A stretch of DNA of 64,000 nt from Daejeonella sp. (GTDB taxonomy: Bacteria > Bacteroidota > Bacteroidia > Sphingobacteriales > Sphingobacteriaceae). The notes below the pieces were generated by a model. It did no database searches and was not told the DNA's origin. It was given only the letters and a program-made list of their open reading frames with translations. Every line of letters begins with the position of its first letter. Positions within the stretch are counted from its first letter, which is position 1. The stretch spans positions 1 through 64,000 of the forward strand of contig NZ_JAUXXZ010000081.1 of assembly GCF_030684675.1 (NCBI RefSeq), written 5' to 3'. Both the position numbers and the translations under genes were made by a program. This document shows, piece by piece, positions 1-64,000 of this stretch.

Positions 1-63
1 CCACCGCTCCTAATACCTCCAAAACCCTCAAACAACAGCCCACATCTCCTTCGTTGCGGGTTG

Positions 64-94
64 CAAAGGTATACATTTCAACCTTACTACACAA
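64..94 (-). promoter_or_regulatory. Bacteroidota-type promoter (TTG-N20-TACCTTTG) driving a minus-strand gene off the left edge
   Basis: Minus strand reads TTG, 20 nt, TACCTTTG (plus strand caaaggta 64-71 and caa 92-94); matches the Bacteroidota -33/-7 consensus TTTG/TAnnTTTG. Confidence 0.5.
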
Positions 95-212
95 TACTTA
101 AGACGAATTAAATCGTAGAACGTAGGTAAGTCGCTGGTAACTAAAGACAAAATTATTTAAAGCTGATTCAATACGATCCAATATCAAGTATTCCCGTATT
201 TTTGGATCAATT

Positions 213-1580
213 ATGAGCAGCAAACTTCCACCGGCATTTATCCGGTCTTTAATAGAACACTATAATATAGAAGAGGAAGAGTTTATCTCATCTCATGAAA
301 GCGGTGAACAGCTAACTTCGGTCAGAATAAACCCCTTTAAACCTTCCAATCTGTTTAAATCAGAAGAACAGGTGCTCTGGTGCGAAAATGGAAGGTATTT
401 GAAAGAAAGACCTTCGTTTACCGCTGATCCGCTGTTTCATGCAGGCTGCTATTATGTGCAGGAAGCCTCTTCCATGTTTCTGGAACAGGTACTGAAGCAT
501 ACTGCAGATCTTTCTGAAAACCTCAGAGTGCTCGATCTATGTGCTGCTCCGGGTGGAAAAAGCACACTGATCAGTTCGCTTCTGAATAAAAACAGTTTAC
601 TGCTTGCCAATGAGATCATCAAAACACGGGTACCTGTACTTTGTGATAACCTGAGCAAATGGGGCCCTGAGAATACTTATGTCAGTAATAATGACCCTAA
701 GGACTTTAAACGACTGGAGGGTTATTTCGATGTAATCGTAGCTGATGCACCCTGCTCAGGCTCCGGAATGTTCAGAAAAGATCCGGCAGCAATTAATGAA
801 TGGTCGGAAAGTGCTGTAGACTTATGCAGTCAGCGGCAGCAGCGGATACTGGCTGATGTTTATCCAGCATTAAAACAAAACGGAACGCTGATCTATTCCA
901 CCTGCTCCTATTCAAAACAGGAAAACGAAGAAATATCTGATTGGCTTTGCGAAGAATTTGATCTTTCGCCGATTCAAATCCCAATAAAACCTGAGTGGGG
1001 CATTATTGAAACCCTCTCAGATAAACATAAATGCTTTGGCTACCGTTTTTATCCTCATAAAGTTAAAGGAGAGGGTTTCTTCATTGCTGCCTTCCGTAAA
1101 AACCAGCTAACCGCATCCCCTCATATCAAAAGAGCTAAGGAAAACTCCATCAACCAAAAGAGTGAAGACCTGATCAGAAGATGGCTTAAACACACTGAGG
1201 ATATCAGAATAATTAACCTGAATGATGAATATTTTGCAATCCCGGCTCGTCATGAGGCAGATTTGCAATATTTACAATCCAATCTCTATTTGAAAAAGTC
1301 AGGGGTCAGAATCGGAAAGATAATGGGCAAAGACCTGGTCCCGAATCATGAGCTTGCAATAAGCCTCTTAGCCGGTTCTGTAATTCCAGAACTGAATCTG
1401 ACCCGGGAACAATCAATTGCTTACCTAAAACGAGATGAACTCCGGATTGAGTCAGACATCCGGGGCTGGGCATTGATGTGCTTTCAAGGCCATCCCATGG
1501 GATGGGCAAAGATTCTGGATAATAGATTGAATAATTACTTCCCCAAAGAAATCCGGATTACTAATCCAAATGTGGTTTAG
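213..1580 (+). CDS. NOL1/NOP2/Sun (RsmB/RsmF-type) rRNA cytosine-C5 methyltransferase
   Basis: Motifs VLDLCAAPGGKS, DAPCSGSGMFRKD, YSTCSYSKQENEE; C-terminal RsmF-like extension. Confidence 0.9.
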   Translation: MSSKLPPAFIRSLIEHYNIEEEEFISSHESGEQLTSVRINPFKPSNLFKSEEQVLWCENGRYLKERPSFTADPLFHAGCYYVQEASSMFLEQVLKHTADLSENLRVLDLCAAPGGKSTLISSLLNKNSLLLANEIIKTRVPVLCDNLSKWGPENTYVSNNDPKDFKRLEGYFDVIVADAPCSGSGMFRKDPAAINEWSESAVDLCSQRQQRILADVYPALKQNGTLIYSTCSYSKQENEEISDWLCEEFDLSPIQIPIKPEWGIIETLSDKHKCFGYRFYPHKVKGEGFFIAAFRKNQLTASPHIKRAKENSINQKSEDLIRRWLKHTEDIRIINLNDEYFAIPARHEADLQYLQSNLYLKKSGVRIGKIMGKDLVPNHELAISLLAGSVIPELNLTREQSIAYLKRDELRIESDIRGWALMCFQGHPMGWAKILDNRLNNYFPKEIRITNPNVV

Positions 1581-1602
1581 TTTATAGAAATTAAATCCCT
1601 TA

Positions 1603-1962
1603 TTAGTATTGCCCCGTAGAAAGCAGCACCAAAGTACAAGCCTCTGTACATTCTATCCCATTAGCCTCAGCCAATTCCTCCAGTTCAGGGTTTTCTGTTC
1701 CTGGATTGAAAATAATACGTTTGGGTTTAGACTTTAATATATAATCGTAATACTCAGGCTGGTTCTGCGGACCCAGGTATAATGTTATTGTATCCAGATC
1801 GGCATGAATAAGTTCAGGTTTTTCAATTGCCACGCCGGCAACCTCACCAGCTTTTAAACCTACATTGATAATCGGGTGTCCATTAGCAACCAGCCGCTGT
1901 GCAGCAAGATTTGAATAACGCGAAGGATTGGTGCTTGCTCCAAGTATAAGGGTCTTTTTCAT
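1603..1962 (-). CDS. CoA-binding (YccU-like) domain protein
   Basis: MKKTLILGASTNPSRYSNLAAQRL Rossmann start; short CoA-binding family length. Confidence 0.8.
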   Translation of the reverse strand: MKKTLILGASTNPSRYSNLAAQRLVANGHPIINVGLKAGEVAGVAIEKPELIHADLDTITLYLGPQNQPEYYDYILKSKPKRIIFNPGTENPELEELAEANGIECTEACTLVLLSTGQY

Positions 1963-2238
1963 TTTAAGGTTGACAAATTATAAGATATAATGCATTCAGC
2001 TTTATTTCATACAATTGAGTTTATTTTGCTCCTTTGTAGAATATTTGGGGTTTAACAGCACAGTCTTGACGGTCTTAAACCCGGCTATAGCGGATACCGG
2101 CCAGTGCTTAAGGCCTGTGGGGTATAAGCGGAAGACGGGACTACCATTTGAAATTGCACATCAGCACATTTCCAAACATAAAAATCTAATAACACCCAAA
2201 AAAACATCATAAGCCTTATTTATAAACAATAATTCAGC

Positions 2239-3786
2239 TTAATTAATAGCTCGAAACGCTGCATCTGCACAATTCATGCCATCAATTGCAGCCGACACAA
2301 TCCCACCTGCATAACCTGCACCCTCACCACAAGGATATAAACCTGCCAATTGGGGGTGCTGCAATGATTCTTTATTACGGGGTATTCTTACAGGCGATGA
2401 AGTCCTTGATTCAACCCCAACCAGAATTGCCTCATTAGTATAATATCCATTCATTTTCTTCCCAAATAAAGGAAGAGCCTTCTGAAGCCGTTTAAAAATG
2501 AATTCAGGAAGCACAGATCTCATATCAGCACTTTTTGTGCCGGGAATATATGAATTGGAAGGAAGATCAGTTGAGAGTCTGTTATTCACAAAATCAATCA
2601 TCCTTTGCGCCGGAGCTACCAGATTCCCACCACCGGCCTGAAATGCCAGTTTCTCTATTCCTGCCTGAAACTTTAACATACTCAGGGCATCTCCTGAGCT
2701 ACCCGGAACATCTTCCAGATTGATCTGGACAACGGTGCCGGAATTTGCGTATGGATTATTACGCTTGGAAGGTGACCAACCATTTACCACAATCTCATTG
2801 TTATCAGTAGAACAAGGAGCTATTATTCCCCCGGGACACATACAAAAGGAAAATACCCCGCGACCCTCTACCTGTTCAACCAAACTGTAATAGGATGGTG
2901 GCAGATACGGCCCACGATCGCTGCAATGATACTGGGCCTGATCAATGACCTCTTGTGGGTGCTCTATCCTGACTCCCAGGGCAAAGGCTTTCGCTTCCAT
3001 TAGTACCTGATGCTTGTCAAGGAGGCAATATATATCTCTTGCTGAGTGACCGGTAGCTAATATTACATGATTTGATTCAAACTTATTATCACCTACCAAA
3101 ACTCCCTTCAATTTCCTGGCCCTTAGAATAAGATCAGTAATCCGGCATTCAAAATGAATCTCCCCGCCGGCATTTAATATGCTGTCGCGCATGGATGTAA
3201 TTATTCCGGGTAATTTATTGGTACCGATATGCGGACGGGCATCAATTAAAATATCTTCTGTTGCGCCATGAGCAACAAATGTCTTTAAAACATAGTTTAC
3301 ATCTCCGCGCTTATTGGATCGGGTATAGAGTTTACCGTCAGAATAGGTTCCTGCGCCACCTTCCCCAAAACAATAATTGGAATCCGGATCAATACGACCC
3401 TCCCTGTTGATTAAAGCCAGATCCCTTCTCCTTAATTTCACATCCTTACCACGCTCCAAAATAATCGGTTTAAGTCCGAGTTCAATGCAACGTATTGCAG
3501 CAAATAAGCCAGCCGGACCGGCCCCAATGATTAAAACCGGCCTTTTGTCGCTGACATTTTGATATTTAACGGTAAAAATTTCAGGTTCAGGCAACTCGTC
3601 GATAAAAACATTAACCTTGAGCCTGAAAACAACTTTCCGGCTTCGGGCATCAATTGAACGTTTTAAAATTTGGACTGTAACACTACTTTTATAGTTGATA
3701 TTCAACAACTTACGAGCCAAGTCTCTGATAAAGTCTTCATCATTTGAATGTTCCGGAGGAAGAACTAATTCAATCTCTTTGATCAT
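2239..3786 (-). CDS. NAD(P)/FAD-dependent dehydrogenase
   Basis: VLIIGAGPAGLFAAIRCIELG, FGEGGAGTYSDGKL, YPCGEGAGYAGGIVSAAIDG motifs. Confidence 0.85.
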   Translation of the reverse strand: MIKEIELVLPPEHSNDEDFIRDLARKLLNINYKSSVTVQILKRSIDARSRKVVFRLKVNVFIDELPEPEIFTVKYQNVSDKRPVLIIGAGPAGLFAAIRCIELGLKPIILERGKDVKLRRRDLALINREGRIDPDSNYCFGEGGAGTYSDGKLYTRSNKRGDVNYVLKTFVAHGATEDILIDARPHIGTNKLPGIITSMRDSILNAGGEIHFECRITDLILRARKLKGVLVGDNKFESNHVILATGHSARDIYCLLDKHQVLMEAKAFALGVRIEHPQEVIDQAQYHCSDRGPYLPPSYYSLVEQVEGRGVFSFCMCPGGIIAPCSTDNNEIVVNGWSPSKRNNPYANSGTVVQINLEDVPGSSGDALSMLKFQAGIEKLAFQAGGGNLVAPAQRMIDFVNNRLSTDLPSNSYIPGTKSADMRSVLPEFIFKRLQKALPLFGKKMNGYYTNEAILVGVESRTSSPVRIPRNKESLQHPQLAGLYPCGEGAGYAGGIVSAAIDGMNCADAAFRAIN

Positions 3787-3818
3787 AATTTTTGCCGGGT
3801 ATTATCCCGGATGTGTAA

Positions 3819-3826
3819 CAAAGGTA
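3819..3826 (-). promoter_or_regulatory. -7 box TACCTTTG upstream of FAD dehydrogenase
   Basis: Plus-strand caaaggta 33 nt upstream of the start codon; -33 element not clear. Confidence 0.4.
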
Positions 3827-3883
3827 TGAAATTTGATTCCTATACTGTAAATTTATAGATTACAGTAAAAGCAAAAATCAATT

Positions 3884-4462
3884 ATGAAAAGAATAGTATT
3901 GAATATCGTTGCATTTTTCGCAGTGCTTTCATTAAGTTCATGCGGATACAATAGTATGGTGAAGCTCGATGAGCAGGTAACCTCCCAATGGGCTCAGGTT
4001 GAAAATGTGTATCAACGTAGGGTAGATCTTATTCCTAATCTGGTGGCTTCTGTTAAAGGGGCAGCAAATTTTGAGAAAGAGACCTTAACTCAGGTTATTG
4101 AGGCGCGCGCCAAAGCAACTTCGATAAATGTTGATCCGACAAAATTAACCCCTGAATCAATTGCACAATTTCAGGCAGCTCAGGGACAATTAAGTCAATC
4201 GCTGGGAAGATTACTCGCGACAGTAGAAGCCTATCCTGAATTGAAAGCAAACCAGAATTTCCTGGAACTTCAGGCACAACTTGAAGGAACAGAAAACCGT
4301 ATCACTGTTGAACGCCAAAAGTTTAATACAGTGACACAGGAGTACAATTCTACAATCAGAACTTTCCCGAATAACCTGACAGCAGGTATGTTTGGTTTCA
4401 AGGCTAAAGGATACTTCCAGGCAGAAGCCGGTGCAAATAAAGCACCAAAGGTTGAATTCTAA
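3884..4462 (+). CDS. LemA family protein
   Basis: Lipoprotein-like leader then MVKLDEQVTSQWAQVENVYQRRVDLIPNLVASVKG, typical LemA. Confidence 0.95.
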   Translation: MKRIVLNIVAFFAVLSLSSCGYNSMVKLDEQVTSQWAQVENVYQRRVDLIPNLVASVKGAANFEKETLTQVIEARAKATSINVDPTKLTPESIAQFQAAQGQLSQSLGRLLATVEAYPELKANQNFLELQAQLEGTENRITVERQKFNTVTQEYNSTIRTFPNNLTAGMFGFKAKGYFQAEAGANKAPKVEF

Positions 4463-4491
4463 AATGCCTTTTGCATTTATATTTTTAACTG

Positions 4492-4516
4492 ATCGCCGGA
4501 ATTTATTTCCGGCGAT
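4492..4516 (+). terminator. Hairpin between LemA and TPM genes
   Basis: Perfect 10-bp stem ATCGCCGGAA-TTTAT-TTCCGGCGAT followed by a short T run. Confidence 0.5.
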
Positions 4517-4529
4517 TTAAATTAAGGCC

Positions 4530-4964
4530 ATGTCTATTTTTAGTGAAAAAGAACAACAGCTTATCAGCGAAGCAGTTGAATCAGCAGAGCGCTATACATC
4601 AGGTGAAATCCGCATTTGTGTTGAAAAAACCTGTAGTGAACCGGTTTTGGATCGTGCTGCAAACTATTTCCATAAACTTGGAATGGATAAGACGGCTCAA
4701 AGAAATGGTGTGCTGATTTATATTGCCACCAATGACCATCAATTCGCAATTATTGGGGATGCCGGAATAAACAAGCAGGTACCTCATGATTTCTGGGACA
4801 GTACGAAAGAAGCTATGTTGAGCCATTTTAAGAATGGAGAGCTCGCTTCAGGTATTATTACAGGAGTAAGGCTGGCCGGCAAACAACTTCAAACCTATTT
4901 CCCATACGTAGATGGCGATGTTAATGAATTACCAAATGAGATCTCCTACGGGGATGGTAAATAA
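4530..4964 (+). CDS. TPM domain protein
   Basis: ESAERYTSGEIRICVEKTC...VLIYIATNDHQFAIIGDAGI. Confidence 0.85.
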   Translation: MSIFSEKEQQLISEAVESAERYTSGEIRICVEKTCSEPVLDRAANYFHKLGMDKTAQRNGVLIYIATNDHQFAIIGDAGINKQVPHDFWDSTKEAMLSHFKNGELASGIITGVRLAGKQLQTYFPYVDGDVNELPNEISYGDGK

Positions 4965-4994
4965 TGGTATTGAAAAAATATAAGCAAGCTTCAG

Positions 4995-5789
4995 ATGAAA
5001 TTTAAATATATATTCCCAACAATTGTCCTGGTTTTACTAAGCCTGGTACTTCCGGCACAAACTTTTCCGGAAAAACCTAATCGGCTGGTAAACGACTATA
5101 CTCAAACTCTCTCCGCTGATCAGATCAATCAGCTTGAGCAAAAACTGGTCGCATTCGACGATTCAACCTCAACACAGGTCTCTGTTGTTCTGATTAAATC
5201 GCTTGAAGGGTATGATGTAGCAGACTATGGAGTACGGCTTGCAGAAAGCTGGGGAATAGGTGGGGCAAAAAATAATAATGGAGTTTTGCTATTGGTATCA
5301 CTTGGCGACAGGAAGGTAACCATACAAACCGGTTATGGTGTTGAAGGAGCTTTACCTGATGCAATTACCAAAAGGATTATCACTAGAGAAATTACTCCTA
5401 ATTTTAAAGCGGGAGATTACTTTGCTGGTCTGGATCAGGGTACAAACGCTATCATTTCTTACACTAAAGGTGAATATAAAAACGATGCCCCGAAAGATCG
5501 TGTAAAAAAGAAAAGTTCCGGGATTGTTTTTGTGATCATCATAGTCATTATTATTCTCATCGCTATTAAGAAAGGTGGCGGTGGCGGAAGTGAAGTTATT
5601 GGTGGCCGCGGAAGCGCAAGTCCGTTCTGGTGGCTATTGATGGGCTCACAATTAGGCAGAGGAAGCGGTGGAGGTGGTTTTGGAGGATTCTCAGGCGGTG
5701 GTGGCGGATTTGGTGGGGGCGGTGGAGGAGGCTTTGGCGGATTCGGTGGGGGAAGCTTCGGTGGGGGCGGATCAAGTGGAAGCTGGTAA
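4995..5789 (+). CDS. TPM domain (YgcG-like) protein with signal peptide, TM segment and Gly-rich C-terminus
   Basis: VNDYTQTLSADQINQLEQKL...GYGVEGALPDAITKRI; TM IVFVIIIVIIILIAI; poly-Gly tail ending GGSSGSW. Confidence 0.9.
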   Translation: MKFKYIFPTIVLVLLSLVLPAQTFPEKPNRLVNDYTQTLSADQINQLEQKLVAFDDSTSTQVSVVLIKSLEGYDVADYGVRLAESWGIGGAKNNNGVLLLVSLGDRKVTIQTGYGVEGALPDAITKRIITREITPNFKAGDYFAGLDQGTNAIISYTKGEYKNDAPKDRVKKKSSGIVFVIIIVIIILIAIKKGGGGGSEVIGGRGSASPFWWLLMGSQLGRGSGGGGFGGFSGGGGGFGGGGGGGFGGFGGGSFGGGGSSGSW

Positions 5790-5842
5790 CGGAGAGCATA
5801 AAGCTAAGAGCTAAATCAATAAAATTTGAAAATTGTTTAAAC

Positions 5843-6394
5843 ATGAGTCATCTTAATTGGGAGAAGATCTCAACTAAATATATCATCCAAAAAAATTGGG
5901 CAACCCTGCGGGTAGATACCTGCAGGATGCCTGATGGTACTATTATCCCTGATTACTACGTACTAGAGTATCCCAATTGGGTCAATGCAGTTGCCCTGAC
6001 AGAAGACAATCAGGTTATTCTGTTGCGGCAATACCGACATGCAGCCGAAGAGGTGGTCCTTGAACTTCCGGGTGGTTGCATGGAGGAAAATGAAAGCCCT
6101 GAACATGCTCTGAGAAGAGAGTTGCTTGAAGAAACGGGTTATGAATTTGATGAAGTCGAATTCCTTTCTGAACTCTACGCTAATCCGGCAACAGCAAAAA
6201 ATAAAACCTTTTGTTTTATTGCCAGAGGAGGCAAACGGATTGCTGAACAAAAACTGGACAAAGGAGAAGAAATTGATATTGAGCTAGTAAGCCCTGAGAA
6301 ATTAAAAGAACTGGTTTTAAACAATGTCTTTGGACAGGCATTGCATACCAGCGGAATTTTCTATGCCCTTTTTAAACTCGGATTAATATCCTAA
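5843..6394 (+). CDS. NUDIX hydrolase
   Basis: Nudix box GGCMEENESPEHALRRELLEETGYE; start set at MSHLNWEKIS because the upstream part of the longer ORF is a frame-shifted read of the Gly-rich repeat. Confidence 0.88.
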   Translation: MSHLNWEKISTKYIIQKNWATLRVDTCRMPDGTIIPDYYVLEYPNWVNAVALTEDNQVILLRQYRHAAEEVVLELPGGCMEENESPEHALRRELLEETGYEFDEVEFLSELYANPATAKNKTFCFIARGGKRIAEQKLDKGEEIDIELVSPEKLKELVLNNVFGQALHTSGIFYALFKLGLIS

Positions 6395-8550
6395 TCAGGT
6401 AAGGCAAAGGCCACGTAGCTATCACCCGATTTTACCCCGAGTTTTCCTCCACCACAGGCAATCACCAGAAATTGTTTTCCATTGATCATATAAGTCGCGG
6501 GGCTTGCAAAGCTGGCTGCAGGCAGTTTCGACTCCCAAACCATTTTTCCTGAATTCTTATCAAATGCCCTGATCTTTTCATCAGGAGTTGCTGCAATAAA
6601 TACAAGACCTCCCCTGGTAACTACCGGTCCGCCATAATTTCGTGAACCAGTTATACCTAATCCTCTTTTGATCAATTCTGCATATTCACCCAATGGCACT
6701 TTCCAGAGCAGTTTTCCGCTGTTCAGGTCCACAGCATTCAGTGTGCCCCAGGGTGGTTTGATGCCGGGATAGTCATCCTTATCTACAAATCGGTCGTAGC
6801 CTTTCATGATGTAAGGAATCTGACTCTTCCTGTTTATCTTAGTCACTGCGACGGCATTTTTTTGTTTGGAAATATCTTCAGTCCCACTTAAGTATGCAGC
6901 CAGATTTTTCCGATCCGATTCAGGTATATGCTTAAATGAAGGCATTCTATTCCGGCCCTGCTGAATTATCTGACTAATCTGCAGCACATTATACTTCTTA
7001 TTTAGATTCTCTAAGGTAGGATATTCAATACCACTACCCTTCAGTTCAACACCGTGGCAGTTGATGCAATATTTATTATAAACTGCTCTGCCGGGAGTAA
7101 TTCCAGTTCCTTCAGTTTGAGGAGCGTCAAGCATTACCTGTGTTGAAGGAACTTCATTGCTATTGACATATAGAATCTTCGTTTCCATGTCAACGGCAGC
7201 GCCTCCCCATTCACCACCCCCACCAAAATCAGGAAACATCCAGTTACCCTCCTTGCTTGGCGGACTAAACTGGGTTCTGTTTTTGATCTGAACATATCTT
7301 TCAATTAATTCCTTATGTGTTTCAGGGCTGAGATCACTCACATCTTCAGGTCCGAATTTCTGTCTTGAAAAAGACTCCGGCAGGCTTGGAATTGGCTGAG
7401 TCGGCCATGGTTTTTCTCCGGGCAGTGCTTCCTGGGGTACAGGGACTTCAGGTATCGGAAAAAGAGGCTTACCGTTAGTTCGGTCAAGCAAATAGACATA
7501 ACCTTGTTTGGTAATCTGCGCAAGGGCATCAATTTTCTTGCCTTTATGATCCACAGTAACTAAATTGGGAGCCGCGGGAAGATCACGATCCCAAAGATCA
7601 TGATGTACAACCTGATAATGCCAGATGTACTTTCCTGTAGCAGCGTCCAGCGCAATGATGCTATTGGCAAAAAGATTGGAGCCTTTACGGGTTCCCCCGT
7701 AAAAGTCGGGAGAGGCTGTACCGGTTGGGACATAAACCACTCCACGTTCTTCATCAAGTGACATACCGGTCCAGTTATTGGCACCTCCTATATTTTTCCA
7801 GGCATCCTTATCTTCCCAGCTATCATATCCAAATTCACCGGGTTGGGGAATGGTATGAAAAATCCATTTACGTTTTCCTGTTCTAACATCAAAGGCTCTG
7901 ACATGTCCTGGCAAAGCGTCTGCATCTTCCGAAAGACTCATTCCCACAATGACCAGATCCTTAAAAATTACTCCCGGAGTTTTTAGAATCAGAGAGCCAT
8001 CCTGTGATTCGGGAATATCAAGCCCCTCTTTCAATTCAATCGATCCATTCGTACCAAACTCTTTAACAGGACTTCCATCGGCAGCATTCACCGCATAGAG
8101 TCTTGAGGCAGCACCATAAAAAATCCGTTTATCTTTGCCTTTTTCATCTTCCCAATACATCAGTCCGCGGTTTATTCCAAATCCAATTTTCTCAGATAAG
8201 TTTGTATTGGGGTCAAAAACCCATTTTTGTTTGCCTGTAGCCGGATCCAGAGCAAAAAGCTTCAACTTTGAACTTGTAACATATAAAGTCCCATCGATTA
8301 CAATTGGATTGCACTGCATCTCACTTCGGTTAGCCGTGTCTTTATCACCTGTATTAAAAACCCAGGCTTCTTTTAACTGTGCAACATTCTCCAAATTGAT
8401 CTGATCAATGGAGGAATAGCGGTTGGCATCTTTGGTCCCGCCGTAACTGGCCCAGGTGGAATAGTCATTATAACCTGAATCAGTGCAGGAATTTAATGCC
8501 AGACCAGTGAGAATTAATAGAACAAAGGATTTTGATTGGATTGCTTTCAC
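6391..8550 (-). CDS. PQQ-dependent dehydrogenase (beta-propeller) with inserted c-type cytochrome domain, predicted lipoprotein
   Basis: Lipobox LALNSC; repeated PQQ propeller blades; heme motif YCINCHG. Confidence 0.88.
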   Translation of the reverse strand: MKAIQSKSFVLLILTGLALNSCTDSGYNDYSTWASYGGTKDANRYSSIDQINLENVAQLKEAWVFNTGDKDTANRSEMQCNPIVIDGTLYVTSSKLKLFALDPATGKQKWVFDPNTNLSEKIGFGINRGLMYWEDEKGKDKRIFYGAASRLYAVNAADGSPVKEFGTNGSIELKEGLDIPESQDGSLILKTPGVIFKDLVIVGMSLSEDADALPGHVRAFDVRTGKRKWIFHTIPQPGEFGYDSWEDKDAWKNIGGANNWTGMSLDEERGVVYVPTGTASPDFYGGTRKGSNLFANSIIALDAATGKYIWHYQVVHHDLWDRDLPAAPNLVTVDHKGKKIDALAQITKQGYVYLLDRTNGKPLFPIPEVPVPQEALPGEKPWPTQPIPSLPESFSRQKFGPEDVSDLSPETHKELIERYVQIKNRTQFSPPSKEGNWMFPDFGGGGEWGGAAVDMETKILYVNSNEVPSTQVMLDAPQTEGTGITPGRAVYNKYCINCHGVELKGSGIEYPTLENLNKKYNVLQISQIIQQGRNRMPSFKHIPESDRKNLAAYLSGTEDISKQKNAVAVTKINRKSQIPYIMKGYDRFVDKDDYPGIKPPWGTLNAVDLNSGKLLWKVPLGEYAELIKRGLGITGSRNYGGPVVTRGGLVFIAATPDEKIRAFDKNSGKMVWESKLPAASFASPATYMINGKQFLVIACGGGKLGVKSGDSYVAFALPD

Positions 8551-9078
8551 CGGACTATGCTACAGATTAATACTTAAGCAATTAAAGGATTTAAGTGAAC
8601 AAAAGCAAGGACTTGAGAAGATTGTATAAATAGTGAATATGCGATATTTTTGAGGGATAGAATTAAGGCTCATAAGCAGAAAGTGAATACTAAATTCGAT
8701 CTGGGAATCGATTTGTAAGACCCTAAAAACCTCAGTTTGAATAAAGAATTTAATACGATCATTTTAATTAGTCAGAGATGACTATGGTGTCAAAACATTA
8801 ATTTTTTGGAAAGCAGTGTCCGTGTGTTATAGGATGATTCAGCCCTTTCCTCCAGGTTAGTTCCGGCAAGAAATCGCGTTCTAATTCAAATAACCAACAG
8901 CCGGAAGCTACTTCCTCCGGCAAGGTTTAATTTACCCTATGCTGCATTTCATAGGGATGGGCAGCCCGGCAGTATGATAATCTGTTGTTTGAAATTAACC
9001 CGGGTGGCAGTTGTCGCTTAATTTATCAAAATGAATGAGTTTAAATAAATTACAGAAGAATCGTTAAACCAAAACCGC

Positions 9079-10506
9079 TTAGCTCATTTTCAATTTCTTC
9101 TGAATATCAGCTACATAACCTTTGAATTTTTTATCTGTATCGATCAGATCATCTACTGTCTGACAGGCATAAATCACAGTTGAGTGATCGCGGCCGCCAA
9201 AGAAGGCCCCAATTGATTTAAGGGATGTTTTGGTATGCAATTTGGCAAGGTACATCGATATCTGACGGGCCTGAACAATCTCACGCTTCCTTGTTTTGGA
9301 TTTAACCATTTCGATAGGCACTTCAAAATACTCACAAACGAGTTTCTGAATATATTCCATCGAGATCTCCTTGCTTGAATTCTTGATGAAATTCTTGAGC
9401 ATGGATTTGGCGAGGTTCAGGTCAATCTCCTTTTTATTTAAGGTTGACTGTGCCAGCAGGGATACCATTGCTCCTTCAAGCTCACGAACATTATTGTCAA
9501 TATTATGGGCAACATATTCAATTACTTCTGAAGGAAGTTCAATTCCGTCAGAGTACATCTTTTTGTTTAGGATTGCCATACGCGTTTCCAGATCAGGGAT
9601 CTGGAGATCGGCAGACAAGCCCCACTTGAAACGGGATAACAATCTTTCTTCTAATCCGGACAGATCTTTTGGTGCTTTGTCTGAAGTAATAATCAATTGC
9701 TTGCCTGATTGATGCAAATGGTTGAAAATATGGAAGAAAATATCCTGTGTCTTCTCCTTACCGGCGAAATTATGTACATCATCCATGATGAGTACATCCA
9801 TTGCCTGATAGAAATTCACAAAATCATTGATATTATTATTCTTTAACGCATCAACAAATTGCTGGGTAAACTTTTCGCATGAAACATAAAGTACCAGCTT
9901 ATCTGTCAGAGTACGCTTGATCTCATTACCAATAGCCTGGGCAAGGTGGGTTTTTCCAAGACCAACTCCGCCATAAATCATGAGCGGATTAAAAGATGTA
10001 CCACCCGGCTTTCCGGCAACTGCATAACCAGCAGAACGGGCAAGCCTGTTACAGTCTCCTTCTATAAAATTTTCAAAAGTATAATTCTGATTTAACTGAG
10101 GATCTACCTGCAATTTTTTTAATCCCGGAATTACAAAAGGATTTTTGATGTCCTTATTCAGGGAAATAGGCATTGGCATCGACTGGTTTTTCCCTTCTGC
10201 GCCGTTACCATTTGAAGGCATGTTGGTTGTGTATGGAATACTGGTTGAAGACTTTTCCACAACGATGTTGTATTCCAGTCTACCCTCTTCTCCCAACTGC
10301 TTCTTTACAGTCTTTCTCAACAAGCCAACATAGTGCTCTTCGAGCCACTCATAAAAGAACAAACTCGGAACCTGTATAGTTAATACATTACCATCCAGAC
10401 GTAAGGCTTTAATCGGCTCGAACCAGGTCTTAAAACTCTGAGCCGGGATGTTGTCCTTAATTATCAGGAGGCAATTATTCCATACATGTGTACAAGTTTT
10501 TTCCAT
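9079..10506 (-). CDS. dnaA: Chromosomal replication initiator protein DnaA
   Basis: Walker A GGVGLGKTHLAQAIGNE, DVLIMDDVH, C-terminal GAFFGGRDHSTVIYAC. Confidence 0.98.
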   Translation of the reverse strand: MEKTCTHVWNNCLLIIKDNIPAQSFKTWFEPIKALRLDGNVLTIQVPSLFFYEWLEEHYVGLLRKTVKKQLGEEGRLEYNIVVEKSSTSIPYTTNMPSNGNGAEGKNQSMPMPISLNKDIKNPFVIPGLKKLQVDPQLNQNYTFENFIEGDCNRLARSAGYAVAGKPGGTSFNPLMIYGGVGLGKTHLAQAIGNEIKRTLTDKLVLYVSCEKFTQQFVDALKNNNINDFVNFYQAMDVLIMDDVHNFAGKEKTQDIFFHIFNHLHQSGKQLIITSDKAPKDLSGLEERLLSRFKWGLSADLQIPDLETRMAILNKKMYSDGIELPSEVIEYVAHNIDNNVRELEGAMVSLLAQSTLNKKEIDLNLAKSMLKNFIKNSSKEISMEYIQKLVCEYFEVPIEMVKSKTRKREIVQARQISMYLAKLHTKTSLKSIGAFFGGRDHSTVIYACQTVDDLIDTDKKFKGYVADIQKKLKMS

Positions 10507-10846
10507 ATAATTTTACTAATAATCTGATTTCCAATTGATGCCGAAAGAAATGTTGGTAACTCTTTGGAGTATCGAATATTCGGAAAAAAATCGGATTAAA
10601 AAACTAATTTTTGAAATAAGTTTTAACTTTCTGTTAAACAGAAGTATACATTAATTTAACAAGGTTTTTCTAACTAAAAAAAAATCAATTCTTAGCTGAA
10701 AATATATTTCAACATTCTGATTGAACAGGCCTCATCAATACTATTGAATATCGGGATTAATATGAAAGATATCTAAGGTTATAGCAGAAAAAAAAATACA
10801 ATAACTTCTTTTGGAACCACTACTAAGGGCTATTACCCATCAGAAA

Positions 10847-12391
10847 TTAATATTCCCCAAATTCCTTTCTAAAGGCGTCTGCGATTTCGCCAAGCGTAGC
10901 ATAAACTTCCACAGCCGAGATGATATAAGGCATAGTATTTAATCCTTGCTTCACGGCATCAGTCAATCCAAGCAGAGCCTTTTCAACAGCCAAAGCGTCG
11001 CGCTCTGCCCTAAGACTGATCAGTTTATCAATTTGAACTTTTCGAATGGAGTCATCAACCCTGAAACCTTCAGGCTTAATTCCTTCTGCATCTACGTATT
11101 TATTCACACCTACCAGAATACTTTCACCATTTTCAATCTCAGTCTGGTATTGATAGGCTGATGCCGCAATTTCATTCTGGATATATCCTTCCTCTATAGC
11201 TGCAACCGATCCTCCTTTGGCATCGATAATATCAATATATTTCCATGCTGCTGCTTCAACCTCATCAGTAAGTGCTTCTACAAAGTAAGAGCCTGCCAGA
11301 GGGTCGACAGTATCAGTAACACCACTTTCAAACGCAATAATCTGCTGGGTACGGAGCGCAACCTTAGCTGCCGATTCTGTTGGCAATGAAAGAGCCTCAT
11401 CAAAACCATTGGTATGAAGCGACTGGGTTCCACCCAGTACTGCTGCCATAGCCTGATTGCTTACCCTGATAACATTATTCAAAGGCTGCTGGGCAGTCAA
11501 AGTTGAACCACCGGTCTGGGTGTGAAAGCGGAGTTTTTGGGCAGCCGGATCCGTTGCACCAAGACTTTGAGTCAGTTTAGCCCACATTCTGCGTGCTGCC
11601 CTGAATTTTGCAATCTCCTCAAAGAAATTATTATGGCAATTAAAAAAGAAAGATAGCCGTTTCGCAAAAACATTAATATCTAAACCCTTCTGCATTGCTG
11701 CCTGAAGATAGGCCTTACCATTGGCCAATGTAAATGCTAATTCCTGCACTGCAGTAGAACCTGCCTCCCTGATGTGATATCCTGAAATGGAAATGGTATT
11801 CCATTTTGGAAGTTCTATACTGCAATATTCGAAAACATCAGTAATCAATCGCATGGAAGCTTTCGGGGGATATATATAGGTACCCCTTGCTGCATATTCT
11901 TTTAAAATGTCATTCTGTATAGTTCCGGATATTTGCTTCAAATCAGCACCCTGCTTCTTTGCAAGGCATATATACATAGCCAGCAGAATTGGTGCGGTTG
12001 CATTTATAGTCATTGAACTGGTAACTTTTTGAAGGTCGATTCCATCAAAAAGTATCTCCATATCCTTTAAAGAGTCTATTGCAACCCCAACCTTACCAAC
12101 TTCTCCTTCCGACATCATGTGATCTGAGTCGTAACCGATTTGGGTAGGAAGATCAAAAGCTACAGAAAGACCGGTAGTTCCTTGTGAAAGTAGGTAATGG
12201 TAACGTTTGTTTGATTCAGAAGCAGTAGAAAATCCTGCATATTGCCGCATTGTCCACATTCTGCCGCGGTACATATCCTTCTGTATCCCCCGGGTAAAAG
12301 GGAATTCCCCGGGCAGTTCAATACTTTTTTCTTCAGTATAGACTTCCTTTATTTCAATACCAGAACTTGTTTTAATTTTCTTTTCGCTCAT
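10847..12391 (-). CDS. Methylmalonyl-CoA mutase family protein, catalytic domain only (no B12-binding domain)
   Basis: [47 protein letters not shown] ends before any DxHxxG cobalamin-binding domain. Confidence 0.88.
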
Positions 12392-12395
12392 TCCA

Positions 12396-12929
12396 TTAAA
12401 ATAAAGACTGCATATCCCCCTTCACAATGCTTAATGCCAGATCATAGGGGTTTTCAGTTTCCAGATTCGCCAAATGACTAAGGACTGCCCTGCTTAAATC
12501 GATTGAAGAAGCATTTTCAGGTAATGCACTCACTGCGCTGTTAATCATACTGATTGTATCTTCCTTTACCTGTTTGACTGTTACCCATGCCCGGTCGCTG
12601 ACATAGATCTGCTGCGAAATATTGTGCTGATATTCAGCCCGAATATCTGAAATGATTAAACCCTGCATTTCGCGGGCACTCATACCTGGTGTATGCAGCC
12701 GAATCAACATATTAGAAGGATTTACTCTTTCAAGAAATAAAACGGTCCTCTCATAAGCCTGAAGTCTGAGTGGCAGGGTGTGTTTAAGTCCGGCCCTTTT
12801 AAGTTCCATTCGCTGAAAATTAAGTTTTTCACTCAGGTAGTTCTTTATAATGAACCATCCAGTGAAGAACACGATCAGTCCGGCAAGGGCATATTTCAGT
12901 ATATCAAGTATAAATTCAGTTTCATTCAT
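12396..12929 (-). CDS. Conserved hypothetical protein with N-terminal TM segment
   Basis: Open frame 4 bp from the mutase gene; [23 protein letters not shown] hydrophobic helix. Confidence 0.7.
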
Positions 12930-12994
12930 GTTTATGCAATTGTTAACAGATAGTCAAAATGCCTGCAGTTAAAACAAAAGTGAGCAATTTCACG

Positions 12995-13002
12995 TATATT
13001 TG
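12995..13002 (+). promoter_or_regulatory. -7 box TATATTTG upstream of IscA-like gene
   Basis: Exact match to TAnnTTTG 22 bp before the start codon; -33 element weak. Confidence 0.35.
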
Positions 13003-13023
13003 TGATAAGATTTTAAAAGAATT

Positions 13024-13377
13024 ATGAGTACAGAAACTGCAAATCTTATTGCGCCGGTCACTTTGACGGATGGTGCTAAAAAAGAAATTATAAAACTCAT
13101 TCAACAACAGGAATTAGGTGAAGAATACGGATTACGCTTAGGTGTTGAAGGTGGTGGATGTGCCGGAATGAACTATGTACTCGGATTTGATCAGCAGAAA
13201 GATGGTGATCAGGAGTATTTTATTGATGGAATCAGGGTTTTTATGCATAAAGCTCACGGATTATACCTGGCGGGTATGGAAGTAGATTTCAAAGATGGAT
13301 TAAATGCCCGTGGCTTCACTTTTAGTAATCCAAATGCCAGCAGTACCTGTGGTTGCGGCACATCATTCTCAGTTTAA
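13024..13377 (+). CDS. Iron-sulfur cluster assembly accessory protein (HesB/IscA/ErpA family)
   Basis: LRLGVEGGGCAGMNYVLGF ... NPNASSTCGCGTSFSV. Confidence 0.95.
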   Translation: MSTETANLIAPVTLTDGAKKEIIKLIQQQELGEEYGLRLGVEGGGCAGMNYVLGFDQQKDGDQEYFIDGIRVFMHKAHGLYLAGMEVDFKDGLNARGFTFSNPNASSTCGCGTSFSV

Positions 13378-13400
13378 CAAAAATTTTGTAACATTTTATG

Positions 13401-13435
13401 AAGTCCTGCTATCAAACCAGCAGGACTTTTTATAT
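13401..13435 (+). terminator. Intrinsic terminator of IscA-like gene
   Basis: AAGTCCTGCT-atcaaacc-AGCAGGACTT then TTTAT. Confidence 0.8.
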
Positions 13436-13442
13436 TTATACT

Positions 13443-14687
13443 ATGGCAACAAAAATGAGTTATTCGGAAAATGTCAAAGTGGCGATGCAATCCGTTAAGG
13501 GAAACAAGCTACGGACGTTTTTAACCGCTATTATCATTGCCATAGGTTTAACCGCTTTGGTTGGCATTTTAACTTCCATTGATGCCATTGAAGGTTCCCT
13601 GAATAATACATTCTCAAGCATGGGAGCCAATTCATTTACAATCAGAAACCGGGGTATCGGGATTCGTATTGGAGGTGGCGGACAAAGACCAAAACGTTAC
13701 AAATCAATAGATTACAGACAGGCGACAGAATTCAAAAGCAGCTTTGCTTTTCCTGCAATGATTTCTGTAAATGTATTTGCCTCATTCGGAGGTACTGTGA
13801 AATATGGTAATGAAAAGACCAATCCAAATATCTCAGTACTTGGAGCGGATGAAAATTATATTCAATCTGCAGGCTATAAACTGGCTGCAGGACGAAATTT
13901 CTCACAGTCGGAGCTAGAATTCGGCACCAGTGTGGTGATTATTGGGGATGAAATCAAAACACGCCTCTTCCCAAACGTCGACCCCATCAATAGAACAATC
14001 AGTATTGGAAATAACAAATTCCGAATCATAGGCATTTTTGCAGCCAAAGGGTCAAGCGTCGGTTTTGGGGGTGATAAAATCTGCGTAATTCCGCTTTATA
14101 GAGCCAAGCAGGTAATGACTATTCAGAACCCATCTTATACTATTTCGGTCATGAGCGATGATCCGGCTCAAATGGATGCGGCGATCGGTGAAGCCACCTC
14201 CCTCTTCAGAAACATCCGCAATCTTAAAATTGCCGATGACAACAACTTTGAGATCACAAAAAGTGATGCCATTGCTCAAACACTGGTCGACAATTTAAAA
14301 TTTGTAAGAATTGGTGGTATCGTGATCGGGGCAATTACTTTAATTGGTGCAGCTATTGCCCTGATGAATATCATGATTGTTTCTGTAACTGAGCGCACAC
14401 GTGAAATCGGTATACGCAAGGCAATTGGAGCTACTCCTATCGTGATAAGGCGTCAATTTCTTATTGAAGCAATCGTTATTTGTCTCATGGGAGGAATAAC
14501 CGGTGTTTTTCTTGGCATTCTGATCGGCAACCTGCTCTCCATGGTTATGGGCGGGTCATTTATTATGCCATGGGGCTGGACGATTCTGGGCTTAACCTTA
14601 TGTATCGGGGTTGGACTCATCTCCGGACTTTATCCTGCAATTAAGGCAAGTAAAATGGATCCGGTGGAGTCATTGAGATACGAATAG
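13443..14687 (+). CDS. ABC transporter permease (MacB/FtsX type)
   Basis: VKGNKLRTFLTAIIIAIGL; ERTREIGIRKAIGATPIVIRRQFLIEA; PAIKASKMDPVESLRYE. Start chosen downstream of the terminator. Confidence 0.9.
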   Translation: MATKMSYSENVKVAMQSVKGNKLRTFLTAIIIAIGLTALVGILTSIDAIEGSLNNTFSSMGANSFTIRNRGIGIRIGGGGQRPKRYKSIDYRQATEFKSSFAFPAMISVNVFASFGGTVKYGNEKTNPNISVLGADENYIQSAGYKLAAGRNFSQSELEFGTSVVIIGDEIKTRLFPNVDPINRTISIGNNKFRIIGIFAAKGSSVGFGGDKICVIPLYRAKQVMTIQNPSYTISVMSDDPAQMDAAIGEATSLFRNIRNLKIADDNNFEITKSDAIAQTLVDNLKFVRIGGIVIGAITLIGAAIALMNIMIVSVTERTREIGIRKAIGATPIVIRRQFLIEAIVICLMGGITGVFLGILIGNLLSMVMGGSFIMPWGWTILGLTLCIGVGLISGLYPAIKASKMDPVESLRYE

Positions 14688-14694
14688 TTTAAAA

Positions 14695-14754
14695 GAGAAT
14701 CAGGAGCCAGGAAAATGGGGTGTTATCTGAGAATCATGAACCAAGAGCCAGGAA
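14695..14754. repeat. Degenerate intergenic direct repeat (GAGAATCA...GAGCCAGGAA twice)
   Basis: gagaatca at 14695 and 14729; gagccaggaa at 14704 and 14745. Confidence 0.6.
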
Positions 14755-14770
14755 CCAGGACAATAGGAAA

Positions 14771-15823
14771 CTATCTCTTCCCGTATTGGTCTTCATAATA
14801 AGACTGGTAGCTTCCTGATGTTACGCTCTGTAGCCATTCCTCATTTTGCAAATACCAATCTACCGTTTTCTCCAATCCTTCTTCAAACTGTAAACTAGGT
14901 TTCCAATCGAGATCCTTCTGGAGTTTTGATGAGTCGATTGCATACCGCAGATCATGCCCTGCACGATCGGTAACATAAGTAATTAGTTTTGCGGATGTGC
15001 CGGCCTCTCTTCCCAATTTTTCATCCATAATCTTACAAAGCAACCGAATAAGGTCAATATTCTTCCATTCGTTATGCCCGCCTACATTATATGTACTTCT
15101 GCTGGATGCCTCATGAAAGATCACATCAATTGCCCGGGCATGGTCTTCGACCCACAGCCAGTCACGTATATTTTCCCCTTTCCCATAAACCGGGATAGGT
15201 TTGTTATTTTTAATATTATTAATTGAAAGCGGAATCAGTTTCTCAGGGAAGTGGAATGATCCATAATTATTGGAGCAATTTGAAATCACTACGTCAATCC
15301 CGTAAGTATCATGATATGACCTAACAAAATGATCAGAACTAGCTTTAGATGCAGAATATGGGCTGTGTGGATCGTAGGCAGTCGTCTCGGTAAAAAGGCC
15401 ATCTTCACCCAGACTGCCATAAACTTCGTCCGTTGAAACATGGTAAAACCGATGTGATTTATAATCATCTTTCCATTGATGACGGGCAGAATTTAAAAGG
15501 GTTACGGTTCCAACTACATTGGTCATTACAAATTCAATCGGACTGCTGATAGATCGGTCCACATGCGACTCAGCAGCGAGATGAATTACTGCGTCAATTT
15601 GCTCTTCTGAAAATACTTTATCAATAAATCCGGCATCAACAATATCCCCTTTGATAAATTTATAATTGGGTCTATCCTCAATATCTTTCAGGTTAAGGAG
15701 ATTACCAGCATAAGTAAGTTTATCTAAATTAACAATCTGATATTCAGGATAATTGATTACAAATCGCCTCACTACATGGGATCCAATGAACCCTGCTCCC
15801 CCGGTAATCAATATTTTTTTCAT
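14771..15823 (-). CDS. rfbB: dTDP-glucose 4,6-dehydratase
   Basis: MKKILITGGAGFIGSHVVRRF; HVSTDEVYGSLG; YSASKASSDH. Confidence 0.93.
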   Translation of the reverse strand: MKKILITGGAGFIGSHVVRRFVINYPEYQIVNLDKLTYAGNLLNLKDIEDRPNYKFIKGDIVDAGFIDKVFSEEQIDAVIHLAAESHVDRSISSPIEFVMTNVVGTVTLLNSARHQWKDDYKSHRFYHVSTDEVYGSLGEDGLFTETTAYDPHSPYSASKASSDHFVRSYHDTYGIDVVISNCSNNYGSFHFPEKLIPLSINNIKNNKPIPVYGKGENIRDWLWVEDHARAIDVIFHEASSRSTYNVGGHNEWKNIDLIRLLCKIMDEKLGREAGTSAKLITYVTDRAGHDLRYAIDSSKLQKDLDWKPSLQFEEGLEKTVDWYLQNEEWLQSVTSGSYQSYYEDQYGKR

Positions 15824-15888
15824 CCCCTGATAATTATTTTTGTTCAGATTATAAAAACCTATGCTTATTTCTTAGGATAGTATCCAGT

Positions 15889-16920
15889 TTACAATGGATT
15901 TTGCTTGATATACTTTTCCCACTCCCAGGCAGAATTCATCATCTCATGAATACCTAATTCAGCCTTCCATGACAGTTCATTTTCAGCCTTGCTCACATCG
16001 CCATAGATCTGTTCAATATCCCCGGCCCTACGCTTCCCAATGATATAATTCAATTTCTGACCGCTTGCAGATTCAAATGCATGAATTACTTCCAGAACAG
16101 AATTTCCTTTGCCGGTACCAATGTTATATATATCAAATTTCTTCTTATTCTGTACGTTTTCCATCTGCTTAATAGCGGCAACATGTGCTTTTGCAAGATC
16201 AACTACGTGTATGTAATCCCTTACACAGGTTCCATCGGAAGTATTATAATCATCCCCAAAAACAATGATATTACCACGCTTTCCTATCGCTGCCTGGGTA
16301 ATAAATGGAACCAGGTTTTGAGGTACACCGATAGGCAGTTCACCAATCAGGGAAGATGCATGCGCCCCAACCGGATTGAAATAACGCAAGGCGATTACTT
16401 TAAGACTTTCACTGACACCCGATACCTCCTCTAAAATTTCTTCGGCGATTTGTTTTGTATTCCCATAAGTGGATTCCGCCTTTTTTACCGGAGCAAGTTC
16501 GTTGACAGGTAATATATCAGGCTCTCCGTAAACTGTACAACTGGATGAAAATACCATATCCATTTTACGATCAGAGAAGGCATCAAGAAGGTTTATAAGA
16601 GGATAGAAATTATTTTTATAATATTTGAGTGGTTCCCTTTCGGACTCGCCAACACTTTTAAACGCGGCGAAATGTATTAATCCGCTTATATCGCGATGTT
16701 CATCTAAAAATTCACGGGTTAATTTTTCATCACAAAGATCGAAATTGTAAAATTCAGGCCTTGTACCGGTAATCTTCTCAATCTGATCAATAATCTTCGG
16801 ACTTGAATTCGAAAGATTATCAATAATTACAGGATCATAACCGGCATTAATCAATTCCACAACAGTGTGCGAGCCAATATATCCGGTTCCACCGGTTACT
16901 AAAATTTTCCTGCCTGACAT
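15889..16920 (-). CDS. galE: UDP-glucose 4-epimerase
   Basis: ILVTGGTGYIGSHTVVELINAGYDPVIIDNL; SSSCTVYG; YFNPVGAH. Confidence 0.95.
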   Translation of the reverse strand: MSGRKILVTGGTGYIGSHTVVELINAGYDPVIIDNLSNSSPKIIDQIEKITGTRPEFYNFDLCDEKLTREFLDEHRDISGLIHFAAFKSVGESEREPLKYYKNNFYPLINLLDAFSDRKMDMVFSSSCTVYGEPDILPVNELAPVKKAESTYGNTKQIAEEILEEVSGVSESLKVIALRYFNPVGAHASSLIGELPIGVPQNLVPFITQAAIGKRGNIIVFGDDYNTSDGTCVRDYIHVVDLAKAHVAAIKQMENVQNKKKFDIYNIGTGKGNSVLEVIHAFESASGQKLNYIIGKRRAGDIEQIYGDVSKAENELSWKAELGIHEMMNSAWEWEKYIKQNPL

Positions 16921-17906
16921 TATTTGTTGTTGTAGTAGGTGAAATCCTTATGTTTTATCTCTTGCTCCGGCAATGATTTAAAGTAATCGTAGGTGATTTT
17001 CAAACCCTTAGCACGATTGACCTTTGGCTCCCAGCCCAAAATTGTCCTGGCTTTTGTAATATCTGGTCTTCGTTGCCTAGGATCATCGGTAGGTAAATCT
17101 TTAAATACCATTTTTTGCCTGGTTCCGGTCAGTTTGATAATCTCCTCTCCGAACTCACGTATGGTGATCTCATCAGGATTACCAATATTTACAGGCAATG
17201 AGTAGTCAGAGAATAATAATCGGTATATACCCTCAACGAGGTCATCTACATAACAAAAGGAACGTGTCTGCGAGCCATCACCAAATACGGTAAGATCTTC
17301 TCCGCGCAAAGCCTGCCCGATAAATGCCGGCAATACTCTTCCGTCATTTAATCTCATCCTTGGCCCGTAGGTATTAAATATTCTTACAATACGTGTTTCT
17401 AAACCATGAAATGTATGATAAGCCATTGTCATAGCTTCCTGAAAACGCTTGGCTTCATCGTAAACACCTCTGGGACCTACAGGATTGACATTCCCCCAAT
17501 ATTCTTCTGGTTGCGGATTTACGGCAGGATCGCCATAAACCTCTGATGTTGAAGCAATTAAAATTCTTGATTTCTTGGATCGTGCTAATCCAAGTAAGTT
17601 ATGAATTCCCAGAGATCCAACCTTCAATGTTTGTATAGGAATTCTTAAATAATCAATCGGGCTTGCAGGAGAGGCAAAATGCAGGATATAATCCAATTCT
17701 CCGGCCACGTATACAAATTTTGAAACATCGTGGTTATAAAACTCGAAGTTTTCCAGAGGAAAAAGATGTTCTATATTGCGCAGATCTCCGGTGATGAGAT
17801 TATCCATCGCAATCACATGAAAACCCTCCTTAATAAACCGGTCGCAGAGATGGGAGCCAAGAAAACCTGCTGCACCTGTTATTAAAATACGTTTACGCTG
17901 ATTCAT
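16920..17906 (-). CDS. UDP-glucuronate decarboxylase (UDP-xylose synthase) family
   Basis: [51 protein letters not shown]. Confidence 0.92.
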
Positions 17907-19216
17907 TATTCGACAGTTTTTCGGCCAATACTATTATAATAGAAACCGCAATCGATCATCTTTTGCAGATCATACAGGTTGCGACCGTCAAAAATAATTT
18001 TAGTCTTCATTAATTCGGCGATCCTGTCAAAATCAGGGGTCCTGAAAACAGACCACTCTGTGATGATCAATAAAGCATCTGCATCTTTCAAAGCATCATA
18101 TTGGTTATCAGCATAAGAAATTTTATTCTCAAGCTGTTTTTTCACATTGCCCATTGCTTCAGGGTCAAAAGCAGTAATTAAAGCGCCGTCCTTCAGTAGT
18201 TCTTCAATAATATATAGGGCAGGAGCCTCACGGATATCATCAGTTTCAGGTTTAAAGGCCAGACCCCAAATAGCAATTTTCTTTCCTTTGATATCCCCAT
18301 TATAGTATCTCCTGACTTTTTCGACCAGCTTTACCCTTTGGGAATCATTTACTTCCATCACAGATGCGAGGATCTTAAAGTCATAGTTATTTTCAGTGGC
18401 AGATCTGCCCAAAGCCTGAACATCTTTAGGAAAACAACTTCCACCATACCCAACACCTGGAAATAAAAAGCGCTTACCTATGCGATCATCTGAACCTATC
18501 CCCTTTCTGACTGCATCAACATCTGCCCCGACAAGCTCACATAAATTAGCAATCTCGTTCATGAAGGTTATTTTTGTAGCCAGAAATGAATTTGCAGCGT
18601 ATTTTGTCAGTTCTGAAGAGCGGGTATCCATAAAAATAATTGGATTTCCCTGTCTTACATAAGGTCCGTATAACTCTGCCATCAGCTTCTGTGCTCTCAG
18701 ACTTTGGGTACCGACTACCACCCTGTCGGGCTTCATGAAGTCATCAACAGCAACTCCTTCTCGTAAGAATTCGGGGTTTGAGACCACATCTACCTCAACA
18801 GATGTATTTTCATTGAATACCTTAATCACCATATCTGCAGTGCCAACCGGCACCGTTGATTTTGTCACAATGACCTTATATCCGGTAATGATTTTAGCGA
18901 TATCTTTAGCAGCACCGAGTACAAAACTCAGATCTGCTGCACCATCACCCGCCGGAGGAGTAGGTAAGGCAAGAAATATTATTTGAGCATCCTGAATTGC
19001 TTCAGAAAGAATGGTCGTAAATTTCAACCTGCCCTGTTCTATGTTTCTGTGAAAAAGTACATCCAAACCAGGCTCATAAATCGGCAATTTATATGCCTGC
19101 ATCATTTTAACCTTTTCCTCATTTATATCCACACAGGTAACTGTATTTCCTGTTTCGGCAAGACAAGTACCAGTTACTAAGCCTACATATCCTGTACCAA
19201 CTACTGCTATTTTCAT
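17906..19216 (-). CDS. ugd: UDP-glucose 6-dehydrogenase
   Basis: [57 protein letters not shown]. Confidence 0.96.
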
Positions 19217-19281
19217 CTATTGACGAAGACTATTTAAAAGATTTAACATTAACTTCGACGAAGATAAGAATTATATTCAAA

Positions 19282-20505
19282 ATGCTTTTTTTGTACGATA
19301 CAGGTATTTATTTATATACACTTTTCATCCGGATTGCTTCGATTGGGAATAAAAAAGCAGCAGCCTGGATCAAAGGAAGAAAAGGGCTCCTGCAATTTAT
19401 TGAAAATAGTCTCGACAAAAAGATAAGCTACACCTGGTTTCATTTTGCCTCCCTTGGTGAGTTTGAGCAGGGAAGACCGGTAATTGAACTATTAAAATCC
19501 GAGAATCCGGAATTGCCTATTGTAATCACTTTTTTCTCTCCCTCGGGATATGAAGTTAGGAAGAATTATGCCCTTGCTGATTATGTTTTTTACCTTCCGA
19601 CCGATACCAGTACCAATGCCAAAGAGTTTATCCGCCTCTTGAATCCGCGAATGGTCATCTTTACAAAATATGAATACTGGTATCATTACTTTGAAGAATT
19701 ACATAAAAATAATATTCCACTCTATGTGATCTCCGGAATATTCAGGAAAGAACAGGTGTTTTTTAAATGGTATGGAAGTTTGCACAGGCAAATGTTAAAA
19801 TGGATCAGCCATATTTTTGTGCAGGATGAAAGTAGCCGTGAGCTTTTGGAGAACATACAGATTAGAAATGTTTCGGTAAGCGGAGATACCCGCTTCGACA
19901 GAGTGGCTGAAAATATCCTCACTGTAAAAAAAATCCCCTTAATCGAAGAATTTTGCAATGTTAAAAGCATTTTTATAGCAGGGAGTACCTGGCCTGAAGA
20001 TGAAAAGATATTGCATTACCTGGTAAAAAAATATCCTGACTGGAAGTTTATAATTGCCCCACATGAGGTTAGTGACAACCGGATAAATGAGGTTAAAGAC
20101 TTATTCAATGATAATATTACTTATTCAGAAGCGGAAGCCGGATCTTCGGAAATCAGAAATCGCCAAACACTCATCATTGATAATATAGGAATACTATCCT
20201 CAGTATATCAGTATGGTAAGATGGCATATATCGGTGGCGGATTTGGTAAAGGAATCCACAACACGCAGGAGGCTCTGGCCTTCGGGTTACCGGTGATCTT
20301 TGGGCCTGAATATCTGAAATTTAAAGAGGCTGTGGAACTGGTAGCTTTAGAAGGGGCCAAAAGTATTTCTAATGCCGGAGAATTGGAAAATGCATTTCTG
20401 TATTTTATAGCCAATAAGCAATCGGGGGATATTGCAAGAAACTATATTCAGGAGCATACAGGTGCTAGCCGGAAGATAATTGAACAAATTAAACTCAACG
20501 TTTAA
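19282..20505 (+). CDS. kdtA: 3-deoxy-D-manno-octulosonic acid (Kdo) transferase
   Basis: TWFHFASLGEFEQGRPVIE; YIGGGFGKGIHNTQEALAFGLPVIFGP. Confidence 0.93.
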   Translation: MLFLYDTGIYLYTLFIRIASIGNKKAAAWIKGRKGLLQFIENSLDKKISYTWFHFASLGEFEQGRPVIELLKSENPELPIVITFFSPSGYEVRKNYALADYVFYLPTDTSTNAKEFIRLLNPRMVIFTKYEYWYHYFEELHKNNIPLYVISGIFRKEQVFFKWYGSLHRQMLKWISHIFVQDESSRELLENIQIRNVSVSGDTRFDRVAENILTVKKIPLIEEFCNVKSIFIAGSTWPEDEKILHYLVKKYPDWKFIIAPHEVSDNRINEVKDLFNDNITYSEAEAGSSEIRNRQTLIIDNIGILSSVYQYGKMAYIGGGFGKGIHNTQEALAFGLPVIFGPEYLKFKEAVELVALEGAKSISNAGELENAFLYFIANKQSGDIARNYIQEHTGASRKIIEQIKLNV

Positions 20506-20944
20506 TCCGTTCATCGAATATGAAAGGCTCATCATTTAAGAGCTTGTTAAGCCTAAAATCGGCATGACGGGGATTTAATAAATAATTAAATTCTGACTGA
20601 ATAATTGAGGATGGAACCTTCAGCACAGCACTATTCGCATCATTTAGCCATTGATCACCAAGGCCTTGTGTAATATGCATATTTTCAAAAGCATGCCATT
20701 GGTAAGGTAATTGTTCAATATTCAATGAAACAATTTCAATACTTTCGGGAATTTCGATACTTAATACCCGAAAATGATCAGAGAGTCCTAACTGGCTCCG
20801 GTGAACAATATTTTCAAGACAGGCCAATGACCGCGACGAAGATGTGTAAATCATTTCCCTATCGTTGGAGTTCCACCTTGCCGCTCTGCCCGATGCTAAT
20901 AAACTGTGAGCATACCTTGCCAGTGTTATCCTGTACACCAGCAT
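20495..20944 (-). CDS. RES domain toxin (NAD+-degrading family)
   Basis: MLVYRITLARYAHSLLASGRAARWNSNDREMIYTSSSRSLACLE is the RES N-terminal pattern (R...GRWN..G..ViYtS...A.lE); paired with Xre-type antitoxin. Confidence 0.88.
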   Translation of the reverse strand: MLVYRITLARYAHSLLASGRAARWNSNDREMIYTSSSRSLACLENIVHRSQLGLSDHFRVLSIEIPESIEIVSLNIEQLPYQWHAFENMHITQGLGDQWLNDANSAVLKVPSSIIQSEFNYLLNPRHADFRLNKLLNDEPFIFDERIKR

Positions 20945-21424
20945 TTAGGCCAGGTCACCGTATTCTATACGGATAAGTTCTTCTTCAATTAAGGAGATAC
21001 CAGTAATGGTATCCAGAAAATTATATGGTATTTCATTTCCAAGCCCATAAGCTGATGTGTTCAGCCAATTATGAAAAGCTTTGGGAGAACCAAACAGTGC
21101 AAAGCCTTTGTTAAACAATGCAAAAGACTTAAGCAGTTTCTCACTTAGGGCTGCATCCAGTTTCATATTTTGTATGGAATAATTCTGAATAGTTTTTACA
21201 GTTGTTTTAAAAATTTCCTGGAACTCCTGATATGAAAAACCGGAAACCGCAATAAAATCGAGGGCTGCTTTAGCACTTAATCCATTTTTTGAATGTGTAA
21301 GAAGGGCAATGTCATTAGCATACATTGACTGGTAATGAAGCATTGTTTCAGAAACTGCAGAATCATGACTATCAGTAGCTGTATAAGGTTTGGCTGCTGT
21401 ATTTTTGATGTTCTTTTCTTTCAT
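20945..21424 (-). CDS. Xre/ParS (DUF2384, MbcA-type toxin-binding) antitoxin
   Basis: Directly upstream of RES toxin; C-terminal SFALFNKGFALFGSPKAFHNWLNTSAYGLGNEIPYNFLDTITGISLIEEELIRIEYG. Confidence 0.88.
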   Translation of the reverse strand: MKEKNIKNTAAKPYTATDSHDSAVSETMLHYQSMYANDIALLTHSKNGLSAKAALDFIAVSGFSYQEFQEIFKTTVKTIQNYSIQNMKLDAALSEKLLKSFALFNKGFALFGSPKAFHNWLNTSAYGLGNEIPYNFLDTITGISLIEEELIRIEYGDLA

Positions 21425-21475
21425 ATAAACAATTTAAGAATTATTTCTTAATACTCAAGAATTATTTCCACATTT

Positions 21476-22492
21476 TTAAGACTTTGCCATTCCTTCCATT
21501 GCCTCAATCCAAAGCGGATGGTCGTTCAAACTTTCAACCAGTTGAACATGTTCACCACCCAGAGTCTTAAATTCATCACCATATTCAACTGTGACTTCAT
21601 AAACTGTTTCAAGGCAATCTGCAACAAAAGCGGGACAAAATACAAGCAGTCTTTTAACTCCCTTTTCTGCCAATTGCTCTATAACAACACTTGTATAGGG
21701 CTGAACCCATGGATCTTTACCTAAACGCGATTGAAAACAAACCGAATATTTATCTTCAGTAAGGCCAAGTTTTTTAGCGATCAGACGGGCAGTGTCATGA
21801 CATTGTGCTGAATAGCAAAATTTATTATTCTCGGTCAATGTGGAACAGCAATTCTCAACCTTGAGGCAATGTTTTTGTGAATGATCTGATTTAATAAGTT
21901 GTCTTTGGGGTAATCCATGAAAACTGAATAAAATATGATCGTATGTTTCAGGTTTATGCTTCCTACCATTCTCGGCAAAAGCTTCGATCATCAGTTCATT
22001 ATCATGAAAGGAATTAATGAAAGAGATATTGGGTATTGTTTGCCATTTTCTGACCAGTTCCATTACTTTTTCAAGAACAGAGCCGGTACTTGCAGAAGCA
22101 TAATGAGGAAACATTGGTATCACTTTGATGCTTCTGACCTGGGCATCCTTTAATTTATTTAATGCACTATCGATAGAAGGACTTTGGTAGCGCATAGCGA
22201 GTTCGACCTGATAATCAGCGCCTAAACGTTGCTGCAAAAGATCCCTTTGAAGCAGACTGTAATGCATTAATGGCGATCCGGTAGCATCTGACCATATCTC
22301 CCTGTATAATTTAGCAGATTTAGGGCCACGAAAAGGAACAATAATACCTTTAACAAGCAATGCTCTTGAAACGGGATTTATATCAATTACCCGCTCATCC
22401 ATCAGAAATTCATCCAGATATTTGCGAACATTCGCATTTGAGGGACTATCAGGTGTACCCAAATTAACCAATAAAATACCCTGCTTGCTCAT
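21476..22492 (-). CDS. hemH: Ferrochelatase
   Basis: KQGILLVNLGTPDSPSNANVRKYLDEFLMD; FSFHGLPQR; start shortened to MSKQG because a -7 box overlaps the longer ORF start. Confidence 0.95.
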   Translation of the reverse strand: MSKQGILLVNLGTPDSPSNANVRKYLDEFLMDERVIDINPVSRALLVKGIIVPFRGPKSAKLYREIWSDATGSPLMHYSLLQRDLLQQRLGADYQVELAMRYQSPSIDSALNKLKDAQVRSIKVIPMFPHYASASTGSVLEKVMELVRKWQTIPNISFINSFHDNELMIEAFAENGRKHKPETYDHILFSFHGLPQRQLIKSDHSQKHCLKVENCCSTLTENNKFCYSAQCHDTARLIAKKLGLTEDKYSVCFQSRLGKDPWVQPYTSVVIEQLAEKGVKRLLVFCPAFVADCLETVYEVTVEYGDEFKTLGGEHVQLVESLNDHPLWIEAMEGMAKS

Positions 22493-22510
22493 ATATCTTC
22501 TAAAGAGCGG

Positions 22511-22518
22511 CAAAGATA
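22511..22518 (-). promoter_or_regulatory. -7 box TATCTTTG upstream of hemH
   Basis: Plus-strand caaagata, exact TAnnTTTG match on the minus strand. Confidence 0.4.
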
Positions 22519-22580
22519 GTCTTAGGAATCATTTATAAAAAATGCTTCTTTGTATTTGACTTAAGAAAAACATTTTGGGA

Positions 22581-23255
22581 TCAGTGCTTCAGTTTCCAGA
22601 GCTTCCACCAGGGAGTTCCGGGCGAATCATGGTGTTCGTAATGATAGCCAAAAAAATAACAGGCAAAGAATGCTAGAATGTGATTTTTCTTTTGGGTACC
22701 CGACTGATGTTTGTTCGAATGTTCCCCATGGTGAGGAAGCCAGGTACCAAAATAAAACAGTTGAAGTGTACTAAGCAAGGATGGCAGGACCCAGAATAAA
22801 ATTAGGTTTATCTCAGCAATCCATAGCTTCAGCACATTATAAATCAAAGCCATAAGCAACAGCTGCCACCAGGATAAATATTCTTTGATAAAACTAATAT
22901 ACCAGGTTACAAAGTTCCCTGTGTGATAATCAGGGTCAAGCTCGGTATGTACATGTTTATGATGCTTATGATGTTTATCGTACAGTTTGCTGAATGGAAA
23001 GCCAGCGTATAATGTTGTACAAACCTGGCCAATAAAATTATTAAGTGTGGGATTAAAGCTTACTGTACCATGCATTGCATCATGAGCTGTGATAAAGAGC
23101 CCTGTGTATAAATGCATCTGAACCAGAATCATTAAATAAAGGACCGGATTCTGCAGATTTACCTGCCAAGTCATTAGATTTATAATACTCAAAACCCATA
23201 ATCCGATTACAATCAGTGCAATAATTAAACCTGTTTTTGACTGATATTTGGGCAT
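22581..23255 (-). CDS. crtW: Beta-carotene ketolase (CrtW-type membrane di-iron oxygenase)
   Basis: His boxes HDAMHG, HKHHKHVH, TWLPHHGEHSN, YHYEHHDSP; adjacent carotenoid genes. Confidence 0.85.
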   Translation of the reverse strand: MPKYQSKTGLIIALIVIGLWVLSIINLMTWQVNLQNPVLYLMILVQMHLYTGLFITAHDAMHGTVSFNPTLNNFIGQVCTTLYAGFPFSKLYDKHHKHHKHVHTELDPDYHTGNFVTWYISFIKEYLSWWQLLLMALIYNVLKLWIAEINLILFWVLPSLLSTLQLFYFGTWLPHHGEHSNKHQSGTQKKNHILAFFACYFFGYHYEHHDSPGTPWWKLWKLKH

Positions 23256-23269
23256 AGTATTTTAATTTC

Positions 23270-24118
23270 TCAATATTCTTCCAGAACAGCCTTAATCTGC
23301 TGCATCAGCCATAATGGAGTTGAAGTTGCACCACAAATTCCAACCTTATCTCCAGGCTTGAACATTTCTCTGGACAACTCTTCCTCACTCGAGATAAAAT
23401 AAGTATTTGGGTTAACACTCTTACAAACGTCAAATAAAACCTTACCATTTGAAGACTTCTTGCCAGACACAAAAACGATATGGTCATAGTTTACAACAAA
23501 CTTTCTCAGATCTTCATCCCTGCTTGAAACCTGTCTGCAAATGGTATCGTTCGCTTTAATATCGTATCCTCGTCTGATCAGTTCATCCTTAATCTCGTAA
23601 AACTTCGCAGTACTTTTGGTTGTCTGGCTATAGAGCGTGAATTTATGTGGGAGATCCGCATTATCAAGTTCCGATATATCCTGAAATACAAGTGCATCAT
23701 TATTCGTCTGGCCTTGCAATCCTATAACTTCAGCATGCCCATGCTTACCAAACAGAAGTACTTTTTCATTATTATCATAGGAATTCTTAACCCGGTTCTG
23801 AAGCTTTAGTACAACGGGACAGGATGCATCAATCAGCGTGATATTATTCTCAAGGGCCAAACGGTATGTTTCTGGAGCTTCACCATGTGCCCGGATCAAC
23901 ACCTTCTCATTCTTAATATTAAGCATGTCTTCATGAGAAATAATCTTAAGTCCCATCGCCTTTAAACGATTTACTTCTTCATCATTATGCACGATATCGC
24001 CCAAACAATACAGATAACCATCTTCGGCCAGAATATCTTCAGCCATGTCAATGGCATAAACCACTCCAAAACAGAATCCTGAATCCTGATCAATCGTTAC
24101 CTTCAGATTATAGTCCAT
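23270..24118 (-). CDS. ispH: 4-hydroxy-3-methylbut-2-enyl diphosphate reductase
   Basis: DSGFCFGVVYAIDMAED; IRAHGEAPE; DASCPVV; GICGATSTPLWLMQQI. Confidence 0.96.
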   Translation of the reverse strand: MDYNLKVTIDQDSGFCFGVVYAIDMAEDILAEDGYLYCLGDIVHNDEEVNRLKAMGLKIISHEDMLNIKNEKVLIRAHGEAPETYRLALENNITLIDASCPVVLKLQNRVKNSYDNNEKVLLFGKHGHAEVIGLQGQTNNDALVFQDISELDNADLPHKFTLYSQTTKSTAKFYEIKDELIRRGYDIKANDTICRQVSSRDEDLRKFVVNYDHIVFVSGKKSSNGKVLFDVCKSVNPNTYFISSEEELSREMFKPGDKVGICGATSTPLWLMQQIKAVLEEY

Positions 24119-24176
24119 TGCTTTTACTCAATTGCTGAAACTCAGCGGATTTATTACAAAAATACGAAAATGTTCA

Positions 24177-24809
24177 TCACAAAGCCCACATATTAAGGGC
24201 GAGGAAAAACCCGAACTGTGCAAAAAGAAGCACAATTGCTGCATTATTCTCCTTTCTGAAATTCAAACCTGAAAAAAACAGAAATAGAAAAAAAGAAAAA
24301 ATATACCATCCCAGGTAGTTTTGAATCGGAATAATGCCTCCGTACCAGGACCAGTAATCAAACCTTATGGCCACAGGCTCAATCAGGAAATCAATTCCCA
24401 GCAATATACCTGCACCCAATGCAGAAAACAACAATCTGCTTTTAAGATTGAACTGCTGTAGAAATACTCCGGTGCAATAGACAAGAATCAACCAGTTTAC
24501 ACCAATGAGCAGCGGGGTGGCCCATAATTTTACTCCTAAAGCGGACCCATAGGTATAATTCCCAAAGATCCTCCCGGTATTGACGCCGATCACTTCAATA
24601 AAAAAACCTGCCAGATAGATCCCAATAACAAATTTTATAAGGTCAGCAGATCTTTCATTTACAGTTAGAACCATCAGCAATAGCATCAGCAATAAATGGA
24701 AGGGAACCAGTTTTATGAAAAGATCCTCAAGCGCCGGACTCAGAAAACCATACAGACCAACGAGGTGAAATAATACGATTATCAAACTGCAAAGTAATAT
24801 CCGGTTCAT
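24177..24809 (-). CDS. Carotenoid biosynthesis membrane protein (CruF/DUF422 family)
   Basis: Polytopic; FFIEVIGVNTGRIFGNYTYGSALGVKLWATPLLIGVNWLIL. Confidence 0.85.
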   Translation of the reverse strand: MNRILLCSLIIVLFHLVGLYGFLSPALEDLFIKLVPFHLLLMLLLMVLTVNERSADLIKFVIGIYLAGFFIEVIGVNTGRIFGNYTYGSALGVKLWATPLLIGVNWLILVYCTGVFLQQFNLKSRLLFSALGAGILLGIDFLIEPVAIRFDYWSWYGGIIPIQNYLGWYIFSFFLFLFFSGLNFRKENNAAIVLLFAQFGFFLALNMWAL

Positions 24810-24811
24810 CT

Positions 24812-25903
24812 TCAGCTCTTTATTATCCTTCCCTTCCAGAGGATGGTTTTAGTAAAATGTTTTTTCGCAGATTGTACGGAAATAAACACCATACAAAGTA
24901 GTTGAAATGGATGTAATAATAGATTTCGCCAAACACTCTGGCCTGAAAGTAAAGAAATCATTACTCTGCTTAAAACGATCAGAGATAATGCAAACATGAC
25001 CAGTTCGATACCTAAAAAATAAGTTATGGCTAGCGGTCCTAGAACGACAAGAAAAAGGTAAAGAAAAAGGCCAAACACGTTATAGTTAAATCCTGCAAAA
25101 AAGTTTTTACTAAAACCTTCAACTGCCTCTGTGAATGAACGGTACATTCGGCAATGAATGTATCCGTTTGCAAGTAGTGCCTCTGCTTTGTAGCCATTGA
25201 CTTTGATCAGCCTCATTATCTCAATATCCTCCACCACTTTTTCTTTGACCTGTTCATGCCAGAGATTGGTTTTGTAATTATCCGCATCAAACATCATAAA
25301 CTGCCCACTCGCAGCAGAAAAAGAAGGATTCCCCGATAACCTGACCAGCCGGAGTGGAAGCAAATTGAGCAAGAGGAAATGCATAAGCGGAACCACCAAT
25401 CGCTCACCCCATGTAACTGTCACCTGGTCTGTAAAGATACTGAGCAGGCCGAGCTGATTTAGTTTCATTCTGTGAATGGAATTATTGATTAGCCCATCAG
25501 CGATCGTTTCATCTGCATCAAGAAAAATCAGGTATTCACCTTTTGCCATAGCTGCAAGCTGGAAACAAGCATAATTCTTTCCGAGCCAGTCTTTGGGGAG
25601 ATCTTTACCCTTAACTACTTTAAAGCGTTTGTGAATTTCACAGAAATCCGAGCAGAGCTTAAAGGTTTGATCAGAAGAATGATCATCAAGCACAATGACT
25701 TCAAAATTTTGATAATCCTGATTCCGGATAGACTCAAGCAGATCAATAATATTTCGTTCTTCATCTCTTGCCGGGATCAAAATTGAAACCAGGGCATTGT
25801 ACTTTTTTCCGGTCTTGGTCAGTTTCGGATTAGAAATGAAGTTAAACAGAGTTACTGTAAACCTAAGAATAAGAAAAAAATAGATGAGGTAAATCAGTAT
25901 CAT
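24812..25903 (-). CDS. Glycosyltransferase family 2
   Basis: ALVSILIPARDEERNIIDLLESI; VLDDHSSDQT; FLDADETI; C-terminal TM segments. Confidence 0.9.
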   Translation of the reverse strand: MILIYLIYFFLILRFTVTLFNFISNPKLTKTGKKYNALVSILIPARDEERNIIDLLESIRNQDYQNFEVIVLDDHSSDQTFKLCSDFCEIHKRFKVVKGKDLPKDWLGKNYACFQLAAMAKGEYLIFLDADETIADGLINNSIHRMKLNQLGLLSIFTDQVTVTWGERLVVPLMHFLLLNLLPLRLVRLSGNPSFSAASGQFMMFDADNYKTNLWHEQVKEKVVEDIEIMRLIKVNGYKAEALLANGYIHCRMYRSFTEAVEGFSKNFFAGFNYNVFGLFLYLFLVVLGPLAITYFLGIELVMFALSLIVLSRVMISLLSGQSVWRNLLLHPFQLLCMVFISVQSAKKHFTKTILWKGRIIKS

Positions 25904-25905
25904 GC

Positions 25906-26529
25906 CTATACTTGAATCGCGGTTTGTTTCTTCCGCGATGTTTCATAATGTTTATTATATGCACTTTTAATTAGCTGCAGACTGGTAAACTCCGCACCCT
26001 CCCAATCCTGAAGATAACAGGTCATTACCGCCTTGCGATGCTCAAAATAATCGACAAAACTGGCAGCAAAAATATACTTGAATTTACGGCTTGAGCTATT
26101 GATCAGATTGATTAAACCCTTTTGAAACTGAATTTCATCCACATGGCCTGAATAAAGTTTCCCCTGAGGAAAGATAAGTACCAGATTTTCAGGATTATTT
26201 AGCAGTTTTCCGGCATATTCCAGTGTTTCGATTGCACTCCGGGAATTCTTTTTTACTGAAAAACTACCCAGATACTTTAAAAACCAAACCTTTCTATAGT
26301 TTTCTTCTGTAATCATTACATGGAAATTTTTCTTAAAATAAAGCCGGTTGATCTGAAACATCAAAAAGCCATCCCACCAAGAACAATGGTTAGCAAGCAA
26401 TAAAATTGACTGGTCTTTATCAAACTCTGTCTGATTAAATTTCAACTCTTCAAAGTCGGATTTAATAATTCTATTGATATACCAGGAGAAGAATTGAAAA
26501 ATAATTTTGTTCCGGCGTGGCTCAAGCAT
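25906..26529 (-). CDS. 1-acyl-sn-glycerol-3-phosphate acyltransferase-like
   Basis: LLANHCSWWDGFL (HX4D variant) and FPQGKLYSG. Confidence 0.82.
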   Translation of the reverse strand: MLEPRRNKIIFQFFSWYINRIIKSDFEELKFNQTEFDKDQSILLLANHCSWWDGFLMFQINRLYFKKNFHVMITEENYRKVWFLKYLGSFSVKKNSRSAIETLEYAGKLLNNPENLVLIFPQGKLYSGHVDEIQFQKGLINLINSSSRKFKYIFAASFVDYFEHRKAVMTCYLQDWEGAEFTSLQLIKSAYNKHYETSRKKQTAIQV

Positions 26530-26588
26530 AATTAAAGATAAAATTTTTTATAAACCCTGAAATATTTAAAGACAGAACATCTAAATTA

Positions 26589-28049
26589 TTACTTAATCAG
26601 TCCGTCAACTATTTTCGCCGAGAGCAGCGCGAGTGGTATCCCGCCTCCGGGATGTACGCTGCCTCCTGCAAAATATAAATTCTTAACACCGGATGAAAAA
26701 TTAGCATGCCTTAAAAAAGCAGAAAACTGACTGTTAGAACTGCTTCCATACAATGAGCCCTGGTATGAAAAGGTCTTCGAATCAATCCCCCTTGGATCAA
26801 GAACAGATTCACAATTAATCAGTTGACTAATATCTCTTCCCAGATTTCTGGAAAGCTTTTCTATAATATTTTTTCTTGATACCCGAATCAGTTCATCCCA
26901 GTCCTGCCCTGTATCCGATGGCACATTGATCATTGTAAACCAGTTTTCGGAACCTTCGGGAGCATCCTTCGGATTGCTTTTAGAACTGATATGGACATAT
27001 ACTGTTGGATCAGAACCTATACTTTTCCCCTTCCATATCTGTCTGAATTCTTCCTGATAATCTTCAGTAAAAAATATATTATGCAGGCCTAATTCAGCGA
27101 AGGCAGCATTTATACCCCAGTAAAAGATCAGGGCTGAACTGCTGCGTTCCTGATTTTTTAAGCGTTCAGGAACCTTGATATCCTTTAATAAACGAGTGTA
27201 GGTATACCAAACATCCATATTGGAAATGATCAGATCAGCGGGATGGCTCTGCCCCCCACAAATAAGACCAATAACCTTATTATTTCTTATTTCTATCTCA
27301 TCTACATAGGAATTGAAATGAAATTTGACCCCCAGGTCAATCGCCAGTTTTGTAAGTGAACTGACAATGGCATACATTCCCCCAAGCGGGAAATAAGCGC
27401 CAAAATGCTGTTCAAAATGTGGAATTATATTAAGTGTAGCAGGGGCTTGATAGGGATTGGAACCATTATAAGTTGCATAGCGGTTAAACAGTCGGACGGT
27501 TCGGCTATCCCTAAACCTGGCCTCATTGGCTTGATTCATTGAACGGAAAGCATCTATCTGAGGAAAACGCAAAAGAGACTTAAGAGTCCCTATGTTCAGG
27601 TAACTTTGCAGCTTATGCAGGGATCTTTGCAGGAATACAGGATTAGTAATTTCATAAATATCTCTGCTTTTACTCAAAAAATCTAAAACAGAATCAGCTG
27701 AATCATTGGTTTTTTCTGCTATTTCATTCGAAAATTTTTCAGGATCAGCAAATGCATGAATCCTTGTACCATCTTCATAAAAATAATTACAAATGGTATC
27801 CAGTTTCTCGTAAGCAAAATAATCTTGTGGATCTTTACCAGCCAAACGAAAAAGCTCATCCACATACTGTGGCATCGTAAATAAACTCGGTCCTGCATCG
27901 AAACGAAAAGCCTCAAGCCTGATCTCTGAAAGCTTTCCGCCCGTCTGAGCCGAGGCTTCAAAAACCTCAACCTGATGACCTTTTATAGCAAGTCGAATAG
28001 CAGCAGCAATACCGGCAATACCTGCACCAATAATAATGGCTTTAGACAT
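26589..28049 (-). CDS. Phytoene desaturase-family FAD enzyme, CrtD-like
   Basis: AIIIGAGIAGIAAAIRLAIKGHQVEVFEASAQTGGKL; FDAGPSLFTMP; FAGGSVHPGGGIPLALLSAKI. Confidence 0.88.
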   Translation of the reverse strand: MSKAIIIGAGIAGIAAAIRLAIKGHQVEVFEASAQTGGKLSEIRLEAFRFDAGPSLFTMPQYVDELFRLAGKDPQDYFAYEKLDTICNYFYEDGTRIHAFADPEKFSNEIAEKTNDSADSVLDFLSKSRDIYEITNPVFLQRSLHKLQSYLNIGTLKSLLRFPQIDAFRSMNQANEARFRDSRTVRLFNRYATYNGSNPYQAPATLNIIPHFEQHFGAYFPLGGMYAIVSSLTKLAIDLGVKFHFNSYVDEIEIRNNKVIGLICGGQSHPADLIISNMDVWYTYTRLLKDIKVPERLKNQERSSSALIFYWGINAAFAELGLHNIFFTEDYQEEFRQIWKGKSIGSDPTVYVHISSKSNPKDAPEGSENWFTMINVPSDTGQDWDELIRVSRKNIIEKLSRNLGRDISQLINCESVLDPRGIDSKTFSYQGSLYGSSSNSQFSAFLRHANFSSGVKNLYFAGGSVHPGGGIPLALLSAKIVDGLIK

Positions 28050-28145
28050 GAAACGAAAATACGCTATTTCATCCCTAAATGGGATTTGGATGAAAATATG
28101 ACAGGAATATTATTCAATAATATCAGTAAATCCTCCGTAAATAAA

Positions 28146-28595
28146 CTATCTGCCCTTCGAACCTTTTAACCACTGATCGACTGAATATGGACCGGAACCT
28201 ACAATCCAGAAAAGAATAAGCAGCATCAAGACCAGCACCGATAACCAAAGTTCTGAATTAAGTTGAGAAAAGCCTTTCGTCAGATTCACGAAAAATACCG
28301 CTCCTAAAAGAATAGGAATCTGAATTACCGCGGCAAACCTGGTAACAAGTCCCAGTGTAATTAAAACCCCTCCTACAAGGTGGGCAAAAGCAACCGTATG
28401 GACTACCGCAAGTGCCATCAGACCCGAAAATCCAAAAACACTGTTCTGAATAATCCAGTCCTTCTGAGCTTCAGTATCGCTGATAAAAGCTAGCCCTTTA
28501 CTTAAAATTAAAAGTCCAAGAACTATCCGGATTGAGTCGAGCCACTTAGCGTGATGTACATCGCCCCAGTGCTCTATTTTTTGAACTAAGTTCAT
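28146..28595 (-). CDS. DoxX family membrane protein
   Basis: Four hydrophobic segments with VHTVAFAHLVGGVLITLGLVTRFAAVIQIPIL. Confidence 0.8.
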   Translation of the reverse strand: MNLVQKIEHWGDVHHAKWLDSIRIVLGLLILSKGLAFISDTEAQKDWIIQNSVFGFSGLMALAVVHTVAFAHLVGGVLITLGLVTRFAAVIQIPILLGAVFFVNLTKGFSQLNSELWLSVLVLMLLILFWIVGSGPYSVDQWLKGSKGR

Positions 28596-28677
28596 AAAAA
28601 CCTCCTTTTTAACGAGTTGATTATATTAATTTACAAAAAATTGGGGCCTAAAGCAAATTAAACTTAGGTAATGCGAC

Positions 28678-30087
28678 TTACTTAAGGGTATTGAGTACTC
28701 TGAACATCTTCTGCCTGATGCCAGAACTGCTTCCATTATAATTATTGATCATAAATGAAAATACCATAGGGGTTCCGGAAGCTGAAGTATGGTATCCGGT
28801 ATAAGCGATTACATCACTGATTGTCCCGCTTTTCATTTTCATATTGTTATACTGCGGAAGACTATTGAAATAGCTATCAAACCAAATTTCCTTCTTCAGG
28901 GATTGAAGTATCCGTGCCATTGCCATAGTTGAAACACGGTTGGCAGGGGACAGACCACTTCCATCATAGATATTCATTGATGCTGGATCTATTCCGATCC
29001 TTTTACTCCAAAAGTCCTTCACAAGTTCAGTACCCTTACTTATGGTTACATCTTTCCCTTCTTTCCAGGCTATTGTTTTTATCAGGTGTTCACCAAAAAG
29101 ATTGATACTCTTCTGATTAAACCAGTAAACAATTTCATGAAGTGGGGGAGATGTATGAACTGAAATAATTTTTGTTTGAGGAAGTAATGGTTTCCTGTTT
29201 GCTGCTAATACTCTTGCAGTGATTACACCATTTTCAACCTGAATATCCGATTGCCTTAATTTATTCTGCAAACGATAAGCCAGATCATAAGCCGGATCAG
29301 GAACTGAAGCTGAAATTGCTTTCTTAAGATCGACTCCATAAGTTCCCCTCAGGTAAATAACAGTTGAAAATGGGGCAGAATAAGCATAAACATTATCTCC
29401 TGTGCCCGGGGCGCCGATTTTTACTTCATTAACAATCTTAAGGTATGACATTTCGGGATCGGTTCTCAATAGCTCCGCAGGTTCCCCGACTCTGCCGGGT
29501 TTAAAATGCATATCAAATTGATTCTCGCGCCAGGTTAAGGAAGATAGTCCGGCACCATAATAATTCCCCATATCCTGCCAGGTCCAGCCCCCAGGCATGG
29601 TTTCAGTTCCAAATAAGCTATCATCAGCAATAATTTGTCCTGCAATATTTTTAATCCCGGTTCTTGTCAGGGCATCTACCCATTTCATGAGTATCAGATC
29701 AGACCGGCTCTGGTCGTAGCGATCACTTCCCAACGCAGGATCTCCTCCACCAGTAATGATGATATCCCCATTCAGTGTTCCGTTCGCAGAAATTGAACCA
29801 GAATAGCCTAGTGTTGTTTCCCAGGTAAAATCCTTACCCAAAATATGGTAGGCACTTGCTGAGGTAATTGTTTTGAGTGTAGAAGCACTCGACAGACCTG
29901 TATTCCCATTTGCTGAATAAATCACATCTCCCGTTTCGGCATTCAATACGCTCAATGAGCCACTGGCATACCTCATCTGCGGATCAGATTCGAACGTTTT
30001 GTAAGCGTTTTCGATCTTTTGTTTCAGACCTTGTGCATGAGCAGATGGAATAGAAAATACAAGAATAAGAAACAGGAAATTTTTCAT
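28678..30087 (-). CDS. dacB: D-alanyl-D-alanine carboxypeptidase/endopeptidase (PBP4)
   Basis: SASTLKTITSAS (SxxK), YGAGLSSLTWRENQF, DGSGLSPANRV, MKSGTISD. Confidence 0.92.
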   Translation of the reverse strand: MKNFLFLILVFSIPSAHAQGLKQKIENAYKTFESDPQMRYASGSLSVLNAETGDVIYSANGNTGLSSASTLKTITSASAYHILGKDFTWETTLGYSGSISANGTLNGDIIITGGGDPALGSDRYDQSRSDLILMKWVDALTRTGIKNIAGQIIADDSLFGTETMPGGWTWQDMGNYYGAGLSSLTWRENQFDMHFKPGRVGEPAELLRTDPEMSYLKIVNEVKIGAPGTGDNVYAYSAPFSTVIYLRGTYGVDLKKAISASVPDPAYDLAYRLQNKLRQSDIQVENGVITARVLAANRKPLLPQTKIISVHTSPPLHEIVYWFNQKSINLFGEHLIKTIAWKEGKDVTISKGTELVKDFWSKRIGIDPASMNIYDGSGLSPANRVSTMAMARILQSLKKEIWFDSYFNSLPQYNNMKMKSGTISDVIAYTGYHTSASGTPMVFSFMINNYNGSSSGIRQKMFRVLNTLK

Positions 30088-30141
30088 GTTTATTTTTTAG
30101 ACTTTATTCAGAATCGATAATTTAACCTGAACAAAAAAAAA

Positions 30142-31281
30142 TTAAATACCTTTTGATAAAGAAAGGAATCTTCCTACTGCTAAAGAAGTACGGACCAGGT
30201 TAGAAGCGGTGTATTTCATTGCAGTCTCCAAATCAGTTGGCTGGTTACCAATAGCAAATAGCAGATCAAAATATTTATTCATCTCAGGATGATCATGCAG
30301 GGGTACTTTTCCGGCAAGTCCTATAACCGGGATGCCTTTCTCCTTTGCATATTTAGCCACTGCAAAGGGACCCTTACCCTGCAAAGTCTGCTCATCCAGA
30401 CTGCCTTCTCCGGTTATCAGCAGATCGGCATTTTTCAAACTTTCTTTAAAACCGGTGATCTGTAAAAAATGTTCCCCTCCATTTACTAATTCTGCATTTA
30501 AGAACGTTCGCAAAGTCGCGGAGATACCACCTGCAGCTCCTCCATGAACAATCTCATCCATTTTGATTCCTGTCGACTTAAATGCAAGATCTGACAAATT
30601 TGTCAAAGCAAGATCCAGAAATTTTACATCTTCAGGGCTTGCTCCTTTTTGGGGACCAAAAACTGCTGCAGATCCTTGCTCACCCAAAAGTAAATTATCA
30701 ACGTCACAAAGTACTGTGATATTACATTTCAAGACCCGTTTATCAAATGCTGTGCTATCAATTTGCCGGAAGCGGGGCATATTGAGGGGCAAAGCCGCCA
30801 ATTCATGACCATCAGCATCCTTGAATTTCATACCCAGCGCACTTAGAATTCCAATTCCACCATCGACAGTTGCTGAACCTCCAAGACCAATGATAATCTT
30901 TTCGACCTGCCTGTCCAGTGCAAAACGAATTAATTGCCCGGTCCCGAAAGAGGAAGCCATTAGCGGTGATCTTTCTTCCGGATTTAACAAGCGGATACCT
31001 GAGGCATCCGCCATTTCAATTACTGCGGTTTTACCCTGATCTATTATACCAAACGAAGCTTTAATCAATCTCCCTAAAGGATCGTGAACATCATATTCAT
31101 GCCAGACACCTCCGCATTTCTCCACAATCAAATGTCCGGTACCATCCCCCCCATCTGCAATAGGGAAGCATTCAGAAGTAAAATTTAACCCGCTGCGTTT
31201 TAAACCCTCCTGAATAGCGTCAGCAGTCTCATTTGCCGTAAGACTATGTTTAAAGGCATTTGGAGCAATCAGAATATGCAT
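30142..31281 (-). CDS. Glycerate kinase
   Basis: MHILIAPNAFKHSLTANETADAIQEGL; PIADGGDGTGHLIV; GLGGSATVDGGIGILSALG. Confidence 0.95.
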   Translation of the reverse strand: MHILIAPNAFKHSLTANETADAIQEGLKRSGLNFTSECFPIADGGDGTGHLIVEKCGGVWHEYDVHDPLGRLIKASFGIIDQGKTAVIEMADASGIRLLNPEERSPLMASSFGTGQLIRFALDRQVEKIIIGLGGSATVDGGIGILSALGMKFKDADGHELAALPLNMPRFRQIDSTAFDKRVLKCNITVLCDVDNLLLGEQGSAAVFGPQKGASPEDVKFLDLALTNLSDLAFKSTGIKMDEIVHGGAAGGISATLRTFLNAELVNGGEHFLQITGFKESLKNADLLITGEGSLDEQTLQGKGPFAVAKYAKEKGIPVIGLAGKVPLHDHPEMNKYFDLLFAIGNQPTDLETAMKYTASNLVRTSLAVGRFLSLSKGI

Positions 31282-31302
31282 GATGCTGAAATCAGATCAA
31301 TT

Positions 31303-31863
31303 TTAATCTTCAACCTCAACAACCATTTCGATCTCAATAGCCCAATTAGCCGGAAGAGCTGACATCCCCACTGCTGAGCGGGCATGTTTACCTTTCTCTC
31401 CAAATACTTGTACCATCAGATCCGAAAATGCATTCATCACCTTAGGCTGATCTTTGAAATCGGGAGTAGATTGCACCATACCTAAAACCTTAACAATTCG
31501 CTTTACTTTATTCAGGTCCCCAAGTTCTGCCTTTAAGCTCGAAAGCAATGAAATTGCGGTTAATCGTGCTGCTTCCTGACCTTGCTCAAGCGTCAGATCA
31601 TCTCCAACCCTCCCGGTAACCCTGGTACCATCCGGTTTATCAGGGCCATGTCCGGCCGTATATACAAGATTACCTACACGAACAGTTTTTACATAGCTTG
31701 CTAATGGGGCACTTGGTTTTGCTAAAACAATGTTCAGGTCCTTCAATCGCTTATCGAAATCAATAACTTCAGCTTTTGAATCCCCTTTTACCTGCGCTTT
31801 GGATACAGAAATACAGCCCATTAAAGCAACAGCTAACATGGATATTAAGAAATACTTTTTCAT
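31303..31863 (-). CDS. RidA family protein with signal peptide (possible lipoprotein)
   Basis: Leader MKKYFLISMLAVALMGCISVSKAQ; RidA core VRVGNLVYTAGHGPD...VVKVLGMVQSTPDF. Confidence 0.88.
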   Translation of the reverse strand: MKKYFLISMLAVALMGCISVSKAQVKGDSKAEVIDFDKRLKDLNIVLAKPSAPLASYVKTVRVGNLVYTAGHGPDKPDGTRVTGRVGDDLTLEQGQEAARLTAISLLSSLKAELGDLNKVKRIVKVLGMVQSTPDFKDQPKVMNAFSDLMVQVFGEKGKHARSAVGMSALPANWAIEIEMVVEVED

Positions 31864-31986
31864 TATTTTAATTCTGGCAAAAATTTAAATTAAATCAATT
31901 TCTGTAAAAAATTAATGCTGACCTACTAAACCTTTAAGAAAAGTAAATCAGCATTAAGATTAGAAATGTTTGTGTTTAGGGAATTA

Positions 31987-32553
31987 CTAATCCTCTACTT
32001 CAACGATCATTTCAATTTCTATGGCAATGTTTCCAGGCAATGCACTCATACCAACTGCAGAACGGGCATGCTTTCCTTTATCTCCGAAAATAGCAACCAT
32101 CATATCAGAAAATGCATTCATCACCTTTGGCTGATCTTTAAATTCAGGAGTGGACTGAACCATTCCTAAAACTTTAACCACACGCTTAATCTTACTCAGG
32201 TCGCCGATTTCTGCTTTTAAGCTTGAAAGCAATGAGATACCTGTTAAACGGGCAGCTTCCTGACCTTGCTCTAATGTTAGATCATCACCAACTCTGCCTG
32301 TTAAAGGACCGCCTTCTGCACGGTCTGGACCGTGACCTGAAGTATATACCAGGTTACCTACGCGAACAGTTTTTACGAAATTTGCTGTCGGCGGCTTCGG
32401 AGTTGTAAGCTCTATATTCAATTCTTTTAAACGAGCTTCGATATTCACTGTATCAGCAGCAGCAGCCGTTTCCTGTTTTGCAGCATCTTCCTGCTTTGGG
32501 TTACAACTTAATAAGGCTGCCGAGATAAGAAATAATAGGGAGTACTTTTTCAT
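31987..32553 (-). CDS. RidA family lipoprotein, tandem paralogue
   Basis: Leader MKKYSLLFLISAALLSCNPKQ (lipobox-like); core nearly identical to neighbouring RidA. Confidence 0.88.
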   Translation of the reverse strand: MKKYSLLFLISAALLSCNPKQEDAAKQETAAAADTVNIEARLKELNIELTTPKPPTANFVKTVRVGNLVYTSGHGPDRAEGGPLTGRVGDDLTLEQGQEAARLTGISLLSSLKAEIGDLSKIKRVVKVLGMVQSTPEFKDQPKVMNAFSDMMVAIFGDKGKHARSAVGMSALPGNIAIEIEMIVEVED

Positions 32554-32572
32554 AATAATTTAATTTTTAGTT

Positions 32573-33532
32573 TTATTTATTTACAATGTTAATAGGTTTT
32601 TGATTCAGGAATGAAGATAAATTATTTTCTGCAATTCCCATCAATCTGGAACGGGCTTCTTTTGTTGCCCATGCAATATGAGGGGTAATTAAACAGTTTT
32701 TTGCCTTAAAAAGGGGATTGTCTGCTGATGGAGGCTCTACCGACAATACGTCGATCCCTGCTCCGGCTATGATTCCCTCGTTTAAAGCATCCGCCAGATC
32801 CCGATCAACCATCAGCGGGCCCCTGGAAGTATTCAGAAAGAACGCAGAACGCTTCATCATTCTTAAGCTGTTCTTATTAATGATACCCTGTGTTTCAGGG
32901 AAGAGCGGACAGTGAACACTAACCACATCCGATTCCTTCAAGAGCTCATTCAGTTCTGCCCATTTAAAGTTTTTACGATGTGATTGATCTGATCTGGTCC
33001 TTGAAAATCCAATAATATTCATTCCAAAAGCCGTTGCAATATCCGCTACCTTCTGACCGATGCTGCCGAAACCAATAATCCCAATTGTTTTACCTTCCAG
33101 CTCAATCAAAGGGTAATTCCAGTAACAAAAATCGGGTGAGGCTGCCCAGTCGCCCTGACGCACCGAATCACTATGGCTTTGTACGTGCTGACATAATTCA
33201 AGCATTAAGGCAAAGGTCATTTGAACCACTGATGCCGTACCATAACCTGGTACATTCGCTACTGCAATGCCCCTGGTTTTAGCATAATCAACATCCACTA
33301 CATTATATCCTGTTGCCAGAACCCCGATATATTTCAGATCAGGAAGCTGAGAAAGTACCGGCTCCCTGAGCGGGGTTTTGTTCGTAAAAATGATCTCTGC
33401 CCCCCGGCAGCGTTCCACAATCTGGCTTTCTGGTGTGCGGTCATGCACCTCCAGATCACCAAACTTTTTTATTCCCTCCCAGTTTAAATCCCCGGGATTA
33501 AGGGTGTATCCATCTAATACAACTAACTTCAT
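32573..33532 (-). CDS. D-2-hydroxyacid dehydrogenase (glycerate/hydroxypyruvate type)
   Basis: ELEGKTIGIIGFGSIGQKVADIA; GAGIDVLSVEPPSADNPL; ITPHIAWAT. Confidence 0.92.
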   Translation of the reverse strand: MKLVVLDGYTLNPGDLNWEGIKKFGDLEVHDRTPESQIVERCRGAEIIFTNKTPLREPVLSQLPDLKYIGVLATGYNVVDVDYAKTRGIAVANVPGYGTASVVQMTFALMLELCQHVQSHSDSVRQGDWAASPDFCYWNYPLIELEGKTIGIIGFGSIGQKVADIATAFGMNIIGFSRTRSDQSHRKNFKWAELNELLKESDVVSVHCPLFPETQGIINKNSLRMMKRSAFFLNTSRGPLMVDRDLADALNEGIIAGAGIDVLSVEPPSADNPLFKAKNCLITPHIAWATKEARSRLMGIAENNLSSFLNQKPINIVNK

Positions 33533-33564
33533 GCTTATTTTTATTCTAATAATCTAATTTATTT

Positions 33565-33630
33565 TCTGCTTCTTGCTTTTGGCTTTTAGCCTTCTGCTTT
33601 TAGCTTTATGCTTTCTACTTTTAGCTTTCT
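33565..33630. repeat. Low-complexity intergenic repeat of GCTTTTAGCTT-type units
   Basis: gcttttggcttttagccttctgcttttagctttatgctttctacttttagcttt; ttagctttatgct is present inverted at 5795-5807. Confidence 0.65.
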
Positions 33631-34540
33631 AAACTCTTGCCCATGCAAGATTCAACACCCGTTTGGCATTGGCAATCACCACATCAGCATCCTCATCTCC
33701 AAAAGGTTTGATCTCAAAACTCACTACTGGTGGGGTTTGCGTATTAAGAAAACCTATGTCCAGCAAGACCTTAAGATAATCAACCACTTCATCCACATCA
33801 TTCTCCCCGTTAGGAAAGCCAAACCTTGGGTGTACATCTCCGTATGCAGCCATATCCGGACTTTTTACCACGCAGTTACCGATATGAGCATGCACAATAT
33901 AATCCTTTACAGGAAGTATTGATTCTTCAATTGTTTCATGGATCAATGGAATATGGCTCAGGTCTACCATCAATCCGAAATGATCGTGTGCTTTGCGAAT
34001 CTCTTTAGCATATCGCAAGGCCAGATCTGCAGGACCGATCAGGCTCCTTTTATCTACATCATAATCAAAAACCTCCAGGGCGATTTTCATATCACCCTTA
34101 CTCTTCGCATAGGCACAAATCTCATTGGTTGATTTTAATAATGCCTGAAAGGCTTCTTCTTTTCTGCTTTCTTCATAGTTTCCACTCAGAAAAGCAAAAC
34201 TTGCTGCCCCAATTTCATAGGCCTCATCAATTCCCTGTTTCAAATTATCCAGTGCTTTCTGACGTTCCTCCTCCACCAAACTATTGATGTTCATTCCTGT
34301 GGTTAGAAGTCTTGGCTGAGCTCCGTAAGCTACCGTCATATGAGAAGTTTCCAGCATCTTCTTTACGGCCAGACGGGTTTCAGGATCCTTGATCGTGGTA
34401 ATTTCAATTGCGCTGAAATAATCATCCACTGCAATTTTTCGGATCGTTTCAAGTACCGGTCCTTCACCTTTTATCGTTGCCGGAAAGGCCATAAAGTGGA
34501 CCAGACCCACACGCATGTATTTGTATAATGATTCGTTCAT
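33629..34540 (-). CDS. Xylose isomerase-like TIM-barrel sugar phosphate isomerase/epimerase
   Basis: Length, FGLMVDLSHIPLIHET, HAHIGNCV motifs. Confidence 0.8.
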   Translation of the reverse strand: MNESLYKYMRVGLVHFMAFPATIKGEGPVLETIRKIAVDDYFSAIEITTIKDPETRLAVKKMLETSHMTVAYGAQPRLLTTGMNINSLVEEERQKALDNLKQGIDEAYEIGAASFAFLSGNYEESRKEEAFQALLKSTNEICAYAKSKGDMKIALEVFDYDVDKRSLIGPADLALRYAKEIRKAHDHFGLMVDLSHIPLIHETIEESILPVKDYIVHAHIGNCVVKSPDMAAYGDVHPRFGFPNGENDVDEVVDYLKVLLDIGFLNTQTPPVVSFEIKPFGDEDADVVIANAKRVLNLAWARV

Positions 34541-34592
34541 TTTGGTATTTTGTATTAATAATTCGTATTCTATCAGTCTTAATTTCCCCGTT

Positions 34593-35252
34593 CTACAAAC
34601 TCTCCCGAATCGTTTTTATCAGGTTCAGTGCACGCTGGCATTCCTTTGTCAAGTCATCATACAGCTGATTCTCTATCACAGTTTTAGTAATCATCTTACT
34701 TCCCCCAACAGCACTAACTCCAACTTTAAACCAGCCCCTAAGGTTGTCTTCATTCAGTTCAATCCCACCCGTAGGCAAAAAGGTCATATCCGTAAACAAT
34801 GCCTGAACTGCCTCAATATAAGAAGGGCCCAGGGTATTTGCCGGAAAAAGTTTCACCAAATTCACTCCACAGGATTCAGCACGGATAATCTCACTGGGTG
34901 TCATACATCCCGGAACACAGAGCAAATTATGCTTATCTGAAAGTTCGATTACTGATTCCAAAATACCCGGGCAGACCAGGAACTCAGCACCTTTGTCGAT
35001 ATATTCTTTCGCTGCTTCAGCATTTTTTATCGTACCGATACCCAAACGCATGCCCGGCATTTCTGCATCACAAGCCTTGCGCATTTCCTTAAAGTTTTTC
35101 ATTGCCTGCTCTCCACGGTTGGCATACTCGGTTGTCCGAATCCCTCCCTGGTACATTGCACGCATTAACTCAATACTTACGCCGGCATCGGCAGCATAAT
35201 ACAAGGGGACAATCCCCTGTTCTTTTATGAGAGACTTAAGCTCTGCTTTCAT
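34593..35252 (-). CDS. KDPG/KHG aldolase family (2-keto-3-deoxy acid aldolase)
   Basis: GIVPLYYAADAG; ECRKACDA-like region; CVPGCMTPSEI; VKLFPANTLGPSYIEAVQA; PTGGIELNEDN. Start placed at MKAELKS because the longer ORF runs into the upstream gene. Confidence 0.92.
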   Translation of the reverse strand: MKAELKSLIKEQGIVPLYYAADAGVSIELMRAMYQGGIRTTEYANRGEQAMKNFKEMRKACDAEMPGMRLGIGTIKNAEAAKEYIDKGAEFLVCPGILESVIELSDKHNLLCVPGCMTPSEIIRAESCGVNLVKLFPANTLGPSYIEAVQALFTDMTFLPTGGIELNEDNLRGWFKVGVSAVGGSKMITKTVIENQLYDDLTKECQRALNLIKTIRESL

Positions 35253-35331
35253 ATCCATTTTATATAATTTGTATTCTGATGAAATAGCCAAAAGAGGCAT
35301 ACCATCCTGGCAGTATTTTACTGGTAAATTC

Positions 35332-35763
35332 TTAAAGCTTATATCCCTGACGGGCCAGAAGCCTCCATTTGCCTTGCTTTTTTTGCCAGACCATGATATT
35401 GCCAAATCTGATCTCTACCGGATTTCCCTTATTAATTGCCTGGGCTATAGCAATATGCCTCACCACTGCATTTTTTCCTGAAACTTTTACCGTCTGATTT
35501 TGAAGTTCAAATTTCTTGAAAAAATTGGGGCCATTCATCACACCCGCGATAAATGCCGCCTTATCCTGGATTGTGCCGGAAGAATGTCCATAGCTCAAAT
35601 CTTCCCATACCAGGTTTTTTAAGGCTGTACTGTCAGTGCTGATAATGGCCTGATTAAATTCATTGACCAATTGCACGAAGCGTTCTTCCTTCTTAGTCTG
35701 AGCATTCAGGCTTAAACTGATCGCCGAAAATGCAATTAAAATGTATAAATATTTTGCTTTCAT
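35332..35763 (-). CDS. SnoaL/NTF2-like (DUF4440) protein with signal peptide
   Basis: Leader MKAKYLYILIAFSAISLSLNAQ; VNEFNQAIISTDSTALKNLVWEDLSYGHSSG. Confidence 0.8.
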   Translation of the reverse strand: MKAKYLYILIAFSAISLSLNAQTKKEERFVQLVNEFNQAIISTDSTALKNLVWEDLSYGHSSGTIQDKAAFIAGVMNGPNFFKKFELQNQTVKVSGKNAVVRHIAIAQAINKGNPVEIRFGNIMVWQKKQGKWRLLARQGYKL

Positions 35764-35766
35764 ATT

Positions 35767-36885
35767 TTATTTAGAAGAATTTAGTTCTTGTTCATTGTTT
35801 TCATTTTCTTCACCAAGCGGTGGTTTATTCTGCCAGTAAGACGCCAGGATAGATCCGCTGATGTTCATCATTGGGCCGTAAATCATAGGTGCCAAGCCAA
35901 CCGTTCCCAGTTTGCCCATACCATGAGCCAAACCCTTTGAGAGTCCCGCATTCTGCATACCCACATTTATAGCTATTGTCCTACAATCCTTCTCATTCAT
36001 TCCGAATAATCTTGCAGACCAGTAGCCCAGGGTATATCCCATTAAATTATGAATCAGTACCAGCAAAATCAGCAGCGGTCCAACCGTCAGCAGGCTTTCT
36101 CTCCCTACTGCAGTGACAATGATGATAATGAAAGCAATCCCAAACATTGATACCATCGGCATTACTGAGTTCAGCCATTGGATCTTATCCTTGAGTAATT
36201 CATTCAGAACGATGGCCAGTGTGATTGGCAAAATGACCATTTTCATAATATCCCACATCATATCGAGCACATTGATTTCAATAAAGGAACCACCCAATAG
36301 CTTCATTAGTAAAGGAGTAAGGAATGGAGCCAATAAAGTTGCTATTGAAGTCAGGGTGATCGAAAGAGCCAGATTCGCTTTAGCCAGATAAGAAATCACA
36401 TTGGCAGCAACCGCATTCGGGGCACAGCCAATTAAAATCATTCCGGCAGCAATTTCCGGTTCAAAACTGCTCATACTTGCAAGGGCAAAACCGAGCAGGG
36501 GCATGATTGTAAAATGACTTAGGATACCCACAAAAACTCCTTTGGGAGCTTTAAATACCCCAAGAAAATCTTTATAGTTCATCGTGATACCCATCCCGAA
36601 CATGATCAGCTGAATCAGCGGGGTAATTAATCCCGAAAGCTTATAACCATTTATCTCTACGAAATACTGCGGAAAGATCAAGGCAGTTGAAACCACACCA
36701 ACAATCATGATCGGATAGGCAAATCCTTTCAAAACAGATACTCCCCTGACACCCAGGGCAACACAAACGATCCCTGCAATTAAGAAAGGTTCTGCTGTTT
36801 TTGGACTATTGATCAGATAAAGGATCAGCGCTGCCAGGAGGGAGATTGCCCCCAGACCCATTACGATTTTGAATATTGGCTTCAT
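35767..36885 (-). CDS. Bile acid:sodium symporter family (BASS) transporter
   Basis: Polytopic; GITMNYKDFLGVFKAPKGVFVGILSHFTIMPLLGF; GCAPNAVAANVISYLAKAN. Confidence 0.92.
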   Translation of the reverse strand: MKPIFKIVMGLGAISLLAALILYLINSPKTAEPFLIAGIVCVALGVRGVSVLKGFAYPIMIVGVVSTALIFPQYFVEINGYKLSGLITPLIQLIMFGMGITMNYKDFLGVFKAPKGVFVGILSHFTIMPLLGFALASMSSFEPEIAAGMILIGCAPNAVAANVISYLAKANLALSITLTSIATLLAPFLTPLLMKLLGGSFIEINVLDMMWDIMKMVILPITLAIVLNELLKDKIQWLNSVMPMVSMFGIAFIIIIVTAVGRESLLTVGPLLILLVLIHNLMGYTLGYWSARLFGMNEKDCRTIAINVGMQNAGLSKGLAHGMGKLGTVGLAPMIYGPMMNISGSILASYWQNKPPLGEENENNEQELNSSK

Positions 36886-36891
36886 AAGTAT

Positions 36892-37824
36892 TTAATAGGT
36901 TCTTTTCGACATAAACTGATCCAATTGAGCACGGCTAATCTTCTTTTCAGCGGGATTCCGATCGAGCCACTTCAGATATTCAACCTTGATTGGATCGGTC
37001 CACTGAGTATCGACCTCATTTGCATTATAAGTCCCACTCCTGATCATCTCATGTCCGAAACGATCTTTGGACGCAATAAACTCTGCGGTAGAAACAACCA
37101 GCTCAGCCATATGTGCCGGAATGAAAACCACCCCTGCCCTTCCGGCAATAACCAGGTCGCCGGGAAGCACAATTGCCGCTCCGATCGTAATCGGTGTATT
37201 CAATCCCATAAGCACTACACCCTGTAAAAACTGTGGAGCAAAGTCTCTGACATGAGCGTTAAACCCTTTGATATCGGCCAGTCCATCAACATCCCGTGCA
37301 AATCCATCGAAAACAACCCCATTGCCCGAATTCTTATAGATCACATTACCAAGGTTATCACCCATCAGTGATCCTACTCTGCCCTTATTATCAGCCACAT
37401 ACACATCCCCCTGAGTTAGCATATTGATTGGCCAATGTAAATGTCTTCCGGCACGACCCTCCTTTGCTGCACGATCTACAATATTCTTTTCCACATCCGG
37501 ACGGATCGGCATAAACTGAGCCGTCAATGCCCTGCCTACTACTTTTACTTCTTCATGAAGTATTTTCCAGTTGCGCTCATACTGATAGAGGTATCCTTCA
37601 TTATTCAGAATCTGCCAGGCTTCTTCAATGCCAATTTCACGGGCACGTTTCACAAGGTCATCTGAAATCCGTGGACGACCGTCGGCAAAGCGCTCACCCT
37701 TCCAGGCTGAAGTCAGAAATATCAATTCATCTTTCGGTATTGCCTGCGCAAATACAGTGGAAACTAAACCAAAAAAACAAACAAAAATAAGAGATAGATA
37801 AAATCTATAATTTTTTGAAAACAT
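36892..37824 (-). CDS. RraA-family protein with signal peptide
   Basis: Leader LSLIFVCFFGLVSTVFAQ; GSLMGDNLGNVIYKNSGNGVVFDGFARDVDGL; PGDLVIAGRAGVVFIPAHMAE. Confidence 0.88.
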   Translation of the reverse strand: MFSKNYRFYLSLIFVCFFGLVSTVFAQAIPKDELIFLTSAWKGERFADGRPRISDDLVKRAREIGIEEAWQILNNEGYLYQYERNWKILHEEVKVVGRALTAQFMPIRPDVEKNIVDRAAKEGRAGRHLHWPINMLTQGDVYVADNKGRVGSLMGDNLGNVIYKNSGNGVVFDGFARDVDGLADIKGFNAHVRDFAPQFLQGVVLMGLNTPITIGAAIVLPGDLVIAGRAGVVFIPAHMAELVVSTAEFIASKDRFGHEMIRSGTYNANEVDTQWTDPIKVEYLKWLDRNPAEKKISRAQLDQFMSKRTY

Positions 37825-37882
37825 ATAATTAAAATTGATACTGGGTTAATTTAAGAAAAATAACGCTTAAAACCGGGAAAAT

Positions 37883-38836
37883 CTATGCTTTCTTAGGAAA
37901 CTTCCAGATCTCCAGAGCATTTTTACCCATAATTAAATCCAGATCCTTTTCGGTATAGAAATCACAGTATTTATACATAAACTCCAGTTCTTTATCCATC
38001 GGAAGTTCCCATCGTGGGAAAGGATATCCTGTTCCCCAAATAATCTGCTTCGCTCCAAACTCTTCATAAATTGCTTTATAGAAGGGCAGCGTATCTTCAT
38101 AAGGGTACTTTTTTATCTCTGACATTTCATAGGGTTCTGAATTACTGATCCAGACATTTTTGAAACGACTGAGTTTAAACATTTTTTTAAATTCAGGCCA
38201 GCAATCAGCTGCCTTAAGATCTGGTTTACCGGCATGGTCAACTACTATTTTCACACCCGGAAAACGCTCAGCCATATCTTCGAGCATAGGCATTTGATGA
38301 GGCACAATATAATAATTGAAACAAAGTCCTAGCTTTTCAGCTTCTTTCCACAATGGATAATGGGCTGGCGAATTTAGCCAGGTTTCTCTAGGATGGTATA
38401 TCGGACTGAAGCGCATCCCCTGAAAACCATGCTCATTAACCCAATACCTCAGGTTATCGACAATTTTAGGATCATGTGGATTCAGTAAACCATGAGCAAC
38501 AAAATGATTGGGATAAGTTTTGAGGCAATGAGCCTTGTAAGAATTGTCCCATCCATAATAGCGCGGATTTATTAATACTCCATAGGTTATATTAAAATCC
38601 TTCATCTGCTTCACCTGATTTTCAATTGGCGCTTCAATTGCAGCTTTTGCATTTGGATTTTCGGGATGTTTGAACGGAAAACGTGCATCAAAATTCCAGG
38701 TTTCCACATGGGTATCGATGACAAGACGCTTTTTCTTAAATTTCTCAGGCATTGAAGCCAGTACTGAATCAATAGGATTAATCAAGCCCAATAAGGGCAT
38801 TGCTGCCATCCCTTTAATGATGTCTCTGCGTTTCAT
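37883..38836 (-). CDS. Amidohydrolase_2 family metal-dependent hydrolase with Tat-like leader
   Basis: MKRRDIIKGMAAMPLLGLI leader; VIDTHVETW; VVDHAGKPD; WGTGYPFPRWE. Confidence 0.85.
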   Translation of the reverse strand: MKRRDIIKGMAAMPLLGLINPIDSVLASMPEKFKKKRLVIDTHVETWNFDARFPFKHPENPNAKAAIEAPIENQVKQMKDFNITYGVLINPRYYGWDNSYKAHCLKTYPNHFVAHGLLNPHDPKIVDNLRYWVNEHGFQGMRFSPIYHPRETWLNSPAHYPLWKEAEKLGLCFNYYIVPHQMPMLEDMAERFPGVKIVVDHAGKPDLKAADCWPEFKKMFKLSRFKNVWISNSEPYEMSEIKKYPYEDTLPFYKAIYEEFGAKQIIWGTGYPFPRWELPMDKELEFMYKYCDFYTEKDLDLIMGKNALEIWKFPKKA

Positions 38837-38870
38837 ATTACAATGCTTTTAATTGTTAAAAATCATCTTA

Positions 38871-40520
38871 TCAGGTTGCCAATGGCTGACCACCCGGAAT
38901 CATTACTTTTTGTTTCGGAAGTTTAGTTGTATTACGTCTGGCTGTAAATTTAGCGGTCAGGTATTCGCCCATATGAATATCTCCGGCAATAATATCTCCA
39001 TTCACCCTTCCTGAAAAGAGGTAGATAATGATGTTTCCAACAATTGGGATCGTACTTCTGATCTTTACCTCATTTCCATCTATAGTACCCGCCATATTTT
39101 TCGTATCGAGATCTCCTTTATGAGTTCCCTGAATCCAGTTTCCATCCTGCTCAATCACAAATGAATGCATACTGGTGCTTAAAGCATACTGCACTTCAAC
39201 ATCCCAGCGTCCGCTAAGATTAGCAGCAGGTGCAGCCATTTCAGGTTTAAAACTTCGTTTCTTCGACAAGACTTCAAAGAGACGCTCAGCTACTATTTTC
39301 TCCTCACCCGGCTGCATATGACCCGGAGTAATCTGTATTGAAGTAGTTCCATCAGCCTCGTCACGATTCCCTAATGCAATTCTGGGCTTATTCCTTCCCA
39401 CCTCTTCAGCGATCTCATAACCTGTAACAGGATACTTTGCAGGATCCCAGATAATATGTAGTACCGGATACTTGTTATTCAGATTTACCGGTTCAATAAT
39501 TTTCGTTGTAAGTCCGCTGATGCCTGATACTCTTTTCGAAATTACATCAAGCCAGGCAAGCCATCTTTTCCATTCCGCTTCATGATCACGTACCAGCCAA
39601 TCCTCAACTGCAGCCACCATACCAACAATTTCATCTCGATCCAGTTTATTATCACGGCCGGGTCCATGGTGTGGCGCACTTGCCTGCCAGGCCGCAAGTA
39701 AAATATTTTTATTGCCAAGCATTAATCCCGCTGACTGCGGTCCGCGAATAGTTTTACCCCCGCTATAAGCAACAATATCCGCCCCTCTTTTCAAATGTAC
39801 AGGCGGAATCGTGAGACTTTCTGCTGCTGCATCCATCAGAATTGGAATATTCTTTGGTTTGGCAATTGCTGCGATTACTTCAAGAGAAAGAGGCTGACCG
39901 GTATCTGAAGCCGCTCCGGGAGTTCCGGAAGTCAGATAAATCATTGCCGTTTTCGGATTGATCGCTTTTTCAAGCTCAGCAGCTGTCGAAACTGTTATAA
40001 TTTTAACCCCTATATTCCTTACTGCATGATCATAATGCTGACGTGAATATCTGGGTATGATTACCTCAGTTTTCTCAAATCCGGTAAGATCAGGAATACG
40101 AATCAGCCTTTCAGGACTTCCACCAGTAACACAAGCTGCTGTAATGTGTTTAACTCCGGCTGCACATCCGGATGAAACCATTCCCCATTCTGTTTTTGTG
40201 AGTTCAGAAAGTCGCTTACCGGCCGCTTCTGCGAGTTCGTCGAGCTGAACGAAATTATTACTGGCCGCATCGAGTGCCGCTTTTACTTTCGGAAGTTTAA
40301 TTGAACCACCAATGATAGTAAATGAACCCCTGCAATTTATGATTGGTTCAACCCCCATTGAGCGATAAATATTCTTCTCATCCAGGAATGAACTTAATGT
40401 TGTTTCTGTAAAATTTTCCAAAGATCCTTGCAATTCAACTGATTGTGCAGCTTCTCCCTGAAGAACATTGCCAATTACAGGAAGTAAAGCAAGGCCCTTA
40501 ATAACACTTCTACGCTTCAT
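38871..40520 (-). CDS. SelA/DgaE-like PLP-dependent enzyme, Tat-like leader, extra C-terminal domain (copy 1)
   Basis: MKRRSVIKGLALLPVIG; VEPIINCRGSFTIIGGS; VAYSGGKTIRGPQSAGLMLG (PLP lysine); HHGPGRDNKLDRDEIVG. Confidence 0.88.
   Translation of the reverse strand: MKRRSVIKGLALLPVIGNVLQGEAAQSVELQGSLENFTETTLSSFLDEKNIYRSMGVEPIINCRGSFTIIGGSIKLPKVKAALDAASNNFVQLDELAEAAGKRLSELTKTEWGMVSSGCAAGVKHITAACVTGGSPERLIRIPDLTGFEKTEVIIPRYSRQHYDHAVRNIGVKIITVSTAAELEKAINPKTAMIYLTSGTPGAASDTGQPLSLEVIAAIAKPKNIPILMDAAAESLTIPPVHLKRGADIVAYSGGKTIRGPQSAGLMLGNKNILLAAWQASAPHHGPGRDNKLDRDEIVGMVAAVEDWLVRDHEAEWKRWLAWLDVISKRVSGISGLTTKIIEPVNLNNKYPVLHIIWDPAKYPVTGYEIAEEVGRNKPRIALGNRDEADGTTSIQITPGHMQPGEEKIVAERLFEVLSKKRSFKPEMAAPAANLSGRWDVEVQYALSTSMHSFVIEQDGNWIQGTHKGDLDTKNMAGTIDGNEVKIRSTIPIVGNIIIYLFSGRVNGDIIAGDIHMGEYLTAKFTARRNTTKLPKQKVMIPGGQPLAT
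38874..39236 (-). other. C-terminal ~121-aa beta-type extra domain plus conserved PLAT tail of SelA-like copy 1
   Basis: NLSGRWDVEVQ...IEQDGNWIQGTH...GEYLTAKFTA...MIPGGQPLAT; shared with copies 2 and 3. Confidence 0.75.
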
Positions 40521-40521
40521 T

Positions 40522-41763
40522 TTATTTATATGTATTTGCTGCCAGACCGTTCAGATCCCAAACAATCCTTCCGGCGCGCACTGTAAGCTCTGCTTCAAGT
40601 TTACGATCCCCTTCGATCCTGTTTTGTCCGGAGTCTACAAAACCAAACTTGCCATTACTTATACTCAGCACTGCAATATCTGCAACTGAGCTTTCTGATA
40701 AATTTCCAAGATCTTCACGCTTAATTGATTTCGCAGCATTCCAGCTTCCACGGGCTATTACTTCAGGAATACTCATGCCAATATTCAGATATTTTGACAT
40801 CACATTCAGCATATTCTTCATACCTGAGTTCATACTTGTGCGATGCTCATCGGTTCCAAAAGAATTTGGCCAGAGTCCCTGATTATATGCCGGAATCGCC
40901 TGATTAAACCAGAATCCGGCTCCCCCATGCCCCACATCGAAAAGCACACCTCTTTTCTGCGCCTCCAAAACAAAAGGTCTGACCTTCCCCTGCTCATCAA
41001 CAACCGTCATACGCTCGGAGACATTCTCAAATGAATGAGTTATAATATCACCGGACCGCATATGATCCAATTGTTCCTGGAGTGTGTATTGAGGCATATG
41101 GCATTCCACAAAAAGCGGTCTATTAGCAATTTTTGCAGCTTCTGATGCCCGCTCAAAAGGAAGCCAGCTTTTCCCCTTATAATGACCAACCCTGGTACCT
41201 ACAATATAATCCTTGTATTTCTGAATGGCTTCAGCAGTCTTTTGAACACTTACTGTACCCATATCGGGTTCAAAACCAGAGCCTGAGCTAAATCCAGTTT
41301 CAAAAATATTGATCCAGGCGAGCACGCGGGTTATTGAGGGATCAATCACTTTCGCTTTAAAGTCAGGGAAGGTTCTCCATCCGGTGGTACCCGCATCAAC
41401 AACTGTAGTTATGCCAGAGCGTATTGCAAAAGCATCAGGTAGCTGACTGGATTGTCCGTCAGAAAAACCAGAATTACTGCCCGCGAAGACATGAGTATGG
41501 ATATTGATCAGACCAGGGGCTACTATAAGTCCGCTTACATCAAGCACCTTCTTTGCAGCCGACGCGGGGATATCAGCAGCCACCCTAAATATTTTACCGT
41601 CTTTTACGGCTACATCCATTATGGCATCAATTTTATTTTTTGCATCAATCAGCCTTCCGCCCTTCAGCAATAAATCATAATCCTGAGCCTGAGATAAAAA
41701 AGGACTTAGCAAAAAGAACAACATAAGTGATGCTCTTTGAAGAGACATCATAACATGGTTCAT
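40522..41763 (-). CDS. Exported cog3964-type amidohydrolase, subfamily A (copy A1)
   Basis: Signal RASLMLFFLLSPFLSQAQ; DLLLKGGRLIDAKN; INIHTHVFAGS; ITTVVDAGTTGW; GTDEHRTSMNSG. Start moved to MNHVMMS. Confidence 0.87.
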   Translation of the reverse strand: MNHVMMSLQRASLMLFFLLSPFLSQAQDYDLLLKGGRLIDAKNKIDAIMDVAVKDGKIFRVAADIPASAAKKVLDVSGLIVAPGLINIHTHVFAGSNSGFSDGQSSQLPDAFAIRSGITTVVDAGTTGWRTFPDFKAKVIDPSITRVLAWINIFETGFSSGSGFEPDMGTVSVQKTAEAIQKYKDYIVGTRVGHYKGKSWLPFERASEAAKIANRPLFVECHMPQYTLQEQLDHMRSGDIITHSFENVSERMTVVDEQGKVRPFVLEAQKRGVLFDVGHGGAGFWFNQAIPAYNQGLWPNSFGTDEHRTSMNSGMKNMLNVMSKYLNIGMSIPEVIARGSWNAAKSIKREDLGNLSESSVADIAVLSISNGKFGFVDSGQNRIEGDRKLEAELTVRAGRIVWDLNGLAANTYK

Positions 41764-41822
41764 GAACCTGTATTTTCCAATTTGCAACAAATTATTTTCC
41801 ATGATAGTAAATTTCAGAAATA

Positions 41823-43106
41823 TTAGTTTTTCCAGGGCTGTCCACTGATTCCATTCAAATCCCACATAATTTTCCCAGCCCTTAAAGTCAGTTCAGCCTC
41901 CAACTTTTTTGAGCCTTCGACACTAACTTTGCGAACATCGGTAAAGCCAAACTTTCCTTCCCTCAGATTGAAAACTGCAATATCTGCTTCAGCACCAACA
42001 CTTAAATGTCCGAGATCTGTTCGCTTGATTACTTTGGCCGGCGCCCAGGTTGAGCGCTCAATCACATCTTTTAATTCCATACCCAAAGCAAGAAACTTGG
42101 ACATCACATTTGTCATATCTTTCATTCCCGCATTCATGCTTTGATCGTGCAGGTCAGAACTGATCACATCCGGCAAAAAACCCTGTTTGAATGCAGGGAT
42201 AGCCTGCGCCCATGAAAATGCTCCCCCACCGTGACCTACATCGAAAACAACACCGCGCTTTTGAGCCTCTAAAATAAAGGGCTTTAATTTTCTGGTCTTC
42301 TCATCCACAATGGATTCACGGCCGGAACTAATCTCAGAATAAGTATGGGTAAAAATATCTCCCGGACGAAAATGCTTTAGAAAAAGCGACTCAATGGAGT
42401 TTGTTGGCACATGCTCTCCAAAATCTACCATAATCGGCACATCTGCGAGCTTACCCGATTCAACTGCTTTATCCACCGAAGTAAATTCTCCCCAATAATG
42501 TGCTGATTTAATACCAACAAGAATTTCCGGAAATAACTTTTTTATCATATAAGCGTTCATTTCAGGATTCATATCATTGATATCCTGCTCTTCGAAGCGA
42601 CCTATCATTCCGTTTCCGATCACATTCAGAAAAGCCAGAATACGGGTTTGGGATTTGTCGATTGACTGAGCTTTGAATGTTCTGAAATTGCGCCAACCCG
42701 AAGTTCCTGCATCCACCATCGTAGTTACTCCGGATCTGAATGAGAAAGCATCGGCCTGCTGACTGCGGGAAGAATTAGCTACCGATGTACTATACTTGTC
42801 GGTACCCTGAAATACATGTACATGCATATCAATTATTCCGGGGCTGACATAGAGACCACTAACATCCACAGTTTTTTTAGCTGAGGATTCCGGAATGTTT
42901 GCTGCCACTCTGAATATTTTACCATTCAAAATCGCCACATCCATTTTGACATTAATATTATTTTTAGGATCGATCACATGACCACCTTTCAAAAGAATAT
43001 CAATTTCCTGGGCATTCACTGTTTGAATAGCCAGAAGAATAATAACTATCAGGCTAACTCTCTGATAGCGAAATAGCCATGAATTAAACTCTTTTAATGT
43101 TGTCAT
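41823..43106 (-). CDS. Exported cog3964-type amidohydrolase, subfamily B (copy B1)
   Basis: IDILLKGGHVIDPKNNI; IDMHVHVFQGT; VGIKSAHYWG; IMVDFGEH; SSDLHDQSMNAG. Confidence 0.87.
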   Translation of the reverse strand: MTTLKEFNSWLFRYQRVSLIVIILLAIQTVNAQEIDILLKGGHVIDPKNNINVKMDVAILNGKIFRVAANIPESSAKKTVDVSGLYVSPGIIDMHVHVFQGTDKYSTSVANSSRSQQADAFSFRSGVTTMVDAGTSGWRNFRTFKAQSIDKSQTRILAFLNVIGNGMIGRFEEQDINDMNPEMNAYMIKKLFPEILVGIKSAHYWGEFTSVDKAVESGKLADVPIMVDFGEHVPTNSIESLFLKHFRPGDIFTHTYSEISSGRESIVDEKTRKLKPFILEAQKRGVVFDVGHGGGAFSWAQAIPAFKQGFLPDVISSDLHDQSMNAGMKDMTNVMSKFLALGMELKDVIERSTWAPAKVIKRTDLGHLSVGAEADIAVFNLREGKFGFTDVRKVSVEGSKKLEAELTLRAGKIMWDLNGISGQPWKN

Positions 43107-43182
43107 TCTATTTCTCTTTGATTTTATTCGATTATACCTGTAAATTTTAATATTTCAGCAGACCAAAACCTGTACAAGATGC

Positions 43183-43929
43183 TTATTGAAATTTAAGAAT
43201 CCCAAAGAATTGAGGTAAATGGAACTGAGGCTTGTCATTTTTAACTTCGTTCCAGGTGATGTAATGAGGGTTGGAGTTAATTTCAGCGATTTTATAGAAA
43301 TTCGCTCTCCAGGCAACACCCGGTTTAGGACGAACCACGTTTGTATATTTTTCAAGCATACTCAATGGGATCTTAAAAGACATAGTCCAGGTTACCGGCT
43401 CGGTAATCTCTGTATCTACCACCTTTGGCAAAGAAGCCTTGATCTGAATTTTCTGAATATCCTCAACAGTAGGCCTGTTCTTTTTGTGATGAAGTAGAGG
43501 AGTGCCTCCGCAATTGATCTCGAGATTAAAATAGTTGATTGGGTTATCGGCCTCAGGCGAGAAAAAGAACTCAACAGCAGAGTCTCTCCATACAGGTCCG
43601 TTTATTTTTTCAGTAATACTTTTTACATAGCGATCCTTAACTCTATAAATAACATAGATAAAATCATCATCATAAGTCATTTTAACATCCGCCTTAGGCT
43701 TGAATGCAGGAATTTTACCCATGTAGTTTCGAATCTTAATTGATTTAATCCCTTTCCATCCGGATGCATTCCATTTGTCGTTAACATCAACCGTTTTAGC
43801 TGATTTTTTAACATTATAAACAAGAAAATCTGACGAATTGTTTGCAGAACCTTGCTGAGCGCTTAATGCATTGACAAAAAACAGTAAGATTAAAAGAAAA
43901 AGGGAAGTAATTTTTAATTTTTTCATCAA
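43183..43929 (-). CDS. Exported carbohydrate-binding family 9-like (CBM9) protein
   Basis: Signal peptide; KWNASGWKGIKSIKIRNYMG...FIYVIYRVKDRYVKS...VEFFFSPEADNPINYFNLEINCGG. Confidence 0.82.
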   Translation of the reverse strand: MMKKLKITSLFLLILLFFVNALSAQQGSANNSSDFLVYNVKKSAKTVDVNDKWNASGWKGIKSIKIRNYMGKIPAFKPKADVKMTYDDDFIYVIYRVKDRYVKSITEKINGPVWRDSAVEFFFSPEADNPINYFNLEINCGGTPLLHHKKNRPTVEDIQKIQIKASLPKVVDTEITEPVTWTMSFKIPLSMLEKYTNVVRPKPGVAWRANFYKIAEINSNPHYITWNEVKNDKPQFHLPQFFGILKFQ

Positions 43930-44001
43930 TTTGATTGTTATTTAATGGACAAGAGGGTTAAATCAGATATTTAATTCTACAGACAAAATTGTTTGATTAA
44001 A

Positions 44002-44038
44002 CCTGCCGGTTTCTTGCAATCTGAAAGAAACCGGCAGG
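44002..44038 (-). terminator. Strong hairpin in the middle of the SelA/amidohydrolase array
   Basis: Perfect 14-bp stem CCTGCCGGTTTCTT / AAGAAACCGGCAGG with 9-nt loop. Confidence 0.6.
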
Positions 44039-44049
44039 GTAAAATGATA

Positions 44050-45705
44050 TTAAGTTGCCAAAGGCGGACCCGCAGGGATTTGAATTCTTTTCCTTGCAGG
44101 TGTTGATTTTCTGCGGTTTGCAGTAAAAGTAGCTGTTCGGTATTCACCCAGGTGAATATCTCCCGACATCGAATCGCCACTCACTGTACCCTGGAAAAGG
44201 TAATTGATGTTATCAGCAATGATCTTAATCGTGCTTTCGAACCTCACCTTATTACTATCAATTGTACCTGCAAGAGCTCTGGTATCAAAATCTGCTTTAT
44301 GAGTACCAGAAAGCCAGTTACCATCCTGTTCAATGTTTAATGTATGCATACTGGTACTGCTGAAAAACTTGATGTTCAAATCCCAAAGACCGGCAAGATT
44401 TGCTGATGGAGCAGACATTTCAGGTCTTGGGCTTCGCTTTCTTGAAAGAACTTCAAAAAGTCTGTCGGCTATAATTTTCTCTTCTCCGGCTTGTATTTGC
44501 CCGGTAGTTATACTGACAGAACTAATACCATCAGTTTCACCCCGACTGGCAAGAGCAATTCTTGGTTTGTTTCTGCCCAATTCCTCTGCAAGCTCAAAAC
44601 TATTGATATTAAGCTTGTTAGAATCCCAGGTCACAAATAATACAGGTGACTTGTTGGATAAGCCCTGAGGTTCATGAACATTGGTTTTAACTCCTTCAAT
44701 CGGTGCAATTTTCTTTGAAATTGTATCCAGCCAACCCAACCATTTTTTCCAGTCGGCAGCGTGATCCCTTCTAACCCAATCTTCAACCGCTGCCATCATT
44801 CCGATCATCTCTTCACGGCCTACCTTATTATCCCGTCCGGGACCATGATGTGGAGAACTTGCCTGCCAGGCAGACATCAAAATTGATTTATCACCTAGCA
44901 TTAATCCAGCGCATTGCGGCCCGCAAATAGCTTTTCCTCCACTATATGCAACCAGGGTCGCTCCACGCTTTAGGTGTACTGGTGGAATGGTCAGATTCTG
45001 AGCTGCAACATCAATCAGAACCGGAATATTTTTTGGTTTTGCAAAGGATGAAATCACTTCCAGCGATAGTGGCTGACCTGTTTCAGAAGCAGCTCCTGCA
45101 GTCAGGTAAATCATTGCCGTCTTTGGATTAATGGCCACTTCCAATTCTTCGGCTGTGGAAACATGAACTATCTTCACCCCAATATTCCTGATTCCGTGAT
45201 CATACGCATTACGTGAGTATCTTGGAATAATAACTTCATCCTTATCAAAACCGGTCAGGTCGGGGATACGGATCAGTTTCTCAGGATTACCACCTGTAAC
45301 ACAGGCAGCTGTGATATGTTTAAGTCCCGCAGCACATCCTGCCGAAACCATGCCCCATTCTGCTCCTGTCAGATCAGCAAGGCGCTGACCAATTCCATCA
45401 GCCAACTCATCATACTGTACAAAGTTATGCGCTGCAGCTTCCATTGCTTCACGAACTGCCTGGCGCTCGATCGATCCTCCAATGATTGTATATGTTCCCA
45501 TACAGTTTATCACCGGTTCTACGCCTATTTTACGAAAAATATTGGTATCCGCCATGAATGATGCTGCTGTTGTTACAGCTTCCGATCCTGCCAATGCAGG
45601 AGATCCACTTCCTGCAATGGAATTCCCCAAAACGGATTGTGCCGGAAGAACCGCGCCTGCAACAGGTAACATCGCCAAGCCTTTGATTAAATTTCTACGT
45701 TTCAT
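44050..45705 (-). CDS. SelA/DgaE-like PLP-dependent enzyme, Tat-like leader, extra C-terminal domain (copy 2)
   Basis: MKRRNLIKGLAMLPVAGAVLPA; VEPVINCMGTYTIIGGS; VAYSGGKAICGPQCAGLMLG. Confidence 0.88.
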   Translation of the reverse strand: MKRRNLIKGLAMLPVAGAVLPAQSVLGNSIAGSGSPALAGSEAVTTAASFMADTNIFRKIGVEPVINCMGTYTIIGGSIERQAVREAMEAAAHNFVQYDELADGIGQRLADLTGAEWGMVSAGCAAGLKHITAACVTGGNPEKLIRIPDLTGFDKDEVIIPRYSRNAYDHGIRNIGVKIVHVSTAEELEVAINPKTAMIYLTAGAASETGQPLSLEVISSFAKPKNIPVLIDVAAQNLTIPPVHLKRGATLVAYSGGKAICGPQCAGLMLGDKSILMSAWQASSPHHGPGRDNKVGREEMIGMMAAVEDWVRRDHAADWKKWLGWLDTISKKIAPIEGVKTNVHEPQGLSNKSPVLFVTWDSNKLNINSFELAEELGRNKPRIALASRGETDGISSVSITTGQIQAGEEKIIADRLFEVLSRKRSPRPEMSAPSANLAGLWDLNIKFFSSTSMHTLNIEQDGNWLSGTHKADFDTRALAGTIDSNKVRFESTIKIIADNINYLFQGTVSGDSMSGDIHLGEYRTATFTANRRKSTPARKRIQIPAGPPLAT

Positions 45706-45732
45706 TTTATATCTTTTAATTTCTGTGTATTT

Positions 45733-46977
45733 CTATTTATAAGCGTTTGCTGCCAGACCATTGAGGTCCCAAATAATACGACCTGCACGTACAGTAAGCT
45801 CTGCTTCCAATTTTTTATCGCCTTCAATCTTATTATTACCCGAATCTACGAAACCAAACTTTCCTTTAGCAACACTCAATACAGCAATATCTGCGACCGA
45901 TCCTTCCGACAAATTCCCCAGATCTTCACGTTTGATTGACTTGGCAGCATTCCAGCTTCCTCTGGCAATGACTTCAGGCATCGTCATTCCCATATTCAAA
46001 TATTTAGACATCACGTTCAACATGGTTTTCATACCTGAATTCATGCTTGTACGATGCTCATCTGTACCAAATGAATTTGGCCATAAACCCTGCTTAAATG
46101 AAGGAACAGCCTGATTAAACCAAAATCCACCGCCTCCGTGGCCAACATCAAAGAGTATACCTCTTTTTTGAGCGGCTAATACAAAGGGTCTGACCTTTCC
46201 CTGTCCATCCACTACGGTCATCCGTTCAGAAACATTTTCGAATGCATGAGTAATAATATCTCCTGCACGCATTTTGTTTAACTGATCTTCGAGAGAATAC
46301 ATTGGTAGGTGGCACTCTACAAAAAGAGGCTTATTGACTAATTTTGCAGCTTCTGATGCTCGATCAAAGGGTGTCCACTCAGTTCCATCATATCGTCCGA
46401 TGCGCACACCAACCAGAATATCCGGATACTTACTGACAGTTTCGGCTGTTTTCTGAACATCCATCTCAGCGATATTTTCCTGAGCTTTGTCTGCAGAATA
46501 ACCTGATGCCGCAATACTCAGAAAGGCCAGCACACGGGTCATTGAATTATCAATTATTTTAGCCTTAAAATCAGGGAAGGTACGCCAGCCGGAAGTACCT
46601 GCATCAACAACAGTTGTTATTCCTGCACGCGGGGCAAAGGCATCCGGTAACTGACTTGAAGTTCCATCGGTAAATCCGGGATTGCTGCCGGCATATACAT
46701 GTGTATGCATATTGATCAGGCCCGGTGCAACAATCAAACCGCTTACATCCACAACCTTTTTTGCAGAACTTGCAGGAATATCGGCTGCAACACGAAATAT
46801 TTTACCTGCTTTAATGGCGATATCCATTTTGCGATCAATACTATTTTTTGCATCGATTACATGGCCACCTTTTAATAAAAGATCAATATCCTGAGCCTTA
46901 ACCTGAGTGGTACAGGCAAAGAATATAAGTACAATCATTAATGGCATTGACCCTTTGAAATTTAATAGCTTGTTCAT
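45733..46977 (-). CDS. Exported cog3964-type amidohydrolase, subfamily A (copy A2)
   Basis: DIDLLLKGGHVIDAKNSI; INMHTHVYAGS; VGVRIGRYDG; FVECHLP; GTDEHRTSMNSG. Confidence 0.87.
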   Translation of the reverse strand: MNKLLNFKGSMPLMIVLIFFACTTQVKAQDIDLLLKGGHVIDAKNSIDRKMDIAIKAGKIFRVAADIPASSAKKVVDVSGLIVAPGLINMHTHVYAGSNPGFTDGTSSQLPDAFAPRAGITTVVDAGTSGWRTFPDFKAKIIDNSMTRVLAFLSIAASGYSADKAQENIAEMDVQKTAETVSKYPDILVGVRIGRYDGTEWTPFDRASEAAKLVNKPLFVECHLPMYSLEDQLNKMRAGDIITHAFENVSERMTVVDGQGKVRPFVLAAQKRGILFDVGHGGGGFWFNQAVPSFKQGLWPNSFGTDEHRTSMNSGMKTMLNVMSKYLNMGMTMPEVIARGSWNAAKSIKREDLGNLSEGSVADIAVLSVAKGKFGFVDSGNNKIEGDKKLEAELTVRAGRIIWDLNGLAANAYK

Positions 46978-47010
46978 ATTGTTTTAGTTTTTTGATTCTA
47001 TTTAAAAAAA

Positions 47011-48324
47011 TCAATTAGTAGCTGCCGGCATTTGCCATTCGGGAACACTGATTCCATTTAAATCCCAGACTACGCGTCCGGCCCTGAGAGTCAATTCTGC
47101 TTCAAGTTTTTCTGTACCGTTGATTTTCGTGCGCCGGACATCCATATAGCCGAAATTTCCCTTTTTTAAGTTAAAAACTGCAATATCGGCCTCAGAACCA
47201 ACACTTAAATGACCCAAATCCGGGCGTTTAATTACTTGTGCAGGATTCCAGCTTGATCGTAAAATGACATCCTGAAGGCTCATACCCATGGCAAGGAATT
47301 TGGACATCACATTAGTCATATCTTTCATTGCTGCATTCATACTTAAATTGTAAAGGTCTGTACTAATCGTATTTGGCATGAAGCCCTGCTTCATGGCAGG
47401 AATTGCCTGATTGAAGTTGAATGCACCTGCACCGTGGCCTACATCGAAAATAATACCTCTTTTTTGTGCAGCAAATACGAAGGGTTTAACTTTCCTGGAC
47501 TTTTCATCGACAATAGATTCACGACCTCCATTAATTTCCGAGAACGTATGTGTAAAAATATCACCCGGTCTGAAATGTTCCATGAATAAAGATTCAATTG
47601 AATTGGCAGGAGTATGTTCCCCGAAATCAACAATAACCGGAACATTGGCCAGTTTACCCGACTCAACTGCCTTATCCACCGATGTAAAATCACCCCAAAA
47701 ATGTGCAGACTTTAATCCGACGATTAGGTTTGGATACAAGCGTTTGATCATATAGGCATTCATTTCCGGATTCATATCTGTCACGTCCTGCTGATCAAAA
47801 CGGGAAAGCATCCCGTGACCTACAACATTCAGAAAGGCTAATACCCGGGTCTGAGCACGATCAATTGACTGTGCTTTAAACAGCGGGAAATTCCTCCAGC
47901 CTGAAGACCCTGCATCAACTACAGTAGTAACTCCCGCGCGGAAAGAAAAGGCATCTGCCTGCAATCCACCGTAAGAATTTGCTGTCATACTATTCGGATC
48001 GGTACCATGAAAAACATGGGTATGCATATCAATAAGGCCTGGAGTAACATATAAGCCAGTTATATCAACCGTCCTTTTTGAAGTACTAGCCGGAATATCC
48101 TTTGCAACCCGGAATATTTTATCACCGACAATGGCAACATCCATTTTAGAGTTGATATTGTTCTTTGGATCAATAACATGGCCGCCTTTAAGGAGGATAT
48201 CTATTTCCTGAGCATGGACGGTTGATGATATCAGGATGAGAACTAAAACAGCTCCAATTCCTTGTACAATCCGGACAAATTGGTGCTGAATAAATTCTGA
48301 AATACCTGCTGTTTTAGTTCTCAT
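47011..48324 (-). CDS. Exported cog3964-type amidohydrolase, subfamily B (copy B2)
   Basis: EIDILLKGGHVIDPKNNI; IDMHTHVFHGT; VGLKSAHFWG; VIVDFGEH; STDLYNLSMNAA. Confidence 0.87.
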   Translation of the reverse strand: MRTKTAGISEFIQHQFVRIVQGIGAVLVLILISSTVHAQEIDILLKGGHVIDPKNNINSKMDVAIVGDKIFRVAKDIPASTSKRTVDITGLYVTPGLIDMHTHVFHGTDPNSMTANSYGGLQADAFSFRAGVTTVVDAGSSGWRNFPLFKAQSIDRAQTRVLAFLNVVGHGMLSRFDQQDVTDMNPEMNAYMIKRLYPNLIVGLKSAHFWGDFTSVDKAVESGKLANVPVIVDFGEHTPANSIESLFMEHFRPGDIFTHTFSEINGGRESIVDEKSRKVKPFVFAAQKRGIIFDVGHGAGAFNFNQAIPAMKQGFMPNTISTDLYNLSMNAAMKDMTNVMSKFLAMGMSLQDVILRSSWNPAQVIKRPDLGHLSVGSEADIAVFNLKKGNFGYMDVRRTKINGTEKLEAELTLRAGRVVWDLNGISVPEWQMPAATN

Positions 48325-48348
48325 GATTTTCTATTTAAATACAATTAA

Positions 48349-49662
48349 TTATCTGTTAACTGCATCCCATTGAGGCCCGCTGAGACCATTCAGATCCCAT
48401 GCAACTCTACCGGCACGAAGGGTTAATTCTGCTTCAAGTTTTTTATTGCCGTTGAACACAGAACCACGGGCATCCATAAAGCCGAATTTACCTTCTCTAA
48501 TATTGAAGACTGTTACGTCAGCTTCTGCTCCAACACTCAGGTGTCCAAGTTCAGTATGCTGAATTACATTTGCAGGATTCCAGGTTGAACGTAAAACCAC
48601 ATCCTGAATAGACATTCCCATATTTAAAAACTTGGACATTACATTTGCCATATCTTTCATACCTGCATTTCTACTGTTTCTGTAAAGGTCAGTACTGATG
48701 GTATTCGGATAAAAGCCCTGCTTTAATGCATTGATAGCTGTACTCCAGACAAATGCACCACCGCCATGACCGGTGTCAAAGATTCTGCCCTGTTTTTGAG
48801 CTTCGAAAATGAAAGGTTTTACTTTATTATTGCCATCTACAATTGGTTCACGGCCATTTGGAGTCACTGCTGAAGCAGCATTCCCTGAAAAAGTGTGGGT
48901 AAAAATATCACCCGGACGGAAATGTTTCATAAACAGTTCTTCAATGGATAATTTAGGTGTGCTTGATCCGAAATCCACCATAATTGGCTTATTGGTTAAT
49001 CTTCCGGTAGCAATTGCACGATCAACCGGACCAAAATCATTTCCCTGATAATGATGCGCTTTAATTCCTACGATGATATCGGGATATTCCTTCATAATAA
49101 AAGCAGTAGTAACCGGATTCATGTCCGTAGTGTCCTGAGCATGGACAGTGCCTGACATACCATGTCCGGCCATGCTAATAAATGCAAGAACACGGGTTTG
49201 AGAGTTGTCTATAGTCTGCTTTTTGAATTGATGGAAATCTCTCCATCCAGCAGAACCTGCATCAACCACAGTAGTTACTCCTGAACGGAAGGTAAAATCA
49301 TCAGGGGCAACACTGCCAAAACCGTTTGTGATTCCAAAGCCTGTGAAACCTGGTTCTTCGGCACCTGCAAATACGTGGACATGCATGTCAATAAAGCCAG
49401 GTGAAACATATAATCCTTTGGCATCTACAGTTCTCTTAGCAGAAGTTGCTGGAATGTTTGCGGCAACCCGGTAGATCTTACCATCTTTAATTGCAACATC
49501 CATGACTGTATTAATATTATTTTTGGGGTCGATCACATGACCACCTTTTATTAACATATCAATTTCCTGCGCCTGCAAAGCTGATAAAGTCATCAGGCAT
49601 AAGCTAAAAACAAAGATGCTCGCATATTCTCTGATTTTTATAATTACATTTCTATTCATCAT
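48349..49662 (-). CDS. Exported cog3964-type amidohydrolase, subfamily B (copy B3)
   Basis: EIDMLIKGGHVIDPKNNI; IDMHVHVFAG; VGIKAHHYQG; IMVDFGSS; STDLYRNSRNAG. Confidence 0.87.
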   Translation of the reverse strand: MMNRNVIIKIREYASIFVFSLCLMTLSALQAQEIDMLIKGGHVIDPKNNINTVMDVAIKDGKIYRVAANIPATSAKRTVDAKGLYVSPGFIDMHVHVFAGAEEPGFTGFGITNGFGSVAPDDFTFRSGVTTVVDAGSAGWRDFHQFKKQTIDNSQTRVLAFISMAGHGMSGTVHAQDTTDMNPVTTAFIMKEYPDIIVGIKAHHYQGNDFGPVDRAIATGRLTNKPIMVDFGSSTPKLSIEELFMKHFRPGDIFTHTFSGNAASAVTPNGREPIVDGNNKVKPFIFEAQKQGRIFDTGHGGGAFVWSTAINALKQGFYPNTISTDLYRNSRNAGMKDMANVMSKFLNMGMSIQDVVLRSTWNPANVIQHTELGHLSVGAEADVTVFNIREGKFGFMDARGSVFNGNKKLEAELTLRAGRVAWDLNGLSGPQWDAVNR

Positions 49663-49704
49663 ATATTAGTTTAAGTGTTTAAAATTCAATTTAGATAATT
49701 TTCA

Positions 49705-51387
49705 TTAACTCGCAAGAGGGGCGCCCGAAGGAACAAAAACAGGTTTTTTAGGCGCTGGTTTAGTATTTTTGGTAGCAGTAAATTTTGCACTCCTGTATTC
49801 ACCCATAAATAAATTACCTGTAATGGTATTTCCAGAAAGACTTCCCGTAAACGTATAGATTATTGAGTCACCTATCAGTCTGACAGAACTCTGGAGTTTA
49901 ACAGAATCCCCTTCAATTGAACCAGCCATATCATTCACCGCAAAGCCACCCTGGTGAGTTCCCTTGATCCAGTTGCCATCCTGCTCAATGAACAACTTGT
50001 GTTTGCCTTCACTGTTATAAAACTTGACATCAACATCCCATGTACCTGAAATATTGGCTGCTGGAGCTTTCATCTCTGTAGATCTAGGGCTTCTTTTAGC
50101 TGTCAGAACATTATAAATCTGATCTGCAGCAATCTTCTCTTCACCGGCCTGCATACCAATTGTAGTCACTGCGATTCCATTGATATTGGGGTCCTTACCT
50201 CTGCCACCCCCACTGGCAACTGCAATTCTTGGCTTATTCTTGCCAAGCTCATCGGCCATTTCAGCTCCGGTAATGTTTAAGACATCGGGATCCCAGGTTA
50301 TAACCACTTCAGGAGATACATTCGACAGGCCTGACATAGTAGATGGAACATGAATCATCGTTTGAACACTTTTTATGCCCGAAACTTTTTTAATAATATG
50401 ATCCAGATAGGAATCCCATTGTTTACGAACAGCCGCATGATCCATTTCTTTCCAGAGTTTCACTGCTGCAACCATACCGAACATTTCATCCCGGTCTACT
50501 TTATTATCCCGGCAAGGACCATGGTGTGGAGAGCTTGCCTGCCATGCAGCCATTAAAATATCCTTCTGACCAAGAATTAATCCACAGGATTGTGGCCCGC
50601 AGATTGCCTTTCCACCACTGTAGGCAACTATACTTGCACCACGTTTTAAATGAACAGGCGGAAATGTCAAAATTTCATTTGCCGCATCAAACAAAACAGG
50701 AACCTTTTTTGCTTTTGCAATTGCAGAAATATTCTCAAGCGACATTGGTGCTCCCGCCCAGGATCTGTCGCCATTGACCATATAAATCAGTGCTGTTTTG
50801 GGATTGATCGCATTTTCCAATTCTTCGAGTGTAGAGACATTCACCATTGTAACCCCGATATTCCTGATAGAATGATCATAAGCATTTCTGGAAGTTATTG
50901 GTACGATAACCTCAGTTTTTTCAAGTCCATCCAGATCCGGAATACGAACCAGCTTCTCAGGATCTCCGCCGGATACTACTGCCGCAGTAACCAGCTTTAG
51001 TCCGGCTGCACATCCGGCTGATACCACACCCCATTCAGCTCCAGTCAGATCAGCCAGAGTCTGGCCTATACCATCAGCTACTTCATCCATTTGTGCAAAA
51101 TTATGAGAGGCTGCTTCCATGGCAGCTTTAGTTTGAGGACGTTTTAATGAACCTCCAATGATGGTAAAAATACCTCTGCAATTTATTATTGGCTCAATAC
51201 CATGTGTTCTGTAAATATTATTTTTATCCAAAAACGACTCTAATGTAACTTCAACAGGACTACCCGTTTTGTACGGTGCAGCGGTTAAATTTTCGGCAAG
51301 CGGTGATGCGAGCGACGAATTGAATGGAATCGCGCTGCCTGCCAGTGGCAGAAGTGACAAGGTTTTAAGAACATTTCTACGTTTCAT
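49705..51387 (-). CDS. SelA/DgaE-like PLP-dependent enzyme, Tat-like leader, extra C-terminal domain (copy 3)
   Basis: MKRRNVLKTLSLLPLAGSAIP; IEPIINCRGIFTIIGGS; VAYSGGKAICGPQSCGLILG. Confidence 0.88.
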   Translation of the reverse strand: MKRRNVLKTLSLLPLAGSAIPFNSSLASPLAENLTAAPYKTGSPVEVTLESFLDKNNIYRTHGIEPIINCRGIFTIIGGSLKRPQTKAAMEAASHNFAQMDEVADGIGQTLADLTGAEWGVVSAGCAAGLKLVTAAVVSGGDPEKLVRIPDLDGLEKTEVIVPITSRNAYDHSIRNIGVTMVNVSTLEELENAINPKTALIYMVNGDRSWAGAPMSLENISAIAKAKKVPVLFDAANEILTFPPVHLKRGASIVAYSGGKAICGPQSCGLILGQKDILMAAWQASSPHHGPCRDNKVDRDEMFGMVAAVKLWKEMDHAAVRKQWDSYLDHIIKKVSGIKSVQTMIHVPSTMSGLSNVSPEVVITWDPDVLNITGAEMADELGKNKPRIAVASGGGRGKDPNINGIAVTTIGMQAGEEKIAADQIYNVLTAKRSPRSTEMKAPAANISGTWDVDVKFYNSEGKHKLFIEQDGNWIKGTHQGGFAVNDMAGSIEGDSVKLQSSVRLIGDSIIYTFTGSLSGNTITGNLFMGEYRSAKFTATKNTKPAPKKPVFVPSGAPLAS

Positions 51388-51500
51388 TTTTACTGGGTTT
51401 ATTAGTTAAGGGCTCGTATAAAACCCTGTAAATTTTTCCTTTAATTTGTTTAATTTAATGATTCTGTCTCACACAAACCATACATTACAATTCCTTTTTA

Positions 51501-52757
51501 TCATCCTTTCTCAGTTACCTGCCGTATTACACGCAGCCAGTTCAATCCGAGAATTTTACGAATACGCTGCTCTGAATACCCCAGCTTCTGCATTGCATAA
51601 GTCATTTGAGGATAATCACTTACATCCTTTATTTCTCTCGGCAGAGGTGGCCCACCATCAAAGTCTGAACCCAGGGCAATATGATCTTCACCAACAAGTC
51701 GAACTCCATAATCTATTACTCTTGCAAGCTGGTCTGTCCCCATCCAATACTCGTCTGGAATTACTTCATTATTAACGAAAGGAAGTCCTTTGGAGAGCGA
51801 TTGATCCACTTCCTCAATGGTTAATGGGCTTTTTTGTTTTGGATCTGCTGTTGCAGTTGATCCGGGCTTGCGCTTTGATTCCATCCATTGGGCATATTTA
51901 GGATTATTGAAACTGCTCCCAAACTGTATTCCGATTACTCCCCCTTTTGCGGCTAATGCTTTTGCACATTCATCTGTAATACACCTTAAACTATTCACAA
52001 TACCACGAAAACCTCCATGGCTATAAATCACGGGCTGGCTGCTCGCTTCAACAGTTTGAAGGATGGCATCATCTGATGCATGGGCTACATTAATAAGCAT
52101 CCCCAACCTATTCATCTCAGTCACAATATCACGCCCATGGACATTTAATCCGCCCCAGCGCTTCTCCCCATAACATGAATCAATAAATGCATTCGTTTCG
52201 TTATGAGCGGTAAGCTGCACTGATCGAAGGCCTAAGCGATAAAGAGTCCTTAATATGTTCAGATCACCATCCAGATCAAAACCTCCCTCAAGATCCAGAA
52301 AAGCTGCCATCTTGCCTCTACGGTTTATTCTGACAATATCTGAGGCATTATGTGCAAGTTCAATAAGATGATTGTTCTTCCCTATCTGTGCAAGAGCGAG
52401 TTCAACAACACGAAAAGTGTTTTTTACTTCATGACGGTCGGGATAATAAGGCTCCGGAGTATAACAGGAGAAGAACATTGCATCCAGTCCCCCCTCAATA
52501 GCTCTTGGAATATCAACATGACCATCCGGATAGCGATCTCCGATATCAAGTCCCTGTAGTAACTGCCTGGTCATCATATGTATATGACCATCCATAACAA
52601 AAGCTTTTTTATGCAGATCAGAATTAAATAATTTACATGATGCGGAATTAAATAAAGATCCGGATTCATCAATAATTGAATTTTTCCCAATTTTAAAAGG
52701 AGAAAATTCAGCTATTGGCAGAATCGTTAAACACTTTATGACATCCCTGCGTTTCAT
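51501..52757 (-). CDS. Membrane dipeptidase (peptidase M19) family, Tat-like leader
   Basis: MKRRDVIKCLTILPIAEF; VMDGHIHMM; FLDLEGGFDL; VAHASDDAI; IYSHGGFRGI; GSDFDGGPPLP. Confidence 0.88.
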   Translation of the reverse strand: MKRRDVIKCLTILPIAEFSPFKIGKNSIIDESGSLFNSASCKLFNSDLHKKAFVMDGHIHMMTRQLLQGLDIGDRYPDGHVDIPRAIEGGLDAMFFSCYTPEPYYPDRHEVKNTFRVVELALAQIGKNNHLIELAHNASDIVRINRRGKMAAFLDLEGGFDLDGDLNILRTLYRLGLRSVQLTAHNETNAFIDSCYGEKRWGGLNVHGRDIVTEMNRLGMLINVAHASDDAILQTVEASSQPVIYSHGGFRGIVNSLRCITDECAKALAAKGGVIGIQFGSSFNNPKYAQWMESKRKPGSTATADPKQKSPLTIEEVDQSLSKGLPFVNNEVIPDEYWMGTDQLARVIDYGVRLVGEDHIALGSDFDGGPPLPREIKDVSDYPQMTYAMQKLGYSEQRIRKILGLNWLRVIRQVTEKG

Positions 52758-52996
52758 GTATCTTATTCCAAATTAAACCCAAATAACAGGTAATTGTTTT
52801 CTGTATTTGAAAATGAGCTTCTAATCAGGGATAGCCCTTTAAATATGCTCCTGATATGAGAGAAAGAGTTCGTTTATTTTCTTTTTTCAATATAAAAAAA
52901 ACAAAATAAGCTATGCACATATGTGAATCATGATAAAATTTTACATGACCCGGCCAGGGTTCGATTTTAGAAATCCGGCATTATAATGTTAAAATA

Positions 52997-53029
52997 AGGG
53001 ATACCGTGAATGAGATTCACAGTATCCCT
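52997..53029 (-). terminator. Hairpin terminator downstream of susD-like gene
   Basis: Minus RNA AGGGATACUGUGAAU-CUC-AUUCACGGUAUCCCU with one U-G wobble, then UAUUUUAA; the plus strand would have a C/A mismatch, so minus is favoured. Confidence 0.75.
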
Positions 53030-53069
53030 CTATACTTCTTAGGCTAAAAATATCGCCTTAAAATTCAGA

Positions 53070-54494
53070 CTACCAACCAGTATTTTGCGTCAATTTAGGA
53101 TTGATATCCAACTCCAACTGAGGAATTGGGAATAAGGCATGCTTGGTAGTATATCCCAGGGGACCTAATTCCTGAACAGCTAAACCCCATCTTCTCAAAT
53201 CATTAAAACGGATGAATTCAAACATCAACTCAACCTGTCTTTCTTTATTGATGGCATTGAACATGGTTGCTTTTGTACCTGTATCGGTAGCTGTTAATGC
53301 AGGCATATTCACTGACGGTCTGGCACGAACCTGATTTACAGCAGCTCTGGCCTCAGGTAGTTTGTTCAGCTCATTTGCTGCTTCAGCATACATCAATAAA
53401 ACATCAGCATAACGAATAATAGGATAGTTTATACCATTGCTATTGACGTACATAATAGGCCACATACCTTTCTTTACCGCATAGCCGGTAGCTGACCAAA
53501 CCGCACTAAATGTAGACAGGGCTGTACTAACATTCGGAGCGAATGTATCACCTGGCTTGAAGATTGACATACCACGTCGTGGATCTGCCGGATCAAATGC
53601 ATCAAATGCTCTTTTGGTAGCCAAACCTGAACCAGTAGCTCCATTCACTGCAGGAAGATAACTTCCATTACGGCCATTTGTGCCACTACCACCAATATCG
53701 GCAAATTGAACCTCAAAAATGGATTCTTTATTGTTTTCGAAACTACGGTGCCATACTTCCTGGAAGTTATCCATCAAACCATATTTCCCTGAATTGATTA
53801 CCAGTAAAAAGTATTTCTCAGCGTTGGCATAATCCTTATTGTACAGATAAACTTTTCCAAGCAATGCCTGAGCCGCTCCCTTAGTTACTCTTCCCAAATT
53901 AGCACCGCTATGGGAAACTGGCAAACCCGCTTCTGCTGCCAATAAATCGGCAATTATAACTTTATACACATCGGCAGCAGGAGTTCTTGCAACCAGTGCG
54001 GCATCAGTATTCGGTAATGGTTGTGTGATCAATGGAACTGCACCGAATATATTAACGAGATCAAAATAGAAAAGAGCTCTTAGAAATTTAGCTTCCCCTA
54101 AATATTGATTCTTTAAGGCATCTGCCATATTAATTGCAGGAATATTCGTAATGGCAAGATTAGACCTGTATACTCCTTCATACAATCCTCTCCAGGTATC
54201 ATGAATCTGATTCAGTGCCGGAAAGTAAGTGAAATTATTATACTCCAAAGGAACTGTATTGGAAAGTAAAACCTCACCGGATGGCACATCATAAATCCGC
54301 TGGAGATTAATACTCCAGGCACTTTGAAGAGAAACATAAATTGCATTAACTCCTAACTGAGCTCTTTCTGCGGAATTATAAAAACCTTCCTCCGTCAATG
54401 CATCCGGTGGTGATTTTTCTAAAAACTCCTTCTTACAACCTGCAAATAACAAAAGCATTAACATGGTTGATATACCTAATTTTAGATTTTTCAT
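53070..54494 (-). CDS. RagB/SusD family nutrient-uptake outer membrane lipoprotein
   Basis: MLLLFAGCKKEFLEKSPPDALTEEGFYNSAERAQLGVNAIY; ends with LFPIPQLELDINPKLTQNTGW. Confidence 0.96.
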   Translation of the reverse strand: MKNLKLGISTMLMLLLFAGCKKEFLEKSPPDALTEEGFYNSAERAQLGVNAIYVSLQSAWSINLQRIYDVPSGEVLLSNTVPLEYNNFTYFPALNQIHDTWRGLYEGVYRSNLAITNIPAINMADALKNQYLGEAKFLRALFYFDLVNIFGAVPLITQPLPNTDAALVARTPAADVYKVIIADLLAAEAGLPVSHSGANLGRVTKGAAQALLGKVYLYNKDYANAEKYFLLVINSGKYGLMDNFQEVWHRSFENNKESIFEVQFADIGGSGTNGRNGSYLPAVNGATGSGLATKRAFDAFDPADPRRGMSIFKPGDTFAPNVSTALSTFSAVWSATGYAVKKGMWPIMYVNSNGINYPIIRYADVLLMYAEAANELNKLPEARAAVNQVRARPSVNMPALTATDTGTKATMFNAINKERQVELMFEFIRFNDLRRWGLAVQELGPLGYTTKHALFPIPQLELDINPKLTQNTGW

Positions 54495-54555
54495 TTTCTT
54501 GTATTTTTAATTTCTTAATGAACTGATTAATTAGATAATTCTACGATCTAAACGA

Positions 54556-57500
54556 TTAGAAAGTCAAATTAACTCCGAATGAATAAACGCTGGGGATAGG
54601 AGTTGAACCTGTATCTACTCCAAAACCAAGTGGACTCATTGAGTCATCATTGAAACCTACTCCTCCCAATGTATCCGCATTGTAGTTCGGATATTTGGTA
54701 ATAGTAAATAAGTTTTGTCCATTAAAATAAATTCTTGCATTTCTGGCACCCACTCTCTTAATTAAACTTTGAGGAAGTGTATAACCAATCTGGAAATTCT
54801 GCATTCTCAGGAAATCTGCATCCAATACATAGTCAGACTGACTACGATTGTTCTGATTCGTATCACCACGAACTGCACGTGGTAGGGTATTTGATGTACC
54901 AGGTCCTTTCCAACGATCTAAAACAGTGGTTTTATTGTTCCATTCGCCCTGCATGGTTTCAAGATAGACACCCTGTGAATCATATAACTTTTTACCACTG
55001 GTTCCATAAAAACTCATATTGACATCAAAACCTTTCCAACTGGCATCAGCTGCAAATCCGTAATCAAAATCCGGCCATGGATCACCAATATTGGTTCTGT
55101 CATTGGCATCTACTTTACCATCGCCATTAATATCCCTAAATCTTCTATCACCCGGTTTGGCACCAACCTGCGTTGGATGTGCATTAATCTCAGCTTGAGT
55201 CTGGAAGATACCATCATTGATATGACCGTAGAAGTGCGACATTGGCAATCCCGGCATGGTGCGGGTAAAAGTTCCTGAGTAGTACACATTTTCCACAAGG
55301 TTGATGATACTGGTACCAGTACCTAATGAGATTACTTTATTACGCACATTTGATAAGTTACCAGAAACACCATATTTCAATTCACCACTGCCTCCTCTGT
55401 AACCTAACAAGAATTCCATACCCTTATTCTGCAATTGAGCAGCATTTTGGAAAGGTCCTGCATCACGGGCAAATCCTGTTACTGTTGAAATTGGTGTACG
55501 AACAAGAATTCCATCTGTATCCTTTATCCAATAATCGGCAGTGAAATAAATTTTATTCTGAAGAAAGCTTAAGTCTACCCCAATATTGGTTTGAGTAGTT
55601 GTTTCCCAACGAAGATTTGGATTTCCTAAGTTGTTAACCACTGCTGCAGGAGCTAATTGGTCAGCACCGAAGAAATATCTGGCATTGGTTGAAACAACAG
55701 TCTGATTACTATAGTTACCAATATCCTGGTTACCCAATTGTCCCCAACTTGCTCTGACCTTTAAACCGCTGATCAGTTTGGAATCCTTCAGGAAATTTTC
55801 CTGATCCACATTCCAGCCTACAGCAAGAGATGGGAAATTTCCATATCGATTGGCATCACCAAACCGTGAAGAACCATCACGACGGATGGTAGCAGTAACC
55901 AAATATCTGTCGAACAAAGTAATATTTGCTCTACCCAGGAAGGATCTCAAAGCCCACTCATTTTCAGTTCCACCAATGGTAAACACTCCGGTACCTGCAT
56001 TCAACACCTGAATATCATTACTTGGGAAATCTCTTCTGCTACCATTAATACCATTTCCAAAAAAATTCTGCTGAGTAAAACCACCCAATAAATTGATCCT
56101 GTAGTTTTCTTTAATAACCTTATTATAAGTCAGGGTATTCTCAACCAGATATTCATACGACTCGTTCAAACTTGTGTTTAAAGACCTTACATTACTTCCT
56201 CTGTTATTCATCTGAAACTGAGGCACATAATTTTTGAATCTTCTTTGACCCATGTTCATACCTCCATTCAGCTTATATTCCAGATCAGGGAGGATCTTAA
56301 AGGAAGCATATGCACTTCCAATTATTTTATTGTTAAATGTATATGCCCTGTTCATGTCACGACGGCCAAGAATATTATCCCTGTTATTCACACCGGTAGT
56401 TGCTGGTGAAGGACCGGCATAACCGCTATCATTATTAGGATCATAAATTGGCATAGTAGGTGCCGCACCCATCATGTAAGCTAAATCCAGATTATTGCCA
56501 AAATTTAAATTCAGACCCTCTTCTTTACTGGCGATTAAGGATTGTCCGATAGTTAACCTTCCGATTTTGAACTCAGTTTTTACCCTTGAATAATAGCGCT
56601 TATAGGTACGGAATGCCAATACACTTTCCTGATCAAAAATACCACCGGAAATAGAATAACTGGCATCCTTTGTGCCACCCGAAACTGTAAGTGAGTGATC
56701 CTGTATTGGGGCAGGATTTATTGCAGCATCCTGCCAATCTGTATTAGTTTTAAGATTATTAGGATCATTCATTGCCGGTTGTAAAGGAAAGAAGTTACCA
56801 TTTACATGGGCCTCATTGATTACATCAGCCATTTGCTGAGAATTCAGTAAAGGAATGAATTTATTAAAAGACTGAATACCATAGTAAGAATTAAAACTGA
56901 TTGAAGGAGCACGATTCCCACCACTCTTGGTAGTAATTAGAATAACCCCATTTGCAGATCTTGCACCATAAATCGCCGCTGCAGATCCATCCTTTAATAC
57001 TGTGGTCGATTGAACATCATTCGGGTTGATGCTGTTGATATCTGATGCCTCCATTGGCATACCATCCACTACATAAAGTGGTCCGGAGCCTCCAAATGTA
57101 TTTAATCCCCTGATACGAACGTTCACATTCTCACCCGGATCACCTGAAGTACTGGTGAAAGCCACACCGGCAACTTTACCTTGCAAAGCCTGATTGATGT
57201 TTGAGAATGCCTGATCTTTAATATCCTTTGATGTTACTGAAACAACAGATCCTGTTAAATCACTTTTCTTCTGAGTACCATAACCAACTACCACTACTTC
57301 CTGAAGTGCTTCAGTATTTTGCTCCAAGGTTACATCAAGGCTTGTACGGCCTGACATAGATACCTCTTTAGTAGTATAACCTATATAGGTAAACACTAAT
57401 ACACTTGAACCATCCGGAACATTAATGGTATAACGACCATTAGCATCAGTACTTACACCGATTGCAGTTCCTTTCACTTTAACACTAACACCGATCAATG

Positions 57501-57960
57501 ATTCTCCTTTTGAATCACTAACCTGCCCTCTCACTTCTGTAGGAGGTGCCTTTTCTGTAAGTTTCTTGATATCGATTAGGGCAGACGGCAATAAAGTCAA
57601 TGACTTTTGCTGTACAATAATGGTGTTATTACTAATAGTATAGGTGAGGGACTGATTTGAAAAAGATTTTTCAAGTACATCCCTGAGGGGTGCATTACTC
57701 ACATTGATACTCACCGGTTTGGCTTCGTTTATCAATGGTGTAATGTACACCAGATCGTAACCCGTTTGGGTTCCAATCTCTTTTAAGACCGTCTCAAGTT
57801 TGGCATTCTTAAATTTTAAGCTCACCGTTTGAGAGAATGATGCAGCACTACTTATTTGAAGTAGGGCTGTGACCAATAAAACAAAAGTTAGTTTTATCAT
57901 CAACAAGAGTTTTATTATGTAATCAGATGGCCTACATATGGTTAATGAATAGAATTTCAT
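54556..57960 (-). CDS. SusC/RagA TonB-linked outer membrane protein with N-terminal STN signalling domain
   Basis: STN segment VSLKFKNAKLETVLKEIGTQTGYDLVY; GVSVKVKGTAIGVSTDANGRYTI; EVVVVGYGTQKKSDLTGSV; C-terminal beta-barrel ending F. Confidence 0.97.
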   Translation of the reverse strand: MKFYSLTICRPSDYIIKLLLMIKLTFVLLVTALLQISSAASFSQTVSLKFKNAKLETVLKEIGTQTGYDLVYITPLINEAKPVSINVSNAPLRDVLEKSFSNQSLTYTISNNTIIVQQKSLTLLPSALIDIKKLTEKAPPTEVRGQVSDSKGESLIGVSVKVKGTAIGVSTDANGRYTINVPDGSSVLVFTYIGYTTKEVSMSGRTSLDVTLEQNTEALQEVVVVGYGTQKKSDLTGSVVSVTSKDIKDQAFSNINQALQGKVAGVAFTSTSGDPGENVNVRIRGLNTFGGSGPLYVVDGMPMEASDINSINPNDVQSTTVLKDGSAAAIYGARSANGVILITTKSGGNRAPSISFNSYYGIQSFNKFIPLLNSQQMADVINEAHVNGNFFPLQPAMNDPNNLKTNTDWQDAAINPAPIQDHSLTVSGGTKDASYSISGGIFDQESVLAFRTYKRYYSRVKTEFKIGRLTIGQSLIASKEEGLNLNFGNNLDLAYMMGAAPTMPIYDPNNDSGYAGPSPATTGVNNRDNILGRRDMNRAYTFNNKIIGSAYASFKILPDLEYKLNGGMNMGQRRFKNYVPQFQMNNRGSNVRSLNTSLNESYEYLVENTLTYNKVIKENYRINLLGGFTQQNFFGNGINGSRRDFPSNDIQVLNAGTGVFTIGGTENEWALRSFLGRANITLFDRYLVTATIRRDGSSRFGDANRYGNFPSLAVGWNVDQENFLKDSKLISGLKVRASWGQLGNQDIGNYSNQTVVSTNARYFFGADQLAPAAVVNNLGNPNLRWETTTQTNIGVDLSFLQNKIYFTADYWIKDTDGILVRTPISTVTGFARDAGPFQNAAQLQNKGMEFLLGYRGGSGELKYGVSGNLSNVRNKVISLGTGTSIINLVENVYYSGTFTRTMPGLPMSHFYGHINDGIFQTQAEINAHPTQVGAKPGDRRFRDINGDGKVDANDRTNIGDPWPDFDYGFAADASWKGFDVNMSFYGTSGKKLYDSQGVYLETMQGEWNNKTTVLDRWKGPGTSNTLPRAVRGDTNQNNRSQSDYVLDADFLRMQNFQIGYTLPQSLIKRVGARNARIYFNGQNLFTITKYPNYNADTLGGVGFNDDSMSPLGFGVDTGSTPIPSVYSFGVNLTF

Positions 57961-57967
57961 ATCTTTG
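57960..57967 (+). promoter_or_regulatory. Possible plus-strand -7 box (TATCTTTG) antisense to the susC start
   Basis: Exact TAnnTTTG match; no convincing -33 TTG at 19-21 nt, so may be chance. Confidence 0.25.
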
Positions 57968-58024
57968 CGCGTTTGGGTTTAGTTAATACTTGTTCACAAC
58001 AATTAAATTGGTAACCCGAATATG

Positions 58025-58059
58025 GTCAGGGGCGTTGCAACCGCTCCTGGCTTTTTTTT
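58025..58059 (+). terminator. Intrinsic terminator on plus strand, antisense to the susC leader
   Basis: GTCAGGGGCG-ttgcaac-CGCTCCTGGC (10 bp incl. G-U wobbles) then T8 on the plus strand; the minus strand has an A/C mismatch and no U tract. Confidence 0.65.
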
Positions 58060-58091
58060 GTTAGATTACCATTAGCTTTTAAGGGTCTATT

Positions 58092-59330
58092 TCATCGCAT
58101 AACAGTAATCCTCCTTCCTTCAACTTTAAAATGAACGGCATTAGTTAATTGAAGTACATTTAATACTTCATTAATATCTTTGGATCGGGAAATATTTCCT
58201 CCAAAACCAACATCAGGTATATTTCCTGAATAATTAACCTCCACATTATACCACCTTGATACCTTTCTCATGATACTCTGGATGTCTTCATCTTTAAATA
58301 AAAAATAGCCGTTCTTCCAGGCGGTTACTTCTTCTGTATCGGCCTCAATCACTTTGGACGATTTCATATTGGGTTGAAATTGTTGCCCCGGACTTAACAA
58401 AACAACTCTATCCTTATAAATAATCTTTACCGAACCTTCAATTAGTGTTGTTTTAAAGGTCTCTTCATCAGAATAAGAGTTGATATTAAACTGAGTACCT
58501 AAAACTTCCACAATCTGATCCTTAGTGATTACCTTGAATGGCTTATTTGGGTTTTTAGCCACATCAAAATAGGCTTCACCATTCAATTCAACTTCACGTG
58601 TATTTCCGGAGAACAAAGCAGGGAACCGCAAAGTTGAAGCTGAATTCAACCATACTTTACTTCCATCAGGCAAATTAATCTGATACTTCCCTCCAAAAGG
58701 AGTTTCTATTTTATTGTAAATCACTTCCTCCGGTAATGTTTCGGATACAGAATTCACATTCTTAGCAAATGAATACAGTAACTCTCCATCGGCAGTCTTT
58801 TGAATACTTACACCAGCCTGGTTCGCTAATAAACCTTTCTTTGCGTCTTCTAAAATAATTTTAGAACCATCCGAAAGTGTCAAAACAGCCTTATCACCAC
58901 CGGGTTTGATTATTGCCTTTTCCTTGATGGTTTCGGATTCAGAAAGTGCTACATGAGTATCTATAGTTCTGTTGGTATAAAAGTAGAGGCCAATAGAAAG
59001 CATTGCAAGGATACTTGCGGCTACGCCTACCTGATACCATGCTCTGATTACATGCTTGCCAGACCTGTCAGAATCTGGTTCCTGTCCAAATTTATCGTTT
59101 GTGACAATATTCTGAAAAATTGCATCCTTTTCTTCATTGGTCAAAGAAGCACATCGCTTCATTTTTCCAAGCTCCTGATCGATCGCAAAATTGATGCTCT
59201 CATCATCATCATCTGATCTTAAATAACCAAATAAGTGCTCAAATTCATCCCTGCTGATTTTTCCTTCAGCAAAAAGACTTAAAAGCTCATCTAATTTATT
59301 TTGATTCATTATCGCCTGTGCAAAACTCAA
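58092..59330 (-). CDS. FecR family anti-sigma factor
   Basis: Central TM; NKIETPFGGKYQINLPDGSKVWLNSASTLRFPALF; EVELNGEAYFDVAKNPNKPFKV. Confidence 0.96.
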   Translation of the reverse strand: MSFAQAIMNQNKLDELLSLFAEGKISRDEFEHLFGYLRSDDDDESINFAIDQELGKMKRCASLTNEEKDAIFQNIVTNDKFGQEPDSDRSGKHVIRAWYQVGVAASILAMLSIGLYFYTNRTIDTHVALSESETIKEKAIIKPGGDKAVLTLSDGSKIILEDAKKGLLANQAGVSIQKTADGELLYSFAKNVNSVSETLPEEVIYNKIETPFGGKYQINLPDGSKVWLNSASTLRFPALFSGNTREVELNGEAYFDVAKNPNKPFKVITKDQIVEVLGTQFNINSYSDEETFKTTLIEGSVKIIYKDRVVLLSPGQQFQPNMKSSKVIEADTEEVTAWKNGYFLFKDEDIQSIMRKVSRWYNVEVNYSGNIPDVGFGGNISRSKDINEVLNVLQLTNAVHFKVEGRRITVMR

Positions 59331-59419
59331 AATGATTTATTGCTAATACACCCCAACAACAAAACAGGACTAGTCTTAATAAATATTTATTGAAAAAAAA
59401 TAATAGATGGGGATTCCTT

Positions 59420-59986
59420 CTAATAAAGTATAGAAAAAGCCTTTTGCAATTGGGTCCTGAGAGTCTTTAGAGCCGAAACCAGGTGATTTTTTACAGTATT
59501 TCTGGATATATTGAGCTCTTCAGCTATTTCATCATAACTAAGCTCCTGCTGCCTGCTCATTCTATAAACCAGTTGTTGCTGCTTTGGAAGACTTGCTAAT
59601 ACCTGCTCAGTAAATCGCTCAAGATCCTCGAGATAAACAAGCTCTTCAGTTTCATTGGTATTTGTTTGAAGATTCAGCCACATTCTTTCCATTGCACTTT
59701 GGGAATTTGCAACCTGACGAAGTACATTTAATGTTAGCCTGCGGGTAATGGTATACAGATATGGTGCAATCGGATATTGGGTATCTAGCTTTTCACGGTT
59801 AATCCAAAGACTCATGAAAGCTTCCTGAACTACCTCCTGACAAGGCTCCTTATCTTTCAGGAACCTTAGACTAAAGTAATAGAGTTTACTGGAGTAGGAA
59901 TCAAAAACTATGCGAAATGCAACTTCATCACCCTCTTTTATACGGGTGATAAGTTCAAAATCGCAAATTTGTTCTCTTTTCTGCAT
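59420..59986 (-). CDS. RNA polymerase ECF sigma-70 factor
   Basis: IVFDSYSSKLYYFSLRFLKDKEPCQEVVQEAFMSLW; ELSYDEIAEELNISRNTVKNHLVSALKTLR. Confidence 0.96.
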   Translation of the reverse strand: MQKREQICDFELITRIKEGDEVAFRIVFDSYSSKLYYFSLRFLKDKEPCQEVVQEAFMSLWINREKLDTQYPIAPYLYTITRRLTLNVLRQVANSQSAMERMWLNLQTNTNETEELVYLEDLERFTEQVLASLPKQQQLVYRMSRQQELSYDEIAEELNISRNTVKNHLVSALKTLRTQLQKAFSILY

Positions 59987-60421
59987 TTTTTACAGTATTC
60001 AAACTAAATATAAAGTAAATATTGGAAATTATTATTAAAATTTCCAATGAATTTAAAGTCTGAAAGATATCATAAATATTAATAAAAATTTACAATAAGC
60101 TGTTTTTCAATATTTTAGGAATAAATAAATCAATTGACTTAACATTGGAATAAATGACCTACATAATAACAGGTAAAACTATTTAGAATAAACAGATCGC
60201 TTTTTTCTCGCTTTTTTAACCAGAAAAGGCATATTTATTCTGGATTTAATAAATTTTGTTCGCAAAAAGCAATTTTGTAACATCTCAGTTATGAGCCATT
60301 CCTTATAACATATGTTATGAAAAATCTTCCTTGCTTTCTGATGATCTTCCCTATTGAAAAAGGTTCTTTATGAAATTACAATTATTAATAGTAAATATGT
60401 TTAATCAATCTATCCCTTATA

Positions 60422-61678
60422 ATGAAATCCATTCTTCTTGAAAAGTGTTATTTAGACTCATTAACCAATATTGAAAGAAAGAAATATTTACAAAAAATCA
60501 GACTCGTAAAATTACTACATACGGAAGGGGCAAAATCAAATGCTGATATCTGCAGGGTATTGAATATAAGTTCACCAACATCAATAATTCTGCTTAATGA
60601 ACTTCTTAGCGAAGGGCTTGTTGAAAAAAAAGGGAAAGGCAAATCAATCGGGGGCAGGAAGCCAGAATTATACTCCCTTCATAATAATTCCTTTTATGTT
60701 CTCTGTATAGAAATGGATCGGTTTAAAACCGAAATGGCAATCCTTGACAACAATAACAATAATATAACAGGGATAAAAAGTTTTTCCCTGAGACTAACTA
60801 AAGATAAAAGTGCAATTAAACTACTGCATGAATTTGCAGAACAATTAATTTCATCTTCCGGAATAGATACAAATAAATTAGTGGGAATCGGACTTGGTAT
60901 GCCAGGGCTTGTGGATTCAAATGCAGGCAAGAATTATACCTATCTTGTTAGTAGTTCAGGCGATTCTAAAACCTTACAGGATATTCTGGAAGAAAAATTT
61001 AATAAGCCCGTCTATGTTCAGAATGATGTTAAAACCAATACATTGGCGGAATGCAGATTCGGACTTGCCTTGAACAAGAAGGATGCTTTGGTTTTGTTAA
61101 TGGATTGGGGTATTGGTCTCGGGATCATCATGGATGGCAAACTGCAGAGTGGAATGTCGGGTTTTGCAGGTGAAATTGGTCATATTCCCTTTGTAAAAGA
61201 TGGTGAACTGTGCAATTGTGGTAAAAGGGGCTGCCTCGAAACAGTCGCATCGGGAATTGCTCTGGCAAGAATGGCTAAAGAAGGAATAAAATCAGGCCAA
61301 ACCTCTCTTTTGAATGCACTATCTGAAGAGGAAATCGACCAGATTGAACCTCAGATTGTGATTGATGCCGCAAATAAAGGCGACCAGTATGCGATTAACA
61401 TATTATCGCAGGTTGGTGAGAATTTAGGAAAAGCTGTGGCAACTCTTATTCAATTGTTTAACCCTGAACTTATAATACTTGGTGGTAAAATAGCAGAAGC
61501 AAAGCAATACATTACTATACCCATGCGTCATGCAATTAATACCTATTGCATGACCAGAATAAGGGAACACACAAAGATCGTGCTGTCTACTCTGGGGCAT
61601 AGTGCAGGTATTCTGGGCTCAGCCAGCATAGTTATTGAAAATACATTTGAAAGGCAGATAGAACTTGCAAGTCAGTAA
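60422..61678 (+). CDS. ROK family transcriptional regulator (N-terminal HTH)
   Basis: NADICRVLNISSPTSIILLNELLSEGLVEKKGKGKSIGGRKPELY; GFAGEIGHIPF; CNCGKRGCLETVAS. Confidence 0.94.
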   Translation: MKSILLEKCYLDSLTNIERKKYLQKIRLVKLLHTEGAKSNADICRVLNISSPTSIILLNELLSEGLVEKKGKGKSIGGRKPELYSLHNNSFYVLCIEMDRFKTEMAILDNNNNNITGIKSFSLRLTKDKSAIKLLHEFAEQLISSSGIDTNKLVGIGLGMPGLVDSNAGKNYTYLVSSSGDSKTLQDILEEKFNKPVYVQNDVKTNTLAECRFGLALNKKDALVLLMDWGIGLGIIMDGKLQSGMSGFAGEIGHIPFVKDGELCNCGKRGCLETVASGIALARMAKEGIKSGQTSLLNALSEEEIDQIEPQIVIDAANKGDQYAINILSQVGENLGKAVATLIQLFNPELIILGGKIAEAKQYITIPMRHAINTYCMTRIREHTKIVLSTLGHSAGILGSASIVIENTFERQIELASQ

Positions 61679-61709
61679 ATAGCCAATTTTGATCAATTGG
61701 CAAAGCAAA

Positions 61710-61741
61710 ATAAAAGCCCGGTAATAATACCAGGCTTTTAT
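61710..61741. terminator. Bidirectional terminator between convergent ROK and asd genes
   Basis: ATAAAAGCC...GGCTTTTAT with imperfect inner stem, A/T tracts both sides. Confidence 0.75.
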
Positions 61742-61757
61742 TTAGTTCTGATCGGAA

Positions 61758-62747
61758 TTAAATCAGTTTCTTCTCAAGCAGGTATTCAGCAATCTGTACT
61801 GCATTGGTTGCAGCACCTTTCCGAAGATTATCCGCAACTATCCAAAGGTTTAAGGTTTTATCCTGGGACTCATCTCTACGAATTCTTCCAACAAAAACTT
61901 CATCCTTTTCATGAGCGTCCATTGGCATTGGATACTTCAGATTTGCAGGGTCATCCACAACGATTATTCCCTCCTCCTTTTCAAGTATTGAACGAACCTC
62001 TTTCAGGTCGAATTCATTTTCAAATTCAATATTAACTGATTCTGAATGTCCTCCCATAACCGGTATACGAACTGTAGTTGCGGTTACACGAATTGAATCA
62101 TCACTCATTATTTTTTTTGTTTCGAGAATCATCTTCATCTCCTCTTTCGTATATCCGTTCTCCTGAAATACATCTATCTGGGGTATTACATTCAAATCGA
62201 TTGGATAAGCGTAAGCCATCGGACCATCAATCCCTTTACGCTCATTCATCATCTGGTCAACAGCTTTTACCCCTGTTCCGGTAACTGACTGATAAGTTGA
62301 AACTACAACGCGCTTGATTTTATATTTATCATGCAATGGTTTTAAAACTACCACCATTTGTATAGTAGAACAGTTAGGATTGGCAATAATTTTGTCCTGA
62401 GCACTTAACTGATTTGCATTAACCTCTGGTACGATAAGTTTTTTTGAAGGATCCATCCGCCATGCTGATGAATTATCAATAACTGTTGTACCTGATTCTG
62501 CAAAGCGTGGAGCATTTTCCAGAGAGGTACCGCCACCTGCAGAAAACAAGGCCACATCAGGCTTCATTGCTATAGCATCATCCATGGTCACAACAGTATA
62601 CTTCTTTCCCTTAAATTCGATCTGTTTACCTGCGCTCTTTGCTGAAGCTACGGGGATCAACTCACTTACCGGGAAATTGCGCTCTGCTAAAACCTTTAAC
62701 ATCACCGAACCTACCAGGCCGGTAGCGCCTACTACTGCGACTTTCAT
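61758..62747 (-). CDS. asd: Aspartate-semialdehyde dehydrogenase
   Basis: MKVAVVGATGLVGSVMLKVL; ALFSAGGGTS; ANPNCSTIQMVV; GGHSESVNIEF. Confidence 0.96.
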   Translation of the reverse strand: MKVAVVGATGLVGSVMLKVLAERNFPVSELIPVASAKSAGKQIEFKGKKYTVVTMDDAIAMKPDVALFSAGGGTSLENAPRFAESGTTVIDNSSAWRMDPSKKLIVPEVNANQLSAQDKIIANPNCSTIQMVVVLKPLHDKYKIKRVVVSTYQSVTGTGVKAVDQMMNERKGIDGPMAYAYPIDLNVIPQIDVFQENGYTKEEMKMILETKKIMSDDSIRVTATTVRIPVMGGHSESVNIEFENEFDLKEVRSILEKEEGIIVVDDPANLKYPMPMDAHEKDEVFVGRIRRDESQDKTLNLWIVADNLRKGAATNAVQIAEYLLEKKLI

Positions 62748-62975
62748 TTTTTAATTTTTTTTAGTGTTAAACATATAATAATTAAGCAAATATGGGAAAT
62801 TGTTTGGGTTTTTATCCGATTCCTGCCTGCACAGGTCAACTTTCACGTCAATTGTTACTATTATTCCCAAATCGACGGTAAATTACCGATAATAGCAGCC
62901 CCTTATACCGGATACTCATTCTATTTTTTAAGAATCTCAACAGGACTTAACTTAATTCTGTTTCTACCTGTCGAA

Positions 62976-64000
62976 ATGAAAAATACACTGGTTCTCCTTC
63001 TTATTTTTTATTGCCATATCGGCTTTTGTCAGATAGTTGACGATTTCTCGGACGGCAATTTTAATGCAAACCCCGAATGGAATGGCAGCAATTCGGGTGG
63101 AGATTTCAAAATCATAAACAATCTTCTGAGGTCTGAATCAAATAAAGCATCCGGAAATTTCCACCTGAGCACAGCAAATTCACTTGCATTAAACTGCTAT
63201 TGGGAGTTCTGGATCAACTTGCAGTTCAGTACTTCGAGCTTAAACTATGCCGATATATATCTGATCTCCGATAAAGCTGATCTTCAGAGTGCGGTAATCA
63301 ATGGTTATTTCATAAGAATAGGTAATACTGAAGATGAAATCAGTTTATACAAAAGGTCAGGCTCTACGGGCAGCAGTATCCGTATTATTGATGGTATCAA
63401 TGGCTCGGTTGGCTCAAGCAACAATACAGTCAAAATTCGTGTCAGCCGGAACCATCTCGGTCTTTTTACTCTGGATAGGGAAGTAATTGGTACTAATTCA
63501 ATTATCGTCAATGAAGGTTCATTTGTTGACAACACCCATATTAACACCTCATCTTTTGGGATTTTTATACAGCAATCAACTGCCTCGTTTTTTCAGAAAC
63601 ATTTCTTTGATGATTTCAAGATTGGAATACTGAATACAGATAGCATAGCTCCGATACTAAATATGGTCACTGTTCTTGACTCAAGCACTTTGGAGGTCAG
63701 GTTCAGTGAAGCCATGGACAGCCTGAGTGTCAAAGACAAAACAAATTACAATATCAATAATTTTCCAGGCCATATAGTGCAAATAAATACAGAAGCCGAT
63801 CCACAGAAATATAGAATTCGGCTTTCAGAACCCTTGAATACGGAAAATTTTCTATTGACTGTACTGAACGTAAGTGATAGAAATGGGAATAGGATAAAAT
63901 CAGGCAACTCCTATTCATTTAACTACATAAAACCATATTATGGCAGTTTCCGGGATATTATAATTAATGAAATATTTCCCGATCCTTCACCACAAATCGA
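62976..64000 (+). CDS. Secreted protein with C-terminal lamin-tail-like start, truncated by window edge
   Basis: Translated manually: MKNTLVLLLIFYCHIGFCQIVDDFSDGNFNANPEWNGSNSGGDFKI... open to the edge, reaching DIIINEIFPDPSPQI. Confidence 0.8.
   Translation, partial: MKNTLVLLLIFYCHIGFCQIVDDFSDGNFNANPEWNGSNSGGDFKIINNLLRSESNKASGNFHLSTANSLALNCYWEFWINLQFSTSSLNYADIYLISDKADLQSAVINGYFIRIGNTEDEISLYKRSGSTGSSIRIIDGINGSVGSSNNTVKIRVSRNHLGLFTLDREVIGTNSIIVNEGSFVDNTHINTSSFGIFIQQSTASFFQKHFFDDFKIGILNTDSIAPILNMVTVLDSSTLEVRFSEAMDSLSVKDKTNYNINNFPGHIVQINTEADPQKYRIRLSEPLNTENFLLTVLNVSDRNGNRIKSGNSYSFNYIKPYYGSFRDIIINEIFPDPSPQI

Follow-up and report, generated by a model that had tools for sequence, protein, structure and literature searches.

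Three DgaE-like PLP enzymes with predicted Tat leaders in a Sus-type operon of Daejeonella sp. and their possible place in a periplasmic amino-sugar-acid route

To our knowledge, few PLP enzymes act outside the cytoplasm. PvdN and PtaA of Pseudomonas, which tailor one siderophore, are exported by the Tat system with the cofactor bound and are active in the periplasm (PMC6206403). In the cytoplasmic ammonia-lyase DgaE, whose PLP lysine is numbered Lys-217 in its published description, His-163 is the C-3 proton donor and Arg-301, Arg-332 and Arg-346 form the phosphate site; when DgaE lacks His-163 the enamine is set free, and such enamines are degraded by RidA proteins (PMC9529869). The DgaE clusters of Klebsiella and Clostridioides are cytoplasmic and comprise an amidohydrolase, DgaE, a KDGP aldolase and a lactonase or kinase, with neither the lyase nor the amidohydrolase carrying a leader. 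The GlcNAc1A route of Pseudoalteromonas, encoded by the ong cluster for oxidised chitin (OngB, OngC, the RidA protein OngD and KdgK), is cytoplasmic, too (PMC9537276).

The window analysed here, a stretch of 64,000 nucleotides from Daejeonella sp., contains three genes which an earlier note, made from the sequence alone, had described as exported SelA/DgaE-like PLP enzymes. All three are intact open frames on the minus strand with exactly the boundaries given in that note. They lie among the following genes (positions in the window):

30142..31281 (-), glycerate kinase (PF02595)
31303..31863 (-), RidA-like protein, predicted export leader, ARS motif kept
31987..32553 (-), RidA-like protein, leader of lipoprotein type (LLSC), ARS motif where RidA proteins usually have their arginine
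32573..33532 (-), D-2-hydroxyacid dehydrogenase
33629..34540 (-), xylose-isomerase-like TIM barrel protein
34593..35405 (-), KDPG/KHG-type aldolase without leader, probably starting from MDMKAELK inside the frame (about 35255)
35767..36885 (-), BASS-family transporter, matching the PanS (ketopantoate/pantoate) model best
36892..37824 (-), RraA-like aldolase family protein, predicted Sec leader
37883..38836 (-), Amidohydro_2 protein with weak similarity to 4-sulfomuconolactone hydrolase, Tat-like leader MKRRDIIKGMAAMPLLG
38871..40520 (-), DgaE-like PLP enzyme copy 1, 549 aa, predicted Tat leader MKRRSVIKGLALLPVIGNVL
40522..41865 (-), EF_0837/COG3964-type amidohydrolase, R replaces the carboxylated Lys; its start is uncertain, and counted from an internal Met it has a Sec-like leader
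41823..43106 (-), EF_0837/COG3964-type amidohydrolase, K at the carboxylated-Lys position, Sec-like leader
43183..43929 (-), CBM9-like carbohydrate-binding protein (PF16011), predicted to be exported
44050..45705 (-), DgaE-like PLP enzyme copy 2, 551 aa, predicted Tat leader MKRRNLIKGLAMLPVAGAVLP
44053..44412 (-), eight-stranded beta domain at the C-terminus of copy 2, also in copies 1 and 3
45733..46977 (-), EF_0837/COG3964-type amidohydrolase, R replaces the carboxylated Lys, Sec-like leader
47011..48324 (-), EF_0837/COG3964-type amidohydrolase, K at the carboxylated-Lys position, Sec-like leader
48349..49662 (-), EF_0837/COG3964-type amidohydrolase, K at the carboxylated-Lys position, Sec-like leader
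49705..51387 (-), DgaE-like PLP enzyme copy 3, 560 aa, predicted Tat leader MKRRNVLKTLSLLPLAGSAIP, PLP domain and C-terminal beta domain
51501..52757 (-), M19 membrane dipeptidase family protein, Tat-like leader MKRRDVIKCL
53070..54494 (-), SusD/RagB-type lipoprotein, read from the sequence
54556..57960 (-), SusC-type TonB-dependent outer-membrane transporter, read from the sequence
58092..59330 (-), FecR anti-sigma factor (Pfam)
59420..59986 (-), ECF sigma factor (Pfam)
60422..61678 (+), ROK-family regulator, divergent

The other two copies share 63% and 56% identity with copy 1. As claimed before, each copy starts with MKRR followed by a hydrophobic leader, and the motifs on which the note had based presumed activity are present: YSGGK around the PLP lysine in all three, and HHGPGRDNK in two copies with HHGPCRDNK in the third. 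Against their counterparts at four related loci, dN/dS was 0.03-0.09 where measurable, indicating that all three copies are under purifying selection. Together with the intact frames, these values rule out decayed copies. An in-frame stop lies no more than 30 codons upstream of each ATG, so that each protein naturally begins with the leader or near it; as the RR pair is conserved as well, a false leader caused by a misplaced start codon is unlikely.

By sequence, the closest protein of solved structure is Salmonella DgaE (7lc0; E 4.7e-30 with copy 1, 9e-61 with a family profile). The AF2 model of copy 2 (pLDDT 76, with mostly low confidence in the N-terminal 42 residues, as expected of a leader) found its nearest folds in the same structure and in Cap15 of capuramycin biosynthesis (PDB 8t7j), with TM values by target length of 0.85 and 0.87, respectively. 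The copies show a fold-type I fold with the PLP lysine in SG[AG]K and a conserved aspartate, as is characteristic of the DgaE family, but score below the cut-offs of the DgaE model TIGR01437 (132-143 bits versus 385.3) and of NF047797 (120-135 versus 600). The assignment to a DgaE/SelA-like group of PLP enzymes thus held, and so did the statement that they are not SelA itself: SelA, the L-seryl-tRNA(Sec) selenium transferase, has only a distant common fold (TM 0.54-0.67 by target length), and its model TIGR00474 gave 18-26 bits for copies 1 and 3 versus a cut-off of 267.9 and no match for copy 2. Cap15 shares the fold and the PLP site and acts on a beta-hydroxy-alpha-amino acid, but it is O2-dependent and biosynthetic, and its aligned sequence shows no leader-bearing match. 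We regard the exported family as probably sister to DgaE and Cap15, as part of the overall explanation given below. PvdN and PtaA were not among the sequence or fold matches of the three copies; they serve siderophore tailoring and do not belong to an exported catabolic pathway that includes RidA.

The equivalents of DgaE K213, D189, S210, R242 and K245 are kept in all 127 family sequences; the PLP lysine is residue 213 when the PDB sequence is numbered as aligned, corresponding to Lys-217 of the publication. The exported clade, however, does not retain His-162, His-163, Arg-301, Arg-332 and Arg-346 of Salmonella DgaE as a complete set. The loss of the phosphate-site arginines fits, and is consistent with, an unphosphorylated substrate, as would be expected outside the cytoplasm. 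The predicted export of the RidA partners would fit the release of an enamine by lyases lacking His-163. This is a suggestion only, because RidA also adjoins homologues with both histidines: those of Rhizobium, Paraburkholderia and Aureimonas keep them and have RidA nearby, so that a link between loss of the proton-donor histidine and RidA adjacency was rejected. The long forms of the family have an invariant extra histidine (HHGP) which could substitute for the lost proton donor.

In all three copies a twin arginine near the N-terminus is followed by an uncharged, moderately hydrophobic stretch. The host genome encodes 18 DgaE-like proteins; ten are long forms of about 550 aa and eight are short forms of about 410 aa. 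In all 18, M[KN]RR opens the sequence and leads into a moderately hydrophobic segment. Of 127 family members, 124 have the RR pair, and Acidobacteria combine it with the hydrophobic stretch in unlike flanks, e.g. ATRRELFQIGNALALPMLLGGAEAVAA. A simple rule written for this analysis asks for RR and, close behind it, a hydrophobic window of 12 residues without charge; it classes 119 of 123 family leaders as Tat-like versus 2.9 expected after shuffling each leader, a comparison that is no probability since related leaders are not independent. The motif position of the canonical F holds L, V or I. Furthermore, the host genome encodes TatC and three TatA/B/E genes. The earlier claim of an exported set stands at the sequence level, and export is well supported as a prediction. 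An A-x-A site is plausible by eye in copies 1-3 but unclear in some relatives, e.g. Dyadobacter, so some of the proteins may stay membrane-anchored. In the relatives from Clostridioides, Klebsiella, Rhizobium, Paraburkholderia, Aureimonas and two haloarchaea, the sequence begins directly with the enzyme domain, and long-form relatives on rhizobial plasmids, located in phosphonate clusters, likewise lack such a leader. On a tree of 74 proteins, one change suffices to explain leader presence (branch support only 60). The note had also argued that an extracytoplasmic set would need folded export with cofactor; this is not new in principle, as PvdN and PtaA do so (PMC6206403). The note was also narrower than reality, since most genes of the operon, including those for the amidohydrolases and RidA proteins, carry export leaders.

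With a SusC/SusD pair (identified by sequence reading) and an ECF sigma/FecR pair beside degradative enzymes, the operon has the make-up of a Sus-type nutrient utilisation locus. It thereby differs from DgaE, which is served by a PTS. The kinds of neighbours are the same in both cases (EF_0837-type amidohydrolase, aldolase, lactonase), whereas the three copies carry predicted export leaders and an extra C-terminal beta domain. Two of the amidohydrolases exceed the cut-off of the PRK09237 model (401 and 434 bits versus 371), while the EF_0837 model stays below its own cut-off. The metal ligands of this type (HxH, H, D) are kept in 113-114 of 114 sequences, and the carboxylated Lys is replaced by Arg in two of the five operon amidohydrolases. 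A dedicated KDG kinase was not found in the operon.

Over the whole host genome, EF_0837-type amidohydrolases lie within 6 kb of a DgaE-like gene in 18 of 24 cases (1.06 expected) and GSDH-type sugar dehydrogenases in 6 of 15 (0.66 expected, p 2.6e-5). Further kinds of gene product in the paralogous clusters are sugar dehydrogenases, lactonases, a PIG-L deacetylase, a NagB-like protein, a sulfatase with an N-sulphoglucosamine C-terminal domain and an enolase-family protein with a Tat leader; one contains a gamma-glutamyltranspeptidase and an M81 metallopeptidase. Across 102 loci, many of them incomplete, an amidohydrolase was nearby in 59, a sugar dehydrogenase in 37 and RidA in 12; an amidohydrolase within 6 kb was thus absent in 43 and RidA in most. 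Among the neighbours are RidA proteins with leaders. At a Granulicella plasmid locus, RR leaders are present on long and short DgaE-like proteins, RidA and a lactonase, and the amidohydrolase has a Sec-type leader. The family is sporadic, occurring in at least 7 of 297 sampled Bacteroidota genomes and, counting the host, in at least 6 of 61 genomes of the same bacterial family. Within the genus, one relative has seven copies and two others have none.

Read directly from the sequence are the predicted leaders, the PLP site, the loss of the phosphate-site arginines and the gene set. The neighbours in the operon are mostly predicted to be exported as well, suggesting that a breakdown of amino-sugar acids, normally intracellular, is done here between the membranes. 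The explanation we favour, and consider rather probable as a whole, is that the three proteins leave the cytoplasm by Tat with PLP bound and serve as ammonia-lyases in a periplasmic amino-sugar-acid route; its substrate, reaction and order of steps we infer as follows. The SusC/SusD pair would import a glycan or amino-sugar derivative through the outer membrane. A sugar dehydrogenase would oxidise the aldose at C1 and the lactone would be opened (gene kinds taken from the paralogous clusters), and the COG3964 amidohydrolases, with the M19 and Amidohydro_2 proteins, would remove the N-acyl group or open the lactone, yielding a 2-amino-2-deoxy aldonic acid. The DgaE-like enzymes, having folded around PLP in the cytoplasm and crossed the inner membrane folded via the Tat translocase, would form a quinonoid, expel the 3-hydroxyl and release an enamine/imine, which the exported RidA would hydrolyse to ammonia and a 2-keto-3-deoxy acid. 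This keto acid would enter the cytoplasm through the PanS-like BASS transporter, and KDPG-type aldolase, hydroxyacid dehydrogenase and glycerate kinase would complete the breakdown there. The ong cluster resembles this scheme in deacetylation, PLP deamination, RidA and KDG, but it is cytoplasmic and uses other protein families, OngC being of fold-type III and OngB a D-aminoacylase. A complete extracytoplasmic, unphosphorylated route in Bacteroidota and Acidobacteriota, with sugar dehydrogenase, lactonase, deacylase, lyase and RidA, is a possibility we put forward tentatively. If it exists, reactive enamines would be made and quenched in the periplasm and only the keto acid would be imported.

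Alternatively, the exported enzymes might have small N-acyl-amino acids or dipeptides as substrates, with beta-hydroxy amino acids resembling D-serine or D-threonine, in the salvage of peptides or cell-wall fragments. The M19 dipeptidase of the operon and the gamma-glutamyltranspeptidase and M81 metallopeptidase of the paralogous cluster would suit such a role, and the GlcNAc1A deaminase OngC also accepts D-serine and D-threonine (PMC9537276). We consider it rather unlikely, however, as the CBM9-like, SusC/D and ROK proteins and the neighbouring sugar dehydrogenases, lactonases, sulfatase and NagB-like protein point to sugars, and KDPG-type aldolase and glycerate kinase suit a six-carbon keto acid. 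Very improbable is a periplasmic O2-using chemistry that would turn an amino acid into a carboxamide, although Cap15, second-best by fold and near in sequence, uses O2 (PMC7497351, PMC6411801) and PvdN performs such chemistry in the periplasm (PMC6206403). The setting with deacylases, RidA and KDPG-type aldolase is catabolic, and Cap15 retains one of the loop histidines and arginines that the exported family has lost.

It is also improbable that the proteins are cytoplasmic, or tethered on the cytoplasmic side of the membrane, with the MKRR segment being no working signal. The short hydrophobic stretch, the motif without F, the weak cleavage sites of some members and the existence of leaderless relatives would agree with this. 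Against it stand the conservation of the RR pair across phyla with unlike flanks and the Sec, Tat or lipoprotein leaders of the partner enzymes, whose cytoplasmic counterparts have none.

Exported PLP enzymes are known and so is DgaE. In the open-access literature searched, we found no report of an exported DgaE/SelA-type enzyme, nor of one that, as predicted here, is multiplied within a genome and accompanied by exported RidA proteins and amidohydrolases. If the periplasmic amino-sugar-acid route is true, there would be a Tat-exported family of catabolic PLP lyases with up to 18 copies per genome and exported RidA partners. A step producing toxic enamines would have been moved out of the cell, and the reason for its outside location would become testable. 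Current annotations give proteins of the DgaE-like group no more than the labels 'aminotransferase class V-fold' or 'selenium transferase'; this group and its amidohydrolase partners would gain a function.

The separate eight-stranded beta domain begins at about residue 435 in the model of copy 2. It gave nothing significant against Pfam and no confident match against the PDB, where the best hits (E 1.9e-3, TM about 0.5-0.6) were a quinohemoprotein domain and lipocalin-like barrels. It also matches a phage protein of unknown function (E 2.4e-5). The leaderless rhizobial relatives from the phosphonate clusters align over this domain, indicating that it is not tied to export.

The 4.25 Mb Daejeonella genome that holds the window contains 18 DgaE-like genes (window and loci L010-L021) and at least 24 EF_0837-type amidohydrolases; jointly, these gene numbers are an unusual expansion. 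Within the same genus, seven DgaE-like genes were detected in one other Daejeonella genome and none in two.

Binuclear members of the amidohydrolases have a carboxylated lysine; at its position, two of the five window amidohydrolases have an arginine:
40522-41865, amidohydrolase, Arg at the carboxylated-Lys position
45733-46977, amidohydrolase, Arg at the carboxylated-Lys position
The remaining three retain Lys at this position. The paired Lys-type and Arg-type enzymes may catalyse different reactions.

DgaE-like relatives also occur on plasmids of other bacteria. A run of consecutive genes on a Granulicella tundricola plasmid (L121, 1377-9578) comprises RraA, a short and a long DgaE-like gene, RidA, an amidohydrolase, a lactonase and a BBE-domain oxidase. 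On rhizobial plasmids (L122-L126), leaderless long-form relatives are housed in phosphonate-biosynthesis clusters, together with genes for PEP mutase, a cytidylyltransferase and methyltransferases.

The frame of the KDPG-type aldolase (34593-35405) has a TTG start overlapping the upstream DUF4440 gene; translation probably begins instead at the internal MDMKAELK. Further genes of the window are:
6391-8550, PQQ dehydrogenase with a cytochrome c domain
20495-21424, RES-domain protein and Xre/MbcA/ParS-type antitoxin (Pfam)
22581-28049, desaturase/hydroxylase-like, Caroten_synth, glycosyltransferase, acyltransferase-like and amine-oxidase-type desaturase genes, with a LytB gene interspersed
The PQQ dehydrogenase is a probable further periplasmic sugar or alcohol oxidase, the RES-domain and Xre/MbcA/ParS-type proteins likely form a toxin-antitoxin pair, and the third group is likely a carotenoid cluster.
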